A stretch of 64,000 bases of DNA from contig JAEPQE010000001.1 of the NCBI GenBank assembly GCA_017640665.1, forward strand, positions 1,505,262 to 1,569,261, in the 5' to 3' direction. This document shows, piece after piece, positions 1 to 64,000 of this stretch; the first letter of the stretch is position 1, and each line of letters begins with the position of its first letter. Both the position numbers and the translations under genes were made by a program. The notes beneath the pieces were generated by a model. That model saw nothing but the letters and a program-made list of their open reading frames with translations. It made no database searches and was not told the DNA's origin. Source of the stretch: Balneolaceae bacterium (GTDB lineage Bacteria; Bacteroidota; Rhodothermia; Balneolales; Balneolaceae).

Positions 1-1025
1 AATACCGTGTTATCACCATAGCGCTTAGTGATGTTCTCCAGCTTCATTACCACTTGTCCACTACGTTCGGGAGGTGGGAATCGAAAAGAGACACTCGCGA
101 ACTCATCCCCAACTTCAATACGGTCAATTTTTTCGAGCTGCTTCACACGACTCTGAACCTGACGAGCTTTAGTAGCTTTATATCGGAATCGATCAATAAA
201 TTCCTGGGTTTCTTTAATCTGCTTTTCCTGGTTTTTCTGCGCGTTTACTAGAAGTTCACGCTCCTCTTCCCACTTCTTTTCATAGAAAGAATAATTGCCT
301 GCATAATCGCTCATGCTACCTTGTCGGATAGCCAAAGTCCGGGTAGTCAGAATATCCAAAAAGGCCCGATCGTGAGATACTACGATTACGGCTCCATCAT
401 AATTTTTTAGGAAGCCTTCAATCCACTGAAGAGATTCAATGTCCAGGTGATTGGTTGGCTCATCCAGCAGGAGGTAAGTCGGTTCTCGTAGCAAAAGTTT
501 GGCGAGAGCGATTCTCATTAACCATCCGCCACTGAATTCAGAAGTCGAGCGATTAAAGTCATCTTCAGAGAACCCAAGTCCCATTAGGACTTTCTCAATT
601 TCAGAGCGGAGTGTATACAATCCGGAGGTCTCCAGCTGAGTTTGAAGCTCTCCGTATTTCTCCATTAATCGTTCATACTCTTTCGAATCATGATCAACTC
701 TGGCCAGTTGCTCCTGAATAGACTTAACCTTCATCTCCAAATCGAACAGCTCTTTGAAGGCCGTTTCAACTTCTTCAATCGCAGTTAATTTGAAATCAGG
801 GTCAACACCATCCTGGGGGAGATAGCCAAGGGTTTCAGAGCCCGCCATTGAAATCTGTCCGGCATCCATTTCCTGAATACCCATAATAATTTTCAACAAG
901 GTAGATTTCCCGGCTCCATTCGGACCTACCAATCCTACACGATCGCCGGGATTAATGATGGTACTGATACCGTCGAGAAGATCTCGGTCGCCAAGAGAAA
1001 GAGTTATATTATCGAGCTGAAGCAA
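1..1025 (-). CDS. ABC-F family ATPase (partial, 3' end outside window)
   Basis: Cytosolic ABC-F ATPase without membrane segments; family members act on the ribosome (EttA, Uup, YdiF types). Reading the minus strand from a TTG at 1025, the first ABC domain shows Walker A GPNGAGKST, signature FSGGWLMR and Walker B LLLDEPTNHLD, followed by the long charged linker (EKKWEEERELL...) that defines the family and the beginning of the region leading to the second domain. About 341 residues are present; the second ATPase domain lies off the left edge. No ATG is available near the start, an in-frame TGA lies just upstream, and AGGA precedes the TTG closely, so TTG is the likely initiator. It is divergent from the CNNM gene. 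Which ABC-F subgroup it belongs to cannot be settled without the missing half. Confidence 0.9.
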   Translation of the reverse strand, partial: MLQLDNITLSLGDRDLLDGISTIINPGDRVGLVGPNGAGKSTLLKIIMGIQEMDAGQISMAGSETLGYLPQDGVDPDFKLTAIEEVETAFKELFDLEMKVKSIQEQLARVDHDSKEYERLMEKYGELQTQLETSGLYTLRSEIEKVLMGLGFSEDDFNRSTSEFSGGWLMRIALAKLLLREPTYLLLDEPTNHLDIESLQWIEGFLKNYDGAVIVVSHDRAFLDILTTRTLAIRQGSMSDYAGNYSFYEKKWEEERELLVNAQKNQEKQIKETQEFIDRFRYKATKARQVQSRVKQLEKIDRIEVGDEFASVSFRFPPPERSGQVVMKLENITKRYGDNTV

Positions 1026-1142
1026 TATCCTGATGAATAAAGTTAATCAAAGACCTAAAATACCCATAAAATGGAAGCAAATTGAAATATTTAGCTACAA
1101 TATTCTCTAAAAATTACACCTAATAATGATTATGTTTAGGAT

Positions 1143-2204
1143 ATGGTATTACTGATATTTTATTTGACGCTTGCTATCGCAGTGTCGTTTTTGTGCTCCA
1201 TTCTGGAAGCCGTTCTTTTGTCGATTACTCCTTCTTTTGTAGCACTAAAAGAGCGCAAAGATGTAAAGACGGGGCTACTGCTCCGTAAGCTAAAAGAAGA
1301 TATAGATCGGCCTTTATCTGCTATTCTTACGTTAAACACCATAGCTCATACAGTTGGAGCTGCCGGAGTTGGGGCTCAGGCCCAGGTAGTGTTTGGCAAC
1401 TCGTATGTGAGTCTTACATCTGCTATTCTAACCTTGTTGATATTGGTATTTTCTGAGATCATTCCAAAAACATTGGGTGCAAACTATTGGAAAGTAATGG
1501 CTGTACCTGCGGCAAGGGCAACAAATTTTTTGATCTGGATTACATATCCTTTTGTGCTGCTTTCAAAAGGAATAACCAAGTGGTTAGGCAATGGGGAAAA
1601 AGGACCTACACTAAGTCGGGAAGAGTTTTCTGCTATGGCTGAACAGGGAGTTGAAGAAGGGGTCTTTGAGGAGGGAGAATCCGCGATTTTTAAAAATCTG
1701 ATCCGGTTTTCTTCCCTCAAGGTAAAAGATATTATGACTCCCCGAATTGTGGTTATAAAATTTCAGGAGGATACAAAGATTGATGAAGCACTAGGCAAAG
1801 AACTACATGTTTCCAGGGTTCCGATTTTTGGTAAAAATGAAGAGGATATTACCGGATATATTTTGAAACTGGATCTGTACTCAAACCTGGCGGAAGGAAA
1901 TGAATCAAAGACTTTGAAGGAGATAAAGCGTGAAGTACTTATCGTGCCCGAAACTATGTCTCTAAAGATGTTATTGGAGAGCTTTCTGGATAAGCAGGAA
2001 CATATTGCAGCTGTGGTTGATGAATACGGCGGTTTTGCTGGAGTTGTGACCATGGAAGATGTTGTAGAAACGCTTTTGGGAATCGAGATAGTAGACGAAA
2101 TCGATGCTATCGAAGACATGCAGAAACTTGCCCGCCGCAAATGGAGAGAAAGAGCTAAAAAACTGGGGATTGTGATACCTGATTCTTTAAAAGAGGATGT
2201 TTGA
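1143..2204 (+). CDS. CNNM/DUF21 membrane protein with CBS pair (CorC/HlyC-like, short form)
   Basis: Inner-membrane protein of the CNNM (DUF21) family, whose members are linked to magnesium or other divalent-cation transport. Hydrophobic segments occupy roughly residues 1-25, 60-80, 85-110 and 120-145, followed by the typical acidic helix (LSREEFSAMAEQGVEEGVFEEGE) and two CBS domains at about 195-255 and 265-320, with the conserved MTPR and VVDEYGGFAGVVTMEDVVE motifs. The CorC_HlyC C-terminal domain of longer relatives is absent: the protein stops about 30 residues after the second CBS. The gene ends one base before the stop codon of the convergent aspartate kinase gene, so the two mRNAs would meet tail to tail. 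Transport substrate is not evident from sequence. Confidence 0.88.
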   Translation: MVLLIFYLTLAIAVSFLCSILEAVLLSITPSFVALKERKDVKTGLLLRKLKEDIDRPLSAILTLNTIAHTVGAAGVGAQAQVVFGNSYVSLTSAILTLLILVFSEIIPKTLGANYWKVMAVPAARATNFLIWITYPFVLLSKGITKWLGNGEKGPTLSREEFSAMAEQGVEEGVFEEGESAIFKNLIRFSSLKVKDIMTPRIVVIKFQEDTKIDEALGKELHVSRVPIFGKNEEDITGYILKLDLYSNLAEGNESKTLKEIKREVLIVPETMSLKMLLESFLDKQEHIAAVVDEYGGFAGVVTMEDVVETLLGIEIVDEIDAIEDMQKLARRKWRERAKKLGIVIPDSLKEDV

Positions 2205-2205
2205 A

Positions 2206-3567
2206 TTAGAACAAGCCTGTGTGAATACGCTGAGCAGTTTCTACCAGTTTATTCTGGTTAACCACAAAACTCAAAATCCTTTTTTCTTTGGTGAAGGTAA
2301 TCATATTTACTTCTTCCGAACCCATCGAATCTAACACCTTATTGGTGAGCTGATCCATTTCTGAAATGGTGCAGCCGATCAAACTAATCAATCCTTTTTG
2401 TTGCTCAAATGTAACTGTCCCAACTTCAATCAATTCTTTAGAAAGAGTATCCAGTTTTTCTGAATTGGAAAGCGCAATGGTTACGGATGCTTCTGTGGTG
2501 TTTACGGCGTCAACAGGAAGACGCAATTTCTCCAGGGCCGAGAATACTTTCGTTAAGAAGGAGTAACCCATCACCGTTTCATAAGCACTGACTGTAAGCA
2601 GTACCATATCCTCCTTGAAGGACATTGCGAGGACTTCTCTGGAGTGATCAGATTCCCGAATAATTCTAGTGCCTGAATTATCCGGTTTAAACATGTTTTT
2701 TACAAACACCGGGATATTCCGTTCCTGGGCCGGCTTTAATGTGGATGGATGTAGTACTTTCGCTCCAAAATACGCCATTTCCGTAGCATCGAAGTAGCTA
2801 AGCTCCTGGATTGGTTTGGCGTCGTCGATGAATCTTGGGTCGCTGGTGTAAATGCCACTTACATCTGTCCAAATTTCTATTGCCTGAGCATGAAGGGCAC
2901 CACCAATCAAACTCGCAGAATAATCGGAACCTTCGAAACCAAGTGTGGCAGTGGTTCCGTCGGGAGCTTCACCATAAAACCCGCCAATAATTGGGGTGAA
3001 ACCACTGTCCAGTATAGTTTCCAGCGAACCTGCTTTTTGATTGATAAGAGCTCGGTTTGGATTCGCATGTCCGTATTCAGCATCTGTTTTAATGATCTTC
3101 TTCGCATCAATAAACTGGGTGAGTTGATCCACAGCCAGACCGCACTGTGCCAGTAAGTAAGATGAAATCTGTTCGCCAATTGAAGCAATGGCGTCTTTCA
3201 TCGGAGGAGTAAGTTCCCCGGCTTTATGAGTATAGGTCAACAGCTTGAAAAGCAGGCCGATTTTCTGATCCAGTTTTTGCTCACAGCTTTCCTCAATTAG
3301 GGGTCTTTTTGGATGGGGATTCTTTTTGAGGAACGTATGTAAAATCCCGAGATGCCGAAGCTTGATAGACTCTCCGATTACCAGTGCCTTTTCCAAGTTT
3401 CCATCAGCAGCGAGTTGACCCGCTTCAATTAGTTGTCGGGTTGTTCGAGCAGTGGCGGATACTACTACAACGGGATATTCATATTTAGAGATGATATCCA
3501 GCACCTGTTTCCAGGTCTGATGATCATTCATCGAAGTGCCGCCAAATTTAAGTACGTGTATATTCAT
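2206..3567 (-). CDS. lysC: Aspartate kinase (monofunctional, LysC type)
   Basis: Phosphorylates L-aspartate with ATP, the first step of the lysine, threonine, methionine and diaminopimelate pathway. The N-terminus carries the aspartokinase signature KFGGTSM (residues 8-14); the amino-acid kinase domain runs to about 285 (note GFEGSDYSASLIGGAL and the TDVSGIYTSDPR region), followed by tandem ACT-type regulatory domains to residue 453. Length fits monofunctional LysC (about 450 residues); there is no homoserine dehydrogenase fusion. The ACT pair suggests feedback control by an end product, but which amino acid cannot be told. lysA lies 2 kb away on the same strand but not in the same transcript. 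I saw no lysine riboswitch in the 127-bp upstream region. Confidence 0.93.
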   Translation of the reverse strand: MNIHVLKFGGTSMNDHQTWKQVLDIISKYEYPVVVVSATARTTRQLIEAGQLAADGNLEKALVIGESIKLRHLGILHTFLKKNPHPKRPLIEESCEQKLDQKIGLLFKLLTYTHKAGELTPPMKDAIASIGEQISSYLLAQCGLAVDQLTQFIDAKKIIKTDAEYGHANPNRALINQKAGSLETILDSGFTPIIGGFYGEAPDGTTATLGFEGSDYSASLIGGALHAQAIEIWTDVSGIYTSDPRFIDDAKPIQELSYFDATEMAYFGAKVLHPSTLKPAQERNIPVFVKNMFKPDNSGTRIIRESDHSREVLAMSFKEDMVLLTVSAYETVMGYSFLTKVFSALEKLRLPVDAVNTTEASVTIALSNSEKLDTLSKELIEVGTVTFEQQKGLISLIGCTISEMDQLTNKVLDSMGSEEVNMITFTKEKRILSFVVNQNKLVETAQRIHTGLF

Positions 3568-3706
3568 GGATTCTTTTTGAGGGGCTGAAAATAAGGGTTC
3601 TTCTATCGGATTTCATTCTTTATTAGAGATAAAGTTCCTGCCAGTAAGAGCGATTCATGAATTACTTTTATTGGCTTAAAAAAGAAATCCTATCTTGTCA
3701 GGAAAA

Positions 3707-4915
3707 ATGCAGGTTGCAGTTATTGGCGGAGGAGCTGCCGGATTTTTTAGTGCGATTTCAGCTAAAACTCATCATCCGGAAGCTAAGGTTACAATTTATG
3801 AGAAGTCGGGTAAGCTGCTTTCGAAAGTAAAAGTTTCTGGCGGCGGGCGGTGTAATGTTACACATCATTGCTTTAAGATTGGAGACTTGGTGAAGTTCTA
3901 CCCAAGAGGAGGAAAGTCACTCAGAAAAGCGTTTGGAATTTTTTCGACTACTGACACGATTGATTGGTTTGAAGAGCGAGGAGTGAAGCTAAAATCGGAG
4001 GCTGATGGTCGTATGTTTCCAGCAACCGATTCTTCGCAAACCATTATTGATTGCCTGATGAAGGAAACCCAAAAGTTGGGAATCGGGATTAAAACAAAAT
4101 CAGCAGTTAAGAAACTAGTCAAAGAATCCGATGGGTATTTAATAAGTTTTAAAAATGGGGAAACTAAGTTTGTTGATAAAGTAATAGTGGCTACTGGTGG
4201 TACCCCACGAACAGAAGGTTTTAACTGGCTACGGGAATTGGGTCATACGATCGAAGACCCGGTTCCTTCATTGTTCACCTTTAATATGCCGGAAGAAACT
4301 ATTAAAGAATTGATGGGAGTGGTCGCCGATCCGGTTTCGGTTAAGATTATGGGGACTAAACTTAAAAGCTCGGGACCACTATTAATTACTCATTGGGGAA
4401 TGAGTGGTCCTGCTATTTTGAAATTATCGGCTTTTGGAGCAAGGATACTTCACGACATGGATTACCAGTTTAAAGCGCTTATCAATTGGACCGGAGAAAA
4501 AACCGAAGAGGAAATTCGGCAAATCTTAACTGGGGTAGAACTTCAAAACCCAAAGAAGAGAATCCGGAATGTAAATCCATTTGGCTTAGCCGGGCGGCTG
4601 TGGGATTTCCTGCTTACAAAACTTGAGTTGTCCGACGACATGATCTGGGATAACATGGGGAAGAAGAATATCAACCGTCTGGTGCATGTACTGATGAACG
4701 ATGAATATTCAGTACGTGGTAAAACTACGTTTAAGGAAGAGTTTGTAACTTGTGGAGGAATCAGTTTACAGGATGTAGACATCAAAACCTTGCAGAGCAA
4801 GCCAAGCCCCAATCTCTATTTCGCAGGCGAAGTCTTAGATATCGATGGTGTAACCGGAGGCTTCAATTTTCAGAATGCCTGGACAACCGGATTTATTGCG
4901 GGGAAGTTGGGGTAG
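3707..4915 (+). CDS. BaiN/HI0933-family FAD-dependent oxidoreductase
   Basis: Cytosolic flavoprotein of the HI0933/YhiN/BaiN family (aminoacetone oxidase-like or BaiN-like in databases; substrate in most bacteria unknown). It begins with an FAD dinucleotide-binding motif (VIGGGAAGFFSA) and has the family hallmark SGGGRCNVT near residue 50, VATGG in the middle and the closing FAD motif FAGEVLDIDGVTGGFNFQNAW near the C-terminus. About 402 residues from the ATG at 3707, which I prefer to the TTG four codons upstream because the glycine motif should begin close to the N-terminus and AGGA lies just before it. It is divergent from lysC with a 139-bp gap and stands alone on the plus strand. Confidence 0.88.
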   Translation: MQVAVIGGGAAGFFSAISAKTHHPEAKVTIYEKSGKLLSKVKVSGGGRCNVTHHCFKIGDLVKFYPRGGKSLRKAFGIFSTTDTIDWFEERGVKLKSEADGRMFPATDSSQTIIDCLMKETQKLGIGIKTKSAVKKLVKESDGYLISFKNGETKFVDKVIVATGGTPRTEGFNWLRELGHTIEDPVPSLFTFNMPEETIKELMGVVADPVSVKIMGTKLKSSGPLLITHWGMSGPAILKLSAFGARILHDMDYQFKALINWTGEKTEEEIRQILTGVELQNPKKRIRNVNPFGLAGRLWDFLLTKLELSDDMIWDNMGKKNINRLVHVLMNDEYSVRGKTTFKEEFVTCGGISLQDVDIKTLQSKPSPNLYFAGEVLDIDGVTGGFNFQNAWTTGFIAGKLG

Positions 4916-4922
4916 AGACTTT

Positions 4923-5567
4923 CTAATTGTAGTATAAGATATCAAGAAGTAGATATATTTCGTTTTTAGACTTTAGGAATTCTTTTTGTTCGGTATTAAG
5001 CTCATCAATACCTAGAGCAATATTATTTTCATTTTTAGAGTTGTGTGAGCCATAGTTCACAAATTCAATTGCACTAATTCGGGGTTTTAAATTTACTCCA
5101 GTGATTACTAAATCAATATAATTTCCGATCTTAATTAAACCAGATTTGATCTCTCCAAGTATATAGAAATTCCCTTTATTAAGCTCTTTAGCAGAGTAGA
5201 ATTTAAATTTGGCTACAATCATATCATGCCAATCATAACCACAATGGTGACATTGTCTTGCTATTGGAGTTCTAGCTAGTTGATTACATTTTATACAGGT
5301 ATTCAGAAAAACGAACTCACCTGAATCTTTGATAATTCTGGAAGCTGTATTCAGTTGAAAAGATTCATAACCGTTTTCAAGTAAAGACAACACTTCTGAA
5401 TTTCTACTTATCCAACCTTGTTGATCAGAAACTTGAAGATAAGATTCTGGATTATCGTAGTTTTCAGATTTATATAAAGTGATGTAATGTTTTAGAGCCT
5501 TTTTCTCTTTTTCATTAAATAAGTCTGAATAATAATTAAATATATATTTTGCTTTCTCTCTATCCAT
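4923..5567 (-). CDS. Hypothetical protein with zinc ribbon and beta-barrel-like C-terminus
   Basis: Not recognised as a named family. The 214-residue product has a helical N-terminal third, a four-cysteine zinc-ribbon-like motif near residues 90-110 (CIKC followed by CHHC), then a region resembling the small beta-barrel of translation factor domain 2 (FYILGEIKSGLIKIGNYIDL, then RISAIEFVNYG). No signal peptide or membrane segment is seen, so it should be cytosolic. It lies 9 bp after the lysA stop codon on the same strand, but its DNA is visibly more AT-rich than the neighbouring metabolic genes, suggesting late insertion or transfer behind lysA. It converges on the BaiN-like gene, 7 bp away. 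Function unknown; the barrel and ribbon could bind nucleic acid or a protein partner, which is a guess. Confidence 0.7.
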   Translation of the reverse strand: MDREKAKYIFNYYSDLFNEKEKKALKHYITLYKSENYDNPESYLQVSDQQGWISRNSEVLSLLENGYESFQLNTASRIIKDSGEFVFLNTCIKCNQLARTPIARQCHHCGYDWHDMIVAKFKFYSAKELNKGNFYILGEIKSGLIKIGNYIDLVITGVNLKPRISAIEFVNYGSHNSKNENNIALGIDELNTEQKEFLKSKNEIYLLLDILYYN

Positions 5568-5576
5568 AATTCGAAT

Positions 5577-6734
5577 CTATCCCAAATCATCCGAAAATAC
5601 GGAAGCAATTTTCGGACGGAGGTTATACTGAGTTTTCATTACCTCACCATAGGCTCCACAGCTTCGGATGGCAATGATATCTCCACGTCGAACTTCAGGT
5701 ATGTCGATGTCTTTGCGGAACGTATCTGAACTTTCGCAAATTGGGCCGACAACATCATACGTTTTTTCAGGAAGCTTGCTGGTTAGGACATCAATCCTGT
5801 GCAAAGCTTGATAAAGAGCCGGGCGGATTAGTTCCGTCATGCCTGCATCAACAATTGCGAAATTCTTGGTTCTGCCTTCTTTGGTATACAACACTTTTGT
5901 AATCAGGCTCCCTGCCTGACCAATCACAGACCTGCCTAACTCAAAATGTAATTTCTGATGCGATTTCAGTTTGATGTTCTTATCAAAAAGTTCAAAGAAG
6001 CCTTTAAAATCAGGGATAGAATTCTCATTAGGGTGGTCGTAATTAATCCCAAATCCGCCCCCAACATTAATCACGCTAAGTTCAAACCCTTTACTTTCAA
6101 TGTAGTCGTTCAATTGGTTTGCTTTAACACACAACTCTTCAAATGGGGTGAACTTTTGAATTTGGGAACCAATGTGAAAATGAATGCCAATCAATTCCAG
6201 ATTACTAAGCTCTGATAATTTCTCAAGTACTGCATCCAAATCCTCTTCATTAATCCCGAATTTATTTTCATTCAAACCGGTGGTAATGTAATGATGGGTA
6301 TCGGCATCTACATTTGGGTTGAGTCGAAGAGCAATCCGGGCATTCTTTCCGGTTTTTCCGGCTAATGCGTCAATTACTTCCAGTTCCTGAGGACTTTCAC
6401 AATTAAAGCAAAAAATATCTTTCTCCAGCGCGATCATAATTTCGTCATCACTTTTACCTACCCCGGCAAATGCTATCTGAGAAGAAGAGAAGCCTGCTTC
6501 TAAGGCGCGTTCAATTTCACCCCCACTTACACAATCAGCGCCAAGTCCTGCCTCTTTGGCGATCTCAAGCACCTGAAGCTGATAATTCGCTTTAAGCGCA
6601 TAGTGAATGTGATAACCGCGGTCAATTCCGTGGATTTTAATTTCTAAAAGAGTGGCTTTAAGAACATCCAGATCGTAGTAATAAAAAGGAGTTTTTAATC
6701 CTCTGAATGAGTCTACAACTTGATTTGGGAACAT
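5577..6734 (-). CDS. lysA: Diaminopimelate decarboxylase
   Basis: PLP-dependent decarboxylation of meso-diaminopimelate to lysine, the last step of lysine synthesis. The fold-type III barrel starts with HYALKANYQ (the Lys of YALKAN forms the Schiff base), followed by GADCVSGGEIERAL, the HFHIGSQI motif and VGGGFGINY. Toward the C-terminus GPICESSDTF and RSCGAYGEVM supply the catalytic Cys and substrate-binding residues of the ornithine/DAP decarboxylase group. At 385 residues it is a little shorter than the E. coli enzyme (about 420). It starts 6 bp after the stop of the upstream antiporter gene, so the two are probably cotranscribed. Confidence 0.93.
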   Translation of the reverse strand: MFPNQVVDSFRGLKTPFYYYDLDVLKATLLEIKIHGIDRGYHIHYALKANYQLQVLEIAKEAGLGADCVSGGEIERALEAGFSSSQIAFAGVGKSDDEIMIALEKDIFCFNCESPQELEVIDALAGKTGKNARIALRLNPNVDADTHHYITTGLNENKFGINEEDLDAVLEKLSELSNLELIGIHFHIGSQIQKFTPFEELCVKANQLNDYIESKGFELSVINVGGGFGINYDHPNENSIPDFKGFFELFDKNIKLKSHQKLHFELGRSVIGQAGSLITKVLYTKEGRTKNFAIVDAGMTELIRPALYQALHRIDVLTSKLPEKTYDVVGPICESSDTFRKDIDIPEVRRGDIIAIRSCGAYGEVMKTQYNLRPKIASVFSDDLG

Positions 6735-6740
6735 ACTGTA

Positions 6741-8576
6741 CTAGGGTGTTTCTTCGGTGGTTTGAGTTGGTGTGAGCTCTTCTTTATTTGAAATTGTGAG
6801 CGCGATTATGGTGTCTCCCGGTTGAGGAGACGGGGGATTGTCAACCGAGAACGGTGTAACGGTTTCCCCGTCAGAACTTAGCACAAAAATTGGAATTGAG
6901 TCCGTTCCATATAAATTCTGGTATTGTTTGAAAGAGAATTCTTCGGTGATTGGGGTATTAGTTACAACCACATCAGAATCCACAAAAGTAGAAATAGCCT
7001 CGAAATTCATATCATTGGAGAACAAAGTACGCCCCCCTAAAAACTCACTCGTTTCATTTTGCCGTCGTTTTGAAGTTGCTGAAGCAGGCAATTGAAATAC
7101 ATTGGACGTTCCAAAAAACTCAGCGAAACGAATAGCAGCTAGAGAATTAACCTCATCATTAGGTGTGAATGCTATCAAGTGACCGATACCATCCAGGCTG
7201 ATCTCATCCAAGGCATACTCAGATAGGATATTCCCGTAGTATGTTTGCAGTCCGGATTTTCTGGCTTTAGAGATGTTCTCCCAGTTGGAATCAGCCACAA
7301 TTACTTTCAGTCCTACCTCTTTTAAAGTTGAAGCAATCATGCGCGACCATTCATGGGCTCCCAGAAATAAAACCCCATGTGGTTGAGGCTTTGCCACCCC
7401 AAGTAAACGAGCGACTGGAATGGCAGAAAGTCCATAGATGGTAACCGTAGCAATAATCACGATAAAGGTATACGGTACCAGTGTTTCAGCAATAGCATAG
7501 CCTTCTTCTTCTAACCTAAGCGCAAAAATAGCAGAAATGGCGGCCGCTACAATTCCTCTCGGTGCCATCCATGAAAGAAATGCTTTTTCTCTTACATTCA
7601 ATTTAGATTTCATGGTGGCGATAAAAATGGATGCAGGTCGTACAACGAAGAAGAGGGCTAATAAAAAGTATAAACTGTTGATGTTAAAGTACTCTAGATG
7701 TTCAATTTTCAAACGTGCTGCCAAAAGGATAAAAAGAGTAGAAATTAACAGAACCTGGAGGTTTTCCTTAAACTCGATGATGTGTTTAACACGCACATCT
7801 TTCTGGTTAGCAAGAAGAATTCCCATGATGGTAACTGCTAAAAGTCCGGATTCATGTTGAAGTAAATTAGAAGCTGTAAAACAGGCAATCACAATCATGA
7901 GCGTAACCGGATTTTGCAGGTAATCAGGAATCCAGTGCTTTTTCATCATAATGTAGATGATACCGGCTCCCAATGCTCCAAAGAACGAGCCATCAATAAT
8001 AGTGGTCACGATCACAAGCCCCGCTTTCCCTGAAATACTCTCAAATCCACCAGCTATAATGATTTCGAATACAAGAACAGCCATCATCGCACCGATCGGA
8101 TCGTTAACAATCCCTTCCCATTTAAGCACAGACCCGGCTGTTTCTGTTGGCCGAACCTGTCGGAGCAATGGAATGATGACGGTTGGTCCTGTAACAATCA
8201 GAATTGCTCCGAATAAAACAGAAATCTCAATACCAAGATCCAGAAAGTAATAAGCTGCTACTGCTGCAAGAAACCAGGTTATCGCAATCCCAATAGTGAT
8301 CAGTTTTATCACAACTCCGCCGATTTTGCGGAATTCCGACATGCTGAGACTAAGACCACCTTCAAATAAAATAATAGCAACTGAAATAGACACAAATGGG
8401 CTAAGTAAGTCGCCCATTAAGCGGTCTGGATCGATAAGCCCGGTTACTGGTCCTGCGATAATCCCAAAGCCAAGTAACATCAAAATAGCGGGTAATTTTG
8501 TCCTCCAGGCGAGCCATTGTGCTGAGATTCCTAATGCGACAATGGACGCGAGGCCCACAAGAATTTCTTCATTCAT
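6741..8576 (-). CDS. CPA1-family Na+/H+ antiporter with C-terminal TrkA_N-like domain
   Basis: Inner-membrane cation/proton antiporter. Residues 1 to about 400 form some 12 membrane helices of the NhaP/CPA1 type, including LFEGGLSLS, the TGPTVIIPLLRQVRPT stretch and EGIVNDPIGA with the ion-site Asn-Asp pair typical of this family. A Rossmann-like TrkA_N domain follows at about 400-520 (GVLFLGAHEWSRMIASTLKEVG), in which the usual GxGxxG is degenerate (GAHEWS), and a small TrkA_C-like domain closes the protein near 540-600 (PGDTIIALTIS). The cytosolic domains imply gating by a nucleotide or by redox state. It is the first gene of a likely antiporter-lysA transcript and is divergent from the permease pair. 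Confidence 0.88.
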   Translation of the reverse strand: MNEEILVGLASIVALGISAQWLAWRTKLPAILMLLGFGIIAGPVTGLIDPDRLMGDLLSPFVSISVAIILFEGGLSLSMSEFRKIGGVVIKLITIGIAITWFLAAVAAYYFLDLGIEISVLFGAILIVTGPTVIIPLLRQVRPTETAGSVLKWEGIVNDPIGAMMAVLVFEIIIAGGFESISGKAGLVIVTTIIDGSFFGALGAGIIYIMMKKHWIPDYLQNPVTLMIVIACFTASNLLQHESGLLAVTIMGILLANQKDVRVKHIIEFKENLQVLLISTLFILLAARLKIEHLEYFNINSLYFLLALFFVVRPASIFIATMKSKLNVREKAFLSWMAPRGIVAAAISAIFALRLEEEGYAIAETLVPYTFIVIIATVTIYGLSAIPVARLLGVAKPQPHGVLFLGAHEWSRMIASTLKEVGLKVIVADSNWENISKARKSGLQTYYGNILSEYALDEISLDGIGHLIAFTPNDEVNSLAAIRFAEFFGTSNVFQLPASATSKRRQNETSEFLGGRTLFSNDMNFEAISTFVDSDVVVTNTPITEEFSFKQYQNLYGTDSIPIFVLSSDGETVTPFSVDNPPSPQPGDTIIALTISNKEELTPTQTTEETP

Positions 8577-8676
8577 TTAAAAGAATTTTGACCGGGAAGT
8601 CTTTAAAAATAACAAGTACCAAACATAACACTCTTTTTCATAACATCTAATTGGAACTAAGTAGGCAAGAAAGTGG

Positions 8677-8733
8677 ATTTGTTTAGAAATGCTGGTAAGC
8701 TATTGCATTCTCTAAGAAGCATTTAAACCAAAT
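8677..8733. repeat. Imperfect inverted repeat upstream of first APC permease gene
   Basis: ATTTGTTTAGAAATGCT at 8677-8693 faces AGCATTTAAACCAAAT at 8718-8733, near-complementary arms separated by 24 bp and ending 24 bp before the permease ATG. It could form a 5'-UTR hairpin or be an operator. No other gene lies in the 181-bp divergent gap 8577-8757. Confidence 0.5.
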
Positions 8734-8757
8734 TTATGTATTAACATAGGGTGAACT

Positions 8758-10848
8758 ATGGCTGAGAAGAAAAAGAAGTTATCCAAAAAACTCACATTAT
8801 TTGATTTATACGCAGTTAGTACGGGTGCGATGTTCAGCTCTGGATTTTTCCTTTTGCCCGGGATAGCTGCCATGGAAACTGGAAATGCAGTTTATTTAGC
8901 ATATCTGGCGGCGGCTTTTTTAATTCTTCCCTCCATGTTCAGTGTAGCTGAACTTTCAACTGCGATGCCAAAAGCGGGGGGAACGTATTATTTTCTGGAT
9001 CGAAGTCTGGGACCATTAATTGGAACAATTGGAGGATTGGGTTCCTGGATTGCCCTCGTGTTTAAAAGCTCATTTGCTTTGATTGGTATGGGAGCCTATT
9101 TAACGTTGTTCGTAGATCTTCCGATACTCCCTTTGGCATTAGTTCTAACTGTCGCATTTGGCTTATTAAACATTTTTGGAGCCAAAGAAACAGCTCTACT
9201 ACAACGCATTTTGGTTGCTTCTTTGGTAGTGATTATGGCGTTTTTTGTTATTCAAGGATTAAACTATATGTACATCACCCAAAACCCACTCCCTGAACTT
9301 CGGCAGCAGAACTTCTTCACAAATGGAATAAATGGATTCATATCAACGATAGGATTGGTATTCGTTTCTTATGCTGGCCTTACAAAAGCAACAAGTATAG
9401 CTGAGGAAGTTCAAAATCCGGATAAGGTAATCCCCTTAGGAATGATGCTTTCCTTATTAACAGCCAGTATTGTATATGTTGTTGGGGTATACATAATGGT
9501 AAATGTATTACCTGCCGAGGAGTTGTTTTCCAGTTTAACCCCTGTGGCCGATGCCGGTAAAGTAATTTTAGACTTTCTCCCCGGGAATTCGGGTCTTCTC
9601 TTGGTTGTGATCGCAGCAATAGCGGCGTTTGCATCAACAGGAAACGCAGGTATTATGTCCGCATCCAGATACCCGTTAGCAATGAGTAGAGATAACCTCA
9701 TAAGCTCTAAATTCGGAATTATTGGAAAGTTTAAAACTCCCCATATTTCTGTGTTAGCAACTACGGGAGTAATGCTTTTAGTTCTTTTATTGTTTGATGT
9801 TGAAGCCGTAGCTAAACTTGCCAGTGCATTTCAATTATTACTTTTCTTCTTAATCAATCTCTCTGTAATTGTGATGAGGGAAAGCAAAATCGAGGCTTAT
9901 AAGCCGGGTTATAAATCTCCGCTCTATCCGTGGGTACAGATAGCAGGAATGGTTATTTCTTTATGGCTTGTTGCTGAAATGGGATTGCTGGCTGTAGGGC
10001 TTACCGGAACGCTAATCATTATTTGTATTGGATGGTATTTCTATTACTCCCACGGGAAAGTAAAGCGTCAGGGAGCAATCTATCATATTCATGCACGATT
10101 AGGACAGATGCGTTATGAAGCGCTCGAGCATGAGTTAATGACGATCATCAATGAGAAAAACCTTAATAGCTCATTAACCTATGAAGAAGTAATTGCACGT
10201 TCGATTGTTAATCAGGTAGCAAACAATCAATCCGATTTCGACCGGCTAATATTGAAGTCAACCATTTCTCTTTCTCAGAGATTAAATGTAGATAAAAATG
10301 AACTTAGAGAAGGTCTTTTTGATCTTGAAAAGGACTTTACAAAACTAAAGGAAGGGGTTTATTTTAACTTTGTGCGTATGAAAGAGGCCCAGTTTCCGGA
10401 AATGGTCGCAATTCAATCGGTTGAAGGGATCACTCTAAATCAGGGGAAAGTACAAGAGACCGCTAATGCATTAATCTTTTTAGTTACACCTTCAGACAGA
10501 CCATTACTTCATATGAGAATCATTGGACATCTGGCCGAACTTATCGAAGCGGAAGATTTTCTAAATCGCTGGAAGGATGCTCAAAATGAGAAAGAACTTA
10601 AACAGGTTCTTTTAAGTGATGAGCGTTTTATTCATGTTCGTCTTCAGGAACACTCAAAAAGTGAGCAATGGATTGGAAATAAAATTATGGAAATAGACCT
10701 TCCTGGAGAATGCCTGATCGCAATAATCGAAAGAAATGAAGGTATAATAATCCCAAAAGGGAATACATTGCTAGAGTCAGGGGATGTACTATCCATTCTG
10801 GGATACCCTAATGACATAAAAAATCTCAAGGAGCAGCTCGAAGATTAG
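8758..10848 (+). CDS. APC-superfamily amino acid permease with C-terminal EIIA-like and RCK_C domains (His-less EIIA)
   Basis: Inner-membrane transporter of the amino acid-polyamine-organocation superfamily; substrate unknown. About 12 hydrophobic segments fill residues 15-430 (core motif SGFFLLPGIAAMETG in helix 1, ASTGNAGIMSASRYP in helix 8). The cytosolic tail contains a region (about 470-630) that follows the PTS EIIA type 2 fold pattern, with EGVYFNFVRMKEAQFPEMV where EIIA has GiaiPHar; the phospho-acceptor position is Phe538, not His. A final RCK_C/TrkA_C-like domain (LPGECLIAIIERNEGIIIPKG, then SGDVLSILG) ends the protein. It is followed after 89 bp by a full-length paralogue, evidence of tandem duplication. 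GGTG just before the ATG may act as ribosome site. Confidence 0.87.
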   Translation: MAEKKKKLSKKLTLFDLYAVSTGAMFSSGFFLLPGIAAMETGNAVYLAYLAAAFLILPSMFSVAELSTAMPKAGGTYYFLDRSLGPLIGTIGGLGSWIALVFKSSFALIGMGAYLTLFVDLPILPLALVLTVAFGLLNIFGAKETALLQRILVASLVVIMAFFVIQGLNYMYITQNPLPELRQQNFFTNGINGFISTIGLVFVSYAGLTKATSIAEEVQNPDKVIPLGMMLSLLTASIVYVVGVYIMVNVLPAEELFSSLTPVADAGKVILDFLPGNSGLLLVVIAAIAAFASTGNAGIMSASRYPLAMSRDNLISSKFGIIGKFKTPHISVLATTGVMLLVLLLFDVEAVAKLASAFQLLLFFLINLSVIVMRESKIEAYKPGYKSPLYPWVQIAGMVISLWLVAEMGLLAVGLTGTLIIICIGWYFYYSHGKVKRQGAIYHIHARLGQMRYEALEHELMTIINEKNLNSSLTYEEVIARSIVNQVANNQSDFDRLILKSTISLSQRLNVDKNELREGLFDLEKDFTKLKEGVYFNFVRMKEAQFPEMVAIQSVEGITLNQGKVQETANALIFLVTPSDRPLLHMRIIGHLAELIEAEDFLNRWKDAQNEKELKQVLLSDERFIHVRLQEHSKSEQWIGNKIMEIDLPGECLIAIIERNEGIIIPKGNTLLESGDVLSILGYPNDIKNLKEQLED

Positions 10849-10937
10849 TACAATTTAGTTAAGTATTTTTTTCGGGTATTAATTTATACTTTAATAACAG
10901 TTTAAAACGAACAGGTCATCCTACTCAATATTTCTAC

Positions 10938-13043
10938 ATGAGCCACGACAAATTATCTAAAGAACTCGGTCTATCAGATGTTTATGCTATCGCAACCGGA
11001 GCAATGTTCAGTTCGGGATTTTTCCTACTTCCCGGGTTAGCTGCGGCCGAAACAGGACCTTCCGTGTTTCTTGCTTATTTGGTTTCAGGGATAATAGTTC
11101 TCCCTACTATGTTTAGTGTTGCCGAATTAGCTACAGCAATGCCTAAAGCAGGAGGAACCTACTACATAATTGATCGAAGTCTCGGCCCAATGATTGGAAC
11201 CATTGGTGGATTTGGTTCGTGGGTGGCATTGGTGTTGAAAAGTGCCTTTGCACTAATCGGGATGGGAGCATACATCGCAATTTTTTATGAAGTTCCGATT
11301 ATCCCGGTTGCTGTAATCCTAACTATTATATTCGGGATTTTAAATGTAGTAGGGGCTAAGGAAACCACCTTTCTTCAAAAAATACTGGTCGCAGCTTTAG
11401 TAACCATCATGTTCTTCTATGTACTACAGGGGCTTTTTGCAGTGTTCTCGCCAGGTCTGATTGAGCAAACCAAAACCCGGTTCACCCCAATGTTTATTGA
11501 TGGATATTATGGGTTTTTTGCCACCGTTGGGATGGTGTTTGTTTCCTACGCAGGACTTACCAAAGTAGCCAGTATAGCCGAAGAGGTTAAAAACCCCGAT
11601 AGAAATATTCCTCTTGGGATGTTTCTTGCAATTATCACAGCTGTATTCGTGTATGTGGTAGGAGTTTTTATAATGGTTTCAGTACTTGACCCAAATGAGT
11701 TCCGGGAAGATCTGACACCCGTGGCCACTGCAGGAGAAGCATTTCTATACTGGCTTCCCGAACCCACTGGGTTGATTTTAGTAGTAGTGGCAGCAGTAGC
11801 AGCTTTTGCATCTACCGGGAATGCAGGAATTATGTCGGCATCCCGATACCCAATGGCTATGGCTCGCGATAAATTAATTAATGAGCGTTTTGCTAATATT
11901 GGTAAGCTTGGAACTCCACATTGGTCTGTACTAGCTACCGTTATTATGATGGTGATCATTCTGTTGGCTTTCAACGTAGCAGAAGTAGCTAAACTGGCGA
12001 GTGCTTTTCAGTTGTTATTATTCGGATTGTTGAATCTTGCAGTAATTGTAATGCGAGAGAGTAAGATTAAGGAGTATGACCCTGGCTTCAATTCTCCTTT
12101 CTATCCTTGGTTGCAAATAGCAGGGATTATTCTTTCCATCATCCTAATTTTTGAAATGGGAGGTTTATCCATTCTCTTCACTATTATAGTGAGCGTTTTT
12201 GGAGTGATCTGGTTTAAATATTATGCTTCCGATAAGGTAGATCGGCAGGGAGCGATTTTTCATGTTCATGCCAGGCTTGGAGAGAATAAAGATCAGGGGT
12301 TGGAGGTAGAAATGCGGGGCATTCTAAGAGAGAAAGGTCTTAGAAGCGAAGATCAATATGAAGAAATGATTTCAAGGGCAGAAGTCTTAGATATTACCCG
12401 AGCCACTAAATATTCAACGGTAGTGGATAAGGTATCGCACCATTTTGCTTCAAAACTAGATAAAACCGATGAGGAGTTAGCACAGATTTTCAGTGATTTT
12501 GATGAGGAGCATATTATCCCGATTTCTGAAGGAGTTGCTTTAAACCATGCAAGAATTTCCGGAGATATTCATCCTGAAATGGTACTGGTTCGTATTAAAA
12601 AAGGAATCAATACTGCTGATTTAGGACATTTAAAAGCAGAAAAATCCGGTTCGGAAGCTCTCCATGCCATTCTGTTTTTAGTTAGTTCTGAAGATGACAC
12701 AGGTCAGCATTTAAGAATGCTTGCTCAGATAGCGGAAAAGGTGGGCGTTAAAAATTTTATGGATCGTTGGTTGAACGCCGAAGATGAGGTCGAGCTTCGT
12801 GAAATCCTATTACGTGATGAGCGCTTTATTCGATTAGTTTTAAGTGAGGATGATGGTACCAATCAATATGTTGGGAAGATGATCAAAGATTTAAAACTAC
12901 CGGGACAGAGTTTGATTACTATCATTTATCGAAATGGAGACATCAAAATTCCACATGGAATTACGGTACTTCAAAAGGGAGATGAACTCTCTATCATTGG
13001 AGATAAAGAGGATATTAAAACACTCAAAAAGTTGATGGATTGA
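10938..13043 (+). CDS. APC-superfamily amino acid permease with C-terminal EIIA-like and RCK_C domains (His-containing EIIA)
   Basis: Paralogue of the preceding permease, 701 residues, with the same domain order: about 12 membrane helices (residues 10-430), an EIIA type 2-like domain (about 465-630) and an RCK_C-like domain (about 635-700; LPGQSLITIIYRNGDIKIPHG, KGDELSIIGD). Here the EIIA signature is EGVALNHARISGDIHPEMV, and His537 sits where mannitol/fructose EIIA is phosphorylated by HPr. AHLRMLAQIA-like text after LHAILFLVSSEDD fits the EIIA core. The membrane halves are clearly homologous along their length (ASTGNAGIMSASRYP in both). The tail could let a phosphorelay or a ligand gate transport; this is inference. 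Convergent with hisS, with no gap between the stop codons. Confidence 0.87.
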   Translation: MSHDKLSKELGLSDVYAIATGAMFSSGFFLLPGLAAAETGPSVFLAYLVSGIIVLPTMFSVAELATAMPKAGGTYYIIDRSLGPMIGTIGGFGSWVALVLKSAFALIGMGAYIAIFYEVPIIPVAVILTIIFGILNVVGAKETTFLQKILVAALVTIMFFYVLQGLFAVFSPGLIEQTKTRFTPMFIDGYYGFFATVGMVFVSYAGLTKVASIAEEVKNPDRNIPLGMFLAIITAVFVYVVGVFIMVSVLDPNEFREDLTPVATAGEAFLYWLPEPTGLILVVVAAVAAFASTGNAGIMSASRYPMAMARDKLINERFANIGKLGTPHWSVLATVIMMVIILLAFNVAEVAKLASAFQLLLFGLLNLAVIVMRESKIKEYDPGFNSPFYPWLQIAGIILSIILIFEMGGLSILFTIIVSVFGVIWFKYYASDKVDRQGAIFHVHARLGENKDQGLEVEMRGILREKGLRSEDQYEEMISRAEVLDITRATKYSTVVDKVSHHFASKLDKTDEELAQIFSDFDEEHIIPISEGVALNHARISGDIHPEMVLVRIKKGINTADLGHLKAEKSGSEALHAILFLVSSEDDTGQHLRMLAQIAEKVGVKNFMDRWLNAEDEVELREILLRDERFIRLVLSEDDGTNQYVGKMIKDLKLPGQSLITIIYRNGDIKIPHGITVLQKGDELSIIGDKEDIKTLKKLMD

Positions 13044-14300
13044 TCAGGCTAACTTGGCAATGATTCCATCAAGAGTAAAAGAATCTTCTTCGCTTTCTTT
13101 CATATTTCGAAGCGTGAACTCTCCTTTTTCAAGTTCATTATCACCTACGATAAGAGTATAGTTTGCATTCTCTCGATTGGCGTCCTTCATCTGAGCTCTC
13201 ATTGAGCGCCCCAAATAATCCATCGTTGCCGAAATCCCATGCTCTCTTAATTTGGGAAGTGTAGTTAATCCCCAGGTACGGGCTGCTCCTCCCAAAGTAA
13301 CTATATATACATCCACTTCTTTCGGGGGGGCAAGTGCAATGTCAAGTTCTTCACAAGCAATAAAGAGGCGTTCCATACCGGCTGCAAAGCCTACGGCAGG
13401 GGTGGGTTGACCACCGATTTCTTCCACCAAAAGATCGTAACGGCCGCCGCCGGCTAAGGCATCCTGTGAACCTAAGTCGGGACTGGTAAGCTCAAATGCG
13501 GTGCGTGTGTAATAATCCATTCCACGTACTAAAAGTGGGTCGATCGTAAAATCAATTTCAAGCTTATTTAGGTACTCACAAACCAGCTCAAAGTGGTTGG
13601 AAGAATCTTCATTCAGATAATCTCTAATAACGGGGGCATTTTTGATGAACTCCTGATCTTCTGGCTCTTTTGAATCAAGAATACGCATCGGGTTCTTTTC
13701 AAATCGTTTTTGCGAAAGTTCACTGAGCTCTTCAAAATTAGGTTTGAGGTAATCTCTCAATACGGATTTATACTTTTCGCGGCTTTCCGGATCACCCACA
13801 GAGTTAATCTTCAGATCAAAATTCTTAATCCCGATACGTCTGTAAATCTGCATCATAAAAGCAATGCATTCTACATCAGCAACCGGGTCATCACTACCAA
13901 TAATCTCAACTCCGAACTGGTGAAACTGTCGTTGCCGACCCTTTTGAGGTCGTTCTGCCCGGAACATGGGTCCGATGTAGTATAGCTTCTGAGACCCTCC
14001 TCTTTGATCTAAGTGATGCTCTACAAAAGATCGAACCACCGGGGCAGTGAGCTCTGGTCTTAGTACATAATTACTATCACCTTTAGTGAAGGCAAAAATC
14101 TCTTTGGCTACAATATCCGTTAATTGCCCCACACCGCGTTTTATCAACTCAGTCTGCTCCAGAATAGGTGTCCGGATTTCCTCAAAATTAAATTTTGCAG
14201 CCTCCTCATGGATAATGTTTTCCAAAGCTCTCCATTTAGGAGATTCATCAGGAAGAATATCAAACATTCCAAGGTGGGTAGTGTAGGTTAGTTTGGGCAT
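13044..14300 (-). CDS. hisS: Histidyl-tRNA synthetase
   Basis: Class II aminoacyl-tRNA synthetase that charges tRNA-His in the cytosol. Visible hallmarks are the motif 2 region (YYIGPMFRAERPQKGRQRQFHQ), the histidine-specific motifs LVRGMDYYTRTAFE and AGGGRYD, motif 3 (PAVGFAAGMERL), and a C-terminal anticodon-binding domain from about residue 325 (DVYIVTLGGAARTWGL). 418 residues, normal for the family. It lies downstream of the flippase gene on the same strand with a 45-bp gap, so readthrough from the polysaccharide cluster is possible. Confidence 0.95.
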   Translation of the reverse strand: MPKLTYTTHLGMFDILPDESPKWRALENIIHEEAAKFNFEEIRTPILEQTELIKRGVGQLTDIVAKEIFAFTKGDSNYVLRPELTAPVVRSFVEHHLDQRGGSQKLYYIGPMFRAERPQKGRQRQFHQFGVEIIGSDDPVADVECIAFMMQIYRRIGIKNFDLKINSVGDPESREKYKSVLRDYLKPNFEELSELSQKRFEKNPMRILDSKEPEDQEFIKNAPVIRDYLNEDSSNHFELVCEYLNKLEIDFTIDPLLVRGMDYYTRTAFELTSPDLGSQDALAGGGRYDLLVEEIGGQPTPAVGFAAGMERLFIACEELDIALAPPKEVDVYIVTLGGAARTWGLTTLPKLREHGISATMDYLGRSMRAQMKDANRENANYTLIVGDNELEKGEFTLRNMKESEEDSFTLDGIIAKLA

Positions 14301-14345
14301 TTTTGAATTTCTACTTAAATATGAACAATAAAAAGTGTGAGATAT

Positions 14346-15821
14346 CTAATTTTTGAACTTAGTAACAAAAGATATTAACGTTTCTTTCGCTTCTCTAGAA
14401 ATATCAAAAAACCAGATAGCAAAGAAGAAAATAGCAGTAATCAAGATACTGCGTATAATAAGATCGAGAATCAGGAAATCTAAGACGGGTATTAAGTAAT
14501 TAATTCCTAATGAGAAGGCTCCTAGTATGGGAATCCAGAGAGTTTTCCAGGTAAACGGTAAAATTCTAAATTTTATCCAGACAAATACAAGTTTGATCAG
14601 ATTATAAATAAAGATAGAACTGGCTGTTGCAGTTGCAGCACCAATGAGTCCATACTTGGGAATTAATTGGTAATTTAGCAGAATTGCTGTCACCATAAGA
14701 ACTATAGAAAAGAGTAGGTCAAATTTATAGTATTTAGAAGATAGTATTATTTGACCATTACACCCGGTAATCATATCAAAAAGATTTGCCAAACCTATGA
14801 TAATAATTACTATGCTACCAGTGGCATATTCGTCAGGGAGTAGTTTAAAAAGGTTGTGGATATTTGCTACCACACCGATATAGATTAGCAGTCCAAATAG
14901 AATCATATTTATAGAAGATTGCCGATAGACGGTAGATACTTCATTCATATCATTTCTGTGGAAAGCGGATGAAATTATTGGGAATGATATTTTTCCAATC
15001 GATTTTTTTGGAACAGAGATAACTACACCTACATATAGGGCCACGGCATAAATTCCAGTTTGCTCAAGCCCTTTGAAAATATCGACCATCAAGAGGTCTA
15101 CATTACCTACTAAAACCATTGTGAAGCCGCCAAAGAAAGAATAAAAACTATATTTAGATATTACCTGGCGAGTGTCCTTATCAAAAGGTGAAATATCAAT
15201 TTTGGTGGTTACGAGTCTTTTTGAAAATGCGTAGACCAAAAGGATGAGATAGGGAAAGGCATAACTAGCAACAAATAGGATCATGAAGAGATCGAAAGAA
15301 ATCAGACCAAAATACACCAGCAAAAGGTTAATAATTATAAGTACTCTTATGGCAATTTCTTGCAAAAAAGAGGCGAAAACTGTATTTAAATTAGACTTTA
15401 TATAAGAATTAAGAAGGCTGAATAATGCAATAGAAGAGATCAAAGGAACGATCAAAAAAAAGTACTTTCGAAGAAGAACTGAATCCGAATAAAGTGAGAG
15501 TATATCCTCTTTAAACCAAATAAGAATCAAAGAAATCAATAATAATGAGCCGAAAGCTGGTAAAGTAATTGCCCAAAAAATTCCTCGCACATCCGTAGCT
15601 TTTTGTCTTAAAGAAGACGCAAATTTGATAATAGAATTAGGTAGCCCTAGACTTACTACCTGAGAGCAAATGATAGCGATTGCCAGAAGAGAGCGTGTAA
15701 GTCCAAATTGAGATGTTTCAAGGATATTAGGAAAAAGAAGAATGGAAGTAATGAATCCAAGAATTATCCCAAAGTAGGAAACGGCTGCATTTTGAAGACT
15801 TTGTTTAATTATGATTCCCAA
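14346..15821 (-). CDS. Polysaccharide flippase / oligosaccharide translocase (Wzx-like, MOP superfamily)
   Basis: Very hydrophobic 491-residue protein with about 14 membrane segments across its whole length and no soluble domain, the layout of MOP-superfamily flippases that move lipid-linked oligosaccharides across the inner membrane. Start GIIIKQSLQNAAVSYFGIILG and an Asn/Gly/Pro-rich first helix are typical. It follows the hexapeptide acyltransferase gene by 11 bp and the ATP-grasp gene before it, so these three minus-strand genes form one unit. The DNA is AT-rich, as often in surface-polysaccharide loci. Substrate cannot be read from sequence. Confidence 0.85.
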   Translation of the reverse strand: MGIIIKQSLQNAAVSYFGIILGFITSILLFPNILETSQFGLTRSLLAIAIICSQVVSLGLPNSIIKFASSLRQKATDVRGIFWAITLPAFGSLLLISLILIWFKEDILSLYSDSVLLRKYFFLIVPLISSIALFSLLNSYIKSNLNTVFASFLQEIAIRVLIIINLLLVYFGLISFDLFMILFVASYAFPYLILLVYAFSKRLVTTKIDISPFDKDTRQVISKYSFYSFFGGFTMVLVGNVDLLMVDIFKGLEQTGIYAVALYVGVVISVPKKSIGKISFPIISSAFHRNDMNEVSTVYRQSSINMILFGLLIYIGVVANIHNLFKLLPDEYATGSIVIIIIGLANLFDMITGCNGQIILSSKYYKFDLLFSIVLMVTAILLNYQLIPKYGLIGAATATASSIFIYNLIKLVFVWIKFRILPFTWKTLWIPILGAFSLGINYLIPVLDFLILDLIIRSILITAIFFFAIWFFDISREAKETLISFVTKFKN

Positions 15822-15832
15822 ATCAGATTCTA

Positions 15833-16327
15833 TTAAGACCTATACTTAACTACTTTTGCTGGATTACCAACACAAATTGAGTTCTCGGGTACATTTTTTG
15901 TAACTACTGAACCAGCTCCAATAACAGCTCCATCTTCAATTTTTACTCCTTTAAGTATAGTTACATTTGCTCCAATCCATACATCATTTCCAATTATTAT
16001 TGGATCTTTAATGTGGTTTTGTTCTCTTATAAGTTGATCTTTACTTATTCCGTGATCTCTTCCCCAAATTATTGTTTTAGGTCCCACGAGTACGTCATTA
16101 CCAATTGTTATTTCTCCAAGTAAATGGCAATGAGCATTTAGATAAAAGTTTTTGCCAATTGTTATTATTGGGTCACCTGATAACCGATTGTGTGATTCAA
16201 TTATAGCGCTACCACGAAACGTTGTCTTACTAATTAGAACACTACTACCGTCAATTAAAACTCCTTGTCTTCTTAGTTTTTGGCGTTTAGCGAATTGGCC
16301 TATCTTTTTTGTAATAGATTTAAGCAC
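15833..16327 (-). CDS. Left-handed beta-helix (hexapeptide-repeat) acyltransferase
   Basis: 164-residue cytosolic transferase of the CysE/LacA/WbbJ group, likely adding an acetyl group to a sugar of the polysaccharide. Hexapeptide repeats run from about residue 45 to 155: [53 protein letters not shown] and [19 protein letters not shown], ending in the classic VGNPAKVVK. The catalytic His is probably the one in WGRDHGI (about residue 93). Initiation is at GTG, inside the last 28 bp of the upstream ATP-grasp gene, which points to translational coupling. The sugar acceptor is unknown. Confidence 0.85.
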
Positions 16328-17478
16328 CTTGAAAGTAGTGTTTTAAGGGTTGCAATTGAATCAAATATAAAGGGCGTTAAGTCATTGATCATAAAAACTG
16401 AGAAATAGGTCTTTTTACCATTAAATAAGTTTTTTGCAAAAATTGGGAAGTATTTTTTCCTAAAAAAGAGATTAATAATCTCATGTTTAAAATACACATA
16501 GTGTATCGATATATCTTCTGATTTAATCTGATTAGACAGAGGGATCTCATGATTTATTGAATCGAGCCATTGAGAATAAATGAGAGATACTTCACTAAGA
16601 TGCCCTAGTCGATGCCACATCATTGGCCGTAAATTCACTTCCATTAGTTTAAATTTCCGATCCCTTGTGTCATATTTAAACTCTGGTTCAGCTACTCCAA
16701 ATACATCCAGTTCTTCCAATAACTTTTTTCCTTGTTTATGAACTTGGTCATTGTACTCATTAATAGCACTTGAAAAAACACCAAACTGATCTGGGTATTG
16801 ACTTAGTTTTTTCCCACACCATGATCCACAAATAACCCCTTTTCTATTTCTATAGGCAGTATATGCATAGATATTATTGTCCGGCCCAGGGATGAATTCT
16901 GAGGCAATAAAAGTGACTCCCTGCTTTAAATAAGGTTTTATTTCGAACCCAAGTTTCTTTAATTTTTCAGCACTGTCAATGTAATGACTTCTGAACAAAT
17001 CGGAATTAAAATCATCTCTTTTACTCGGTTTCAATAAAATTGGAAGTGTAAAATCAGATAAAATTTCTATTTCTGATAAAGATGAAATCTGAAAGGTTTT
17101 TGGGTATGGAATGCCAATTTTATCACAAACCTCATACTGATAGTATTTATCAAGTTGTTTGTGAATTTTAGATTCATTTAATGGCAAAAACGAAAAGCTT
17201 TTTACCTCATCATAAACCTTAGCTAGTAACTCAAGATGATTGTCAGCAGTTGGAAAAAAAACAATGTGATCGAACTGTTTTTTTAAAGACAATACCTCAT
17301 TCAATAAGCTTTCAGGTGTATTTTCAATAATACTAAAACCGCTTATTTTTTTACTTCTGGTTGCCAATGATCTCTGTGTGTCAAATAGCCATATATTTGA
17401 TACATTACGCTCATGGAGTTCCCGTACTACAGATAGTCCATTAATGTACCCACCTAAGACCAGTGCTACTGTTTTCAT
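16300..17478 (-). CDS. ATP-grasp domain protein (carboxylate-amine ligase-like)
   Basis: 392-residue cytosolic protein with a Rossmann-like N-terminal domain ([18 protein letters not shown]) and an ATP-grasp fold: [10 protein letters not shown] with the ATP-binding lysine around residue 150, [13 protein letters not shown], and the metal-binding region [12 protein letters not shown]. Such proteins join a carboxylate to an amine or modify sugars and peptidyl groups; in polysaccharide clusters they may attach an amino acid to a sugar acid. No specific substrate is evident. First gene of a three-gene unit with the acyltransferase (28-bp overlap) and flippase. Its 5' end faces the divergent deacetylase-like gene across 36 bp, so promoters must overlap or be very short. 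Confidence 0.8.
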
Positions 17479-17514
17479 TAATTGTTACCACAAATTATTA
17501 AATAAATTTAGTAA

Positions 17515-18900
17515 GTGAATTCTCCTGAAGATAAAGCATCATTTATAATAACCATTAGTGATAGTCATGTTTTAGAAAAAAAATACATCCTGCATATTTT
17601 TTTTCATGACTTTCTTAATGTAGAATATTCAATTGATGTATCTGAAACCATTGATGGGTACTATGTCGAGGGAAAAGATGAAAAATTTCTATTGCCAGAT
17701 ATTTTTTTTAAAAAAGTTTTTAAAAAGGATCTAGAAAAAGAGCCTGAAGTACACGAAATAATGTATGGTAGATCTCGTGATGAAAAGCTCCCTGCTTGGT
17801 TTACTACAGAAGACCAAGCGAGTTACTTACTGAAGGCGGATATAATCGGGATGGCCTTTTTTTTACTTTCGGGTTATGCGGATATCAAATATAGTAAAAG
17901 GGATGATCTTGAAAGAGATATTGGAAACAGCTCTTTTGTAGTAAGGAAATTATTAATTGATCGTCCGATTATTCAAGAATGGTTTTTAGTGCTAGGCGAA
18001 TTATTACTTCCGAAAAAAGACTTTCAAAATCTTAAGAACCGAAAGTTTAGTTTATCAGTCACTCATGACGTAGATCAACCATATGAATATTTGGCCTATA
18101 ACTCTCAACGTTTTTTAAAACGGATTGTAGGTGATCTTTTAAGGCGTAGAAGTTTGCAAATAGCTATAACCCGACTTCAAGGGTATATCAATAAACTCAG
18201 AAAAAGGTATAAAAGAGATCCATACAATAATTTTCAGGAACTAATTGAACTATTGGAGAAATATGGAGTAAAAAGCTCTTTTTTCTTTGTAGCAAGTGAT
18301 AATAAACATCCACAGGATGTAAAGTATAAAATAGAGCATCCGGCAATTTCGGAGATCCTGAAATTTGTTAATGAAAAAGGGCATAAGATTGGAATTCATC
18401 CAAGTTTTTTCACATTTAGGAATCCTGAAAAACTGAAGGAAGAAATACAACGGCTAAGTAAAGTACTCGGAGATCTCGATATAGATCAAAGTGTAATAAG
18501 CTCCAGAAAACATTATTTAAGATGGGATTGGCTACAGACCCCATTAATATTAAGTGAAGCAGGAATTACTGACGACTATACCGTAGGCTATCCGGATAGG
18601 ACAGGTTTTAGAGTTGGTGTGACATTTCCGTATTCAGCTTTCTGCTGGAATTCAAAAAAAGCACTGCCTTTAAAAATTCATCCACTTTGTGTTATGGAGT
18701 GTTCACTTACTCACAAGAGATATATGGGGCTTACCTATAATGAGGCTGAATTAAAAGTGAGTGAGTACGCTGATTTAATAAAAAAAATAGGAGGTGAATA
18801 CGTAGTTTTATGGCACAACCATGTACTTATTAACAAAGAAGAGTTAAATCTTTTTTCTAAAGTTTTAGATACCGCTTATACACGTTCTGATATTACGTAA
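17515..18900 (+). CDS. Polysaccharide deacetylase-like protein (NodB/CE4-type)
   Basis: 461-residue protein, no signal peptide, with a CE4-like barrel from about residue 175: SLSVTHDVDQPYEYL supplies the Asp-Asp metal/base motif, SSFFFVAS and HKIGIHPSFFTF match the following conserved strands with a metal His, and VLWHNH ends the domain. The first 170 residues form a separate domain found in many polysaccharide-cluster members. Probable action is N- or O-deacetylation of a sugar intermediate. GTG start at 17515; the next in-frame ATG is about 80 residues in. It is the only plus-strand gene in this part of the cluster, converging on the glycosyltransferase gene at 18985. Confidence 0.78.
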   Translation: MNSPEDKASFIITISDSHVLEKKYILHIFFHDFLNVEYSIDVSETIDGYYVEGKDEKFLLPDIFFKKVFKKDLEKEPEVHEIMYGRSRDEKLPAWFTTEDQASYLLKADIIGMAFFLLSGYADIKYSKRDDLERDIGNSSFVVRKLLIDRPIIQEWFLVLGELLLPKKDFQNLKNRKFSLSVTHDVDQPYEYLAYNSQRFLKRIVGDLLRRRSLQIAITRLQGYINKLRKRYKRDPYNNFQELIELLEKYGVKSSFFFVASDNKHPQDVKYKIEHPAISEILKFVNEKGHKIGIHPSFFTFRNPEKLKEEIQRLSKVLGDLDIDQSVISSRKHYLRWDWLQTPLILSEAGITDDYTVGYPDRTGFRVGVTFPYSAFCWNSKKALPLKIHPLCVMECSLTHKRYMGLTYNEAELKVSEYADLIKKIGGEYVVLWHNHVLINKEELNLFSKVLDTAYTRSDIT

Positions 18901-18984
18901 CCACTACTACCCACCCTATCATTATGTAAAAATGAAGCTGTTAAATAGCTAATTTAACTGCAAATTACGATCACTTAAAAAAAA

Positions 18985-20118
18985 TTATTCCAAAAGTTTA
19001 GAAACTTCACGGTCTAATAGTTTCATATTCGTTTCTGAGTTAATTTTTTTTGCTGTTACATCGCTATTTTTCTTATAACGATTAATATTTTCAGCATCCA
19101 GTTTTCTTATTCGTTCTGCAAGAGCCTCTGGGGAAAAATCTTCAGCTACTATTCCGATTTCATTTTTTACAACCAGTTTTTTCATTTCTGGAGAAGGTCC
19201 GATAGCAACAGCTAGTCTTGCCTGAATGAATTCAAAAATTTTATTAGGCAGAGCATATTTATTATTGAAGCTATTGGGCTCCAGAATATAGATGCCGACA
19301 TCGTATCTTTTAAGAAACGACACAATTTCTTGCATAGGAACAGGGGGAATAAAGGAGATATTAGGATTATTCTTCGCTTGCTGTTTCAACTCATTAAGAT
19401 AATGTTGTTTTCTGGCTACCAACATCAAGTCCAGTTTGAAGCGTTCACCAAGAAAACCCATCATTTTGATCATGTTTTCAATTTTCCTTGATGTTATAGC
19501 TGCTCCATGATGAATTAATCGTATCGTATCATTTTTTCTGACTAGAGTTGGTTCTATATCAGCATATTCTGAAGCATTAGTCATTACTAGTGGTTTTAAC
19601 CCAAAGTTTTTTTCGAATTCAAGGGCGATACCTTCACAGACAGTGAACATCAGGGAAATATTCTTGGTAAACTTTTTCAGTAACCATGCATTATAATTGC
19701 TGAATAGGATTCTCCATACAAATTTATCTTCATGTTCTTTTGGTGCATATTCGTGGGCATCAAAAACAATCTTAGCAGTTGTATTTTTGGCTATTTTCTG
19801 AGCAATGGGTAAGCTTTCTACATCATTGGCCAAAATCAAATCGAAAGTTTGGTTGCCAACACTTTTTAATGCCCCTCTAACAACTACCTGTGTCCAGTAG
19901 AATAGTTTGTAAAACCTGAATAGTAAAGCAAAGTATGTTATCAGTAGCCAAAGTCGGTTTCTACTTTTTTTGGCTGGGTAATATTTTACACCTTCAATTT
20001 CAGGTGATTTTAAACCGACACATGAAACATCATAAGATTTATTTAACCTTAATAATTGTCTGTTTACTCGTGGATCATTTTTGAGGTCAGTAAATGAGAT
20101 TACTAAAATTCTCTTCAT
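18985..20118 (-). CDS. Glycosyltransferase family 4 protein
   Basis: 377-residue GT-B-fold glycosyltransferase acting at the cytosolic face of the inner membrane. The N-terminus (RILVISFTDLKNDPRVNRQL) and the nucleotide-sugar-binding half (ALPNKIFEFIQARLAVAIGPSPEMK, with the Glu of the EX7E-like motif) are typical of GT4. There is a short hydrophobic stretch near residue 70. It follows asnB by 67 bp on the same strand, so wecB-asnB-GT is probably one transcriptional direction. Sugar donor and acceptor are unknown. Confidence 0.82.
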   Translation of the reverse strand: MKRILVISFTDLKNDPRVNRQLLRLNKSYDVSCVGLKSPEIEGVKYYPAKKSRNRLWLLITYFALLFRFYKLFYWTQVVVRGALKSVGNQTFDLILANDVESLPIAQKIAKNTTAKIVFDAHEYAPKEHEDKFVWRILFSNYNAWLLKKFTKNISLMFTVCEGIALEFEKNFGLKPLVMTNASEYADIEPTLVRKNDTIRLIHHGAAITSRKIENMIKMMGFLGERFKLDLMLVARKQHYLNELKQQAKNNPNISFIPPVPMQEIVSFLKRYDVGIYILEPNSFNNKYALPNKIFEFIQARLAVAIGPSPEMKKLVVKNEIGIVAEDFSPEALAERIRKLDAENINRYKKNSDVTAKKINSETNMKLLDREVSKLLE

Positions 20119-20185
20119 CGAAAGGGTTTAATAAAATTTAGCTAGTAGCTCTAAAAATAAAGATTGCCAATTTCAGAGTGGTCAT

Positions 20186-22018
20186 TTAGGTGAAGTTTTT
20201 TATCCAATAATTGAGGTTAGCAATTCGCCATATAAATTTCGCATTTTTATCATTTCCCTTTTTAAAATCATCAATTTCTCTTGAAATTTTTTTTTGATTT
20301 AAAAAATCAAGATGATCAAAATCTATATCGAGAAGAAAATCTAATTTTCCTCTCAACCAGAGTACCTCACCAGGAGTAACAAAGCCTTTTTTGTCTGTTC
20401 TCTGATATATTTTTTCAGGCAATCGTTGCTTCATTGCTTCACGTAGAATCCATTTAGTCCACCCGTTTCTGATTTTGACTTCAGTTGGGAGTTTAAAAGA
20501 GTACTCTACGAGTCTATGGTCTAGAAAAGGGACACGACTTTCTACTGAAAATGCCATAGAATTTCGATCTTCATAATGGAGTAGCGTTGGTAAACTTGCC
20601 GTAGTCATCAATTGATAATGGAGTGCAGAGAACTTAGTAAACCCAGGATTGAACAGTTTATTTTTTGGATTTTTCTGAACGAGCGCCTTAGGAAAGAAAT
20701 AGTTTTGTTCTATCTGGTATAATTGTTCTTCATTAAACATCAATGATAAGGCAGACTTTGCGACAACGTCTAATAACTTCGAAAGGTTGTACCCCTGTCG
20801 TTTTTTTTGTGCACTTAACTCAGTAAATGCTTTTTTCAGATTCAAACTTTTTATGTATTCACTATACATCCGGTAATAAGCATGGGAATACCCACCTAAG
20901 AAATCGTCAGCACCTTGCCCACTTAATACTACTTTTATATCCTTGCTCGCAATCAATTTCATTACAAAATATTGTGAAAGAGGAGAAGAGCCTAGGATTG
21001 GGAAATCATTGTGGAATGTTGCTTTATAAAATTCTTCACTTACTTCTGACTCAGTAGGAGAAATATAATAAGTTTTAAAAGTATCAGGGTATTTTTGGAC
21101 GATTTCATTAATAAAGGGGCGTTCATCTACTGATTTATTACCTTGATAGTAGACAGAAAAAGTATTCAAATCTGGTATAAGGCTTTTATCAATTACGCTG
21201 GAAACTATACTTGAACTATCAATACCCCCACTTAAAGTAGCGCCCACAGGAACATCACTTCTTACGTGGGCTTTCAATGAGTTATCAAATAAACTCCGGA
21301 ACTCTGTAACCATTTCATCCACATCATTAACGAGGCTATTTTCAGGTGAAAGGTTCCAATATTTGTTTGTTGTTATTGAATGATCTTTAAACGTTAAATT
21401 GTAGCCTGCTTCAAGGCTGCTAACAGAAGAGAAAAATGTTTCATCACGAAAATGGCTCCACCCTAATTGCATAGCTCTATTAACGGTATTCAGATTAAGG
21501 TCGTTAGTAAATATTGGAGAATTCTTCAGCGCTTTTACTTCAGATGAGAAGTAAAAGCGTCCATTTATAAAACAATAATAGAATGGTTTTATACCAAACC
21601 TATCTCTGGAGCAAAAAAGTTTATTATTCTTGGAATCCCATATAGCAAAAGCCCACATTCCCATAAACTTGTTCACACATTCTTCACCCCATTTTTTGTA
21701 AGATTCTAAAACTACTTCAGTATCAGAGTTAGTTTTAAAATGAACATGCTCTTTTTCCAACTCTTTACGTAACTCAATAAAATTATATACTTCGCCATTG
21801 AAAACTAATACTAATCCATGCTTAATAAAGGGCTGATTAGCATCTTTGGAAAGGTCTATAATACTTAACCGATTGTGCCCTAAAACAACTTCCTTGATGA
21901 TATGATGATCTGAAAAATCCGGGCCCCTATGAGATGTGGAAGCCAGCATCTTTTTTATTACATGTTTTTGACTTTCATTAGAGAGTTTTATGTCAATAAA
22001 TCCGTGAATACCACACAT
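20186..22018 (-). CDS. asnB: Asparagine synthase (glutamine-hydrolysing), cluster-associated AsnB
   Basis: 610-residue two-domain amidotransferase. The N-terminal class II glutaminase starts MCGIHGF with Cys2 as nucleophile and continues with RGPDFSDH, HNRLSIIDL and FNGEVYNF. The synthetase domain has the PP-loop SGGIDSSSI near residue 255 and SGQGADDFLGGY. Canonically it makes asparagine from aspartate, glutamine and ATP. In surface-polysaccharide loci, AsnB relatives often amidate uronic-acid carboxylates instead, which would fit the ATP-grasp and acyltransferase neighbours. I cannot decide between the two roles. A 202-bp gap (22019-22220) with no gene or obvious hairpin separates it from wecB upstream. 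Confidence 0.88.
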   Translation of the reverse strand: MCGIHGFIDIKLSNESQKHVIKKMLASTSHRGPDFSDHHIIKEVVLGHNRLSIIDLSKDANQPFIKHGLVLVFNGEVYNFIELRKELEKEHVHFKTNSDTEVVLESYKKWGEECVNKFMGMWAFAIWDSKNNKLFCSRDRFGIKPFYYCFINGRFYFSSEVKALKNSPIFTNDLNLNTVNRAMQLGWSHFRDETFFSSVSSLEAGYNLTFKDHSITTNKYWNLSPENSLVNDVDEMVTEFRSLFDNSLKAHVRSDVPVGATLSGGIDSSSIVSSVIDKSLIPDLNTFSVYYQGNKSVDERPFINEIVQKYPDTFKTYYISPTESEVSEEFYKATFHNDFPILGSSPLSQYFVMKLIASKDIKVVLSGQGADDFLGGYSHAYYRMYSEYIKSLNLKKAFTELSAQKKRQGYNLSKLLDVVAKSALSLMFNEEQLYQIEQNYFFPKALVQKNPKNKLFNPGFTKFSALHYQLMTTASLPTLLHYEDRNSMAFSVESRVPFLDHRLVEYSFKLPTEVKIRNGWTKWILREAMKQRLPEKIYQRTDKKGFVTPGEVLWLRGKLDFLLDIDFDHLDFLNQKKISREIDDFKKGNDKNAKFIWRIANLNYWIKNFT

Positions 22019-22220
22019 AAATAATCAGATTGTCATTGGGTTAGAAACAGGTTTTATTGAGCAGGTATTAAAGTTAGTACAGTAAATACTTTCAGATTAA
22101 TTGGATTCAAAAATGGATGTGTTTTAAACAAACTAAGGATAATGTTATGAGTATTTAAAACTCCTTAATTCCACATAGAGAAGCAAGTTTCGTTCCATGA
22201 AAAAGCCATAACCTGAAGTG

Positions 22221-23288
22221 TTATATCTTAAAGTACTCGTTCAATTCTGAGGCAATAGCTTTAGCAGCTTTACCGTCACCATATAGAGGCTTCCAAATTG
22301 TAACTGTTTTCGTTTTTACTGCGTTCACAATTTTTTCTTTAGAGGCTCCTGTGATTTGATTCCACCCCCCATGAAGAGTCTCTACCCATTCCGTTTCTTC
22401 ACGAATAGTTATACACGGTTTTTTCATCCAATACGCTTCTTTTTGAAGTCCCCCCGAATCTGTTAATACTGCCCTGCAATTTTTAAGCAATGTGATCATC
22501 TTAAAATAAGAAACAGGTTCAAGCATATAGATATTTCTTGGAACATCTTTTCCTCTCAGCTTTTTGCGGTTTCGGGGATGAACAGGCCATACTACCGGGG
22601 CATCTATATTTGAAAAAGCAGTTAGTATTTCGTTCAAATTTTCTTCTGAGTCAGTATTGGAAGGTCGGTGAATAGTAGCTAAATAAAATTCGTTTTCGCC
22701 AAATTGAACCAAGTCATTGAGCGAATATTTCCTACTTGAAATTTCAGAAAAAGTTAAAATAGCATCATACATCACATCACCTACATTAAATACATTCTCA
22801 GAAATCCCCTCTTTTTCAAGTTGCTGTACTCCTTCGTTAGATGAGCAGAACAATAAAGTAGAGATATGGTCAGTAACAACCCGATTTATTTCTTCAGGCA
22901 TTTCTCTGTTAAAGCTCCTAAGCCCTGCTTCAATATGAATAACAGGGATATGAAGCTTTGAAGCAACCAATGCTCCAGCTATAGTTGAATTAGTGTCTCC
23001 ATAAACTATTAAGGCATCAGGCTTACTTTCCAGGTTAAGAATATAACGTTCGATCTTTTCTAACATTAAACCAGTTTGCGCACCATGCAGGCCAGATCCA
23101 ACTTCGAGGTTAACTGATGGTGAAGGAAGGTTAAGTTCTTCCCAAAAAACAGTGCTCATTTCGTAATCATAATGCTGTCCGGTATGAATTATAGTTTCAT
23201 TAATTCCAATTTCAGAAAGTGCTTTTGATACGACCGCAGCTTTTACAAATTGAGGACGAGCTCCGACTATAGTTAAAATATTCTTCAT
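22221..23288 (-). CDS. wecB: UDP-N-acetylglucosamine 2-epimerase (non-hydrolysing)
   Basis: 355-residue GT-B-like cytosolic enzyme interconverting UDP-GlcNAc and UDP-ManNAc, supplying ManNAc-type sugars for surface polysaccharide. Conserved blocks seen are VGARPQFVKAAVV, IHTGQHYDYEMS, YGDTNSTIAGALVASK, HIEAGLRSFNREMPEEINR, ATIHRPSNTD, VWPVHPRNR and LTDSGGLQKEAY. Length is normal. It begins the minus-strand stretch with asnB and the GT4 gene, and its 5' end is divergent (83 bp) from the PIG-L gene. Confidence 0.93.
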   Translation of the reverse strand: MKNILTIVGARPQFVKAAVVSKALSEIGINETIIHTGQHYDYEMSTVFWEELNLPSPSVNLEVGSGLHGAQTGLMLEKIERYILNLESKPDALIVYGDTNSTIAGALVASKLHIPVIHIEAGLRSFNREMPEEINRVVTDHISTLLFCSSNEGVQQLEKEGISENVFNVGDVMYDAILTFSEISSRKYSLNDLVQFGENEFYLATIHRPSNTDSEENLNEILTAFSNIDAPVVWPVHPRNRKKLRGKDVPRNIYMLEPVSYFKMITLLKNCRAVLTDSGGLQKEAYWMKKPCITIREETEWVETLHGGWNQITGASKEKIVNAVKTKTVTIWKPLYGDGKAAKAIASELNEYFKI

Positions 23289-23377
23289 CTAAGTATATGA
23301 TTCGATTTTGGAAATGAAGATATAAATAAACAAAGTGTTTTAGAGGTGAATTATCAGATAAATAATTCATTTTGAAA

Positions 23378-24043
23378 ATGACTATAATTGTAAAAAAAAT
23401 AGAGCCAATTTATATGGATATTTCAACAGTTTTAGTTCTTGCACCACATCCTGATGATGGTGAATTTTCTTGTGGTGGTGCATTAAAGAGATTGAGCGAA
23501 GAGGGGAAAAAGATTTATTATGCTGCTTTTTCTCCATGTAAGAAATCTTTACCGGAAGATGCTGAGAAAGGCTTACTATTTAAAGAACTAAACAAGGCAG
23601 TATCACATCTTGGAATTGCAGAGAACCAAGTGATTACCTTTGATTTTCCAGTCCGGGAATTCCCAAAGTATAGGCAGGAGATATTGGAAGAGTTGGTGTC
23701 CTTAAAAAAGAAACTTAACCCAGAGTTGGTATTCTTACCCAATTCAAACGATATCCATCAGGATCACAAAACTATTTATGAAGAAGGATTACGGGCGTTT
23801 AAGCACATCAAAATTCTAGGATACGAGTTGCCCTGGAACAACCGCCAGTTTAAAAGCGATTTTTTTATAAAGCTGGAGAAGGATCATATTGATGCTAAGA
23901 TAGCAGCGATTTCAGAATATAAAAGCCAGTCATTTAGAACATACAAAGACAAAGAGTTTTTTTATGGTCTTGCAAAGGTTAGGGGTATACAAGCTAATAC
24001 AGAATACGCCGAAGCTTTCGAACTCATTAAATGGGTTCTCTAA
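23378..24043 (+). CDS. PIG-L / LmbE family deacetylase
   Basis: About 221-residue zinc-dependent N-deacetylase of the PIG-L family, which removes acetyl groups from GlcNAc-type sugars. The metal motif is LAPHPDDGEFSCGG near residue 20 and the second ligand set is NSNDIHQDHKT near residue 125. No signal peptide. The ATG at 23378 is preferred to the TTG two codons upstream; a further ATG at 23414 would start directly before the first beta-strand and is also possible. It converges on the beta-propeller gene with a 4-bp overlap. With wecB beside it, the likely substrate is an N-acetylated sugar of the cluster. Confidence 0.85.
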   Translation: MTIIVKKIEPIYMDISTVLVLAPHPDDGEFSCGGALKRLSEEGKKIYYAAFSPCKKSLPEDAEKGLLFKELNKAVSHLGIAENQVITFDFPVREFPKYRQEILEELVSLKKKLNPELVFLPNSNDIHQDHKTIYEEGLRAFKHIKILGYELPWNNRQFKSDFFIKLEKDHIDAKIAAISEYKSQSFRTYKDKEFFYGLAKVRGIQANTEYAEAFELIKWVL

Positions 24044-25152
24044 ACTAAGGAGAGCTTTTTCTTTTGTTCTTTAGTAGCCTTTCCAAATATCAAATCCTGA
24101 ACCGCCCAATTGTGATTGTAAGGAATCATATCATAAAGCTGCTGTTCAAAATCAATAACAACAAAACTGGTTCGGTTTGAATCGATAGCTACCATTAGTT
24201 GGTTTTTGCTTAAAGTATTTTGAATCCATTCCATATCCCCAAGTTCTGAAGGTTTTCCTTGGAGGCGTGAAAAATCAAGTATCAGCTTTGTATCTTTTGA
24301 TTCGATAATGACTTCTCCCGAGGCAGTACTTGTTGCAATATATCCATAATCAGTTTTATGGCCACCATGCGGGTTTTTTAAATCTTCAATTATTGCGGAT
24401 GCCTTTTTAGTTTTTTTATTGATTTCATAAACTTTTCCTTCATGGAAAAATGTCGCCAATAATAAAAAGTCGCTATTGGGGTGGTAACTAACTGAATTAA
24501 TAAATGCTGCACGTTTTGCTGTGGGTAGATGGTCTTGTTCAGGATTAGAGACGAGATAATAATTTACTTTCTCTTTTTTAAGATACTTTGCGTCCTCAGT
24601 GTTTCGTGTCAGCAAAATTTCTTCATTAGTTTCTGGGTCAGTTGCTTTATTAAACCCGTTTTCCCAAGCCAGCCATTCAAACTCCAGCTCATTGGTTTTA
24701 TAATTATATTCCTGAATAAGGTCGAAACCCGACGAAGAAATTAGTATAGTGTCAGGTTTATGAGGGCTGAATTCAACAGTATGGATATAAGAGAACCATG
24801 GGTCAGTAATTCTGAAATATTCTCCTTCTTCGTCAAAAACATGAACTGTATTCTCAGCAGCAATAGCGAGTTTATTCTTAAAGCTATCTATACCTCTTGG
24901 TTCAAAAAGTTGAGCCAAGATAGTTTGATCTGTAATTTCACCAGACTCTATTTGTATAGATACAACTCCTCCTTTGCTTGGTTTGCGCCTCTCAACACTC
25001 CCGGTCTTACCGGTCTTATTTGCTCTGGAAGACAAATATCTTTTTCGAATCGCTTGTAAGTCAAAGCTTTTGACAGTTAGTAACAGATCCAGTTTACCAT
25101 AAAACGAAGCGTCTTTTTGAAAATCTGCTATGTTATGTTTGATAACCTTCAT
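24040..25152 (-). CDS. Beta-propeller-like protein of unknown function in polysaccharide cluster
   Basis: 370 residues, no signal peptide or membrane helix. I do not recognise a named family. From about residue 70 it shows repeated four-strand segments of propeller type (FEPRGIDSFKNKLAIAAENTVHVFDEEGEYFRI; FSYIHTVEFSPHKPDTILISSSGFDLIQEYNYKTNELEFEWLAW; AFINSVSYHPNSDFLLLATF; NPHGGHKTDYGYIATSTASGEVII). The N-terminal 60 residues are basic and may be flexible. The start codon overlaps the stop of the upstream glycosyltransferase by 4 bp, so it is the last gene of the gatC-yfhO-GT-propeller unit and is probably translationally coupled. A role in polysaccharide assembly is inferred from location only. 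Confidence 0.65.
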   Translation of the reverse strand: MKVIKHNIADFQKDASFYGKLDLLLTVKSFDLQAIRKRYLSSRANKTGKTGSVERRKPSKGGVVSIQIESGEITDQTILAQLFEPRGIDSFKNKLAIAAENTVHVFDEEGEYFRITDPWFSYIHTVEFSPHKPDTILISSSGFDLIQEYNYKTNELEFEWLAWENGFNKATDPETNEEILLTRNTEDAKYLKKEKVNYYLVSNPEQDHLPTAKRAAFINSVSYHPNSDFLLLATFFHEGKVYEINKKTKKASAIIEDLKNPHGGHKTDYGYIATSTASGEVIIESKDTKLILDFSRLQGKPSELGDMEWIQNTLSKNQLMVAIDSNRTSFVVIDFEQQLYDMIPYNHNWAVQDLIFGKATKEQKKKLSLV

Positions 25153-26471
25153 GAAATGGTTTCTTCAAAAAGATCAGCAAGTTTAAAAGTGAGATTTTTT
25201 CGGGAGTACATACTATGTTCTTCACCAACTATTTTAATTGGCTCATCTTTATCAAGCCACTTTTTATATGCCCGAAGTAGTTCAGCTTTAATATTTTTTT
25301 TATCGGAATAGTCCAGCATGGGTGATCGATTGCAAGTAGCTAGTATTCTTGAGGCATCTCCATCAGTAGGTCCAATAGAAAGCAAGGGAGTTCCAGAAGC
25401 AAGATACTCGAAAATTTTACCGGTAATGATCTGCTTGTTTGATGAAGATTCGGGTATTAAAAAAAGTAATGCTTGTGCATCAACCATTCGTTGAACTGCT
25501 TCATCATGTGGAACAAAAGGAAGTATTTCAACTAATTGAATAATTCCCATTTTATTTAGAGTATCAGAAACTTCCGAATGAATATTACCTGTAAAAGAAA
25601 GACGGAAATTGTCTTTAAGTCCCTCAATCTCGTCCGCTAATTCATAAATTACTTTCCAAAGTGTAGTGCAATTTTGATTTACTTTTAGGTTTCCGATGTA
25701 AGAAAGCCGGAAAACATCTTTTTGGCCTGATGGTTTCAGGTTACTAAAATCTTCTTCATCATACCCGTTTTCTATAATCTTTATATGCTGAGCCCTGGAT
25801 TCAAATTCATCTTTTTGTCCATTCCCCACAACCGTTATTGCATCTGCTGTTTGTATAACTTTGGTCTCAAGTAGGGAGTCTTTTTTGTTTGAATTTTGAG
25901 TGCGGGGAAGAAATTTGTTGTAATAGATATTTGTCCATGGATCGCGAAGATCGGCTACCCAAGGAAGTTTAAACTCTTTTTTTAACTTTAATCCTATAAG
26001 ATGTGCACTATGAGGAGGTCCCGTTGTTACGATTAAATCGATCTGATTCTTTTCTATTAGTTCCTTACCTTTTTCGACTGCAAATTTAACCCATCCTTTT
26101 CTCGCGTCTGGGATAAAAAAGTTGGCTCGAATAAACCCGGATATTTTTTTAATGATAGAAGTAGATCCTTTAATATCACCCATTCCAACACTTGTGGTAT
26201 TTCCACGGTTTGCCTGACCAGTAATTAGATTGAAAAGTCGGAAAGGTTCCAGCGTCTTGGTGCGTTCGACACAGACGTTATCAGGAACATCATTGAGCAA
26301 AGTCGGATCTGTATTAGGATAGCTTCCATTTTCAGGGGTGACAACGATGGTATTCCATCCTTTTTCAGGTAGGTATTTTACAAACTTGAGCCAACGTTGA
26401 ACCCCTGGCCCGCTTGCTGGAGGCCAGTAATAGGCAAAAATTAAAACTGTTTTTGCTTGATCAGTCTTCAC
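25149..26471 (-). CDS. Glycosyltransferase (GT4-like)
   Basis: 440-residue GT-B glycosyltransferase. The N-terminal domain starts VLIFAYYWPPASGPGVQRWLKFVKYLPEKGW, a pattern common in cluster GT4 enzymes, with TTGPPHSAHLIGLKLKKEFKLPWVADLRDPW in the middle. The donor-binding half contains RLSYIGNL and the EX7E-like segment GKIFEYLASGTPLLSIGP. It overlaps the upstream yfhO gene by 11 bp and the downstream propeller gene by 4 bp, so all three appear cotranslated. Donor sugar unknown. Confidence 0.83.
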   Translation of the reverse strand: MKTDQAKTVLIFAYYWPPASGPGVQRWLKFVKYLPEKGWNTIVVTPENGSYPNTDPTLLNDVPDNVCVERTKTLEPFRLFNLITGQANRGNTTSVGMGDIKGSTSIIKKISGFIRANFFIPDARKGWVKFAVEKGKELIEKNQIDLIVTTGPPHSAHLIGLKLKKEFKLPWVADLRDPWTNIYYNKFLPRTQNSNKKDSLLETKVIQTADAITVVGNGQKDEFESRAQHIKIIENGYDEEDFSNLKPSGQKDVFRLSYIGNLKVNQNCTTLWKVIYELADEIEGLKDNFRLSFTGNIHSEVSDTLNKMGIIQLVEILPFVPHDEAVQRMVDAQALLFLIPESSSNKQIITGKIFEYLASGTPLLSIGPTDGDASRILATCNRSPMLDYSDKKNIKAELLRAYKKWLDKDEPIKIVGEEHSMYSRKNLTFKLADLFEETIS

Positions 26472-28935
26472 TTGTTGTTCTATCTCTGTAAAAAATAATA
26501 CCAGCGATAAATGCCATAAGAATTTGGCTAATGAGGGAAAACCATGATAGCTTCACACCCAAGGCATAAGATCGAGGTCTGAAGTCCAGTTCCAATGTGT
26601 GCTCTCCGGCCGGGATTTGAACCCCCCTAACCAGATAATTGGTTTTATGAATCGGGACTTCTTCTCCATCCAGCAAAGCCACCCAACCTGCCGGATAATA
26701 GATTTCGCTGAGAACAAGAAAACCTGGTTTAGATCGGGAGACTTTGAGTGATATTTCTGCTCCTGTATAGCTAGTAACCTCCACAGAGGATAGGGAATCA
26801 AGAGAAGTAGTTGCATCGAAATTTTCGACAACAGCTACTTTCGCGAAGTCAATTCTTCCCGGACTTAAATATTCAAATGCTTCCGGGGCTGTTTCAGCAG
26901 TAATAGTAGAATCCACAAAAAATGCTTTTGGGAGAACATTATCTAATTCATAAACCACACCGGCTCTCCCATTAAAAGCAGGTGTAAGACCGGGTATATT
27001 TAATCCAGCCGAGTATGTGATATATTTAGCATTTAGCATAGCCAATAAATCCAGATTTATACCAAATTGCCCGGAAAAAAGTGGATTGGGGTTATTGATA
27101 AATGCTTCCTGAATGATCCCCAGTTTAGCAGCAGTATATCCCCCTAATGTTGGGTAGAAATAAGCGGGAACGGCGGTACTAAATGGCCCTTCTAATAAAG
27201 GAAATACTCGATAAGGATAGCTATTGTCTTCTGAATAAATATTCTCTTCAATATAAGCATCGATATCTCTTTTTTGAGACTCAATGTAGTTTATGGGATT
27301 AATGTTAGAGGCCACAAAACTTGTTTCTGGCATGTAGCGTTGCCCTACGCCAATCAAATCAACAGCAGCTACTAAGACTAGACCCAACGAGCCTATTGCT
27401 ATGGAAATTTTATTCGAGATGAGTAAATAGATTAGCCCAACTCCTACAACGGTAAATAAAAATAAGCGAAGCATATCTGAATTCGCTTTTTCTTCTCTTG
27501 CCGGCACCAGTCTCGTGTTTACATAATTCCTTGCTTGTGCTACAACCTGGGGATTTTGAGGGTTAACCTGGTTTTGCTGAGCAATCTGAAATGCAATTCG
27601 ATCAACTTCACCTTCTTTAGTGAAGTTGGAAGAGTTTAGATAAAAGAAGAGTCCAACAATTATCAAAGCTATAACTCCTAATGGCCTGTAAAGAGCGGTT
27701 AATTTCGGTGACTTTTCCTGAACATAATCAAGAAGCCACTCCAAACCATAGATGCTAACTATGGTAAAACTAAAAGCAGTAAGTACCAGCCAGGTTTCGG
27801 GAGCTCGGAATTTGCTAAAGAATGGAACAAAGTCGAACGCAAAATTATTCAGAAGTCCGAAATTACTTCCCCATGCGAATAAAATCCCGAGAATTCCCGC
27901 TGCTAAGAAAAGAAACATTTCCTTTTTTCGAACTTTAAATAGTGAAATCAGCAAAAGAAGAAGTGTTAACACTCCTAAATAATGAGGTCCGCTTGTAGAA
28001 GTTTTAGGCCCCCAATAATCAGGGGAAGAGCCTCCAAATAGATTGGGAAGTAGGAGAGTTAATGTTTCGCTTATTCCTTGGGACCATCCAAATGCATAAC
28101 TTGGATCAAGGGTTTCGGTACCTTTTAATGCGGACCCTCCACGCATACTGTAGGCGGCATATTCTTGCAAGGCAAGTATACGCTCTGCATGTCCCATTGC
28201 TCCAATAAAAGTACCTATCAATAGAAAAGCAGTTACAACACTCCAGCTCTTTAGCTGTTTAGTTTTATACGCATTCCAGGTATCGTAAATCCAAAACAGA
28301 CCGATTAAATAGAAAAAGTAGTAAGTAATTTGAGGGTGTCCTGCACGGATCTCCATCGCCAGTGCAACGGTAAATAAAAGTAATCCATACATCTTTTTGG
28401 GGTGTCTGGATAGAATCCAATATCCGGAAATCAACCAGGGAACAAGTGCTAATGCAAAAAACTTGGAGGTGTGACCCGCAATTATGATTACAGGGAAATA
28501 CGTAGTTAATCCATACATTAAACTACCTAAAAGGGCTGAAAGAGGTCGAAAACCTACTAAAATCAGAAAAAAATACATTCCGGAGAACAGTACCCAGAAT
28601 TGAAAAGCGGGGTATATTCCCTTGAACAAACCAGCTATTCTATCGAGGTGAGGAACTTCTTTGATTATAGAAATAACAAATGAAGGCATTCCCCCATAAA
28701 TATTTGAAGCCCATAGCGGTTCTTCCCCATACGTTTCTCTGTATTCAACAACGGATTCAACGGCCCCCCGAAATTGTGTGATATCATGACGCTGTAATTC
28801 CTTCCCCCCTAATGTCGTATCAAAAAATAAAATCAGAGGGATTATAAATAGGATTGCCAGCGATATAATATGCTGGCGTGACTTAGGGAGTTTGTAAAAA
28901 AAGTCGGAAGTGGAAGTACTGTCTGAATTGGACAT
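26461..28935 (-). CDS. YfhO-family integral membrane protein
   Basis: 824-residue inner-membrane protein of the YfhO family (GT-C-like fold), whose known members act in glycosylation of lipid- or teichoic-acid-type polymers. A dozen or so hydrophobic helices span residues 20-530, with the large first periplasmic loop (LGGKELQRHDITQFRGA, then YGGMPSFVIS) characteristic of the family; a soluble domain at about 540-790 (YPYRVFPLLEGPFS, LSEIYYPAGWVALLDGEEVPIHKTNYLVRGV) and a last helix follow. It starts 8 bp after gatC, and its 3' end overlaps the glycosyltransferase gene, so gatC-yfhO-GT-propeller looks like one operon. Confidence 0.85.
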   Translation of the reverse strand: MSNSDSTSTSDFFYKLPKSRQHIISLAILFIIPLILFFDTTLGGKELQRHDITQFRGAVESVVEYRETYGEEPLWASNIYGGMPSFVISIIKEVPHLDRIAGLFKGIYPAFQFWVLFSGMYFFLILVGFRPLSALLGSLMYGLTTYFPVIIIAGHTSKFFALALVPWLISGYWILSRHPKKMYGLLLFTVALAMEIRAGHPQITYYFFYLIGLFWIYDTWNAYKTKQLKSWSVVTAFLLIGTFIGAMGHAERILALQEYAAYSMRGGSALKGTETLDPSYAFGWSQGISETLTLLLPNLFGGSSPDYWGPKTSTSGPHYLGVLTLLLLLISLFKVRKKEMFLFLAAGILGILFAWGSNFGLLNNFAFDFVPFFSKFRAPETWLVLTAFSFTIVSIYGLEWLLDYVQEKSPKLTALYRPLGVIALIIVGLFFYLNSSNFTKEGEVDRIAFQIAQQNQVNPQNPQVVAQARNYVNTRLVPAREEKANSDMLRLFLFTVVGVGLIYLLISNKISIAIGSLGLVLVAAVDLIGVGQRYMPETSFVASNINPINYIESQKRDIDAYIEENIYSEDNSYPYRVFPLLEGPFSTAVPAYFYPTLGGYTAAKLGIIQEAFINNPNPLFSGQFGINLDLLAMLNAKYITYSAGLNIPGLTPAFNGRAGVVYELDNVLPKAFFVDSTITAETAPEAFEYLSPGRIDFAKVAVVENFDATTSLDSLSSVEVTSYTGAEISLKVSRSKPGFLVLSEIYYPAGWVALLDGEEVPIHKTNYLVRGVQIPAGEHTLELDFRPRSYALGVKLSWFSLISQILMAFIAGIIFYRDRTTSED

Positions 28936-28943
28936 GAAAGGAA

Positions 28944-29231
28944 TTATTCAATTACTTTTGGAACCCGGAAATAATCGGAGTCTGCATCCGGGGCATTTTT
29001 AAGGGCTTCTTCGTGCGAAATGGTAGGTTTTGCTTCGTCTTTTCTTAAACGACTATCCATTTCTATTACGTGCTCAAGGGGTTCAATCTCAGTGGTATCT
29101 AACTCATTGAGCAAATCCATATAGCCGAGAATCTTGTTCATATCCAAGGCCAGATTTTCTACATCTTCTTCGGTAAGTTGTAACCGAGCAAGGTTTGCTA
29201 CATAACGGATTTCTTTTTCTGATACAGACAT
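28944..29231 (-). CDS. gatC: Aspartyl/glutamyl-tRNA amidotransferase subunit C
   Basis: 95-residue small subunit of the GatCAB complex, which converts misacylated Glu-tRNA(Gln) or Asp-tRNA(Asn) to the amide forms. Family features visible are the N-terminal VSEKEIRYVANLARLQLTEED, the central NKILGYMDLLNELDT, VEPLEHV-like EIEPLEHVIE, and the C-terminal LKNAPDADSDYFRVPKVIE. gatA and gatB are not in this window. It heads a minus-strand run into yfhO and is divergent from ptsH (148-bp gap). Confidence 0.93.
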   Translation of the reverse strand: MSVSEKEIRYVANLARLQLTEEDVENLALDMNKILGYMDLLNELDTTEIEPLEHVIEMDSRLRKDEAKPTISHEEALKNAPDADSDYFRVPKVIE

Positions 29232-29342
29232 AAACTTATTTCTTTTAAATTCCGCCTTAAGGTAAGAAAGAAAGCTCTAAAGGTTAATGAATAGTGCAAG
29301 AAAATTTTATTAGCAGGGCTGCCTTTTAATTTTAACCGGTTC

Positions 29343-29371
29343 TTGGATTTTTCTTTAAGTAAGAATACTAT
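29343..29371 (+). promoter_or_regulatory. Candidate sigma70-like promoter of ptsH
   Basis: TTGGAT at 29343-29348 and TACTAT at 29366-29371 are separated by exactly 17 bp. The -10 end lies only 8 bp before the ptsH ATG, so a transcript from here would be leaderless or almost so; there is no Shine-Dalgarno in that space. Confidence 0.45.
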
Positions 29372-29379
29372 ATTAAGTC

Positions 29380-29652
29380 ATGATCAAAAAGAAAGTTACC
29401 ATATTAAATAGTTCAGGACTTCATGCAAGACCATCTGCTGCATTGGTTAAACTTGCAAGTAAGTTTAAGTCCGACTTTTATATTCACATGTACGGGTATC
29501 GGGTAAACGGGAAAAGTATTCTTGGGGTGATGACGCTGGCCGCCGAGCAGGGAGCGGAGCTCGTATTTGAAGTAGATGGACCCGACGAGAAAGAAGCATT
29601 AAAAAATATCCTCGAGCTTGTTGAGAACAAGTTTGGAATGCAGGATGAGTAG
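29380..29652 (+). CDS. ptsH: HPr phosphocarrier protein
   Basis: 90-residue cytosolic phosphocarrier of the phosphoenolpyruvate phosphotransferase system, accepting phosphate from enzyme I. The active site is NSSGLHARPSAAL with His15, and the second regulatory segment is NGKSILGVMTLAA with Ser46 at the exact position used by HPr kinase in other phyla. No HPr kinase gene is in the window. Stop codon is 5 bp before ptsI, so the pair is an operon. No sugar EIIB or EIIC gene is nearby; the only EIIA-like domains in the window are the tails of the two APC permeases. Confidence 0.93.
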   Translation: MIKKKVTILNSSGLHARPSAALVKLASKFKSDFYIHMYGYRVNGKSILGVMTLAAEQGAELVFEVDGPDEKEALKNILELVENKFGMQDE

Positions 29653-29657
29653 CTATA

Positions 29658-31391
29658 ATGAGCAGCCGCAAAAGTGGAGAAATATCGATAAAGGGATTAC
29701 CCGGAAGTGAAGGTATCGCTATTGGTACGATATTGGTGCTGGACAAGAAAAAAAGGAAGGTTCAGCCAAAAAAAATAAAATCAGATGCCATATTGGCTCA
29801 TCTTAAACGGTATGCTAAGTCGAAAGAGAAGTTCCTTATTGAGCTTGATGAACTTGCTATAAACCTTGATCAAAAAACAGTTGGTATTCTTGAGACTCAA
29901 AAGCACATAGCCTCAGATATAGAGATCGAGAAAAGAGTAAATAGCTGTATAGAAATTGAACTTTATTCGGTCGATTATTCTATTTACAAGGTGTTTAATG
30001 AATTTATTGAACGCCTGAAAGAAAGTGGCTCTGAGTTATTCCAGCAGAGGATTATAGACATAGAAAACATCCGAGATCGTTTGATTGATTTGTCTTGCGA
30101 AGATGAACAAAAGCTGGAGATTGAAAAGGGAGCAATTCTGATTGTTAAGGATATTAGCCCCACAGATTTAGTTGCTTTTTATGAGAAAGGAGTAAAAGGA
30201 TTAGTTATGGATAAGGGAGGAGTTACTTCCCATGCAGCCATAATAGCTCATTCATTAGATATCCCTTGTTTAGTTAGTTCTAAGATAGCCGTGGACTCCG
30301 CATCTGAAGCAAAGAAGGCAATACTAGATGCAAATAAAGGAGAGCTATTTTTAAACCCAACCAAACAAAGGCTGGATGAATACAAAAAAGAAATCCGAAG
30401 GCTTAAGCGTGTAAAGAAAGCCCGTGTTGGGCTTCAACAGCCATCACAAACAAAAGATGGTGTAGATTTTCATTTAAGGGCGAATATAGAATTCGTTCAA
30501 GAGCTACAGGCTGCTAAAGATTATGGAGCAGAAGGGGTTGGTCTGCTAAGAACGGAAGCACTGCTATATGGTGGAATTGCGCAAAAAAGTGAAGTAGAAC
30601 AAATTAAGTTTTATGAGAACGTTTTATCTCAAACAGATGGCCCCGTAGTAATACGTTTGTTTGATGTGGGTGGAGATAAACTAAATACCCACACCCCTGA
30701 TGAGGCAAACCCTTTTTTGGGCTGGCGAGGGATTCGAATGCTACTCGATGAAGATGAAATGTTTGAAGGACAGCTTCGGTCAATTCTAAAGAGTGCCGGA
30801 AAGTACCCCGGTCAGGTTAGAATTTTGGTACCAATGATTAGTTTGTTAGAAGAAGTTCATCAGGTGAAAAAAAGAATTACTAAGATTCAGAAAGGTCTAA
30901 AAAAAGAAGGTCTCGCAATTGATGAATCGATTCCTTTGGGAATAATGATTGAAGTACCAAGTGCTGCACTATTGGCTGACCATTTTGCAAAAGAGGTAGA
31001 TTTTTTCAGTATCGGGACCAATGATTTAACCCAATATGCACTAGCTGTTGATCGAGGGAACGAACAAATCTGTACACTGTACCAGCAACATCATCCTTCC
31101 GTTTGGAAACTGATTGAGTTAGCAAATAAAGCAGCAAAAGAGAATGAAATTGAAATAAGTATATGTGGAGAACTAGCTGGAGATGAAATTGGAGCGGCCT
31201 GTTTAATTGGAATGGGGATTACAGATTTGAGTATGTCACCCTCTAATATTCCAAAAGTCAAAGAAGCACTCGTAAATAGATCATTGGAAGAATTGCAAGC
31301 CTTTTCGAAAGCCGTATTTACCTGTTCTACATCAAATGAAATTAAAGCAGTATTTAAAAAAATGGGTTTAGCTAATAATTCTCCAGACTAA
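29658..31391 (+). CDS. ptsI: PTS enzyme I (phosphoenolpyruvate-protein phosphotransferase)
   Basis: 577-residue cytosolic enzyme that transfers phosphate from PEP to HPr. Visible features: phospho-histidine site GGVTSHAAIIAHS with His192, the EI helical HPr-binding domain before it (about 30-150), the PEP-binding barrel with GVGLLRTEALLYG, RLFDVGGDK, PFLGWRGIRMLLDE, FSIGTNDLTQYALAVDRGN and the catalytic Cys in SICGELAGD. Length matches typical enzyme I (about 570). Directly downstream of ptsH. No membrane EII subunit follows, so in this organism the pair may serve regulation more than sugar uptake, or EIIs are elsewhere. Confidence 0.95.
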   Translation: MSSRKSGEISIKGLPGSEGIAIGTILVLDKKKRKVQPKKIKSDAILAHLKRYAKSKEKFLIELDELAINLDQKTVGILETQKHIASDIEIEKRVNSCIEIELYSVDYSIYKVFNEFIERLKESGSELFQQRIIDIENIRDRLIDLSCEDEQKLEIEKGAILIVKDISPTDLVAFYEKGVKGLVMDKGGVTSHAAIIAHSLDIPCLVSSKIAVDSASEAKKAILDANKGELFLNPTKQRLDEYKKEIRRLKRVKKARVGLQQPSQTKDGVDFHLRANIEFVQELQAAKDYGAEGVGLLRTEALLYGGIAQKSEVEQIKFYENVLSQTDGPVVIRLFDVGGDKLNTHTPDEANPFLGWRGIRMLLDEDEMFEGQLRSILKSAGKYPGQVRILVPMISLLEEVHQVKKRITKIQKGLKKEGLAIDESIPLGIMIEVPSAALLADHFAKEVDFFSIGTNDLTQYALAVDRGNEQICTLYQQHHPSVWKLIELANKAAKENEIEISICGELAGDEIGAACLIGMGITDLSMSPSNIPKVKEALVNRSLEELQAFSKAVFTCSTSNEIKAVFKKMGLANNSPD

Positions 31392-31434
31392 GTTTTTTAA
31401 TTAATTTCTGCGATGACTTTATATGGTTTTTGAG

Positions 31435-31446
31435 GGAAACGTTTCC
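31435..31446. promoter_or_regulatory. LacI-family-type palindromic operator candidate
   Basis: GGAAACGTTTCC is a perfect 12-bp palindrome with the central CG common in LacI/CcpA-family operators. It lies 43 bp after the ptsI stop and about 150 bp before the CBM48 gene, in a 206-bp, very AT-rich gap (31392-31597) that holds no gene. Confidence 0.45.
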
Positions 31447-31535
31447 ATACATAAATAAAAGAATACGATCGGTAAATAAAATTAAATAATTAATTTAATT
31501 ACCTATCAATAACAAATTTATTTATGGTAATAACA

Positions 31536-31566
31536 TTGTTTTGATTAAATAAAAAAGATATTTTTG
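31536..31566 (+). promoter_or_regulatory. Candidate Bacteroidota-type promoter of the CBM48 gene
   Basis: TTG at 31536-31538 and TATTTTTG at 31559-31566 are 20 bp apart, close to the -33 TTG / -7 TAnnTTTG arrangement known for Bacteroidota. The ATG follows about 30 bp later. Use of this consensus in this organism is assumed, not shown. Confidence 0.35.
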
Positions 31567-31597
31567 GGTGAATTCTAAAAATTAATCTTTTGCTCAC

Positions 31598-31897
31598 ATG
31601 TTAGAAAAAAAATTCACTCCAAAACGCACAGTATGTAAAGTTACTTTTTCTGTTCCTTCAGAAATAGTAAGTGAAGAAGTGGCTCTTGCCGGAGACTTTA
31701 ACGACTGGGATACTACCTCTTTAAAGCTGGAAAAAAAGAATGGCTTTTATAAAACAGAAGTTCGCTTAAAGCCAGAAAATGAGTATAAATTTAAATACCT
31801 AATCGACGGTGAAGTTTGGGAAAATGATTATAAAGCAGATGCTTATGTTCCCAACGAATTCGGAACAGAAGATTCGTTAGTTACCATCGGAAAATAA
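31598..31897 (+). CDS. Orphan glycogen-binding (CBM48/AMPK-type) domain protein
   Basis: 99-residue cytosolic protein consisting almost entirely of one carbohydrate-binding module family 48 / isoamylase N-terminal-type domain: VTFSVPSEIVSEEVALAGDFNDWD, then PLKLEKK-like SLKLEKKNGFYKTEVRLKPENEYKFKYLIDGEVWENDYKADAYVPNEFG. The GDFNDWD and YEFKYLIDG-type motifs contact glycogen in relatives. No catalytic domain is attached. It lies between ptsI and birA, 6 bp before the birA TTG, so birA probably shares its transcript. It might tether a partner to glycogen or sense it; no partner is visible. Confidence 0.82.
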   Translation: MLEKKFTPKRTVCKVTFSVPSEIVSEEVALAGDFNDWDTTSLKLEKKNGFYKTEVRLKPENEYKFKYLIDGEVWENDYKADAYVPNEFGTEDSLVTIGK

Positions 31898-31903
31898 TTC
31901 GCG

Positions 31904-32686
31904 TTGTTTAATACACAACATTTTGAAGATTCTTTAGCTACGTCCTGGTTGGGGCGTAGCTTTTTCTATTTCCCGGAACTCGATTCTACCAATTCGTATG
32001 CAAAAAGGATGAGCAGGATTGAGGCACTTCATGGGGCGTTAATAATTTCTGATGCACAATCAGCCGGACGTGGACAGCACCAGCGCACCTGGCAGTCAGA
32101 AGCCGGAGAAAACCTCACGTTCAGCTTGGTGTTTGAACCCTCCAATCAACATCGGCTAACGATTCTTACTTTAGCATGCGCACTTGCTGTGGCAGATGTA
32201 TGTGGAGAACAAGCAAAGTCTTCGCTCGATCTAAAATGGCCGAATGATGTACTCTTTAAAGGTAAAAAGCTGAGTGGGTTGTTAACAGAGGCCATATTTA
32301 ATGGAGATTTGTTAGAGCGCGTAGTTATTGGGATCGGGATTAATGTAAATCAGGAAACGTTTACGGAAGACCTCGCTTCTTCTGCAATTTCATTGAGATC
32401 CATTACCGCAAAAGAGTATTCACGGGAGCTTTTACTTGCCCGAATTCTTACTAAAATTGAGTTTTATTATCGCCTTTGGGAAAGCAGAGACATCGACCTG
32501 ATTCGTACTATCAATAAAGCCATGTTGGGTTACGGTAGCTGGACCAAAATTAATGTGAATGGCCGGGATAAAGAGGGTACGTTTAAATTTTTAGGGGTTA
32601 ATGAAAATGGGGCACTTGTAGTGTTGAATAAGGATCTTGAAGTGGATACTTTTTCTTATGAACAAGTCCGCATCAGAATCGATTGA
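31904..32686 (+). CDS. birA: Biotin-[acetyl-CoA-carboxylase] ligase (monofunctional BirA)
   Basis: 260-residue cytosolic ligase that forms biotinyl-AMP and attaches biotin to carrier proteins such as acetyl-CoA carboxylase BCCP. Conserved residues: LDSTNSYAK, the biotinyl-AMP loop SAGRGQHQRTW, LKWPNDVLFKGKKLSGLLTE and VIGIGINVNQ. The N-terminal helix-turn-helix of bifunctional BirA repressors is missing, so it cannot regulate biotin genes through its own DNA-binding domain. TTG start at 31904; alternatives lie well inside the catalytic fold. Its 3' end overlaps the start of tilS by 29 bp. Confidence 0.92.
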   Translation: MFNTQHFEDSLATSWLGRSFFYFPELDSTNSYAKRMSRIEALHGALIISDAQSAGRGQHQRTWQSEAGENLTFSLVFEPSNQHRLTILTLACALAVADVCGEQAKSSLDLKWPNDVLFKGKKLSGLLTEAIFNGDLLERVVIGIGINVNQETFTEDLASSAISLRSITAKEYSRELLLARILTKIEFYYRLWESRDIDLIRTINKAMLGYGSWTKINVNGRDKEGTFKFLGVNENGALVVLNKDLEVDTFSYEQVRIRID

Positions 32687-33998
32687 AAAATCGGTTAAAA
32701 GCTCATTAAATCATCTTAAAAGCACATCTCCTTACTTGATTCTTGGAGTAAGTGGCGGACCAGACTCCATGGCCTTACTCTATACACTTTTCAAACTTAA
32801 TGTGAACGTCTTTGTGATACACATTAATTATAGCATCAGAGGTGAGTCTTCCAATCTTGATCAGGAGTTGGTGGAGGGTATGTCTGCAGAATGGGGTTTT
32901 GAATGTTGCTCTGTAAAACTTGACTCAAAGAAAGCTAAAGGAAATTTCCAAAACTGGGCGAGGGAAGAGCGTTACAGAATATTTCGTGAATTGAAGGAAG
33001 AGCTTCAGGCTGATACGATTCTTACTGCTCATCATCAAGACGATCAGATAGAGACAATTCTTCAGAGACTGTTTCGCGGAAGTGGTCCACAGACCTGGAA
33101 AGGACTTTCCTTATGGGACGGTGAATTATTGAGACCATTACTCACAATCACAAAAAAAGAAGTTCTTAAATATTGTGAAGAGGAGGCTATACCCTTCAGA
33201 ATTGATGAGAGTAATTTAGAGTCGAAATATGCCAGGAACTTTTTGAGAAATGAATTTTCTGAAAGTATGGACGAGTTTTTTCCTGGATGGAAGGAGAATA
33301 TCCTTGGGCTCCGGGAAAAGGGAAGGCTTACTGAAGCGGCAGTCAATCACATTTACAAAGAGGTACTCAAAAATTCTGAACTGAATTTGCAGAGGTTTTC
33401 TGAATTATCTGAGGAGTTAAAAACATCCATTCTGAAAACATACATAGAAGATCAGGTTTCGGGAATGAAGTTGTCTAAAGGGCTGATTCTTGAGCTTTTG
33501 AAGGTTGAATCTTTACAAGCCGGTACATCCGTTGCTATCAATGACCAATATAGCTTGATGAGAGGGCGGGGGATGATCAGTATTCATAACAGTGAGGAAT
33601 CGGGTATTTTGGAAGTCAGTTTATCAAAAGAAAAGGTTGAAGAAGGGTTTTCTGTGAATAATCTGGCTTTCAATATTTTGGAAACCCGAGAACAAGGCCT
33701 TGTTCTTTCGCTTGACTCAGATAAACTGAACTGGCCACTTACGTTGAGAGGATGGAAAAACGGAGATCGTTTTCAGCCATTTGGTATGGATGGTTCACAA
33801 AAAATATCTGATCATCTTACTAACAAGAAGATTCCTTCAGTAAAAAAGGAAAAAGCTTTGATATTAAGTGGCGCAGATAGTACTATTTACGCCATAATTT
33901 TTCCTCAGGAAGGAAGAACTAAAGAAATTGGTTCAATCTCAGAAACTGCAAAGTGTACCGATACCACAATGAATTTCTTCACTATTAAATTGAAATAA
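32658..33998 (+). CDS. tilS: tRNA(Ile)-lysidine synthase
   Basis: About 446-residue cytosolic enzyme that changes C34 of the CAU-anticodon tRNA-Ile to lysidine using ATP and lysine. The PP-loop is LGVSGGPDSMALLYT near residue 30, followed by NYSIRGESSNLDQELV, TAHHQDDQIETILQRLFRG and the C-terminal domain with LRGWKNGDRFQPFGMDGSQKISDHLTNKKIP. I chose the ATG at 32658 over the TTG at 32637 because it shortens the overlap with birA and leaves the normal short N-terminus. hpt follows 6 bp after the stop, the common tilS-hpt order. Confidence 0.93.
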   Translation: MNKSASESIEKSVKSSLNHLKSTSPYLILGVSGGPDSMALLYTLFKLNVNVFVIHINYSIRGESSNLDQELVEGMSAEWGFECCSVKLDSKKAKGNFQNWAREERYRIFRELKEELQADTILTAHHQDDQIETILQRLFRGSGPQTWKGLSLWDGELLRPLLTITKKEVLKYCEEEAIPFRIDESNLESKYARNFLRNEFSESMDEFFPGWKENILGLREKGRLTEAAVNHIYKEVLKNSELNLQRFSELSEELKTSILKTYIEDQVSGMKLSKGLILELLKVESLQAGTSVAINDQYSLMRGRGMISIHNSEESGILEVSLSKEKVEEGFSVNNLAFNILETREQGLVLSLDSDKLNWPLTLRGWKNGDRFQPFGMDGSQKISDHLTNKKIPSVKKEKALILSGADSTIYAIIFPQEGRTKEIGSISETAKCTDTTMNFFTIKLK

Positions 33999-34004
33999 GT
34001 AATT

Positions 34005-34562
34005 ATGAGTTTTTATTTACCCGAAAGTGTTAATTGCAATGGTGAGAAGTTCGAAGTGTTTATAAGCAAGGAACAAATTGATGCACGGATTTCACTGCTA
34101 GGTAAGCAGCTTGATAAAGATTTTGAAGGAAAGAAGCCGATTTTCATTGGTATTCTGAACGGAGCGTTCATATTTCTCTCGGATATTATGCGCCATGTAA
34201 CGATTGAATGTGAAGTGGATTTTATGAAGCTGAGCAGTTACGGCGATGAAAAGGTTTCCTCTGGTGAAGTAACTGAGCTTAAAGAAATAGATGCCAAGGT
34301 AAAAGGGCGACATATTATTCTTGTGGAAGACATCATCGATACAGGGCTTTCTATGAAATACATGGTAAACCGGATGAAGATGTACGAGCCGGAATCTGTG
34401 TCTGTAGTTACTTTATTACACAAAAAAGAAGCAACTAAACACGACGTACAAATCGATTACGTTGGTTTCGAAATTCCCATAAAATTTGTTTTAGGATATG
34501 GTTTGGATTATGCACAGGAAGGGCGTAATCTTGCTCAGATTTATGCTCTAAATGAAGTATAG
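34005..34562 (+). CDS. hpt: Hypoxanthine phosphoribosyltransferase
   Basis: 185-residue purine salvage enzyme converting hypoxanthine (and often guanine) with PRPP to the nucleotide. Signature PRPP loop ILVEDIIDTGLSM near residue 105, FIGILNGAFIFLSDIMRH near residue 50, LSSYGDE, and FEIPIKFVLGYGLDYAQEGRNL at the purine-binding end. Length is standard. It follows tilS by 6 bp, likely cotranscribed in the CBM48-birA-tilS-hpt run. Confidence 0.94.
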   Translation: MSFYLPESVNCNGEKFEVFISKEQIDARISLLGKQLDKDFEGKKPIFIGILNGAFIFLSDIMRHVTIECEVDFMKLSSYGDEKVSSGEVTELKEIDAKVKGRHIILVEDIIDTGLSMKYMVNRMKMYEPESVSVVTLLHKKEATKHDVQIDYVGFEIPIKFVLGYGLDYAQEGRNLAQIYALNEV

Positions 34563-34578
34563 GCTTTAGGTTAACAAG

Positions 34579-34595
34579 ACCGGATTTAATCCGGT
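34579..34595. repeat. Perfect inverted repeat between hpt and propeller kinase gene
   Basis: ACCGGATT-T-AATCCGGT: 8-bp arms with a single central base (or a 6-bp stem with a 5-nt loop). It lies 16 bp after the hpt stop and 12 bp before the kinase ATG. There is no clear T-run, so a weak terminator, an RNA hairpin over the ribosome site, or an operator are all possible. Confidence 0.5.
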
Positions 34596-34607
34596 AATAT
34601 TATTAGA

Positions 34608-37600
34608 ATGGCAAGGTTCATAGTACTATTAATCTGTTTGTTGCAGGTCAGTTGGGATGGTTATACCCAGTCATATAAAGAACTAGTTGATTCTGATAGT
34701 TTAACTACCAAATTCTGGACTATTGATGATGGTCTGCCTATCAATACGGTAAACCAGGTAGTGCAAGATGATGACGGCTACCTATGGTTTACAACTTACG
34801 ACGGTATCGTTCGCTTTGATGGAATGGAGTTTGTGACCTTCAACCACTCAAATACACCTCAAATTCCTCATAACAGAGCCACAGAAATTCATAAGCAGGA
34901 TGGAGTTGGTATTTGGGTTTCGATGGAGCACGAAGGGGTGTTGTTAATTAATGAAGAAGGATTCCAGCATTTTGGAGTAGAACAGGGTTTTTCAAGTTCG
35001 GATGTTACCCAAATCCTTGAGGATAAAAATAGGGTAATGTTCTTTGTTACTCATACCGGTCTTTATACTTATAAAGATGAAAGGTTTAGCAAATTCTTTA
35101 CTGGTAAAGATAACTGGCAAAACCAGATACGGTTCATTTTCGAGGATGTCGATGGTTCAAAGTGGATATCTACTAACAATGGGTTGATACATGCCCTGAA
35201 CGATGGTTCTTTCAAAGAATATTCAGTATCTGAAGATCAGAAAGAAAATATCTTTTTTACCTCGTTTAGAAATTCAGAGGGTAAGTTATTGGCTGGCTCA
35301 TCGAATGGTCTGTATATACTTAATAACGATGAGTTAATTTCGCCAAAAGAGTTTAATCTTCTTAAAAATTCAGATGTTTATCGAATTTTCGAATTAGAAG
35401 GGACTTCAGTATTAAGTTCTTATCAAGGAATTTATCTTTACCAAAATGGTAGATTATCAAAACCAAAAGATTCGTTCAGGAAGGAAAACGAAGCCTATCA
35501 TTTATCTATAACCGACTCAGATGGTCAGCTTTGGTTAGTTGGAGATCGTGGGACTCTTAGCATACTTAAAAATGGGAAAATTATTGATAATAATGCATTA
35601 TCAGCCACGGGGTTAACCTATTTTATCTATGTTTTCGAAGATCGCGAAAAGAATATTTGGGTAACAACTCCACGTGAAGGGATTATTAGAATAAAAAAAG
35701 CACTGGTAAGAACCATCGGGCGTGAAGAGGGATTGTCAGAAGATAATATCCTCGGAATGCTCCAGGATTCGAAAGGCAGATATTGGATTGGAACCCGGGG
35801 AGGAGGGCTGAATCTAATTGATGGAAATCAGATCAGGCACTTTAAAGAACATCGTGATATAGCTTCAAGTATAGTGCAAAGTATCGCTGAAGACAGCTCC
35901 GGGAATATCTGGATTGGAAACTATCAAAAAGGATTAAATCGAATAAATGAAGATGGAATAATTACTCACCATATGCTTGGTGAGTCCTTTAATGTGAATA
36001 ATATCCATGCATTATACACCGCTAGTAATGGACAACTTTGGATTGGAAGTTATGGAGGTTTGTTCAAATACAGTGAAAAAGAATCAGAGCGAGGTTTATT
36101 CACAAAAAACGACGGACTTGCAGGAAACAAAATCCGATATATTGCGGAAGCCCGGAATGGATCTCTTTGGATTGGAACTCTTGATGGAGGTGTAAGTCAT
36201 TTTGAGGGAAATAGGTTTACAAATTATACCGTGAACGAAGGATTGTCATCCAATAATATCCGGTCAATTTATATCGACAAGGATGATCAGAATGTGATCT
36301 GGGTTGGCACAGAGAATAACGGATTAAACAGGATAAAAAATGGCGAGATAACCTCTATTGGGATAATAGATGGTTTGCCAAACTATAACATACATTGGGT
36401 TTCAGAGGATGATTCCGGCAGGTTATGGATGTCATCAAATAATGGAATTATAAGGATAGGAAAACACTCGCTAAACGAATATTTAGACGGAGTTTCTTCA
36501 AGTTTCAGAATGAGGGTATTTGATAGAAATGAAGGTATGAGAAATCCGGAAGGCAACGGTTCTATTCAGGAAGCAGGTATTAAAGATCATGAAGGGGCAT
36601 TTTGGTTTGCAACACAGGAAGGGGCTGCCATTTTTAATCAAGAGTTAAATACTAAGAATAATTTTGAACCTAAAGTAGTAATCAAAGAAGTAGCCTCAGT
36701 AAATGGAAGCTTTGTTTCAGACACTGTGATATTCCCATCATCAGTAAATGACTTCACTGTTACGGTACATTCAATAACATTTGTTAATCCGGAAGCCATT
36801 CGCTTTAGGTATAAACTATTGGAAGATGATGGAGACGAAAAGGAATGGCAGGAAATCGGAACTACAAGGGAAATACCGTTTACTGACATGAAACCCGGTG
36901 AATATCAAATAATGGTAGAGGCCACAACTAATGAAGGAAGTTGGTCAGGTCAAACGGCTTCAGTTTATATAGAAATTACTCCTAAATACTATCAAAGGGT
37001 ATGGTTCTATCTCTTATGTGTTACTGGGTTTTTAGTTTTATTGGTGGGTGGTTGGAGAATCCGGTACCAAAGGTTGGTAACAAAACAGCAAGAGATGGAA
37101 GCGGTAATTGCTGAACAAACAAAAGAGCTAAGAAAAGAGAAACTTGAAATTCAGGCTCAAAAAGAAATCATTGAAAAGCAGTCACTAAAACTGGAACAGA
37201 GTAATAAAACCAAGGATAAATTCTTTTCTATAATCGCACATGATCTGAGAAATCCTTTTCAGGCACTAATGGGTTATACAGATTACTTGTACACAGATTT
37301 TGATAACGTGGATCCGGAAGAACTAAAGGAGAGTATTGGTATTATAAAAGACTCTTCAAAATCGCTCTTGATACTTACCGAAAACTTGTTGAAATGGGCA
37401 AACCTTCAAACCGGGAAAATGAAGCCCGAACCTTCAAAATTTGAACTGAGAACATTAATCGCTGAAAATGAAAAGCTTTTTACTCAGTCAGCATCACAGA
37501 AAAAAATAACTCTTTCATTTAGTATCAAAGAAGACATCTGGTTATTCGCTGATAAGAATATGATAGACACTATTATTCGTAATCTGATTTCAAATGCAAT

Positions 37601-37892
37601 CAAGTTTACTTTGGAAGGAGGAAAGATCGATATTTTAGCTACTACCAAAGAAAGATATTGCTCTATCATAGTATCGGATACAGGTATCGGAATGAGTACA
37701 GAGATACTAAATGGGGTTTTAAGTCTGGATTCAAAAACTACAAGAGAAGGAACTAACGATGAGCAGGGTACAGGATTAGGGTTAGCGCTCTGCAAGGAAA
37801 TGGCGGAAATGAATCACGGTGACTTAGAAATTGAATCCGAAGAAGGCAAGGGAACCAAGGTAACGGTCAATCTTCCTGCCAATATTAAATGA
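34608..37892 (+). CDS. Propeller-sensor histidine kinase (HisKA type), orphan
   Basis: 1094-residue sensor kinase. A signal peptide (residues 1-20) precedes a long periplasmic region of two-component-regulator propeller repeats (about 35-680; repeated GYLWFTTYDGIVRFDG, GRYWIGTRGGGLNLIDG, GNIWIGNYQKGLNRI), a Y_Y_Y domain (about 715-785, FRYKLLEDDG...), one membrane helix near 795-815, a coiled coil, and a HisKA domain with His878 in FFSIIAHDLRNPFQ. The HATPase domain has NLISNAIKFT, DTGIGM and GTGLGLALCKEM. Unlike the hybrid kinases of many Bacteroidota it has no receiver or AraC output domain, and no response regulator gene is adjacent, so its partner is elsewhere. Ligand unknown, possibly a glycan or peptide in the periplasm. 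Confidence 0.9.
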   Translation: MARFIVLLICLLQVSWDGYTQSYKELVDSDSLTTKFWTIDDGLPINTVNQVVQDDDGYLWFTTYDGIVRFDGMEFVTFNHSNTPQIPHNRATEIHKQDGVGIWVSMEHEGVLLINEEGFQHFGVEQGFSSSDVTQILEDKNRVMFFVTHTGLYTYKDERFSKFFTGKDNWQNQIRFIFEDVDGSKWISTNNGLIHALNDGSFKEYSVSEDQKENIFFTSFRNSEGKLLAGSSNGLYILNNDELISPKEFNLLKNSDVYRIFELEGTSVLSSYQGIYLYQNGRLSKPKDSFRKENEAYHLSITDSDGQLWLVGDRGTLSILKNGKIIDNNALSATGLTYFIYVFEDREKNIWVTTPREGIIRIKKALVRTIGREEGLSEDNILGMLQDSKGRYWIGTRGGGLNLIDGNQIRHFKEHRDIASSIVQSIAEDSSGNIWIGNYQKGLNRINEDGIITHHMLGESFNVNNIHALYTASNGQLWIGSYGGLFKYSEKESERGLFTKNDGLAGNKIRYIAEARNGSLWIGTLDGGVSHFEGNRFTNYTVNEGLSSNNIRSIYIDKDDQNVIWVGTENNGLNRIKNGEITSIGIIDGLPNYNIHWVSEDDSGRLWMSSNNGIIRIGKHSLNEYLDGVSSSFRMRVFDRNEGMRNPEGNGSIQEAGIKDHEGAFWFATQEGAAIFNQELNTKNNFEPKVVIKEVASVNGSFVSDTVIFPSSVNDFTVTVHSITFVNPEAIRFRYKLLEDDGDEKEWQEIGTTREIPFTDMKPGEYQIMVEATTNEGSWSGQTASVYIEITPKYYQRVWFYLLCVTGFLVLLVGGWRIRYQRLVTKQQEMEAVIAEQTKELRKEKLEIQAQKEIIEKQSLKLEQSNKTKDKFFSIIAHDLRNPFQALMGYTDYLYTDFDNVDPEELKESIGIIKDSSKSLLILTENLLKWANLQTGKMKPEPSKFELRTLIAENEKLFTQSASQKKITLSFSIKEDIWLFADKNMIDTIIRNLISNAIKFTLEGGKIDILATTKERYCSIIVSDTGIGMSTEILNGVLSLDSKTTREGTNDEQGTGLGLALCKEMAEMNHGDLEIESEEGKGTKVTVNLPANIK

Positions 37893-37966
37893 GCAGAATG
37901 TGAGAATAATTGAATCTTCCATTGCTTAGGCTTAGTAAGCACCGTATATTTGTTGCCCTTCGAAAA

Positions 37967-38055
37967 GGAGAGGTGGCTGAGTGGCTGAAAGCGCTCCCCT
38001 GCTAAGGGAGTTTATATGGAAACATGTAACGAGGGTTCGAATCCCTCCCTCTCCG
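37967..38055 (+). tRNA. tRNA-Ser (GCT anticodon)
   Basis: Class II tRNA of 89 nt. Acceptor GGAGAGG (37967-37973) pairs with CCTCTCC (38048-38054), discriminator G at 38055. The anticodon stem CTCCC/GGGAG encloses CTGCTAA with anticodon GCT at 38001-38003. A long variable arm and the T arm GAGGG-TTCGAAT-CCCTC complete it. CCA is not encoded. It reads AGC/AGT serine codons. A terminator-like hairpin follows at 38080-38106. Confidence 0.95.
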
Positions 38056-38079
38056 CTCAACTACGCTAAAGCTTCGTTG

Positions 38080-38106
38080 AGCAGGCTCGATTCGAGTTTG
38101 CTTTTT
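38080..38106 (+). terminator. Rho-independent terminator-like hairpin after tRNA-Ser
   Basis: AGCAGGCTCGA (38080-38090) pairs with TCGAGTTTGCT (38092-38102), allowing two G-U pairs, and is followed by TTTTT to 38106. It sits 25 bp after the tRNA and 26 bp before the GIY-YIG gene. Confidence 0.55.
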
Positions 38107-38131
38107 CGAAGCTTTTTCTGTTTTAATAAGT

Positions 38132-38371
38132 ATGTGGTATGTATACTTCTTAAAAAATGAAGAAAAAGATTGGGTTTATACTGGCTCGACTAACGATTTG
38201 AGACGAAGAGTTAGCCAGCATAGTCGAGGACAGGTACAATCTACAAAGCACTATATTCCTTTAAAGCTTGAAAGTTATATTGCAGTCCAAACCGAGCAAA
38301 AAGCCGGAGAACTAGAGAAGTATTTTAAAACAGGTTCAGGTCACGCTTTTTTAAAGAAAAGAATACTATAG
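38132..38371 (+). CDS. GIY-YIG domain protein (small nuclease superfamily)
   Basis: 79-residue stand-alone GIY-YIG domain. MWYVYFLKNEEKDWVYTGSTNDLRRRVSQHSRGQ carries the YVYFL / YTGST version of the motif and the catalytic Arg region (DLRRRVSQH); the Glu of the family is probably in QKAGELEKYFKTGSGHAFLKKR. Small proteins of this kind are common in Bacteroidota relatives and have unclear roles (DNA repair-like, or remnants of mobile nucleases). It lies 76 bp downstream of tRNA-Ser. The 145-bp gap that follows (38372-38516) has no clear feature. Confidence 0.85.
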   Translation: MWYVYFLKNEEKDWVYTGSTNDLRRRVSQHSRGQVQSTKHYIPLKLESYIAVQTEQKAGELEKYFKTGSGHAFLKKRIL

Positions 38372-38516
38372 CTAGATTAGTTCCTCCCTCTTTTAATCGA
38401 CATAGCCTTGGCGAAGTCGATCCGCAAGTTAGTGTAAAGCGAAACCCAGTTTGGTATTTCTGATCTGGGTTTTTTTATTTGCTTTTGCTTTACCATCTTT
38501 AGCAAAACTTTCCCCG

Positions 38517-41402
38517 ATGGCAGTATCTATATTAGTATTAATTTTTGGGTTTATACAGCCGCAGGTAATACCTGCTGATTACTACGATACACGAAAAAGG
38601 CTTTCCAATAATATTATCTATGATGTATATCAGGACAAGCAAGGATTCATCTGGATTGCTACAGAAAACGGACTGAATAAGTTTGATGGCTATGAATTTG
38701 AAGTATTTCACTATAACGCCTCGGATTCCAACTCCATCGCAAGTAATGTAGTTCGTACTATAACCGAGGACAAATATGGCAGAATTTGGATTGGTACGTT
38801 TTCCGGTTTAAGCCTCTATAATCCAAAAGAGAAGAAATTCACCAACTTCAGCATTCCACAGAACGGAGATGAAAGCTCATTGGACGTTCAGCATATTCAT
38901 AAAGCTTCAAATGGCGACTTCTGGATAATGTCTAACGTTGGTATTTCAAGATTTGATGTCGAATCAAAAAAATTTGAACAGTTTTCATTTGATGATGAAA
39001 TTGTGACGATGGTTATGGATGATGAAGATCAGCTTTGGATAACGACGTACCAGAACAAGCTCTATATATTTGATGTGGATGAGCAGTTATTCAAAGAGAA
39101 TGGCTTCTTACTTGATAACCCGAATTCAACTGTATTTTTAGATAGGTCCGGATCAAAGATTTTTGGATTTAGTGATGCTGTAAAAGACACAAAGTGGCAG
39201 AAACTGAATCCTGTTCCCAAAACATTTAGTACCCTTAAACTACTGGAAGATAAAAGCGGAAAGGTTTGGGTAGGTTCTGATACTAATATTTGGATATATG
39301 ACAAGCTAAAAAAGAATTATTCCGAAATAGTAATTGAGGGTGCCGATAATTTTCTCTCTAAAAATGTAAAGAGTATTAGTGAAGATAAAGCAGGCGGAAT
39401 CTGGATCGGTACCTTGAACGGATTATTCTATATAGATCCTCATGAGAAATCATTCTATACCTTACCTGAACCAGGAATGGTAATGGGAATTGAAGCTGCT
39501 AATGAATATCTGTTGGTTAACTACTTTGATGAGGGGATTTCTAAATGGAGTACTGACGGTGTTAAACAAACCTTACCTGAAACGAAATGGAGCCTCTATC
39601 CTGGTTCTGATCAGATTTGGGATATAGAGACTAAAAATTCATCAGAGTATTTTTTAGCTACTACGGCAGGTCTGATGCAATGGAACTCAAAAACAGGAGA
39701 CTTACATAAAATACAATTGGTTCTTAAAGAGAATTCAGAGCCCGTAGTTTTTTCCATAAAGAAAATAGGAGAAGAATTCTGGGCTTTAGGGAAGAATACT
39801 ATCTATAAAATATCTGCAAATAATATAAATGATGGGGGGGCTGCTTTTCATTTGAACAACAAAAATGTAAAGCCGTTGCTTCAGGATATTGTAGTTTTTG
39901 AAAGGGATACATTAATAGCATCGGAAGGAAACGGTATTTTCAGTTTAAGTAACGGCTTCGTTGACAAATGGCCGATTATGATTGATGAGGTACCAGAATT
40001 AGCTAATTCATCCTTTTGGGATTTATATGTTTCTAAGAATGGAACCTTATGGATGGCAGGTAATTCGGGGCTTTTCGGGTATAAAAAGAGTATGGGTTTA
40101 AAAGCATACCCACTTGATGAGTACGAAAACCAGATTGTGTTTAGTGTTAATGAAGATGAGCAAGGAAACCTTTGGCTGGGTACAGATAAAGGTATAGCTA
40201 AATTCAATCCAGATACCGAGACGAGTGTTTTTTTTGGTAGTGCTGATGGAATTGAAAGTCAGGAGTTTAACCGCCGCTCAATTGCATACTCTGACAATAA
40301 GATTTATATGGGAGGCATGAGTGGTTTAACATGGTTTAATCCTGATCTTATCCAAAGTAACACTACACAACCTGATGTTTGGATAACAAATATCCATGTG
40401 ATTAGACCGGATTCGAGTACTACCATTCCAGTTGTTCAACAAAACCAGCTGGAACTAAATTGGGAAGAACGCACTCTGGAAATTGATTTCGTTGCGTTGA
40501 GCTATTCGAACCCCGGGCAAAATCAATACAAATATAAACTGGAAGGTTATGATCCTGATTGGGTAGATGGTGGTGGAACAAGAAGAGCTCGTTACGTTCA
40601 ACTTCCTGCAGACAATTATGTATTCAGAGTAATAGCTTCAAATAACGATGGTGTTTGGAATGAAAGGGGGGATTCGTTTCGGATAGTTATACATCCACCT
40701 ATCTGGCAGACAGTATGGTTCAGACTATTAATTGCAGTTATAATCTTAGGATTAGTAATTGCTATATATCAATTTAGAGTACGGCAGTTACTTGAAATGG
40801 AAAGGGTTAAGTTAAGGATTTCGGGAGATCTTCACGATGAAATTGGCAGCGGACTAAGCGGTATTGCTCTTTCGGGAGATATCTTGCAAAGTCATGCTGA
40901 AGCTGGCCAGGTAAAACCAGAAATTATCCAACGAATTACAGACAACGCCAGGAATCTTGCTTCCTCTTTAGATGCGATTGTATGGTTAATCGACCCCAAC
41001 AAAGAACAATTATCAGATCTCATCCAAAAATGCAGGTTGGTTTCTTTAGAAATGCTGGTTAGTCAGGAGGTTTCCTTTCAGGATGAAGTAACTGAGGGGG
41101 TACGAGCAAAGAAGCTAGAATCTCAGTTCAGAAGAAATGTACATCTGATTGTGAAAGAGGTGGTTCATAATATTTATAAGCATGCTGAAGCAACATCGGT
41201 ACGTATTCTCTTCAAAGCCAATGACTCCAGGTTGGATATCATAATCAAAGATGATGGGAAAGGATTTTTAGAAGAGGGAGTAGAACGAGGAAATGGCCTG
41301 GCAAATATCAGAAGAAGGGCTCAGGAAATAAAAGCGGAATTGACTGTATTATCAAAACCTGAATCAGGTACCAACATAAGTTTAAAAGTTTGGCTACCGT
41401 AA
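38517..41402 (+). CDS. Module 1 sensor: propeller histidine kinase (HisKA_3/NarX-NarQ type)
   Basis: Sensor kinase of about 961 residues. A signal peptide (MAVSILVLIFGFIQPQVIPA) leads into periplasmic two-component propeller repeats (about 30-640; GFIWIATENGLNKFDG, GRIWIGTFSGLSLYNP, GGIWIGTLNGLFYIDP), a Y_Y_Y domain (KYKLEGYDPDWVDGGG), one membrane helix near 730-755, then HisKA_3 with ISGDLHDEIGSGLSGIAL (His773 counted from this start) and a HATPase (VVHNIYKHAEAT, DDGKGF, GNGLANIRRRAQE). I chose the ATG at 38517 because the paralogue at 45331 starts with the same short leader; a TTG at 38451 would add 22 residues. The cognate regulator follows 43 bp after the stop. Confidence 0.9.
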   Translation: MAVSILVLIFGFIQPQVIPADYYDTRKRLSNNIIYDVYQDKQGFIWIATENGLNKFDGYEFEVFHYNASDSNSIASNVVRTITEDKYGRIWIGTFSGLSLYNPKEKKFTNFSIPQNGDESSLDVQHIHKASNGDFWIMSNVGISRFDVESKKFEQFSFDDEIVTMVMDDEDQLWITTYQNKLYIFDVDEQLFKENGFLLDNPNSTVFLDRSGSKIFGFSDAVKDTKWQKLNPVPKTFSTLKLLEDKSGKVWVGSDTNIWIYDKLKKNYSEIVIEGADNFLSKNVKSISEDKAGGIWIGTLNGLFYIDPHEKSFYTLPEPGMVMGIEAANEYLLVNYFDEGISKWSTDGVKQTLPETKWSLYPGSDQIWDIETKNSSEYFLATTAGLMQWNSKTGDLHKIQLVLKENSEPVVFSIKKIGEEFWALGKNTIYKISANNINDGGAAFHLNNKNVKPLLQDIVVFERDTLIASEGNGIFSLSNGFVDKWPIMIDEVPELANSSFWDLYVSKNGTLWMAGNSGLFGYKKSMGLKAYPLDEYENQIVFSVNEDEQGNLWLGTDKGIAKFNPDTETSVFFGSADGIESQEFNRRSIAYSDNKIYMGGMSGLTWFNPDLIQSNTTQPDVWITNIHVIRPDSSTTIPVVQQNQLELNWEERTLEIDFVALSYSNPGQNQYKYKLEGYDPDWVDGGGTRRARYVQLPADNYVFRVIASNNDGVWNERGDSFRIVIHPPIWQTVWFRLLIAVIILGLVIAIYQFRVRQLLEMERVKLRISGDLHDEIGSGLSGIALSGDILQSHAEAGQVKPEIIQRITDNARNLASSLDAIVWLIDPNKEQLSDLIQKCRLVSLEMLVSQEVSFQDEVTEGVRAKKLESQFRRNVHLIVKEVVHNIYKHAEATSVRILFKANDSRLDIIIKDDGKGFLEEGVERGNGLANIRRRAQEIKAELTVLSKPESGTNISLKVWLP

Positions 41403-41410
41403 TTACGGTA
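41395..41410. promoter_or_regulatory. 7-2-7 palindromic operator before module 1 regulator
   Basis: TACCGTA-AT-TACGGTA, a perfect 16-bp palindrome over the kinase stop codon, ending 35 bp before the regulator ATG. NarL-type regulators are known to bind inverted heptamers with 2-bp spacing beginning TAC, and this fits that pattern exactly. Confidence 0.75.
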
Positions 41411-41445
41411 TAGCGTAAATGAGACGCCTTTTGTAATTATGGCTA

Positions 41446-42090
41446 ATGAAAAATAATCAGAAACATATCGTTTGGGTGGTAGAGGACGATCCCTTATTTA
41501 AGGAATCGATGGAGGAGTTGATTAATCTGAGCGATAAATTACATCTGGAACTTTCGGTTTCTTCTGTAGAGCAAGTGGAAGAGGAAAAACATAAAGTTCA
41601 CGCACCCGATGTTATTTTACAGGATATTGGATTACCGGGAAAATCCGGGCTTGAAGCACTGGGGTTTTATCGCAATGAGTTTCCGGATGCAAAGGTGATC
41701 ATACTTACCATTTTTGAAGATGACGAACGGATCTACGAAGCCATTAAACGTGGAGCTTCCGGTTATCTTCTTAAGCGTACCCCGGCTAAACAAATTCTTG
41801 ATGGAATCGACCAGGTGATTATGGGCGAAGCGAGCATTTCACCCCTGATCGCTAAAAAAATGATGAACATAATGGTTTCCGGAGCTCCGGTAAAAGAATC
41901 AAATTTAACAACAAGAGAGAAAGACATCCTGAAACTATTAGTAGATGGTTTTTCAATGGATATGATATCCGGTGAACTTGAAATAAGCACTCATACGGTA
42001 GATACCCATATCAAGAATATCTACCGAAAGCTGGAAGTACACAATCGTGCAGAAGTAGTATCAAAAGCGATTAAAGAGCGGCTTATTTAA
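41446..42090 (+). CDS. Module 1 response regulator (NarL/FixJ family)
   Basis: 214-residue cytosolic regulator. The receiver domain has acidic residues Glu13, Asp14 and Asp15 (VVEDDP), the phospho-acceptor Asp60 in LQDIGLPGKSG, Thr in ILTIFEDD and Lys in YLLKRT. The C-terminal LuxR-type helix-turn-helix (about 150-212) reads LTTREKDILKLLVDGFSMDMISGELEISTHTVDTHIKNIY, the last part being the recognition helix. It is presumably phosphorylated by the preceding kinase. A 16-bp palindrome lies just upstream and another before the next gene, suggesting autoregulation and control of the secreted protein gene. Confidence 0.92.
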   Translation: MKNNQKHIVWVVEDDPLFKESMEELINLSDKLHLELSVSSVEQVEEEKHKVHAPDVILQDIGLPGKSGLEALGFYRNEFPDAKVIILTIFEDDERIYEAIKRGASGYLLKRTPAKQILDGIDQVIMGEASISPLIAKKMMNIMVSGAPVKESNLTTREKDILKLLVDGFSMDMISGELEISTHTVDTHIKNIYRKLEVHNRAEVVSKAIKERLI

Positions 42091-42097
42091 GTGTACC

Positions 42098-42113
42098 TAC
42101 CGTAAATACGGTA
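42098..42113. promoter_or_regulatory. 7-2-7 palindromic operator before module 1 secreted protein
   Basis: TACCGTA-AA-TACGGTA: same perfect heptamers as the site at 41395, differing only in the 2-bp centre. It begins 8 bp after the regulator stop codon and ends 60 bp before the ATG at 42174, well placed for an activator upstream of a promoter. Confidence 0.75.
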
Positions 42114-42173
42114 TGGAAGATTAGAGTAGTAGAAGCTAATGTATCTTAACCTTTCATTTTAATCGTATGTACT

Positions 42174-45100
42174 ATGAAAAACCTGATACAAAGAATCATT
42201 TCTGTTTCACTTCTTCTATGTTTAGCATTTATTTATGAATCAACGTTAGCCAGACAGATAAGCATACAGGACAGTCATCCCATAGCAATAGTAAAAACGA
42301 TAGATGGTGATGAGCCCGAAAGATTTGCCAACCCATCAGAACCAGGAATACCTGCAGGAGACTTAAACGAGGATGGAGTTGAGGATTATATTCAGGTTAT
42401 TGAATTAGGACGAGATCTTAGAAATCCGGATGCACCGAAAAAATATTTAACCTTAATTCTCACGTACGATGAAAATGGAGAAACAATTAAGGCCGTTTCA
42501 CTTGATGGCAGATATCTGCCAGTTGGTGATATTAATAAAGATGGACTTATTGATGTTGCAAAGCAGGAAGAAGATGGTTCAATAGAGATAGTAAACTTTA
42601 GAGATACACCAAGTGAGTTTTTCTTAGAATTTGATAGATACACTATTCCTGCTTCTGATGTAGGTACATTAGTACTAACTGATGCTTTGTATAACGATTT
42701 TAATGAAGATGGCGTTGGTGACGCATTCTTATGTGGTAATGATGATACTTCCTATGAATGTCGTTTAGTACTTGGAATAGATGATCCCAATGTTCAACAA
42801 AGCGAACTCATAGGAACTAATCCTCTATTTTTCCCAAAAACAAATTTTACTATACCTCCCCGACTTTACACCCAGACATCTATAGCAGGAACTGGAAACT
42901 CTATATACGCATTTGGGTACACAGACAATTTTACTACTCAAAAGTTTTTCGAGTTTGATGTAAATGAAAATGGTGAATTTGAAAAGGTATTAGAGTATGA
43001 ATGGGAAGGAACATCATCTCAGGGATTATCAGACCGAAGAATTTATATAGCAGATATAGACGATGATGACGAACCGGAAATCATTTCTTCTGACGATAGA
43101 AGATTTCCCTTAGCCGGTTTCGTACAAATCTTTTTTAATGATCCTAAATGCGATATTCGCGAAATTGATTTTTCCGGAGATTCCCCTGTAATTCAATCTC
43201 CTACCTTGATCAATTCAAATTGTGTAATTGATCGCATGTATCAAGATGCAGATGGAGAGTATCATGCTGGGATTTGGCGAGAAGGGAATTACGGAAGTTG
43301 CCCCGCTTCTGACTTTTCAAATGGCTGCTCAAATGCCGAATTTTATAATGATGACCAAACGATTCTGCCTTGTAGTTACGAATCATGCCAACAACCAAAT
43401 CAGGAATCAGGGGTGTTGCTAAACGGGGTTGCAGATCCGTCAATCAAATCCAGAGGTATACAAAAATGGGTAATCGAAAATTCGGGTACACTTACTCCCC
43501 GGCAGCGGGTTCTGATCCCCGAAATTTATAGGATAGCAGAAATTCTCACTGCACTAACCATGTCTGTATTAGGAAACGATGCACCATTACAATTTATAAG
43601 AGCAAATTATTTTTCCGGGAGTATCCAATCTGATCATACTTGCGAGATTAAAACTTCAAATTGTGAGTTTAACGGTCCCACAAATTATACCATACGTGTT
43701 CAGCCTGAAGGTGTTAACACAGAATCATTAAGAAGTACCGGTTCCAGTATCCGGGAAAACAGATATCATCATTATACGGTATCAGTTGATGAAGAAGAGA
43801 CAGAACGCATTAACTATCACATAAGCGTTGAAACCAAGTTTGAAGAGTTTGAAGATGACTTAAACGACTTAGAACTCGATAAAATAAGTCCTAATAAAAT
43901 TTCTTCAGCAAATGATACACTTACATATACAGGGCAATTCAATCTGAGTGAATTGGGAGATTTTGAGCCCGGGTTTAACACATTTTTGGTAAAAAATATT
44001 GGAAATATAGATGGTGTACCAGGTGAAGAGATTTTGGTAGGAAGTAATTCGAAGTCTAATGGTGTCGAAATTGTAAATAAAGCCTGGATTTATTTGGGTG
44101 AAAATACAACCTATGAATCCCCTGATCTGGTAATAGATTTCGCCAATGATAGTACCATTGATGGCTCAGATTTTCTTAGAGTTGGGCAAGTAGTTGAGCC
44201 ACTTGGAGACATAAATGGAGATGGTTTCAATGATTTTGCTGTAGGTCTGCCGTTTTATGATCAACGATTCGATGGCGTTTCTTATGGCGCGGTATATATA
44301 TTTGCAGGAGCAGACTTCTCTCCGGCTAAATTAGCAGACAGTGTCAGTCTCTCCTCGCCAATGCTGGTTTTGAGACCGGGAGCAGAATCTGATTATACAC
44401 TCGGCTCGTTTGGTTCACAAGTGGCAGGCGGCGACTTTGATGGAGATGGCTTTAATGATATTGCAGTTCTGGCCGATAATGGGTCCAGTTCCCCTGTTTC
44501 TCCTACAATAAGAGTTTACAAAGGGGGAGAACAAATGGATAACCAGCCTGACTATTTCTTACATGTTACTAAAGAAGATGTTGGCGGCTTCTCCAGTGAT
44601 ACACTTAATTCCTTTTTTGATGCCGTCATAGATTTTATGCCTAAAGAAGTGGGTAGCAATTATCAAGACTTATACTTTTCCCCGGGCGGGTTTTCTGCCT
44701 ACCCGGATGCAGTAATATTTAAAGGTGGTTTAGATGAAAATCTTAAACGAAAAGGGATCAACTCTCCAACCACAACTCCATCATTTACCTTGGCTGAAAT
44801 TGGACCTACTCCAACAGGAAGTGGAGTCTACACAAGAGCAAAGCCAGCTTCCGGAGACTTTAATGGAGATGGATTCTACGATATAGCTGTAGAGAAACAA
44901 TTTGATGGCAGGGATGGAGCAGTATCAAGTCGATTGCTGATATTCAGCCCTAACTCAGGGATAGAAGTTTCCAACGAAGAAGAAATTGAAAATCCTTTGG
45001 ATTACCGACTTTCACAAAACTACCCGAATCCATTTAATCCAAGCACAAATATTGAATTCAGGTTGGGTTCATCGTCGGTAGTAACACTAAAGGTATATGA

Positions 45101-45263
45101 TGTATTGGGAAGAGAAGTGGCTACACTCATAGACGGAGCGCAAATGAATGCAGGCTCTCATTATTCCAGATTTGACGCCTCTGCACTGGCTTCAGGGATT
45201 TATCTATACCGTTTAGAGGCGGGTTCTTTCATCCAAACCCGTAAAATGATGTTGATTAAGTAA
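42174..45263 (+). CDS. Module 1 secreted FG-GAP repeat protein with T9SS sorting domain
   Basis: 1029-residue predicted surface or secreted protein. A signal peptide (residues 1-27) is followed by FG-GAP/integrin-like repeats with calcium-binding loops: DLNEDGVEDYIQ, DINKDGLIDV, DFNEDGVGDAFL, DINGDGFNDFAVGLP, DFDGDGFNDIAVL and DFNGDGFYDIAVE. A cysteine-rich stretch lies at about 326-405 in the middle. The last 80 residues form a type A T9SS sorting domain (LSQNYPNPFNPSTNIEFRL ... SGIYLYRLEAGSFIQTRKM). Export by type IX secretion and anchoring at the surface are inferred from this. The 7-2-7 site upstream and the adjacent kinase-regulator pair suggest it is the output of module 1. Confidence 0.85.
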   Translation: MKNLIQRIISVSLLLCLAFIYESTLARQISIQDSHPIAIVKTIDGDEPERFANPSEPGIPAGDLNEDGVEDYIQVIELGRDLRNPDAPKKYLTLILTYDENGETIKAVSLDGRYLPVGDINKDGLIDVAKQEEDGSIEIVNFRDTPSEFFLEFDRYTIPASDVGTLVLTDALYNDFNEDGVGDAFLCGNDDTSYECRLVLGIDDPNVQQSELIGTNPLFFPKTNFTIPPRLYTQTSIAGTGNSIYAFGYTDNFTTQKFFEFDVNENGEFEKVLEYEWEGTSSQGLSDRRIYIADIDDDDEPEIISSDDRRFPLAGFVQIFFNDPKCDIREIDFSGDSPVIQSPTLINSNCVIDRMYQDADGEYHAGIWREGNYGSCPASDFSNGCSNAEFYNDDQTILPCSYESCQQPNQESGVLLNGVADPSIKSRGIQKWVIENSGTLTPRQRVLIPEIYRIAEILTALTMSVLGNDAPLQFIRANYFSGSIQSDHTCEIKTSNCEFNGPTNYTIRVQPEGVNTESLRSTGSSIRENRYHHYTVSVDEEETERINYHISVETKFEEFEDDLNDLELDKISPNKISSANDTLTYTGQFNLSELGDFEPGFNTFLVKNIGNIDGVPGEEILVGSNSKSNGVEIVNKAWIYLGENTTYESPDLVIDFANDSTIDGSDFLRVGQVVEPLGDINGDGFNDFAVGLPFYDQRFDGVSYGAVYIFAGADFSPAKLADSVSLSSPMLVLRPGAESDYTLGSFGSQVAGGDFDGDGFNDIAVLADNGSSSPVSPTIRVYKGGEQMDNQPDYFLHVTKEDVGGFSSDTLNSFFDAVIDFMPKEVGSNYQDLYFSPGGFSAYPDAVIFKGGLDENLKRKGINSPTTTPSFTLAEIGPTPTGSGVYTRAKPASGDFNGDGFYDIAVEKQFDGRDGAVSSRLLIFSPNSGIEVSNEEEIENPLDYRLSQNYPNPFNPSTNIEFRLGSSSVVTLKVYDVLGREVATLIDGAQMNAGSHYSRFDASALASGIYLYRLEAGSFIQTRKMMLIK
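45131..45263 (+). repeat. 133-bp near-identical 3' end, copy 1
   Basis: Encodes the last 44 codons of the T9SS sorting domain and matches 51517-51649 with only about six substitutions and no gaps, including a stretch of about 60 identical bases. The DNA upstream in the same domains is much more diverged. Confidence 0.85.
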
Positions 45264-45330
45264 GAGATTTTCAATTACCCGAAGTTGTTACAGATTTGTA
45301 TCATCCTGTAAGTAAAAATTAAAGGGGTAC

Positions 45331-48264
45331 TTGCAGGTCTTAGCTTTTGTCATATTACTTTGGGTACAGCCTATCCCGGATGGAATAGCGGAATCATTTC
45401 AGCATTTTGATACTGAAGACGGATTATCTAATAACATAATATACAGTACATATCAGGATCGCGATGGCTTTATATGGATAGCAACCGAAAATGGACTAAA
45501 CCGGTTTGACGGCTATGAATTTAAAAAATTCTACCACTCAGCCGAAGACAGCACCTCCCTATCAAGTAATATTGTGCGGTCTTTTGTAGAAGATGAGCAA
45601 GGAAACCTTTGGATAGGTACCTTTAATGGGCTGAATCTGTATAACAGAAAAACGGAATCTTTTAAACGATATTTCGATTTGCCGGATTCTTCAGGCAATC
45701 GTCTCGACTTGAAACAGATGCAGATTTCAGGGAATGGCACAATCTGGTTTAACACTCTCGATTCATTTGGCAAATTTGATATAAAAGCACGGGAATTCAG
45801 GTTTATTAATCCCGAAGTATCTCCTTTTTCCTTAAGCATTAGCAATGATAATCGGACATTTGTTCAGTCAAAAAAAGGAGAGTTATTCGAGTATGTGACG
45901 GACACACAAAAACTGACCCTTATTTATTCTCATGAAAGATACCCTGAAACGCCAATTTATTGGGGCGAATACAGCAATAAGTTATGGAGTAAAGGCAGTT
46001 TGGAATTACAAGGGGATCGAATTAAGGGGAGTGAGATTCCTGATCTGCCGGGCAAAATAAGTCCAACAATACTACTTGAAACTAATGCAGACCAGCTTCT
46101 CATTGCAAGTGATCATGGATTATTTAGTTATTCAAAAGAAAGCGAAAGATTGAAAAGGATTAATTTTGGTGAGAAATCGTCATCGTTATCTAATTCAATT
46201 AGAAGTCTGTACAAGGATAGAAACGGGGGTGTTTGGGTAGGAACTCTAAACGGGCTGTTCTATTTCGACCCTTATCAAAAGCCGTTTGGCCATATTGACG
46301 TAATGGAAGGGGCAACTGATATCGTTATGGGAATGGCGCAAATGAATAATGAAATTCTTATTAATTCCTTTTCCAGGAAATTGTTGGCTTATAGTCAAAA
46401 TGATAAAACCATCAGGGAATTAAGTGCTGAAATTCCTCCAACAAACGACTTTTTCCAGATATGGGACATCGAAACTGTAGAGGAAAGCCAACACCCCATT
46501 TGGCTTGCAACAAATACCGGGTTATTTCTTTACAATCCTGAAAATGAGTCCTTAAAACATATCCAATTCAATGTTGCAGATGAAACATTTCCGGCTTCAT
46601 TCTCTATTTTTAAAGATGAGGAATCTATATGGGCTTCCAGTGTATTTGCATTATATCAACTAAACAAGGCTTCCGGAAAAATTATACGGGCAGTAAAATC
46701 ATACAATCATCCTCCCAGGTCGATCATTCAAGATATACATAAAAGCGGGGGTACTTTTTATGTGGCTACAGAAGGAGATGGAATGTTTTATTTTAATGAG
46801 GGTGATCCCCAAATGCTCCCTTTGGAAAACTTCATTGAGAGTGCCAGTCAATTACAGACAGTTCCTGTTTGGGATATTTTTGAAGGAAAAGAAAGGCTTC
46901 TCTGGATCGGTACAAACCGGGGTCTTTATAAACTGGATGAAGAAAAAGCTGAATTAGATTTTATATCCAGAGGAACTATTCTCGAAAACACTGTTATTTT
47001 CAGCATTCAGCAAGATGATAAGCTGAACCTCTGGTTAGGTACCGAAAAAGGGATTATGAAGTTGGACCCTGCTACAAATGAAGTAACCAGTTATTCTAAA
47101 AATGATGGTATTCTCAATATTGAATTTAACAGGAAGTCTTCTATCCGTTCAACAGATGGTAACTTTTGGTTCGGTGGAATAGAAGGCATTACCATTTTCG
47201 ATCCAGATCAAATTCGCAGAAACACGATTATTCCACCAGTTCATATAACAGGCGTGCAGGTTATTACAACCGATTCTGTATTTACCCCCGATGGAGTCTT
47301 TGAAAGAGTACTTAATCTTCCATGGAACCAAAATACACTGGAGGTTGAGTTTACAGCTCTCAATTATACCAATTCGTCTCAAAATAAATATAAATATAAG
47401 CTGGAAGGCTACGATCCCGATTGGGTAGACGCGGGAGTAGGTCGGGAAGCAAGATATGTTCAGCTTCCCCACGGCAGATATGATTTTAAAGTGTTGGCTT
47501 CCAATAACGACGGGATTTGGAATATGGAAGGCATAAGCCTTCAAATAAATATATCACCACCTTTTTGGAAAACATGGTGGTTTAAAGTATTAGTATTTCT
47601 ATTGGCGGTACTTTTGCTTTGGGGCGTATATCGATACAGAGTAAAGCAGTTGCTGGAAATTGAACGGGTTAAACTTCGTATTGCAGGAGATTTACACGAC
47701 GAGATAGGCAGTGGTTTGAGTGGGATTGCTCTTACTGGAGACATTCTGTCGAAACAACTAAACAATGGGGGAGCTAAACCCGAGCTGGTTGAAAGAATTA
47801 CTCTAAGTTCTCGATCTCTGGCTTCTTCACTGGATGCCATTGTTTGGTTAATAGACCCGAAAAAAGAAACCTTGGGAGATTTAATATCAAAATGCCAGGT
47901 AACCGTGCAGGAACTGCTTAGCAACAAAAGAGTGAAGGTGGAAAACCACATAAGCACAAAAGATGAACGGGCGGTACTAACCTCAGCCGATAGAAGGCAC
48001 CTGTTTCTTTTCTTTAAAGAAGCCGTTCATAACATTGCAAAACATTCCGGCGCTACAGAGGTAGAAATCCGTTTTTGGAAGGAGATGGGTAATTTTGGAA
48101 TTGAAATTCGGGATAATGGAAAAGGGTTCGATCTAAAAGAAGCACCACCGGGAAGAGGAATAGGAACGATGAATGAAAGGGCAAAAGAGCTGCGCTCAGA
48201 ATTGAGTATAAACAGTATGGTTGGTGAAGGAACAGAAGTACAAATAAAAATAAAAATACCTTGA
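45331..48264 (+). CDS. Module 2 sensor: propeller histidine kinase (HisKA_3/NarX-NarQ type)
   Basis: 977-residue paralogue of the module 1 kinase with identical domain order: signal peptide (MQVLAFVILLWVQPIPDGIA), propeller repeats (GFIWIATENGLNRFDG, GNLWIGTFNGLNLYNR, GGVWVGTLNGLFYFDP), Y_Y_Y domain (KYKLEGYDPDWVDAG), one membrane helix near 750, HisKA_3 with IAGDLHDEIGSGLSGIALTG (His789) and HATPase (AVHNIAKHSGAT, DNGKGF, GRGIGTMNERAKE). It starts with TTG, supported by AAAGGGG a few bases upstream. The kinase domains are closely alike while the sensor halves differ more, as expected if the two modules sense different signals. The gap 45264-45330 has only a weak half-site-like sequence and no full operator. 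Confidence 0.9.
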   Translation: MQVLAFVILLWVQPIPDGIAESFQHFDTEDGLSNNIIYSTYQDRDGFIWIATENGLNRFDGYEFKKFYHSAEDSTSLSSNIVRSFVEDEQGNLWIGTFNGLNLYNRKTESFKRYFDLPDSSGNRLDLKQMQISGNGTIWFNTLDSFGKFDIKAREFRFINPEVSPFSLSISNDNRTFVQSKKGELFEYVTDTQKLTLIYSHERYPETPIYWGEYSNKLWSKGSLELQGDRIKGSEIPDLPGKISPTILLETNADQLLIASDHGLFSYSKESERLKRINFGEKSSSLSNSIRSLYKDRNGGVWVGTLNGLFYFDPYQKPFGHIDVMEGATDIVMGMAQMNNEILINSFSRKLLAYSQNDKTIRELSAEIPPTNDFFQIWDIETVEESQHPIWLATNTGLFLYNPENESLKHIQFNVADETFPASFSIFKDEESIWASSVFALYQLNKASGKIIRAVKSYNHPPRSIIQDIHKSGGTFYVATEGDGMFYFNEGDPQMLPLENFIESASQLQTVPVWDIFEGKERLLWIGTNRGLYKLDEEKAELDFISRGTILENTVIFSIQQDDKLNLWLGTEKGIMKLDPATNEVTSYSKNDGILNIEFNRKSSIRSTDGNFWFGGIEGITIFDPDQIRRNTIIPPVHITGVQVITTDSVFTPDGVFERVLNLPWNQNTLEVEFTALNYTNSSQNKYKYKLEGYDPDWVDAGVGREARYVQLPHGRYDFKVLASNNDGIWNMEGISLQINISPPFWKTWWFKVLVFLLAVLLLWGVYRYRVKQLLEIERVKLRIAGDLHDEIGSGLSGIALTGDILSKQLNNGGAKPELVERITLSSRSLASSLDAIVWLIDPKKETLGDLISKCQVTVQELLSNKRVKVENHISTKDERAVLTSADRRHLFLFFKEAVHNIAKHSGATEVEIRFWKEMGNFGIEIRDNGKGFDLKEAPPGRGIGTMNERAKELRSELSINSMVGEGTEVQIKIKIP

Positions 48265-48272
48265 ATCCGGTA
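48257..48272. promoter_or_regulatory. 7-2-7 operator before module 2 regulator (imperfect)
   Basis: TACCTTG-AA-TCCGGTA: TACC/GGTA ends are kept at the same 16-bp spacing as in module 1, but inner bases differ. It covers the kinase stop codon and ends 34 bp before the regulator GTG, matching the place of the module 1 site (35 bp). Confidence 0.55.
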
Positions 48273-48306
48273 TAGGACAAGTTCTGCGAAAAGCTTAATT
48301 ACAGGC

Positions 48307-48954
48307 GTGACCGAACAAAAAAAGCATAATATCTGGGTAGTAGAGGATGATCACACATTTAAATCTTCATTGGAAGATTTAATAGAAATGGAAGATCAAT
48401 TTGAATTGGTGTACTCGGTAAACTCGATCGAAAAAGCATTCGAAGGATTTGCCACCAAACGTGCTCCAGATGTAATTTTGGAAGATATCGAGCTTCCGGG
48501 AATGTCTGGGATTGAAGCTATTTCTTATTACAAGAAGCAATACCCTAGGGCAGCCATTATTATGCTCACTATTTTCGACGATGATGATCGTGTATTCGAG
48601 GCGATTAAGGCTGGCGCGGATGGTTATCTGCTAAAGAGATCCTCAGGGGAGGAAATCATCAAGGCAATAAAAGATGTATTAAATGGTGGGGCACCCATAT
48701 CGCCGGCTATTGCAAAAAAGATGATGCGTATGCTTACAGGAGCATCATCTGATAAAAAAGAAAGTCCCCTTACCAAAAGAGAGCAAACCATCCTGAAGCT
48801 GCTGGTTGACGGCTACACCATCGATATGATTTCGGGTGAACTCCACATCAGCCCGTTTACGGTAGATACGCACACAAAAAACATATACCGCAAACTTCAT
48901 GTACACAATAGAAGCAGCGTAGTGGCAAAAGCTATACGAGACGGTTTGGTTTGA
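48307..48954 (+). CDS. Module 2 response regulator (NarL/FixJ family)
   Basis: 215-residue paralogue of the module 1 regulator, starting at GTG. Receiver residues Glu13, Asp14, Asp15 (VVEDDH), Asp60 in LEDIELPGMSG, Thr in LTIFDDD and Lys in YLLKRS are all present. The LuxR-type domain is LTKREQTILKLLVDGYTIDMISGELHISPFTVDTHTKNIY. Compared with the module 1 regulator, the recognition helix differs at the His/Phe position before TVDTH and at Ile/Thr after it, close to the residues that touch DNA in NarL; this parallels the altered half-sites. Presumed partner is the kinase at 45331. Confidence 0.92.
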   Translation: MTEQKKHNIWVVEDDHTFKSSLEDLIEMEDQFELVYSVNSIEKAFEGFATKRAPDVILEDIELPGMSGIEAISYYKKQYPRAAIIMLTIFDDDDRVFEAIKAGADGYLLKRSSGEEIIKAIKDVLNGGAPISPAIAKKMMRMLTGASSDKKESPLTKREQTILKLLVDGYTIDMISGELHISPFTVDTHTKNIYRKLHVHNRSSVVAKAIRDGLV

Positions 48955-48971
48955 TTCCTTGAATTTAAAAA

Positions 48972-48987
48972 TACCGGGAACCCGGTA
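48972..48987. promoter_or_regulatory. 7-2-7 palindromic operator before module 2 secreted protein
   Basis: TACCGGG-AA-CCCGGTA, perfect heptamer arms with the same AA centre as the site at 42098. It ends 58 bp before the preferred ATG at 49046, against 60 bp in module 1. It would lie inside the coding region if the upstream start at 48959 were used, one reason to reject that start. Confidence 0.75.
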
Positions 48988-49045
48988 TGGTCAACACAGT
49001 AAAGGTTTTTCATTTTCAGTACCAAATAAATCTAAGGTACAATTT

Positions 49046-51649
49046 ATGAAAAGCGCTGTAGCTAAGTTTTTCTCTTTTTTCTTTGCTGTTCTACTTTCAA
49101 CCAGTATAACAAATGCCCAATTTACCAAGCTTGATAACCCCGTTATGGGCGGTCTTTCTTTATATCAATTAGGAGACGGCGGCGCTGCCTGGGGAGATTA
49201 TGATGCAGACGGAGATATGGATCTGGCATTAAATGGAAGAGATAATTCTTTTGTTGCACACCTGATTATATACCAAAACAACGGAGATGGAACTTTTTCT
49301 GTAGCTGATGCCGATACTGCTGCAGGAACTTTCTTAATTGGTTTAGATAGTGGCGGTATTTCTTGGGGCGATGTTGATAACGATGGAGATTTAGATTTGA
49401 TCCAGACCGGGTTTAACGATGATCCTAGCCCACAACGTAAAACTATTCTATATGGAAACAATAATGGATCATTCAGTCCTTTAGTGAACCCTGTAGATGG
49501 TACAGGAGATTTTTTAGGAACTGATGACTTCAATCCAAACTGGGTAGACTATGATCATGACGGAGACCAGGATATATTTTATGTAGATGAAGCCACTGGA
49601 GATCTTGAGAAGGGAGTTTTATATACGAATAACGGAGACAATACTTTTACCAGAAACCTAACCCCGGTTGATGGTGTCTCTAATTTTGAGGGACACAGAG
49701 AAGCAGATGCCGTTTGGGGAGATTACAATAATGATGGATACATAGATCTATATGTTCAGGGTGCTTCCGGATTTCAGGGAATTAACAGTACACTTTATAA
49801 GAACAATGGAGATGGTACATTTTCTCTGGTGAAAAGAGGAGAAGATCCAACCACGTTCTTTAGTGGAACAAGGCTTGGTGCAAACGACTTTGTAGATTAT
49901 GATGCAGATGGAGACTTGGATCTATTTTATACCGGAGAAACAAGAGGAAACAGCAGGAGAGGTGATCTTTATGCAAATAATGGAGATGATACTTTTAGTT
50001 TTGTAGCAAATATTGGTGCAGGTTTCAGAGGTTTTATAGGAGTTTTGGGATCAGGTGCTTCCTGGGGAGATTACGATGGAGACGGAGATAGCGATATGGT
50101 TTATGGTGGTTTTGCAAGCACATCACGTATTGTAAAGCTATACTCATATCAAGGTTTAAATGACTTTGATGAATTGTTTAACCCAGTTGATGGAACAGAT
50201 CCATTCGAAGGCATTTCTGCTCGTGCCGCTATTTTTGGAGACTATGATGGGGATGGTGATTTGGATGTGCTGACTGCCGGCACTAGAAGTGATTTCACCG
50301 GAGTAGTAAATTTGTATGAAAACACTTCGAACCATACTAATACGGTGCCTACAGCCCCTACTAATTTACAATTCAAACGTACACCTACAGGTGTAGAATT
50401 TTCTTGGGATATGCCTACGGATGATGCAACACCGTCTTTGGGTTTAAACTATGAAATTCGGGTTGGCACCACTCCCGGAGGAAAAGAAATAATGGCCCCG
50501 CTATCGATTACATCCGGACCAAATGAAGGAAGCAGGTTGATCCCTTATCGCGGAGCAATTCAAGGAACATCCACTAATTTGATGCTTTCAAACGGTACAT
50601 ACTATTGGAGCGTACAAGCCATTGATGCAGGTCATAACGGATCTGCTTTTGCTGCCGAACAAATGATAGAAGTAACAGACTTTGTCGTTCCACCACCTAA
50701 CGCATTTGTTTTGCTTAGCCCTGAAAATGGAACAGATACACTTTCTCAAACTCCCGCCCGATTTATCTGGCAGAAAACCTCCGATCCTTTCGATCACGCC
50801 GATAGTTTATGGTATACCTTCGAACTTTCGGATGACTCTTTGTTTACTAATAAGCTCGATTCCGCGTTCCAAAAAGGGGATACTTCTTATGCCACATCTT
50901 TACAATTAAACCCGGGGGGGTATTTCTGGAGAGTTTCAGCAACTAATTCTTCGGATAGTACAACCTGGGGATCAGATTCGGATATAACCCCATTTACTTT
51001 CAAGATAAAAGAACCATTCGTTCCAACACCGCCGTCAGGATTCGAGCTACTAAGTCCTGCAGATCAAACCGACACACTTACCTCTACCCCGGCGCTATTT
51101 GTTTGGCAAAAAGCTACAGATGAAAATGAGAGTTCAGAAAATTTGGTGTATACCTTCGAACTTTCCGATCAGTCCGATTTTTCAAATAAACTGGATTCAG
51201 CGTCAGTAACAGGTGATACTACATATACTACTTCAGCAGCACTGTTTACAGGTGCGTACTTTTGGCGGGTATCTGCAACCAATTCACTTGAATTAACAAG
51301 CTGGGGCTCCGGCTCAGATGCCAATCCATTCGCATTTACTATCGTTGAAATGGTTTCAAACGAACAAGATGAAGAGTTGCCGTTAAGGTTTTCACTGGAA
51401 CAAAACTACCCTAATCCCTTCAATCCAGGTACAAATATTGAATTTAGCTTAGCTTCATCATCCTCGGTAACTCTGGAAGTGTTTAATATACTAGGTACAA
51501 AGGTAGCGACTCTTATAGACGGAGCTCAAATGAATGCAGGCTCTCATTATTCCAGATTTGACGCCTCTGCACTGGCTTCAGGGATTTATCTGTACCGCTT
51601 AGAGGCAGGTTCATTCATCCAAACCCGTAAAATGATGTTGATTAAATAA
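49046..51649 (+). CDS. Module 2 secreted FG-GAP/VCBS protein with T9SS sorting domain
   Basis: About 867 residues from the ATG at 49046, which has AAGG 8 bp upstream and begins a good signal peptide (MKSAVAKFFSFFFAVLLSTS); an in-frame start at 48959 would put the signal peptide 30 residues inside. Domains: about seven VCBS/FG-GAP repeats (AWGDYDADGDMDLAL, SWGDVDNDGDLDLIQ, VWGDYNNDGYIDLYV, SWGDYDGDGDSDMVY, IFGDYDGDGDLDVLT), one FnIII-like domain, two tandem FnIII-like repeats starting FVLLSPENGTDTLS and FELLSPADQTDTLT, and a T9SS sorting domain (LEQNYPNPFNPGTNIEFSL). No cysteine is present. Probable surface output of module 2. Confidence 0.85.
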   Translation: MKSAVAKFFSFFFAVLLSTSITNAQFTKLDNPVMGGLSLYQLGDGGAAWGDYDADGDMDLALNGRDNSFVAHLIIYQNNGDGTFSVADADTAAGTFLIGLDSGGISWGDVDNDGDLDLIQTGFNDDPSPQRKTILYGNNNGSFSPLVNPVDGTGDFLGTDDFNPNWVDYDHDGDQDIFYVDEATGDLEKGVLYTNNGDNTFTRNLTPVDGVSNFEGHREADAVWGDYNNDGYIDLYVQGASGFQGINSTLYKNNGDGTFSLVKRGEDPTTFFSGTRLGANDFVDYDADGDLDLFYTGETRGNSRRGDLYANNGDDTFSFVANIGAGFRGFIGVLGSGASWGDYDGDGDSDMVYGGFASTSRIVKLYSYQGLNDFDELFNPVDGTDPFEGISARAAIFGDYDGDGDLDVLTAGTRSDFTGVVNLYENTSNHTNTVPTAPTNLQFKRTPTGVEFSWDMPTDDATPSLGLNYEIRVGTTPGGKEIMAPLSITSGPNEGSRLIPYRGAIQGTSTNLMLSNGTYYWSVQAIDAGHNGSAFAAEQMIEVTDFVVPPPNAFVLLSPENGTDTLSQTPARFIWQKTSDPFDHADSLWYTFELSDDSLFTNKLDSAFQKGDTSYATSLQLNPGGYFWRVSATNSSDSTTWGSDSDITPFTFKIKEPFVPTPPSGFELLSPADQTDTLTSTPALFVWQKATDENESSENLVYTFELSDQSDFSNKLDSASVTGDTTYTTSAALFTGAYFWRVSATNSLELTSWGSGSDANPFAFTIVEMVSNEQDEELPLRFSLEQNYPNPFNPGTNIEFSLASSSSVTLEVFNILGTKVATLIDGAQMNAGSHYSRFDASALASGIYLYRLEAGSFIQTRKMMLIK
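51517..51649 (+). repeat. 133-bp near-identical 3' end, copy 2
   Basis: Matches 45131-45263 base for base apart from about six substitutions; it encodes the C-terminal half of the T9SS sorting domain and runs to the stop codon in both genes. Confidence 0.85.
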
Positions 51650-51691
51650 TCTTATTGCGTCTCAATTAGTTAGAATTGTTCCGCTCATTTT

Positions 51692-51727
51692 TTAATTACT
51701 ATATAATTGATTACATATAGTAATTAA
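51692..51727. repeat. 13-bp perfect inverted repeat upstream of TM-helix protein gene
   Basis: TTAATTACTATAT (51692-51704) and ATATAGTAATTAA (51715-51727) are exact complements around a 10-bp spacer, ending 19 bp before the ATG at 51747. The arms are AT-only except for one C/G pair, so this looks more like an operator or promoter-overlapping site than a terminator of the preceding gene. Confidence 0.6.
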
Positions 51728-51746
51728 CTAACAACGGGAGTTGCAC

Positions 51747-52436
51747 ATGTGGGATAAAATTTCCTCGGTACTCATAGAGTCTTATGAGACCTTTTTTAAT
51801 AAACTAGCAGACTTCTTACCAAGTTTAATTGGTGCCTTACTCATCCTGATTGTAGGATGGATTATTGCTAAATTGGTAAAAACAGCAGCAATAAGACTTC
51901 TCAAGCTTATCAAGCTTGATGTAGTAACAGAGAAAGCAAAAATTGATCAGTTCCTGAAAGATGGCGGAAGTAATAAATCCGCCATAGATATCATAGGCGG
52001 AATTATTTACTGGCTTATCATGCTAATTGTAATTCTTTCTGGCCTGGATGCACTGGGACTAGGTGTCGCTTCTGAGCTTTTTAATCAAATCATACTTTAT
52101 ATACCAAACGTAATTGTAGCAGTGCTCGCTTTGATTTTCGGAGTTTTCTTAGCTGGTTTTATAGCCCAGGTAGTATCTACCTACTTAGCTAATATTGGAG
52201 TATCCAATTCAGTAGTAATAGGTGCCATTGCACGTTATGCGATTATTCTTTTTGTGATTTCTCTTTCTCTTACCCAATTAAGTATTGGAGAAGAACTGGT
52301 TACCAACGCATTTTTACTTTTGTTTGGTGCAGTTTGTCTTGCTTTAGGTCTGGCATTTGGGCTTGGAGGCAAGGAATGGGCAGCAGGCGTCATTAAAAAC
52401 ATTACTGAGGGGAATAAGATTTCTGGCAATGAATAA
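51747..52436 (+). CDS. TM-helix repeat membrane protein (small mechanosensitive channel-like)
   Basis: About 229-residue inner-membrane protein related to the conserved TM-helix family seen next to or within MscS-like channels. Hydrophobic helices are at about 25-45, 80-105, 115-145, 155-175 and 185-205, with the paired motif LPSLIGALLILIVGWIIAKLV and IPNVIVAVLALIFGVFLAGF, and the glycine-rich LALGLAFGLGGKEWAA end found before the MscS beta-domain. That beta-domain is missing, so channel activity is uncertain. ATG at 51747 preceded by GGGAG; a TTG two codons upstream is less likely. A clear terminator follows. Confidence 0.8.
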   Translation: MWDKISSVLIESYETFFNKLADFLPSLIGALLILIVGWIIAKLVKTAAIRLLKLIKLDVVTEKAKIDQFLKDGGSNKSAIDIIGGIIYWLIMLIVILSGLDALGLGVASELFNQIILYIPNVIVAVLALIFGVFLAGFIAQVVSTYLANIGVSNSVVIGAIARYAIILFVISLSLTQLSIGEELVTNAFLLLFGAVCLALGLAFGLGGKEWAAGVIKNITEGNKISGNE

Positions 52437-52441
52437 AAATT

Positions 52442-52468
52442 AAGCTCCGTTCTTCGGAGCTTTTTTTT
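52442..52468 (+). terminator. Rho-independent terminator
   Basis: AAGCTCCG (52442-52449), loop TTCTT, CGGAGCTT (52455-52462), then a T-run to 52468. It starts 5 bp after the stop codon of the TM-helix gene. Confidence 0.9.
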
Positions 52469-52525
52469 GAACTTATTTTCTACTTAAACTGGTTGAATAC
52501 ATAAATCACAGTACGGCAATCGGTT

Positions 52526-53419
52526 ATGTACATTTGGGAAGTACTTAAAAAAACATTCAAAGAATTTGTTGAAGATACTCCACTCAACTATAGTTCTACG
52601 ATCGCATTCTATGTGATTTTTTCTCTTCCTGCAATCCTTATGATTGTAGTTTCTATAGGTGGTTCTGCTTATGAAGATCAGGTAGTTCGCGAAAATTTGC
52701 TAACCCAGATTCAGAATCTTTTTGGAACAGAAAGCTCCACTGCTGTTGAAAAAGTACTTGAAAACGCATCTGCCTCAGGTTCAGGGTTTCTCACTAAAGT
52801 TGTCGGTTTTATAGCTCTTGGTTTTAGTGCAACGACCGTTTTTATTTCTCTTCAGGATGGAATTAACAGGATATGGAACATTAAATCTAAACCCGAAAAA
52901 GACTGGGTTAATTTTTTAAAAAACAGGCTTCTTTCACTGGCTATGGTGGTAAGCATCGGCTTTCTATTGCTGGTATCTTTAGGGGTAGACACTTTTCTAG
53001 CGGTATTTAAAGAATTCATTGAATCTAATTTTTCTGAACTAACATTTTTTGTTGTTTCAGGAATAAACCTGCTTTTCTCCTTTTTAGTGATCACCTTAGT
53101 ATTTGCACTCATCTTTAAGATTCTGCCTGATGCAGTTGTACAATGGAAAGATGTTTGGATTGGTGCCGTATTCACAACCCTTCTATTTGTCACGGGGAAA
53201 TTCTTAATGGGACTTTATTTGGGAAGCAGTGCCCTGGGAAGCGTATATGGTGCAGCGGGGTCATTAGTTTTACTTTTGCTGTGGGTATATTTCTCTGCAA
53301 TTATCGCTTTACTGGGCGCCCAATTTACTTTCGTCTTCGCTCGTGAACGAGGGCGACATATCACCCCTAAAAAACATGCAGTGTTTATTGAGCAGGTTGA
53401 ACAGGAGAGAGAAGATTAG
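52526..53419 (+). CDS. YihY/BrkB (UPF0761) family membrane protein
   Basis: 297-residue inner-membrane protein with about six helices (27-50, 85-110, 130-155, 165-195, 205-230, 240-270) and family motifs near the N-terminus (NYSSTIAFYVIFSLPAILMIVVS) and the end (YGAAGSLVLLLLWVYFSAIIALLGAQFTFVFAR). Despite old names (ribonuclease BN, virulence factor BrkB), no enzymatic function is established. Stands alone, converging on a minus-strand membrane protein gene. Confidence 0.9.
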   Translation: MYIWEVLKKTFKEFVEDTPLNYSSTIAFYVIFSLPAILMIVVSIGGSAYEDQVVRENLLTQIQNLFGTESSTAVEKVLENASASGSGFLTKVVGFIALGFSATTVFISLQDGINRIWNIKSKPEKDWVNFLKNRLLSLAMVVSIGFLLLVSLGVDTFLAVFKEFIESNFSELTFFVVSGINLLFSFLVITLVFALIFKILPDAVVQWKDVWIGAVFTTLLFVTGKFLMGLYLGSSALGSVYGAAGSLVLLLLWVYFSAIIALLGAQFTFVFARERGRHITPKKHAVFIEQVEQERED

Positions 53420-53440
53420 TTACCTATGTAGCTCCATTTA

Positions 53441-53839
53441 CTAATTCAGCCTTAAGCTATCTGCTTTTTTTGCTGATGTAAATAAATACAATCCAGCTGC
53501 AATATAGACAGTGCTTAGAAGAATAAACCATATCCCAAATTGACTTCGAACGTGGGCTTCATCTACCGAAGTAGTTAGGAATAAAGTCATTATACTTATT
53601 CGTGCAATTCCCCAAAAGATGATTGCTCCTGACCAGATCTTAACAATTAGGCTCCGATATTTGGTTTCGTTTGAATATGCAAAGAGTAAGAGTCCACCAA
53701 ATAGCATAAAAGCAAATAAAGGCGTAGGGCTCCCAATAAAAATATAGTTGATTGATTTAATGAGTAATGGGGTCAGGCTTAATCCAAGAAGGATTTCTAT
53801 TCGTTTTTTTGAAATAGAAAATTGATTAAAGTTCATCAT
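53441..53839 (-). CDS. Small hypothetical membrane protein
   Basis: 132 residues with about four hydrophobic segments (15-35, 38-55, 65-90, 100-122); no family recognised. Its start overlaps the 3' end of the M28 peptidase gene by 14 bp on the same strand, so it is probably translated from the same mRNA as the peptidase and serine hydrolase. Function unknown. Confidence 0.65.
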   Translation of the reverse strand: MMNFNQFSISKKRIEILLGLSLTPLLIKSINYIFIGSPTPLFAFMLFGGLLLFAYSNETKYRSLIVKIWSGAIIFWGIARISIMTLFLTTSVDEAHVRSQFGIWFILLSTVYIAAGLYLFTSAKKADSLRLN

Positions 53840-54755
53840 AGCTGCTATCTAAATTTGTTAATAATTCGAACATGAAATAAGTGGCTAGTCTTAACCGATC
53901 GAAGTTGACCGTTTCGTATGTATCGGAGGGTTTGTGAATATGTGGGGTAAGGTTGTCGTCCCAAAACCCGGCGCTATGATAACCTGCCAGATTAAAGCTT
54001 TTATTATCAGAATGACCACGCCCACCGGTTATATTAAGTGGAATGTCTAGACGAGTAGCTGTTTTACGATACATACGCTCAATGAAGTCGTCAGAAACCT
54101 GAGCTTCAAAAGCAAGCGTATCTGAATCCCCCCAACCAATAACATCAAGGACATGTGTGGAGTGAATTTTATACTGTTTTTCTTTTAGAAACCGAACAAA
54201 TGCTTTACTCCCGACTTCGTCATCTTCTTCCTGATCAAAGAGCACAAATATGTAGTTATACTTTCGATGATTCTGCTGTTTTATGAGATCAGCGATAGCA
54301 AATGTGACAGCAACTCCTGATGCGTTATCAATCGCTCCGGGAGTTTCTGGTTCCGAGTCGTAGTGAGCACCCATAAGAACATATTCCTTACTTGATTCCG
54401 TTGATTTCAGTACAGAAAAAACATTTCGCCCTTTGTACGGAGCTAGTAACAAATCAACAAGCCCATTTACATTAGGCATTTTATAATTATCTCTTAGGGG
54501 AATAAGTCCTAGTTGCTCAAATGTTTGCTCAAGGTAATCAGCAGTTTCGGTTCTTTCGTGAGGAGTACTTCTGGAGATATGATGACCTTCTTCATTATAT
54601 CCGGTAAGCGTTGCAACAATTATAGCTTGCAGTTCAGTTACTTCAAAATTTGTTCGATCTGTTGAGGACTGAGCAAGAACAGGTTGGTTTTCAAAACCAA
54701 ATACTATCAATAATAACAGAATAGATAAGAGTGCAGGTTTTCGGAAGATATTCAT
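53826..54755 (-). CDS. M28-family zinc metallopeptidase (secreted)
   Basis: 309-residue exopeptidase-type protein with a signal peptide (FRKPALLSILLLLIVFGFENQPVLAQ). The two-zinc site residues are visible: GAHYDSEPETPGAIDNASGVA (His, Asp, Asp), VLFDQEEDDEVGSKAF (catalytic and metal Glu), DVIGWGDSD and HIHKPSDTYE near the C-terminus. It should cleave N-terminal residues of peptides in the periplasm or outside. It starts directly after the stop codon of the serine hydrolase gene, pointing to one transcript. Confidence 0.9.
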   Translation of the reverse strand: MNIFRKPALLSILLLLIVFGFENQPVLAQSSTDRTNFEVTELQAIIVATLTGYNEEGHHISRSTPHERTETADYLEQTFEQLGLIPLRDNYKMPNVNGLVDLLLAPYKGRNVFSVLKSTESSKEYVLMGAHYDSEPETPGAIDNASGVAVTFAIADLIKQQNHRKYNYIFVLFDQEEDDEVGSKAFVRFLKEKQYKIHSTHVLDVIGWGDSDTLAFEAQVSDDFIERMYRKTATRLDIPLNITGGRGHSDNKSFNLAGYHSAGFWDDNLTPHIHKPSDTYETVNFDRLRLATYFMFELLTNLDSSYDEL

Positions 54756-55859
54756 TTACTCTGCCCCTCGACTTGATTTCCATGCTATCCAATTTCTCAA
54801 CGTAGAGATAAGCACATTTTTGCCAAGGGATCCATTAGATAACATCACAATTCCACTATCTGATTGTGGATGCAAAAAGAATGCAGCTTCCCATCCATCG
54901 TTTGAACCCGCATGTCCGGCAAGCATAAACGAGCTCGCCTTCATCAAACGGTAGCTAAGTCCATACATATTATTAGTAACAGGAATAGGTTCCATCATCA
55001 TTGAGATTGAACGCTCATTAAGGATGCTATTTTCCTGGAGGTTTGCTTGTACGAATACAATAAAGTTGTTCAAAGTAGTATGAAGTCCTGCAGCAGCTTT
55101 AGCGGTAAACCGTTCTATATAAATTGGGTTTCCTTCCTCATCATATGGAGAAGCAGATGATTTCAGGATATCAGTTGAAATGGTAAAGCCTGTATTTTTC
55201 ATTTTGAGAGGAGCGAAAACGGTTTCTTCCATAAAGTCAGAAAAGGACTTCCCGGTAACTTCCTCAATCAAAAGTTGAAGAATGGTAAATCCACCCCCGG
55301 AGTATTTAAACTCTGTGTTTGGCTCATGAATCAATTTTACTGGCTCATTTTCCCGAACTGGTCCATTTTCTCCTTCGAGAGATTGCTCTAATGTTGGAAG
55401 CTCCATTTCGGGTGGAAAACCGGGATAGCCATGCACAGAAAGCCCTGCTGTATGGGATAGTATATTTCGGATGGTAACTTTTGTATGATCAAATTCAGAT
55501 TCGGGAATTTTCCATCTGCTCAGATAATTTTCGATGGGTTCATCAAGGTCAACTTTTCCCGTTTCTACCAATTTCATAATTCCCCAGGCTGTCAGGGTTT
55601 TTGAAACTGAACCGACATTGAACCCTGTATTGGCAGTGACCGGGATACTGTTTTCAATATCAGCAAAGCCATATCCTTTCTTCAGAATAATTTCATTGTA
55701 TTCAATGATTGCGATAGCGAGTCCGGGGACATTGTTTTCTTCCAGCAAAGAAGGAATAGTGTTATCCATCCTTTCCTGCAGTGACTGGGAGTATGATTGT
55801 ATACTTAACAAAGCATTCCATAAAAAGACGATGAGTAAAAGCGATTTGGGATTCAGCAT
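54756..55859 (-). CDS. Serine hydrolase, beta-lactamase class C / esterase family
   Basis: About 367-residue secreted enzyme. Signal peptide MLNPKSLLLIVFLWNALLSIQSYSQ; the ATG at 55859 is preferred to a GTG at 55907 that would push the signal sequence inward. The active site SxxK is in VGSVSKTLTA, the second motif is YSGGGF (YxN position) and the third is the HAG of LAGHAGSNDG in place of KTG. These define penicillin-binding-protein-like esterases or peptidases, not necessarily antibiotic resistance. First gene of a three-gene minus-strand run with the M28 peptidase and a small membrane protein, perhaps a peptide-degradation unit. Confidence 0.88.
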   Translation of the reverse strand: MLNPKSLLLIVFLWNALLSIQSYSQSLQERMDNTIPSLLEENNVPGLAIAIIEYNEIILKKGYGFADIENSIPVTANTGFNVGSVSKTLTAWGIMKLVETGKVDLDEPIENYLSRWKIPESEFDHTKVTIRNILSHTAGLSVHGYPGFPPEMELPTLEQSLEGENGPVRENEPVKLIHEPNTEFKYSGGGFTILQLLIEEVTGKSFSDFMEETVFAPLKMKNTGFTISTDILKSSASPYDEEGNPIYIERFTAKAAAGLHTTLNNFIVFVQANLQENSILNERSISMMMEPIPVTNNMYGLSYRLMKASSFMLAGHAGSNDGWEAAFFLHPQSDSGIVMLSNGSLGKNVLISTLRNWIAWKSSRGAE

Positions 55860-55973
55860 GGGTATTAAAGTTGAGTTGATGATTCGATTTTGCGAAATGG
55901 TAATCACTTACTTAAACCAACGGAAGTTATTTTGATATATACGAGCTATAGTTTTACACAAACCTTGAAAGTG

Positions 55974-56022
55974 GGTTTGAACCACGTTTGTACATCTTAT
56001 CAACGGTTTTGAACCAGCTTTG
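55974..56022 (+). repeat. Direct repeats upstream of LytS-type kinase
   Basis: GGTTTGAACCACGTTTG at 55974-55990 and GGTTTTGAACCAGCTTTG at 56005-56022 are 31 bp apart; a third partial copy GGTTGAATC begins at 56041. They precede the LytS/LytTR genes; LytTR regulators are known to bind short direct repeats. They fall upstream of the preferred kinase start. Confidence 0.5.
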
Positions 56023-56077
56023 GCAATGTTCATCAAAAACGGTTGAATCGGCAGGCAAGCGAGAGTACTTTTACAGG

Positions 56078-56878
56078 ATGAAGTTTATGAATACATATGT
56101 CCGGACCTTTATGGTGATCACCATATTGGTGTTCTCAATTATTGGTATGGCTGAATTCAAACAACAGCTTGAAGTAGATGATCAGCTACAGTATGAGGTA
56201 TACTTTTGGACATTTGCAGTGTTGTTTTGGAGTACTCTTGTTGGTGTTATACTCGCTCAGGGATTTGATCGTTGGGCATCCTACAAACAATTGAAAAATG
56301 AACATGCCAAAGCAGAATTGTCATTATTAAAAAGTAAAGTGGATCCGCATTTCTTTTTCAACACATTGAATAATCTTTACGGATTAACGGTCGAAAAGTC
56401 TGAAAAAGCGCCTGATGTAATTTTGAAGTTGTCTGATATTATGCGGTATGTAATTTATGATGGTGATGAAGACCGCGTTCCGTTTAAAAAAGAAATCGAG
56501 TACCTGGAGAAGTATATTGAAATTCACAAAATCCGATTTCAAAAACAGGTAGATATTACGTTTGAAAAACAAATAGATAACGAAGCAGAGCAAATAGCGC
56601 CATTGATGCTGGTAACTCTGGTAGAAAATGCCTTCAAACATGGCGTAGAACAAATTGCTGATAACGCCTTTTTAAAAATCAGTATTGATGTTACAAATGG
56701 AAAACTCGTGTTTATTGTAGAGAACAACGTTAAAGAAAAGAGTAAAAAAACGAAGCCTGGTATTGGGTTAAAAAATCTCAGGAAAAGACTGGAACTCATC
56801 TATCCCAAAAAGCATACGCTAGAACTGGAGAAAAAGGAGTACCTTTTTAAAGCTGCACTAAAGATAGATTTAGAATGA
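56078..56878 (+). CDS. LytS/YehU-family sensor histidine kinase
   Basis: About 266-residue membrane kinase. Two helices (about 8-28 and 45-65) are followed by the His_kinase domain with the phospho-acceptor His in KVDPHFFFNTLNNLYGL and a HATPase with LVENAFKHGVEQ and GIGLKNLRKRLELIY. There is no separate sensor domain, so the membrane part must sense. I used the ATG at 56078; an ATG at 56087 with AGGA 8 bp upstream is equally plausible, and a TTG at 55988 would run through the direct repeats. Stop overlaps the regulator start by 4 bp (ATGA). Confidence 0.88.
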   Translation: MKFMNTYVRTFMVITILVFSIIGMAEFKQQLEVDDQLQYEVYFWTFAVLFWSTLVGVILAQGFDRWASYKQLKNEHAKAELSLLKSKVDPHFFFNTLNNLYGLTVEKSEKAPDVILKLSDIMRYVIYDGDEDRVPFKKEIEYLEKYIEIHKIRFQKQVDITFEKQIDNEAEQIAPLMLVTLVENAFKHGVEQIADNAFLKISIDVTNGKLVFIVENNVKEKSKKTKPGIGLKNLRKRLELIYPKKHTLELEKKEYLFKAALKIDLE

Positions 56879-57591
56879 TTTCTTATTTGATTATTGATGA
56901 TGAGCCTATTGCTCATGGGATCATTGAGAAGTACTGTGAGAATTTTACTCATCTCCAAAAAGCCGGGAATTGCTTTAATGCCAAAGAAGCTCTGGAAAAG
57001 CTATACCAGGAACAGATCGACTTGATCTTCCTGGATATTAATATGCCCGAAATTTCCGGATTTGAGTTTTTACGATCGTTGAGAAATCCTCCAAGGGTAA
57101 TTGTTACTTCCGCCTATCAGGAATATGCTTTAGAAGGATTCGAATTGGATATTACCGACTATTTATTAAAACCTTTTTCTCTTCAGCGTTTTATGAAGGC
57201 AGTCAATAAGGTGATCGACTCTCTGAATGAACAAATTGATGTTCTGGCAAAAGGGCCTTCAAGTGAACTACTGAATGATGCACTCATTTTTATCAAGGAG
57301 AAAGGAGGGAGCAAGGTCTATCAGGTAAAAGAAGGTGATATTCTATTTGTAGAAGCTTCAGGGAATTATTCTAAAGTAGTTTTGAATGACAAAGAGATCA
57401 TAACACATCAGAAAATATCAGAGCTTGAGCAACAGCTTTCTAAAGAAGCTTTTATCCGGACGCATAAATCCTTCATCATTTCCAGAAATAGGATCAAAAG
57501 TATTGAAGGAAATCAGATTGAAATCGAGAATCATACAATCCCAATTGGCCAAACTTATAAAGAGCAGGTCAAAAAGCTGCTTAAGATATAG
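56875..57591 (+). CDS. LytTR-family response regulator
   Basis: 238-residue regulator. Receiver domain with IIDDEP, phospho-acceptor Asp in LIFLDINMPEISG and conserved Lys in DYLLKPFSL; LytTR DNA-binding domain at about 140-238 (GDILFVEASGNYSKVVL, FIRTHKSFIISRNRIKSIEG, IPIGQTYKEQVKKLL). Translationally coupled to the LytS-type kinase. It may bind the direct repeats just upstream of the pair. Converges on yjbQ. Confidence 0.92.
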   Translation: MISYLIIDDEPIAHGIIEKYCENFTHLQKAGNCFNAKEALEKLYQEQIDLIFLDINMPEISGFEFLRSLRNPPRVIVTSAYQEYALEGFELDITDYLLKPFSLQRFMKAVNKVIDSLNEQIDVLAKGPSSELLNDALIFIKEKGGSKVYQVKEGDILFVEASGNYSKVVLNDKEIITHQKISELEQQLSKEAFIRTHKSFIISRNRIKSIEGNQIEIENHTIPIGQTYKEQVKKLLKI

Positions 57592-57599
57592 ATTCTCTA

Positions 57600-58022
57600 T
57601 TATTCCCCCATTAACGTAACAACCAGTTTTCTTGAGCCGCCATGGTTCCGGTGCTCACATAAATATATTCCCTGCCAGGTGCCGAGATTCAATCGCCCGT
57701 TTGTGATTGGAATGGAAACAGAAGAGCCAAGCAATGAGGTTTTGATATGAGAAGTCATGTCGTCAGAGCCTTCATAAACATGTTTGTAGAGGCTCATATC
57801 TTCCGGGACAGTCCGGTTAAAGAACGTCTCGAAATCTTCCCTTACCGTTGGGTCGGCATTTTCATTAATCGTCAAACCGGCGCTGGTATGTTGGATGAAA
57901 ACCTGCATAATACCCGCTTTGATCTCCGAGATTTCGGGAACCTGCTCCATCACTTCACGGGTGATAAGGTGAAAGCCTCTGGGCTTAGGTGAAAGACTGA
58001 TTTCTCTTTGTGCAACAATCAT
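57600..58022 (-). CDS. YjbQ / UPF0047 family protein
   Basis: 140-residue protein with the family pattern: N-terminal GFHLITREV, GIMQVFIQHTSAGLTINENADPTVREDFETFF, HVYEGSDDMTSHIKTSLLGSSVSIPITNGRLNLGTWQGIYLCEHR near the end. Relatives have weak thiamine-phosphate-synthase-like activity, but the role is not settled. The start codon overlaps the stop of rsgA by 4 bp, so the two genes are coupled. Confidence 0.9.
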   Translation of the reverse strand: MIVAQREISLSPKPRGFHLITREVMEQVPEISEIKAGIMQVFIQHTSAGLTINENADPTVREDFETFFNRTVPEDMSLYKHVYEGSDDMTSHIKTSLLGSSVSIPITNGRLNLGTWQGIYLCEHRNHGGSRKLVVTLMGE

Positions 58023-59083
58023 TTCTTCCGTTTTTGCTTTTCCTGAATGATACTTTTGTAGAGCTTGCCCATTTTTTTGTCTTTGGCTCTACGCTCGTGT
58101 ACACTTCTGGAAAAATGTGCCTGCTCTCTTCTTAATTTGTGGTAGTTGTTGAAGGCTTCCTGATCCAGTTCATCATTTTCTAGTGCTTCCAATACAGCAC
58201 ATCCTTGTTCTTCGATATGAGAGCAGTCTCTGAATCTGCAATGCTCAGATAGCTCATGGATTTGTTCGAAAGTTTCTTCCACACCGCCAGACTCACTAGC
58301 AACACCCAGTTCCCGCATTCCCGGGGTGTCGATTATTACACCTCCATTTGGGAGTATCATTAACTCCCGGTGACTCGTAGTATGCTTCCCTTTAGCAGTG
58401 CTTTGACTAATCTCATTCACTTCCATTTTTGAAGTTTGAAGGAGATTATTGGTCAGGGATGATTTCCCCACTCCGGATGAGCCGAGAATGCAATAGGTTT
58501 TTCCGGTTTGGATGGAATCCGAAAGCTGTTTATAACCATTCATCGTTTCATTACTGATTGGAAATACGTAGATCTTAGGGAGTCGATCTTTAATTTTAGA
58601 AATCAGGTCAGATAGCTTGTCTTCATCAATAAGATCCGTTTTACTAAGAATTATGATCGCCTCAATAGAGGAAGCGTTACAGATCGTTAAATAGCGTTCC
58701 AGTCGGTTCAGGTTAAAGTCATGACCAACAGCCTGCATGATAAAAGCCACATCAACATTGGAGGCGATGGGCTGTGTTTCTCCGAATTTACCTACTGCCT
58801 GACGTTCCAGCAATGAAAATCGGGGCAGTATTTCAGTAATGATTGCCATCTCATCAAAAACAGAAAGTTTAACCCAATCGCCTACAGTTGGGAAATCGGT
58901 TCTGGATTCTGCTGAAAAGCGGAGACTTCCGGTAATTTCTGCATTAAAGGAATTCGACTCAGTCTGAACCACATATCGTTCTTTATGTTCGGATGTTACT
59001 CTGCCCAGTTCAAAGTCTTCAAAAGACTGTCCCTTAATGAGCTCTTCGATTTTCTGATTGTATCCTAGTTCCTGCAATTTCAT
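58019..59083 (-). CDS. rsgA: Ribosome small subunit biogenesis GTPase RsgA
   Basis: 354-residue circularly permuted GTPase that helps late 30S maturation. Order of motifs: OB-fold N-terminal domain (about 20-100), G4 LSKTDL, G1 GSSGVGKSSLTN, G3 DTPGMRELG, then the zinc-binding C-terminal domain with CRFRDCSHIEEQGCAV. Length normal. Upstream of and overlapping yjbQ; divergent from the outer-membrane protein gene at 59180. Confidence 0.95.
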   Translation of the reverse strand: MKLQELGYNQKIEELIKGQSFEDFELGRVTSEHKERYVVQTESNSFNAEITGSLRFSAESRTDFPTVGDWVKLSVFDEMAIITEILPRFSLLERQAVGKFGETQPIASNVDVAFIMQAVGHDFNLNRLERYLTICNASSIEAIIILSKTDLIDEDKLSDLISKIKDRLPKIYVFPISNETMNGYKQLSDSIQTGKTYCILGSSGVGKSSLTNNLLQTSKMEVNEISQSTAKGKHTTSHRELMILPNGGVIIDTPGMRELGVASESGGVEETFEQIHELSEHCRFRDCSHIEEQGCAVLEALENDELDQEAFNNYHKLRREQAHFSRSVHERRAKDKKMGKLYKSIIQEKQKRKK

Positions 59084-59179
59084 GAATGAAAGGTATAGTA
59101 TTTGCGCCGAAAACGGAATCTACTAGAATATTGTCCCCGCTTTTAAAAGTCATTTGTTATTTCATAAAAAATTTGGCGT

Positions 59180-59752
59180 ATGAAAACACTAGCAGCCTTT
59201 ATTTTTACTATTTCTATTCTTGTAACATCCTTAACGGCTCAACCATTGTCTGGTATACATGTAGAAACCGATCCACTAACTACAGTATTCGGAGCAAAGA
59301 CGGTCTCCTTGGTTTTTGAAAGTGAGAAGGTCGAGCATTGGTCGTTGTTTACTAATGTTGTAAGTGCCGATTTCCCTGATTGGATGGATGATTTTTTAAA
59401 CCCAAAAAATAAAGGGAAAGATTTCGACACCAGAATTAAGCTGGGAGGAGGACTGGCTATCGATTATTTCTTTTCACCTGAAAAAGAGGGCTTGTATGTA
59501 GGAGTGATAAACTTAGCATTTAATTATCAGGTACAAAAAGACGGGAGTACTGAAGAGATTTTGGCGCTGAACACAATTCCCAGAATAGGATACCGTCACT
59601 TTTTCGCAAAGAATAAGAACTGGTATTTAAATCCATTCGCCGGATTCAGGTATGAGTCATTATTCGATAAATCAAAAATGATTTCGGGCTCAGAATTTAA
59701 ACCAGCCGGTCTGCAGCTATTCGGTACAGTCCATATCGGGTACAAATTTTAG
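59180..59752 (+). CDS. Hypothetical outer-membrane beta-barrel protein
   Basis: 190 residues with a signal peptide (MKTLAAFIFTISILVTSLTA), alternating-hydrophobicity beta-strands (YVGVINLAFNYQVQ, NTIPRIGYRHFFA, WYLNPFAGFRYESLF, QLFGTVHIGYKF) and a C-terminal Phe, the usual signal for outer-membrane barrel assembly. No family recognised; about eight strands, so a small porin-like or OmpW-like barrel is possible. Confidence 0.7.
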   Translation: MKTLAAFIFTISILVTSLTAQPLSGIHVETDPLTTVFGAKTVSLVFESEKVEHWSLFTNVVSADFPDWMDDFLNPKNKGKDFDTRIKLGGGLAIDYFFSPEKEGLYVGVINLAFNYQVQKDGSTEEILALNTIPRIGYRHFFAKNKNWYLNPFAGFRYESLFDKSKMISGSEFKPAGLQLFGTVHIGYKF

Positions 59753-59839
59753 AGAGAAACATTTAAGCATTTCATAATCATTATTTGTTTGAAATAGCTG
59801 TATATTTAGGGCTGCTAATTTTTCAATCAAAAGACCCTA

Positions 59840-61660
59840 ATGTCACAAGAACTTAGAAATATCGCCATCATCGCTCACGTAGATCATGGCAAAACTACCC
59901 TGGTAGATCAAATCCTTAAACAAAGCGGGACGTTCAGAGAGAACCAGGAAGTGGAAGAGAGAGTTATGGATTCCGGTGATCTGGAGAAAGAACGCGGGAT
60001 TACTATCAGCTCAAAAAATACGGCTGTACACTGGAAAGGCACTAAAATCAATATTGTGGATACTCCCGGCCACGCCGATTTTGGTGGAGAGGTAGAACGA
60101 ATTCTTAAGATGGTAAACGGTGTGATTCTTTTGGTTGATGCAGCAGAAGGACCACTTCCACAAACGAAATTCGTGCTCAGGAAGTCGTTAAGTCTTGGAT
60201 ATAAACCGATTGTGGTAATCAACAAGATTGACCGAAAAGACGCTCGTCCTGATGCAGTTCTGGATGAGATTTTTGATTTATTTGTGATGCTTGATGCAAC
60301 TAATGACCAGCTGGACTTCCCGGTGCTCTATGCTGCTGCCCGAGATGGATATGCAAAAGAAGAGCTTGAAGGAGAGAATGTAGACCTGTCTCCGTTGATG
60401 GATAAAATTGTTGAGCATGTTCCGGCTCCGGATCAACCGATAGACGAAGAATTTAAGATGTTGGTGAGCAGCATCGATTGGAATGATTACGTAGGTAGAA
60501 TTGCAGTTGGAAGAATTGAGCAGGGCACTATCAAACAGAATAAGGAAGTAGCATTGGTTAGTGGTCGTGGCGATCAGAAGATGAAAGGTCGTGCTACAAA
60601 ATTATTTACATTTAATGGACTTCAGCGCGAGCCTGTTGAAGAAGCTTTAGCGGGTGATATCGTAGCGCTTGCCGGGTATGATTCCGTAAATATCGGTGAT
60701 ACGCTTACAGCTATTTCAGATCCAACTCCACTTGTGTATGTGGATTTAGATAAGCCGACCATTGCTATGTATTTCCGGGTTAATAACTCACCATTTGCAG
60801 GGAAAGAAGGTGATTATGTGACTTCTAATCAAATTAAAGACCGATTGGAGCGCGAAGTTCGTACGAATGTAGCAATGCAGGTAGAGGCTACCGAAAGTCC
60901 GGATGTATTTAAGGTTTCTGGTCGGGGTGAGTTACAGATGGCGATTTTGATCGAGACTATGCGCCGTGAAGGATTTGAATTTTCTGTATCACGTCCGGAA
61001 GTTCTATTCCAGGAAATTGATGGAACTACCCACGAACCGGTTGAAGAAGTAGTAGTAGATGTACACACGGATTACAGCAATAAGGTGATTGATAATCTCC
61101 AGAAGAGAAAAGGGATTATGCAGAGTATGAGTCAGGAAGGGGAAAATAACCGGATTGAATTCCGTGTACCTTCCCGTGGTTTGATTGGTTTCAGAGGCGA
61201 GATGCTTACCGAAACCCGTGGAACTGGGATCATGCATCAGCAGTTTGATGCGTACGAGCCCTACGCAGGAGAAATTCCCGGTAGAACCCGAGGCGCTCTT
61301 ATCGCGCTGGAACAGGGGGATGTAACCGGCTATGCCCTGGAAGGAATACAGGATCGCGGACAGTTCTTTGTGGAACCGGGCGATCCTGTTTATATGGGGA
61401 TGGTAGTCGGGCTTAACAACCGTACTGATGATATGGTGGTGAATGTGGCAAAGAAGAAAAACCTGACTAACCACCGGGCAACTCAAACTGCAGACTCAGT
61501 CAAAATCTCCCAAGCCAAAAAAATGAGCCTGGAAGAGTGTATAGAGTTTATTGCAAACGATGAATTATTGGAAGTAACTCCCCGTAGCCTCAGGATCAGA
61601 AAGAAGTTCCTTGATCACAACGATCGTAAGAGAGAAGAGAAAAAGAAGGCTACGGTTTAA
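59840..61660 (+). CDS. typA: Translational GTPase TypA/BipA
   Basis: 606-residue ribosome-binding GTPase of the EF-G class needed for 50S assembly under stress or cold. Motifs: AHVDHGKTTLVDQ, ITISSKNTAV, DTPGHADFGGEVER, NKIDRKDARPD; then translation factor domain 2, EF-G domain III/V (RGELQMAILIETMRREGFE, PSRGLIGFRGEMLT) and the BipA-specific C-terminal domain (GRTRGALIALEQGDVTGYAL). Its last 11 bp overlap the convergent small zinc-ribbon gene. Confidence 0.96.
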   Translation: MSQELRNIAIIAHVDHGKTTLVDQILKQSGTFRENQEVEERVMDSGDLEKERGITISSKNTAVHWKGTKINIVDTPGHADFGGEVERILKMVNGVILLVDAAEGPLPQTKFVLRKSLSLGYKPIVVINKIDRKDARPDAVLDEIFDLFVMLDATNDQLDFPVLYAAARDGYAKEELEGENVDLSPLMDKIVEHVPAPDQPIDEEFKMLVSSIDWNDYVGRIAVGRIEQGTIKQNKEVALVSGRGDQKMKGRATKLFTFNGLQREPVEEALAGDIVALAGYDSVNIGDTLTAISDPTPLVYVDLDKPTIAMYFRVNNSPFAGKEGDYVTSNQIKDRLEREVRTNVAMQVEATESPDVFKVSGRGELQMAILIETMRREGFEFSVSRPEVLFQEIDGTTHEPVEEVVVDVHTDYSNKVIDNLQKRKGIMQSMSQEGENNRIEFRVPSRGLIGFRGEMLTETRGTGIMHQQFDAYEPYAGEIPGRTRGALIALEQGDVTGYALEGIQDRGQFFVEPGDPVYMGMVVGLNNRTDDMVVNVAKKKNLTNHRATQTADSVKISQAKKMSLEECIEFIANDELLEVTPRSLRIRKKFLDHNDRKREEKKKATV

Positions 61661-61904
61661 ACCCAAATTTTAATAGACTTCTTTGTTTTCGGTTCTTTGC
61701 CAATTCTCTATAGGTAGGTTTTAGTCCCAAGGTCTTTCTGATTTTATCGTTCTTTATCCTACAGCTTTGGCAAGCTAATTGTTGATCTCCATTTACGTCA
61801 ACCTTTGCTAATGATACGATGTAATCACCAATCAATCGGTGTTTACCTTCTTCTGAGAAGCAAAAATCGCAAAACTTATTTTCTATAAGTAGCTCAGTAT
61901 TCAT
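61650..61904 (-). CDS. Small zinc-ribbon protein, paralogue 1
   Basis: 84-residue basic protein with two CxxC knuckles: CDFC (residues 12-15) and CQSC (45-48), 29 residues apart, then a Lys/Arg-rich tail (RKTLGLKPTYRELAKNRKQRSLLKFG). The segment after the first knuckle, FSEEG, aligns with KAQEG in the 57-residue protein at 62249, with nearly equal knuckle spacing, so the two are probably paralogues. Basic tail suggests nucleic-acid or ribosome binding, but function is unknown. Overlaps the 3' end of typA by 11 bp, in opposite orientation. Confidence 0.65.
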   Translation of the reverse strand: MNTELLIENKFCDFCFSEEGKHRLIGDYIVSLAKVDVNGDQQLACQSCRIKNDKIRKTLGLKPTYRELAKNRKQRSLLKFGFKP

Positions 61905-61934
61905 TTTTTCTAAGTTTTTTAATTTAACTAGAGT

Positions 61935-61966
61935 AAAAAAGAAAACTCCCAGTCAAGAGAGTTTTC
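61935..61966 (-). terminator. Rho-independent terminator for the PID-CTERM gene (minus strand)
   Basis: On the minus strand GAAAACTC, a 10-nt loop and GAGTTTTC (plus coordinates 61941-61966) are followed by six T (61935-61940). A second hairpin, TTCCCAAA-agattag-TTTGGGAA at 61979-62001, lies between it and the PID-CTERM stop at 62030. Confidence 0.75.
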
Positions 61967-62029
61967 CTTGGGGTGTGCTTCCCAAAAGATTAGTTTGGGA
62001 AATCGCTTTTTAGTTTTAATTGTATTTTT

Positions 62030-62236
62030 TTAAGAAGGGTTCTTTCCTTTCTTTTCTCTCAATTTTTTTAACCCATAGGCTCCGCCCGCAGCAGCTAACA
62101 AACCCAGACCTCCATCAATAGGTGCTTGACTAGGAGCAGAAGGAAGCGCAGGTTGTCCCAGAACTTCTGTGGAAACAGAAACGATGATTATGATTAGTAC
62201 TAACAATACAAATAGGAGAAAGTGTTTTGTCTTCAT
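62030..62236 (-). CDS. Small PID-CTERM protein (C-terminal membrane sorting signal)
   Basis: 68 residues. An N-terminal hydrophobic signal (FLLFVLLVLIIIIVSVSTEVLG) is followed by a short Pro/Ser/Ala stretch and a C-terminal tripartite signal PIDGGLGLLAAAGGAYGLKKLR, that is motif, transmembrane stretch and basic tail. This matches what I know as the PID-CTERM sorting domain, common in very short proteins of Bacteroidota-like genomes. Almost nothing remains between the two signals, so the mature product would be a tiny peptide. The processing enzyme is not in the window. Followed by two hairpins; flanked by the two zinc-ribbon genes. Confidence 0.75.
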   Translation of the reverse strand: MKTKHFLLFVLLVLIIIIVSVSTEVLGQPALPSAPSQAPIDGGLGLLAAAGGAYGLKKLREKKGKNPS

Positions 62237-62248
62237 AATTGTGTAGGT

Positions 62249-62422
62249 TTATTTGGTAAATGGGCTTCGATAGTGACGCATTGACCAATGATTAGATGAT
62301 TCACAGAATTGACATATTTTTCTTGTACCAGCTGCTGTAACCGGCTTAAGAAAAACTCTCAGTCTATGATAGGGGTGTCTAACCCCTTCTTGTGCTTTGC
62401 ATAAATAGCATTTGTTATTCAT
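62249..62422 (-). CDS. Small zinc-ribbon protein, paralogue 2 (57 residues)
   Basis: A 57-codon reading frame on the minus strand, ATG at 62422 and TAA at 62249-62251, with AAAAAGG 4-5 bp before the ATG. It encodes MNNKCYLCKAQEG at the start, KICQFCESSNHW later and ends RSPFTK: two CxxC knuckles at residues 5-8 and 37-40, 28 residues apart, with high Arg/Lys/His content. The spacing and the EG after the first knuckle match the 84-residue protein at 61650. It lies 12 bp upstream of the PID-CTERM start, so they may share a transcript. Function unknown; the remaining gap to the T9SS gene (62423-62511) holds no clear feature. Confidence 0.65.
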   Translation of the reverse strand: MNNKCYLCKAQEGVRHPYHRLRVFLKPVTAAGTRKICQFCESSNHWSMRHYRSPFTK

Positions 62423-62511
62423 GGGCCTTTTTTTGTTTAAAGAAGGTGATGAGAGCTCCCACCAAAACGACCTATACTTTATTTAGCTTAAGGTATTTTG
62501 GAAGGTTTTCT

Positions 62512-64000
62512 TCACCGTATTAAAGTCATTTGTTTAATTATGCTTTTTCCATTCACATCAAGTCGGTAATAGTAAACCCCCGATGAAAGCCTGTTTGCAT
62601 TAAAAAGAGCCTGATGATTCCCTGCTCTTAGATGTTCCTGATTCATTAGTTCAGCAACTTTTCTTCCAAGTAAGTCAAATACAGTTAGAGTCACCGTACT
62701 ATTCTCAGGCAGTGCAAACCGAATTATTGTTGATGGGTTAAATGGATTAGGATAGTTTTGATGAAGTTCAATTTTATCCGGTATATCTGTGTTATCGGAA
62801 ATACTGGTTTGATTATTTTGTTTCAAAACAATTCGAAATCTGTCGTTTACTGTTTTACTTTTCAAAAGTCTTGGTATGATTTCATTTTCAATGGGTGTAT
62901 CGGCTTTTTCTTTTGTGGATTCATTCATCGAAATTTTGATGGCACTTTTTTCCTGAAGTGAGTATTCAACATCCAGCTTGATGTCTTTCAGTACGATGGT
63001 CCAGTCTTCAGATATGTTTTTAGGAGTCCAGCTTAAAGTGAATGTGCCATTAAGGTTGCTTCCATCAATAGATAGGTCCAGTTCGGTATTTGAGAACGAT
63101 AGTGGTAACGACTGAATATCCATTTTACGCGGAGAGCTGGAAGAGGAAGTAGAAATAGAAAGCCAATCCGGGTTGTTCGAGGCTAGCTCAAAAGCGTCGA
63201 AAGAATCTTTACCAAGTTCAGCCTCTTCAGAGAACATAACTATAGTTTTATTTTGTAAACCATTGCCATCAACAGTGAATTGGATTTCGGGAATAGGAAG
63301 TTTTTTTAGAAGAACACCCCCGGAACTTCTTGCTGTATCTGTTACTGAAATAGCAGGGGATTCTGAGTTATTTGCCTTTACCCAAAACCCTTGAAGTGGA
63401 GCAATCTCACCTCCTCCAAGCGTTCCTGTCAGGCCGTTCCAGCTTAAATAAGCCCCGGATCCGCTATTTGCGCTATCGCTCCATATATATATAACATTAT
63501 CTAACCCAGAACGAGTCCATCCAGTATCTATATCCCAATCTATTGTGGAAGCATAAGGGTTTCCAACCAGGTTCCAGCCATCGTCCTGTGATTCATAAGT
63601 GCCGCTTGCGCCGGATTTTGTGAGTGAAACGGGTAAATCTATTTCACCTGAATATTGGGTACTATCTGTCCAGATTAGTTTTGGGAAACCAACCTGAGTA
63701 CCTGCCGTAGAGGGATCGTTATCTTCGTACAAATAAACGATGAAGCTCTGCCCTTTAGTAGTGGTTAGTGCTCCATCTGTTATTGCCTGAAAGCCTCTTG
63801 AAGAAGCGTCTGTAGAACCATCACCTTCGAAATATGTATACACATTAGGAGTACCACTTTCAAAGTCGGCCCCGATAAAACCTTGTGTCCATACGTTTTC
63901 TAAAAGCTCTGAATAGGAAATTCCTGCATCGGGTGAAGTAATAATTCTCCAGCCTTCGTTGCCGGTAATATATGTGCCAATTGGATGCCCAATACCACTC
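62512..64000 (-). CDS. T9SS C-terminal sorting domain protein (partial, 5' end outside window)
   Basis: The reading frame is open from the right window edge to TAA at 62512, giving about 496 residues without the N-terminus. Near the start is a predicted beta-rich surface domain (NEGWRIITSPDAGISYSELL, then DDGWNLVGNPYASTIDWDIDTGW, APLQGFWVKAN), as in many Bacteroidota-type secreted adhesin-like proteins, and the end is a T9SS sorting domain (LHQNYPNPFNPSTIIRFAL ... SSGVYYYRLDVNGKSIIKQMTLIR). Presumed secreted by type IX. No function can be assigned without the missing part. Confidence 0.85.
   Translation of the reverse strand, partial: SGIGHPIGTYITGNEGWRIITSPDAGISYSELLENVWTQGFIGADFESGTPNVYTYFEGDGSTDASSRGFQAITDGALTTTKGQSFIVYLYEDNDPSTAGTQVGFPKLIWTDSTQYSGEIDLPVSLTKSGASGTYESQDDGWNLVGNPYASTIDWDIDTGWTRSGLDNVIYIWSDSANSGSGAYLSWNGLTGTLGGGEIAPLQGFWVKANNSESPAISVTDTARSSGGVLLKKLPIPEIQFTVDGNGLQNKTIVMFSEEAELGKDSFDAFELASNNPDWLSISTSSSSSPRKMDIQSLPLSFSNTELDLSIDGSNLNGTFTLSWTPKNISEDWTIVLKDIKLDVEYSLQEKSAIKISMNESTKEKADTPIENEIIPRLLKSKTVNDRFRIVLKQNNQTSISDNTDIPDKIELHQNYPNPFNPSTIIRFALPENSTVTLTVFDLLGRKVAELMNQEHLRAGNHQALFNANRLSSGVYYYRLDVNGKSIIKQMTLIR

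Follow-up and report, generated by a model that had tools for sequence, protein, structure and literature searches.

Two adjacent genes in a 64,000-nucleotide stretch of DNA from a Balneolaceae bacterium (hereafter the window) encode predicted amino acid permeases with a fused tail in which a type-2 EIIA domain is followed by RCK_C. We consider it probable that this tail is a cis-fused regulator responsive to the nitrogen-type phosphotransferase system (PTS-Ntr), following the logic of LacS and resembling the action of PtsN on RCK-bearing transporters, but within one chain. The proposal has its basis in the domain make-up, the predicted fold, residue conservation, the repeated loss of the phospho-histidine and the co-occurrence of Enzyme I (EI) and HPr. 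One tail carries the predicted phospho-acceptor His and its neighbour does not, a contrast suggestive of direct tuning of amino acid traffic by the cell's energy-linked phosphotransferase system.

Architecture of the gene pair

Both genes start with ATG on the same strand and are separated by 89 bp in the list of open reading frames.

8758..10848, + strand: copy 1, 696 aa; APC permease, linker, pseudo-EIIA with Phe538 in the phospho-site and the second His (His585) retained, RCK_C
10938..13043, + strand: copy 2, 701 aa; APC permease, linker, EIIA (His537, His591), RCK_C
12243..12362, + strand: copy 2 linker following the final TM helix, about residues 436-475; consensus RxGAIYHxFARLG...EKGLRxxDPF, with several columns invariant and modelled at low confidence

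All three domains (permease, EIIA type-2 and RCK_C) exceed the Pfam gathering cut-offs in both copies, these being 27 bits for PTS_EIIA_2 and 27 bits for TrkA_C; the membrane parts score 144.2 and 141.2 bits against AA_permease_2 for copies 1 and 2, respectively (E 7e-42 and 6e-41). GkApcT (5oqt/6f34) is the best solved match for the full-protein model, in agreement with an APC fold. Both genes are, as judged from their sequences, APC-family permeases and predicted amino acid transporters. TIGR00909 is the best NCBIfam model for them, and all NCBIfam equivalogs score far under cut-off, so that a substrate cannot be transferred from known APC transporters. In a gene-neighbourhood comparison aimed at the substrate, no neighbour family recurs widely outside Balneolaceae, and a promoter scan gave fewer sites than shuffled sequence. 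The linker at about residues 436-475 is very conserved and separate from the EIIA fold.

The EIIA tail and its active site

10270..10614 (computed from residue numbers), + strand: copy 1 EIIA type-2 domain, residues 505-619; Pfam PTS_EIIA_2 29.9 bits
12474..12812, + strand: copy 2 EIIA type-2 domain, residues 513-625; Pfam PTS_EIIA_2 42.9 bits, fold match
10369..10371, + strand: Phe538 codon TTT of copy 1, in the position of the PtsN phospho-His
12546..12548, + strand: His537 codon CAT of copy 2, predicted phospho-acceptor
12708..12710, + strand: His591 codon CAT of copy 2, second conserved active-site His

The initial annotation had aligned both tails with EIIA type 2, and the assignment is significant by sequence, at the scores listed above, as well as by fold. 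A 55-tail profile matches solved PtsN with an E value of 1.6e-12, placing His537 on the active-site His and His591 on the second conserved His. The predicted tail (pLDDT 78 for the model used in fold matching) matches the EIIA-Ntr structure 2a0j with a VIA Z of 18.5 and an rmsd of 2.2 over 145 residues, and a second EIIA-Ntr structure, 1a6j, with a Z of 17.5. The fold spans about residues 472-628; the range of 465-630 given initially began somewhat early. A chance EIIA match is ruled out by the scores over cut-off, the fold and the invariant His.

The APC-EIIA-RCK_C family is present in at least ten phyla. His537 and His591 are invariant in all 54 sampled tails, which come from many phyla, and account for two of only eight invariant columns among the 128 of the tail alignment. 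In a parallel count both are retained in 81 of 82 APC tails, the lone exception being of the copy-1 type. The earlier assignment of His537 in copy 2 and Phe538 in copy 1 to the phospho-acceptor position proved exact in residue numbers, and the expected conservation of His537 was borne out in every copy-2 orthologue sampled. By alignment and conservation, the EIIA domain of copy 2 carries the predicted phospho-acceptor His537; that of copy 1 has Phe538 in place of the phospho-acceptor His of EIIA type-2 or EIIA-Ntr domains and is classed as a pseudo-EIIA. Two features speak against a PTS-responsive tail: the STGVG motif that precedes the phospho-site in free PtsN is not retained in the Balneolaceae tails, and the residue preceding the phospho-site His in the window is Asn instead of the usual Pro.

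The predicted tail also matches the cytosolic domains of SLC4 transporters with Z values of 12-14 (PMC4664831), so the fold alone is no proof of a PTS link. It is conceivable, if rather unlikely, that the EIIA domain has no need of HPr-derived phosphate and serves as a docking or allosteric domain like that of SLC4, with its two histidines binding a ligand or metal or holding the RCK_C interface. The shared fold favors such a role, but both invariant histidines are exactly the two active-site histidines of PtsN.

Copies lacking the phospho-histidine

The phospho-His was lost at least twice and was usually replaced by Tyr, with the rest of the domain kept under selection. At a given permease identity, the EIIA identity of copy 1 is about equal to or above that of the His clade, which rules out copy 1 as a decaying gene and implies that the domain is useful without its His. 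The same observation counts in favor of a phosphate-free role for the EIIA fold. Loss of the His does not trail loss of EI and HPr, as the Tyr-type carriers of family f12 possess both.

Relatives contain His+His tandems, a single His copy only or His-less copies only, and in one genome (G042) both of two copies have Tyr. A strict pairing of one regulated and one locked copy, put forward in the initial annotation, therefore fails as a general rule, and describing the first copy as a locked partner is too narrow given that some relatives have His-less copies only.

PTS partners and co-occurrence

29380..29652, + strand: ptsH (HPr), candidate phospho-donor; His15 and Ser46
29658..31391, + strand: ptsI (EI); His192 in a GGVTSHA motif

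The window holds both genes and no classical EII, as first noted, and a search of the whole genome for PTS_EIIC (PF02378) gave no match. EI scores over cut-off in 48 of 50 carrier genomes, and HPr likewise in 48 of 50. In a phylum sample of 394 genomes, with a carrier defined as a full tail on a permease-sized frame, HPr is present in 64/64 carriers, and carriers make up 0/112 of the HPr-less genomes. This association has a p value of 5e-11 by genome and 0.07 by family, and is weak once counted by family. Because the His-type permease almost always occurs together with EI and HPr, and no PF02378 EIIC is present, a regulatory PTS is the natural donor. For bacteria that lack sugar PTS transporters, most knowledge of the role of the EI-HPr relay comes from work on free PtsN in proteobacteria.

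In genomes of family f13, where neither EI nor HPr was detected, a Na/H antiporter nevertheless retains the His in its EIIA tail; a conserved His alone is thus no proof of phosphorylation by HPr, and these antiporters favor a phosphate-free function. For the permease, however, His and HPr coincide in all but a few sampled genomes, and we continue to prefer phosphorylation of the tail.

EIIA domains of sugar PTS serve substrate phosphorylation. That the permease tails do the same, in a form of group translocation, is hardly credible, as the genome has no PF02378 EIIC, the permease proteins contain no EIIB domain (Pfam) and their membrane part belongs with secondary transporters, being related to GkApcT. 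Apart from the two tails, the genome has a single EIIA type-2 domain, in a free-standing PtsN-like protein. The existence of this protein beside the fused domains fits the idea that the tail cooperates or competes with free PtsN, drawing phosphate from the same HPr or binding relay proteins, with the permease thereby signalling amino acid flux to the PTS-Ntr network instead of being gated by it. Some transporters do act as sensors. We regard this as improbable; as with other transporters that bear RCK domains, the presence of RCK_C in the same polypeptide indicates that it is the transporter that is controlled.

The RCK_C domain

10666..10839, + strand: copy 1 RCK_C (TrkA_C), residues 637-694; Pfam 44.5 bits
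12867..13037, + strand: copy 2 RCK_C (TrkA_C), residues 644-700; Pfam 45.5 bits, fold match

The RCK_C part of the tail model matches 3jxo with a Z of 11.3. The tail profile matches the RCK_C domain of CpaA (E 4e-6) and the genome encodes a diadenylate cyclase, two leads that make c-di-AMP a candidate ligand.

Proposed mechanism

We propose a mechanism in which the cytosolic tail would be a two-sensor module that pairs a PtsN-like (EIIA-Ntr-type) EIIA domain with a ligand-binding RCK_C domain. Copy 2 would be the terminal acceptor of a regulatory relay running from PEP through EI and HPr to His537, and phospho-His537 may alter the contact of EIIA with RCK_C or with the membrane part, thereby changing the transport rate. 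The pseudo-EIIA of copy 1, kept and still under selection, cannot take phosphate on His; this copy should consequently stay permanently in one state, with control left to RCK_C. The parts of this scheme that we infer are phosphorylation, the effect it has and in which direction, the ligand of RCK_C and the transported substrate.

More tentatively, the family could represent a class of amino acid permeases, widespread but so far undescribed, that are gated in cis by the nitrogen-type PTS through a fused EIIA-RCK_C tail; phosphate-blind twins (phospho-His replaced by Tyr or Phe) would have arisen in it repeatedly, so that PEP-controlled transporters and transporters free of PEP control exist as pairs or as alternatives. 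Since the fused sensor names its own target, an amino acid transporter, carbon-nitrogen coupling through PEP becomes directly testable, with the naturally occurring His-less twins serving as ready-made controls.

Comparison with known systems

Our search of a collection of open-access papers found no description of APC-EIIA fusions. GkApcT and other CAT-like APC transporters are alike in the membrane part but are without an EIIA or RCK_C tail. SLC4 anion exchangers (band 3, AE2, BTR1) also bear an EIIA-like fold on a transporter, although their cytosolic domain is N-terminal, eukaryotic and has no PTS. The same EIIA type-2 tail is found on Na/H exchangers with TrkA_N, EIIA_2 and TrkA_C or Usp domains, which differ in their antiporter membrane part and in that several have the His replaced (D, E, K); at one locus (L057), an antiporter gene with the same EIIA-RCK_C module adjoins an APC-EIIA permease gene.

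The lactose permease LacS of streptococci and lactobacilli is likewise a secondary transporter with an EIIA domain in cis, and its EIIA-Glc-like domain is phosphorylated by HPr and regulates transport (PMC10710835). It is, however, a GPH sugar permease with a C-terminal glucose-type EIIA and without RCK_C, whereas here PTS_EIIA_2 is joined to an APC permease. On domain content, the permeases resemble LacS in logic and are not members of its type, in which PTS_EIIA_1 is joined to a GPH symporter. In E. coli, unphosphorylated PtsN inhibits the K+/H+ antiporter YcgO and binds to its cytosolic region, and phosphorylation weakens this binding (PMC11808508); for YcgO and TrkA alike, the phosphorylation state of PtsN decides the interaction (PMC11808508, PMC13104625). 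PtsN is of the same EIIA type as the permease tails and its targets bear RCK-type domains, but it is a free protein acting on potassium transporters, whereas the EIIA domain described here is built into an amino acid permease. The tail unites in one chain an EIIA-Ntr and an RCK-type domain, the two partners whose interaction is under study for K+ transport in E. coli.

Architecture of the tandem permeases

The two permease genes are intact, lie on the same strand and are separated by a gap of 89 bp. Both products combine AA_permease_2, PTS_EIIA_2 and TrkA_C (RCK_C) domains, every Pfam match exceeding the gathering score. The initial annotation had numbered the phospho-acceptor position exactly in each copy, and the HPr and EI genes that it reported are both present with their key residues retained.

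Features in the window
8758-10848, + strand: copy 1, APC permease, 696 aa, intact
10369-10371: Phe538 of copy 1, codon TTT
10938-13043, + strand: copy 2, APC permease, 701 aa, intact
12546-12548: His537 of copy 2, codon CAT
29380-29652: HPr (ptsH), His15 and Ser46 retained
29658-31391: EI (ptsI), motif His retained

As to the claim that no classical EII is present, the genome has no match to PTS_EIIC PF02378, the single EIIC family searched. Apart from the two permease tails, the genome encodes one EIIA type-2 domain, a free-standing PtsN-like protein, which brings the total to three. The divergent neighbour (6741-8576) encodes a TrkA_N-bearing Na/H exchanger, and such an exchanger again adjoins the permeases in several Balneolaceae relatives. 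Close to one another, at 34608-37892, 38451-41402 and 45331-48264, lie three long proteins that resemble sensor kinases and have propeller-type repeats.

The tail is predicted to adopt an EIIA-Ntr fold

AlphaFold2 models were built from 55 sequences for the tail and 42 for the full protein, whose best match is the APC transporter GkApcT. The tail model matches solved EIIA-Ntr structures (2a0j, Z 18.5; 1a6j, Z 17.5; 3urr, Z 17.1) and, further along, the RCK_C domain of TM1088 (Z 11.3). The sequence profile retrieves PtsN (E 1.6e-12), TM1088 (2e-10) and the RCK_C of CpaA (4e-6), a structure solved with c-di-AMP; profile and predicted fold agree on the EIIA type-2 identity initially assigned. His537 aligns with the PtsN active His and His591 with the second conserved PtsN His. 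A point against a PtsN-like mechanism is that the STGVG motif of free PtsN is not retained in Balneolaceae tails. No Pfam family matches the linker from the last TM helix to EIIA (12243-12362), which ranks with the best-conserved segments across phyla; confidence is low in the model over the linker, the first 34 tail residues. Further matches of the EIIA part of the model (window 12240-13040) are to cytosolic domains of eukaryotic transporters, the SLC4 anion exchangers (band 3, AE2, BTR1; Z 12-14), for which an EIIA-like fold has already been noted.

Retention and recurrent loss of the phospho-site

When one genome was scanned for each species, at least 80 loci were recovered, those among the matches listed coming, by record title, from Balneolaceae, Ignavibacteria, Calditrichota, KSB1, Planctomycetota, Gemmatimonadota, SAR324, Acidobacteria, Deltaproteobacteria, Kiritimatiellae, Dadabacteria and Chlorobiota. 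Both His are retained in 81 of the 82 APC tails among these matches, the one exception being of copy-1 type; in 54 tails both are invariant, while only 8 of 128 EIIA columns are.

Within the class, relatives at E 1e-30 or better occur in 137 of 195 genomes, and the site in 93 aligned proteins is His (67), Tyr (22), Phe (3) or Gln (1). In the window's family, all copy-2 orthologues sampled have His, bearing out its expected conservation. Since most outgroups carry the canonical GVALPH, His is ancestral by parsimony. On a tree of the permease part alone, His-less proteins fall in two separate, well supported clades, that of copy 1 (19 rows) and that of family f12 (9 rows), with four parsimony changes at the site in all. 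Three members of the copy-1 group have His, two of them with a changed motif and beside Tyr relatives that are otherwise identical. Decay of the pseudo-EIIA, the domain lacking this His, was ruled out: it is at least as conserved as the His-type domain at equal permease identity.

Copy arrangement varies, with two His copies in tandem (locus L041), two Tyr copies (genome G042), or either copy alone. At L065 (f12), the gene directly upstream of the Tyr-type APC-EIIA-RCK_C permease (5494-7629) encodes an APC permease whose tail is Usp-like (3003-5297), another tandem with unlike tails.

Co-occurrence with the phosphorelay

Among the matches listed, 48 of 50 carrier genomes, mostly MAGs, have HPr, and 48 of 50 have EI over the cut-off. 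An even sample of the phylum (394 genomes, counted by hand) comprises 282 with HPr and 112 without; a full tail on a permease-sized frame occurs in 64 genomes, all with HPr, and in none of the 112. The association has p = 5e-11 by genome and only 0.07 by family, so relatedness accounts for much of it. In one genome of family f7 (G016), where HPr was not found and the ptsI match is truncated in the assembly, the frame that carries the tail is antiporter-sized.

In nearly all genomes of family f13, EI over the cut-off, HPr and the permease were not found. Several of them (L105-L112) nevertheless encode a Na/H antiporter that bears TrkA_N and EIIA_2, and all 8 of the 8 examined have His at the site. 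This counts against the relay reading, as the His may serve another purpose or outlast the relay. EIIA type-2 tails also occur on Na/H exchangers at L057:1537-4170, L038:6595-9090, L113, L116 and L120, the exchanger architectures pairing EIIA with TrkA_N, TrkA_N and TrkA_C, or Usp, or having it alone. In Usp-type tails D, E or K often replaces the phospho-His.

Proposed mechanism and comparison with known systems

Gating of the permease in cis by a PTS-Ntr-like relay is the best-supported reading of these data. RCK_C would provide a second input besides EIIA; as the genome encodes a diadenylate cyclase, c-di-AMP is a candidate ligand, no more.

In the open-access papers searched, we found no description of an APC permease that bears an EIIA domain; the APC-EIIA-RCK_C architecture may already stand in domain databases. 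The regulatory logic proposed for the tail is already known. In LacS, the fused EIIA domain can take phosphate from HPr and regulate the transporter (PMC10710835). In E. coli, the antiporter YcgO, which has a putative RCK domain, is bound at its cytosolic region and inhibited by PtsN in the unphosphorylated form (PMC11808508); TrkA and KdpD are listed as further PtsN targets in a review (PMC13104625). What appears new is that APC, an EIIA of the Ntr type and RCK_C are joined in a single polypeptide, that this combination is widespread, and that phosphate-blind versions of it recur.
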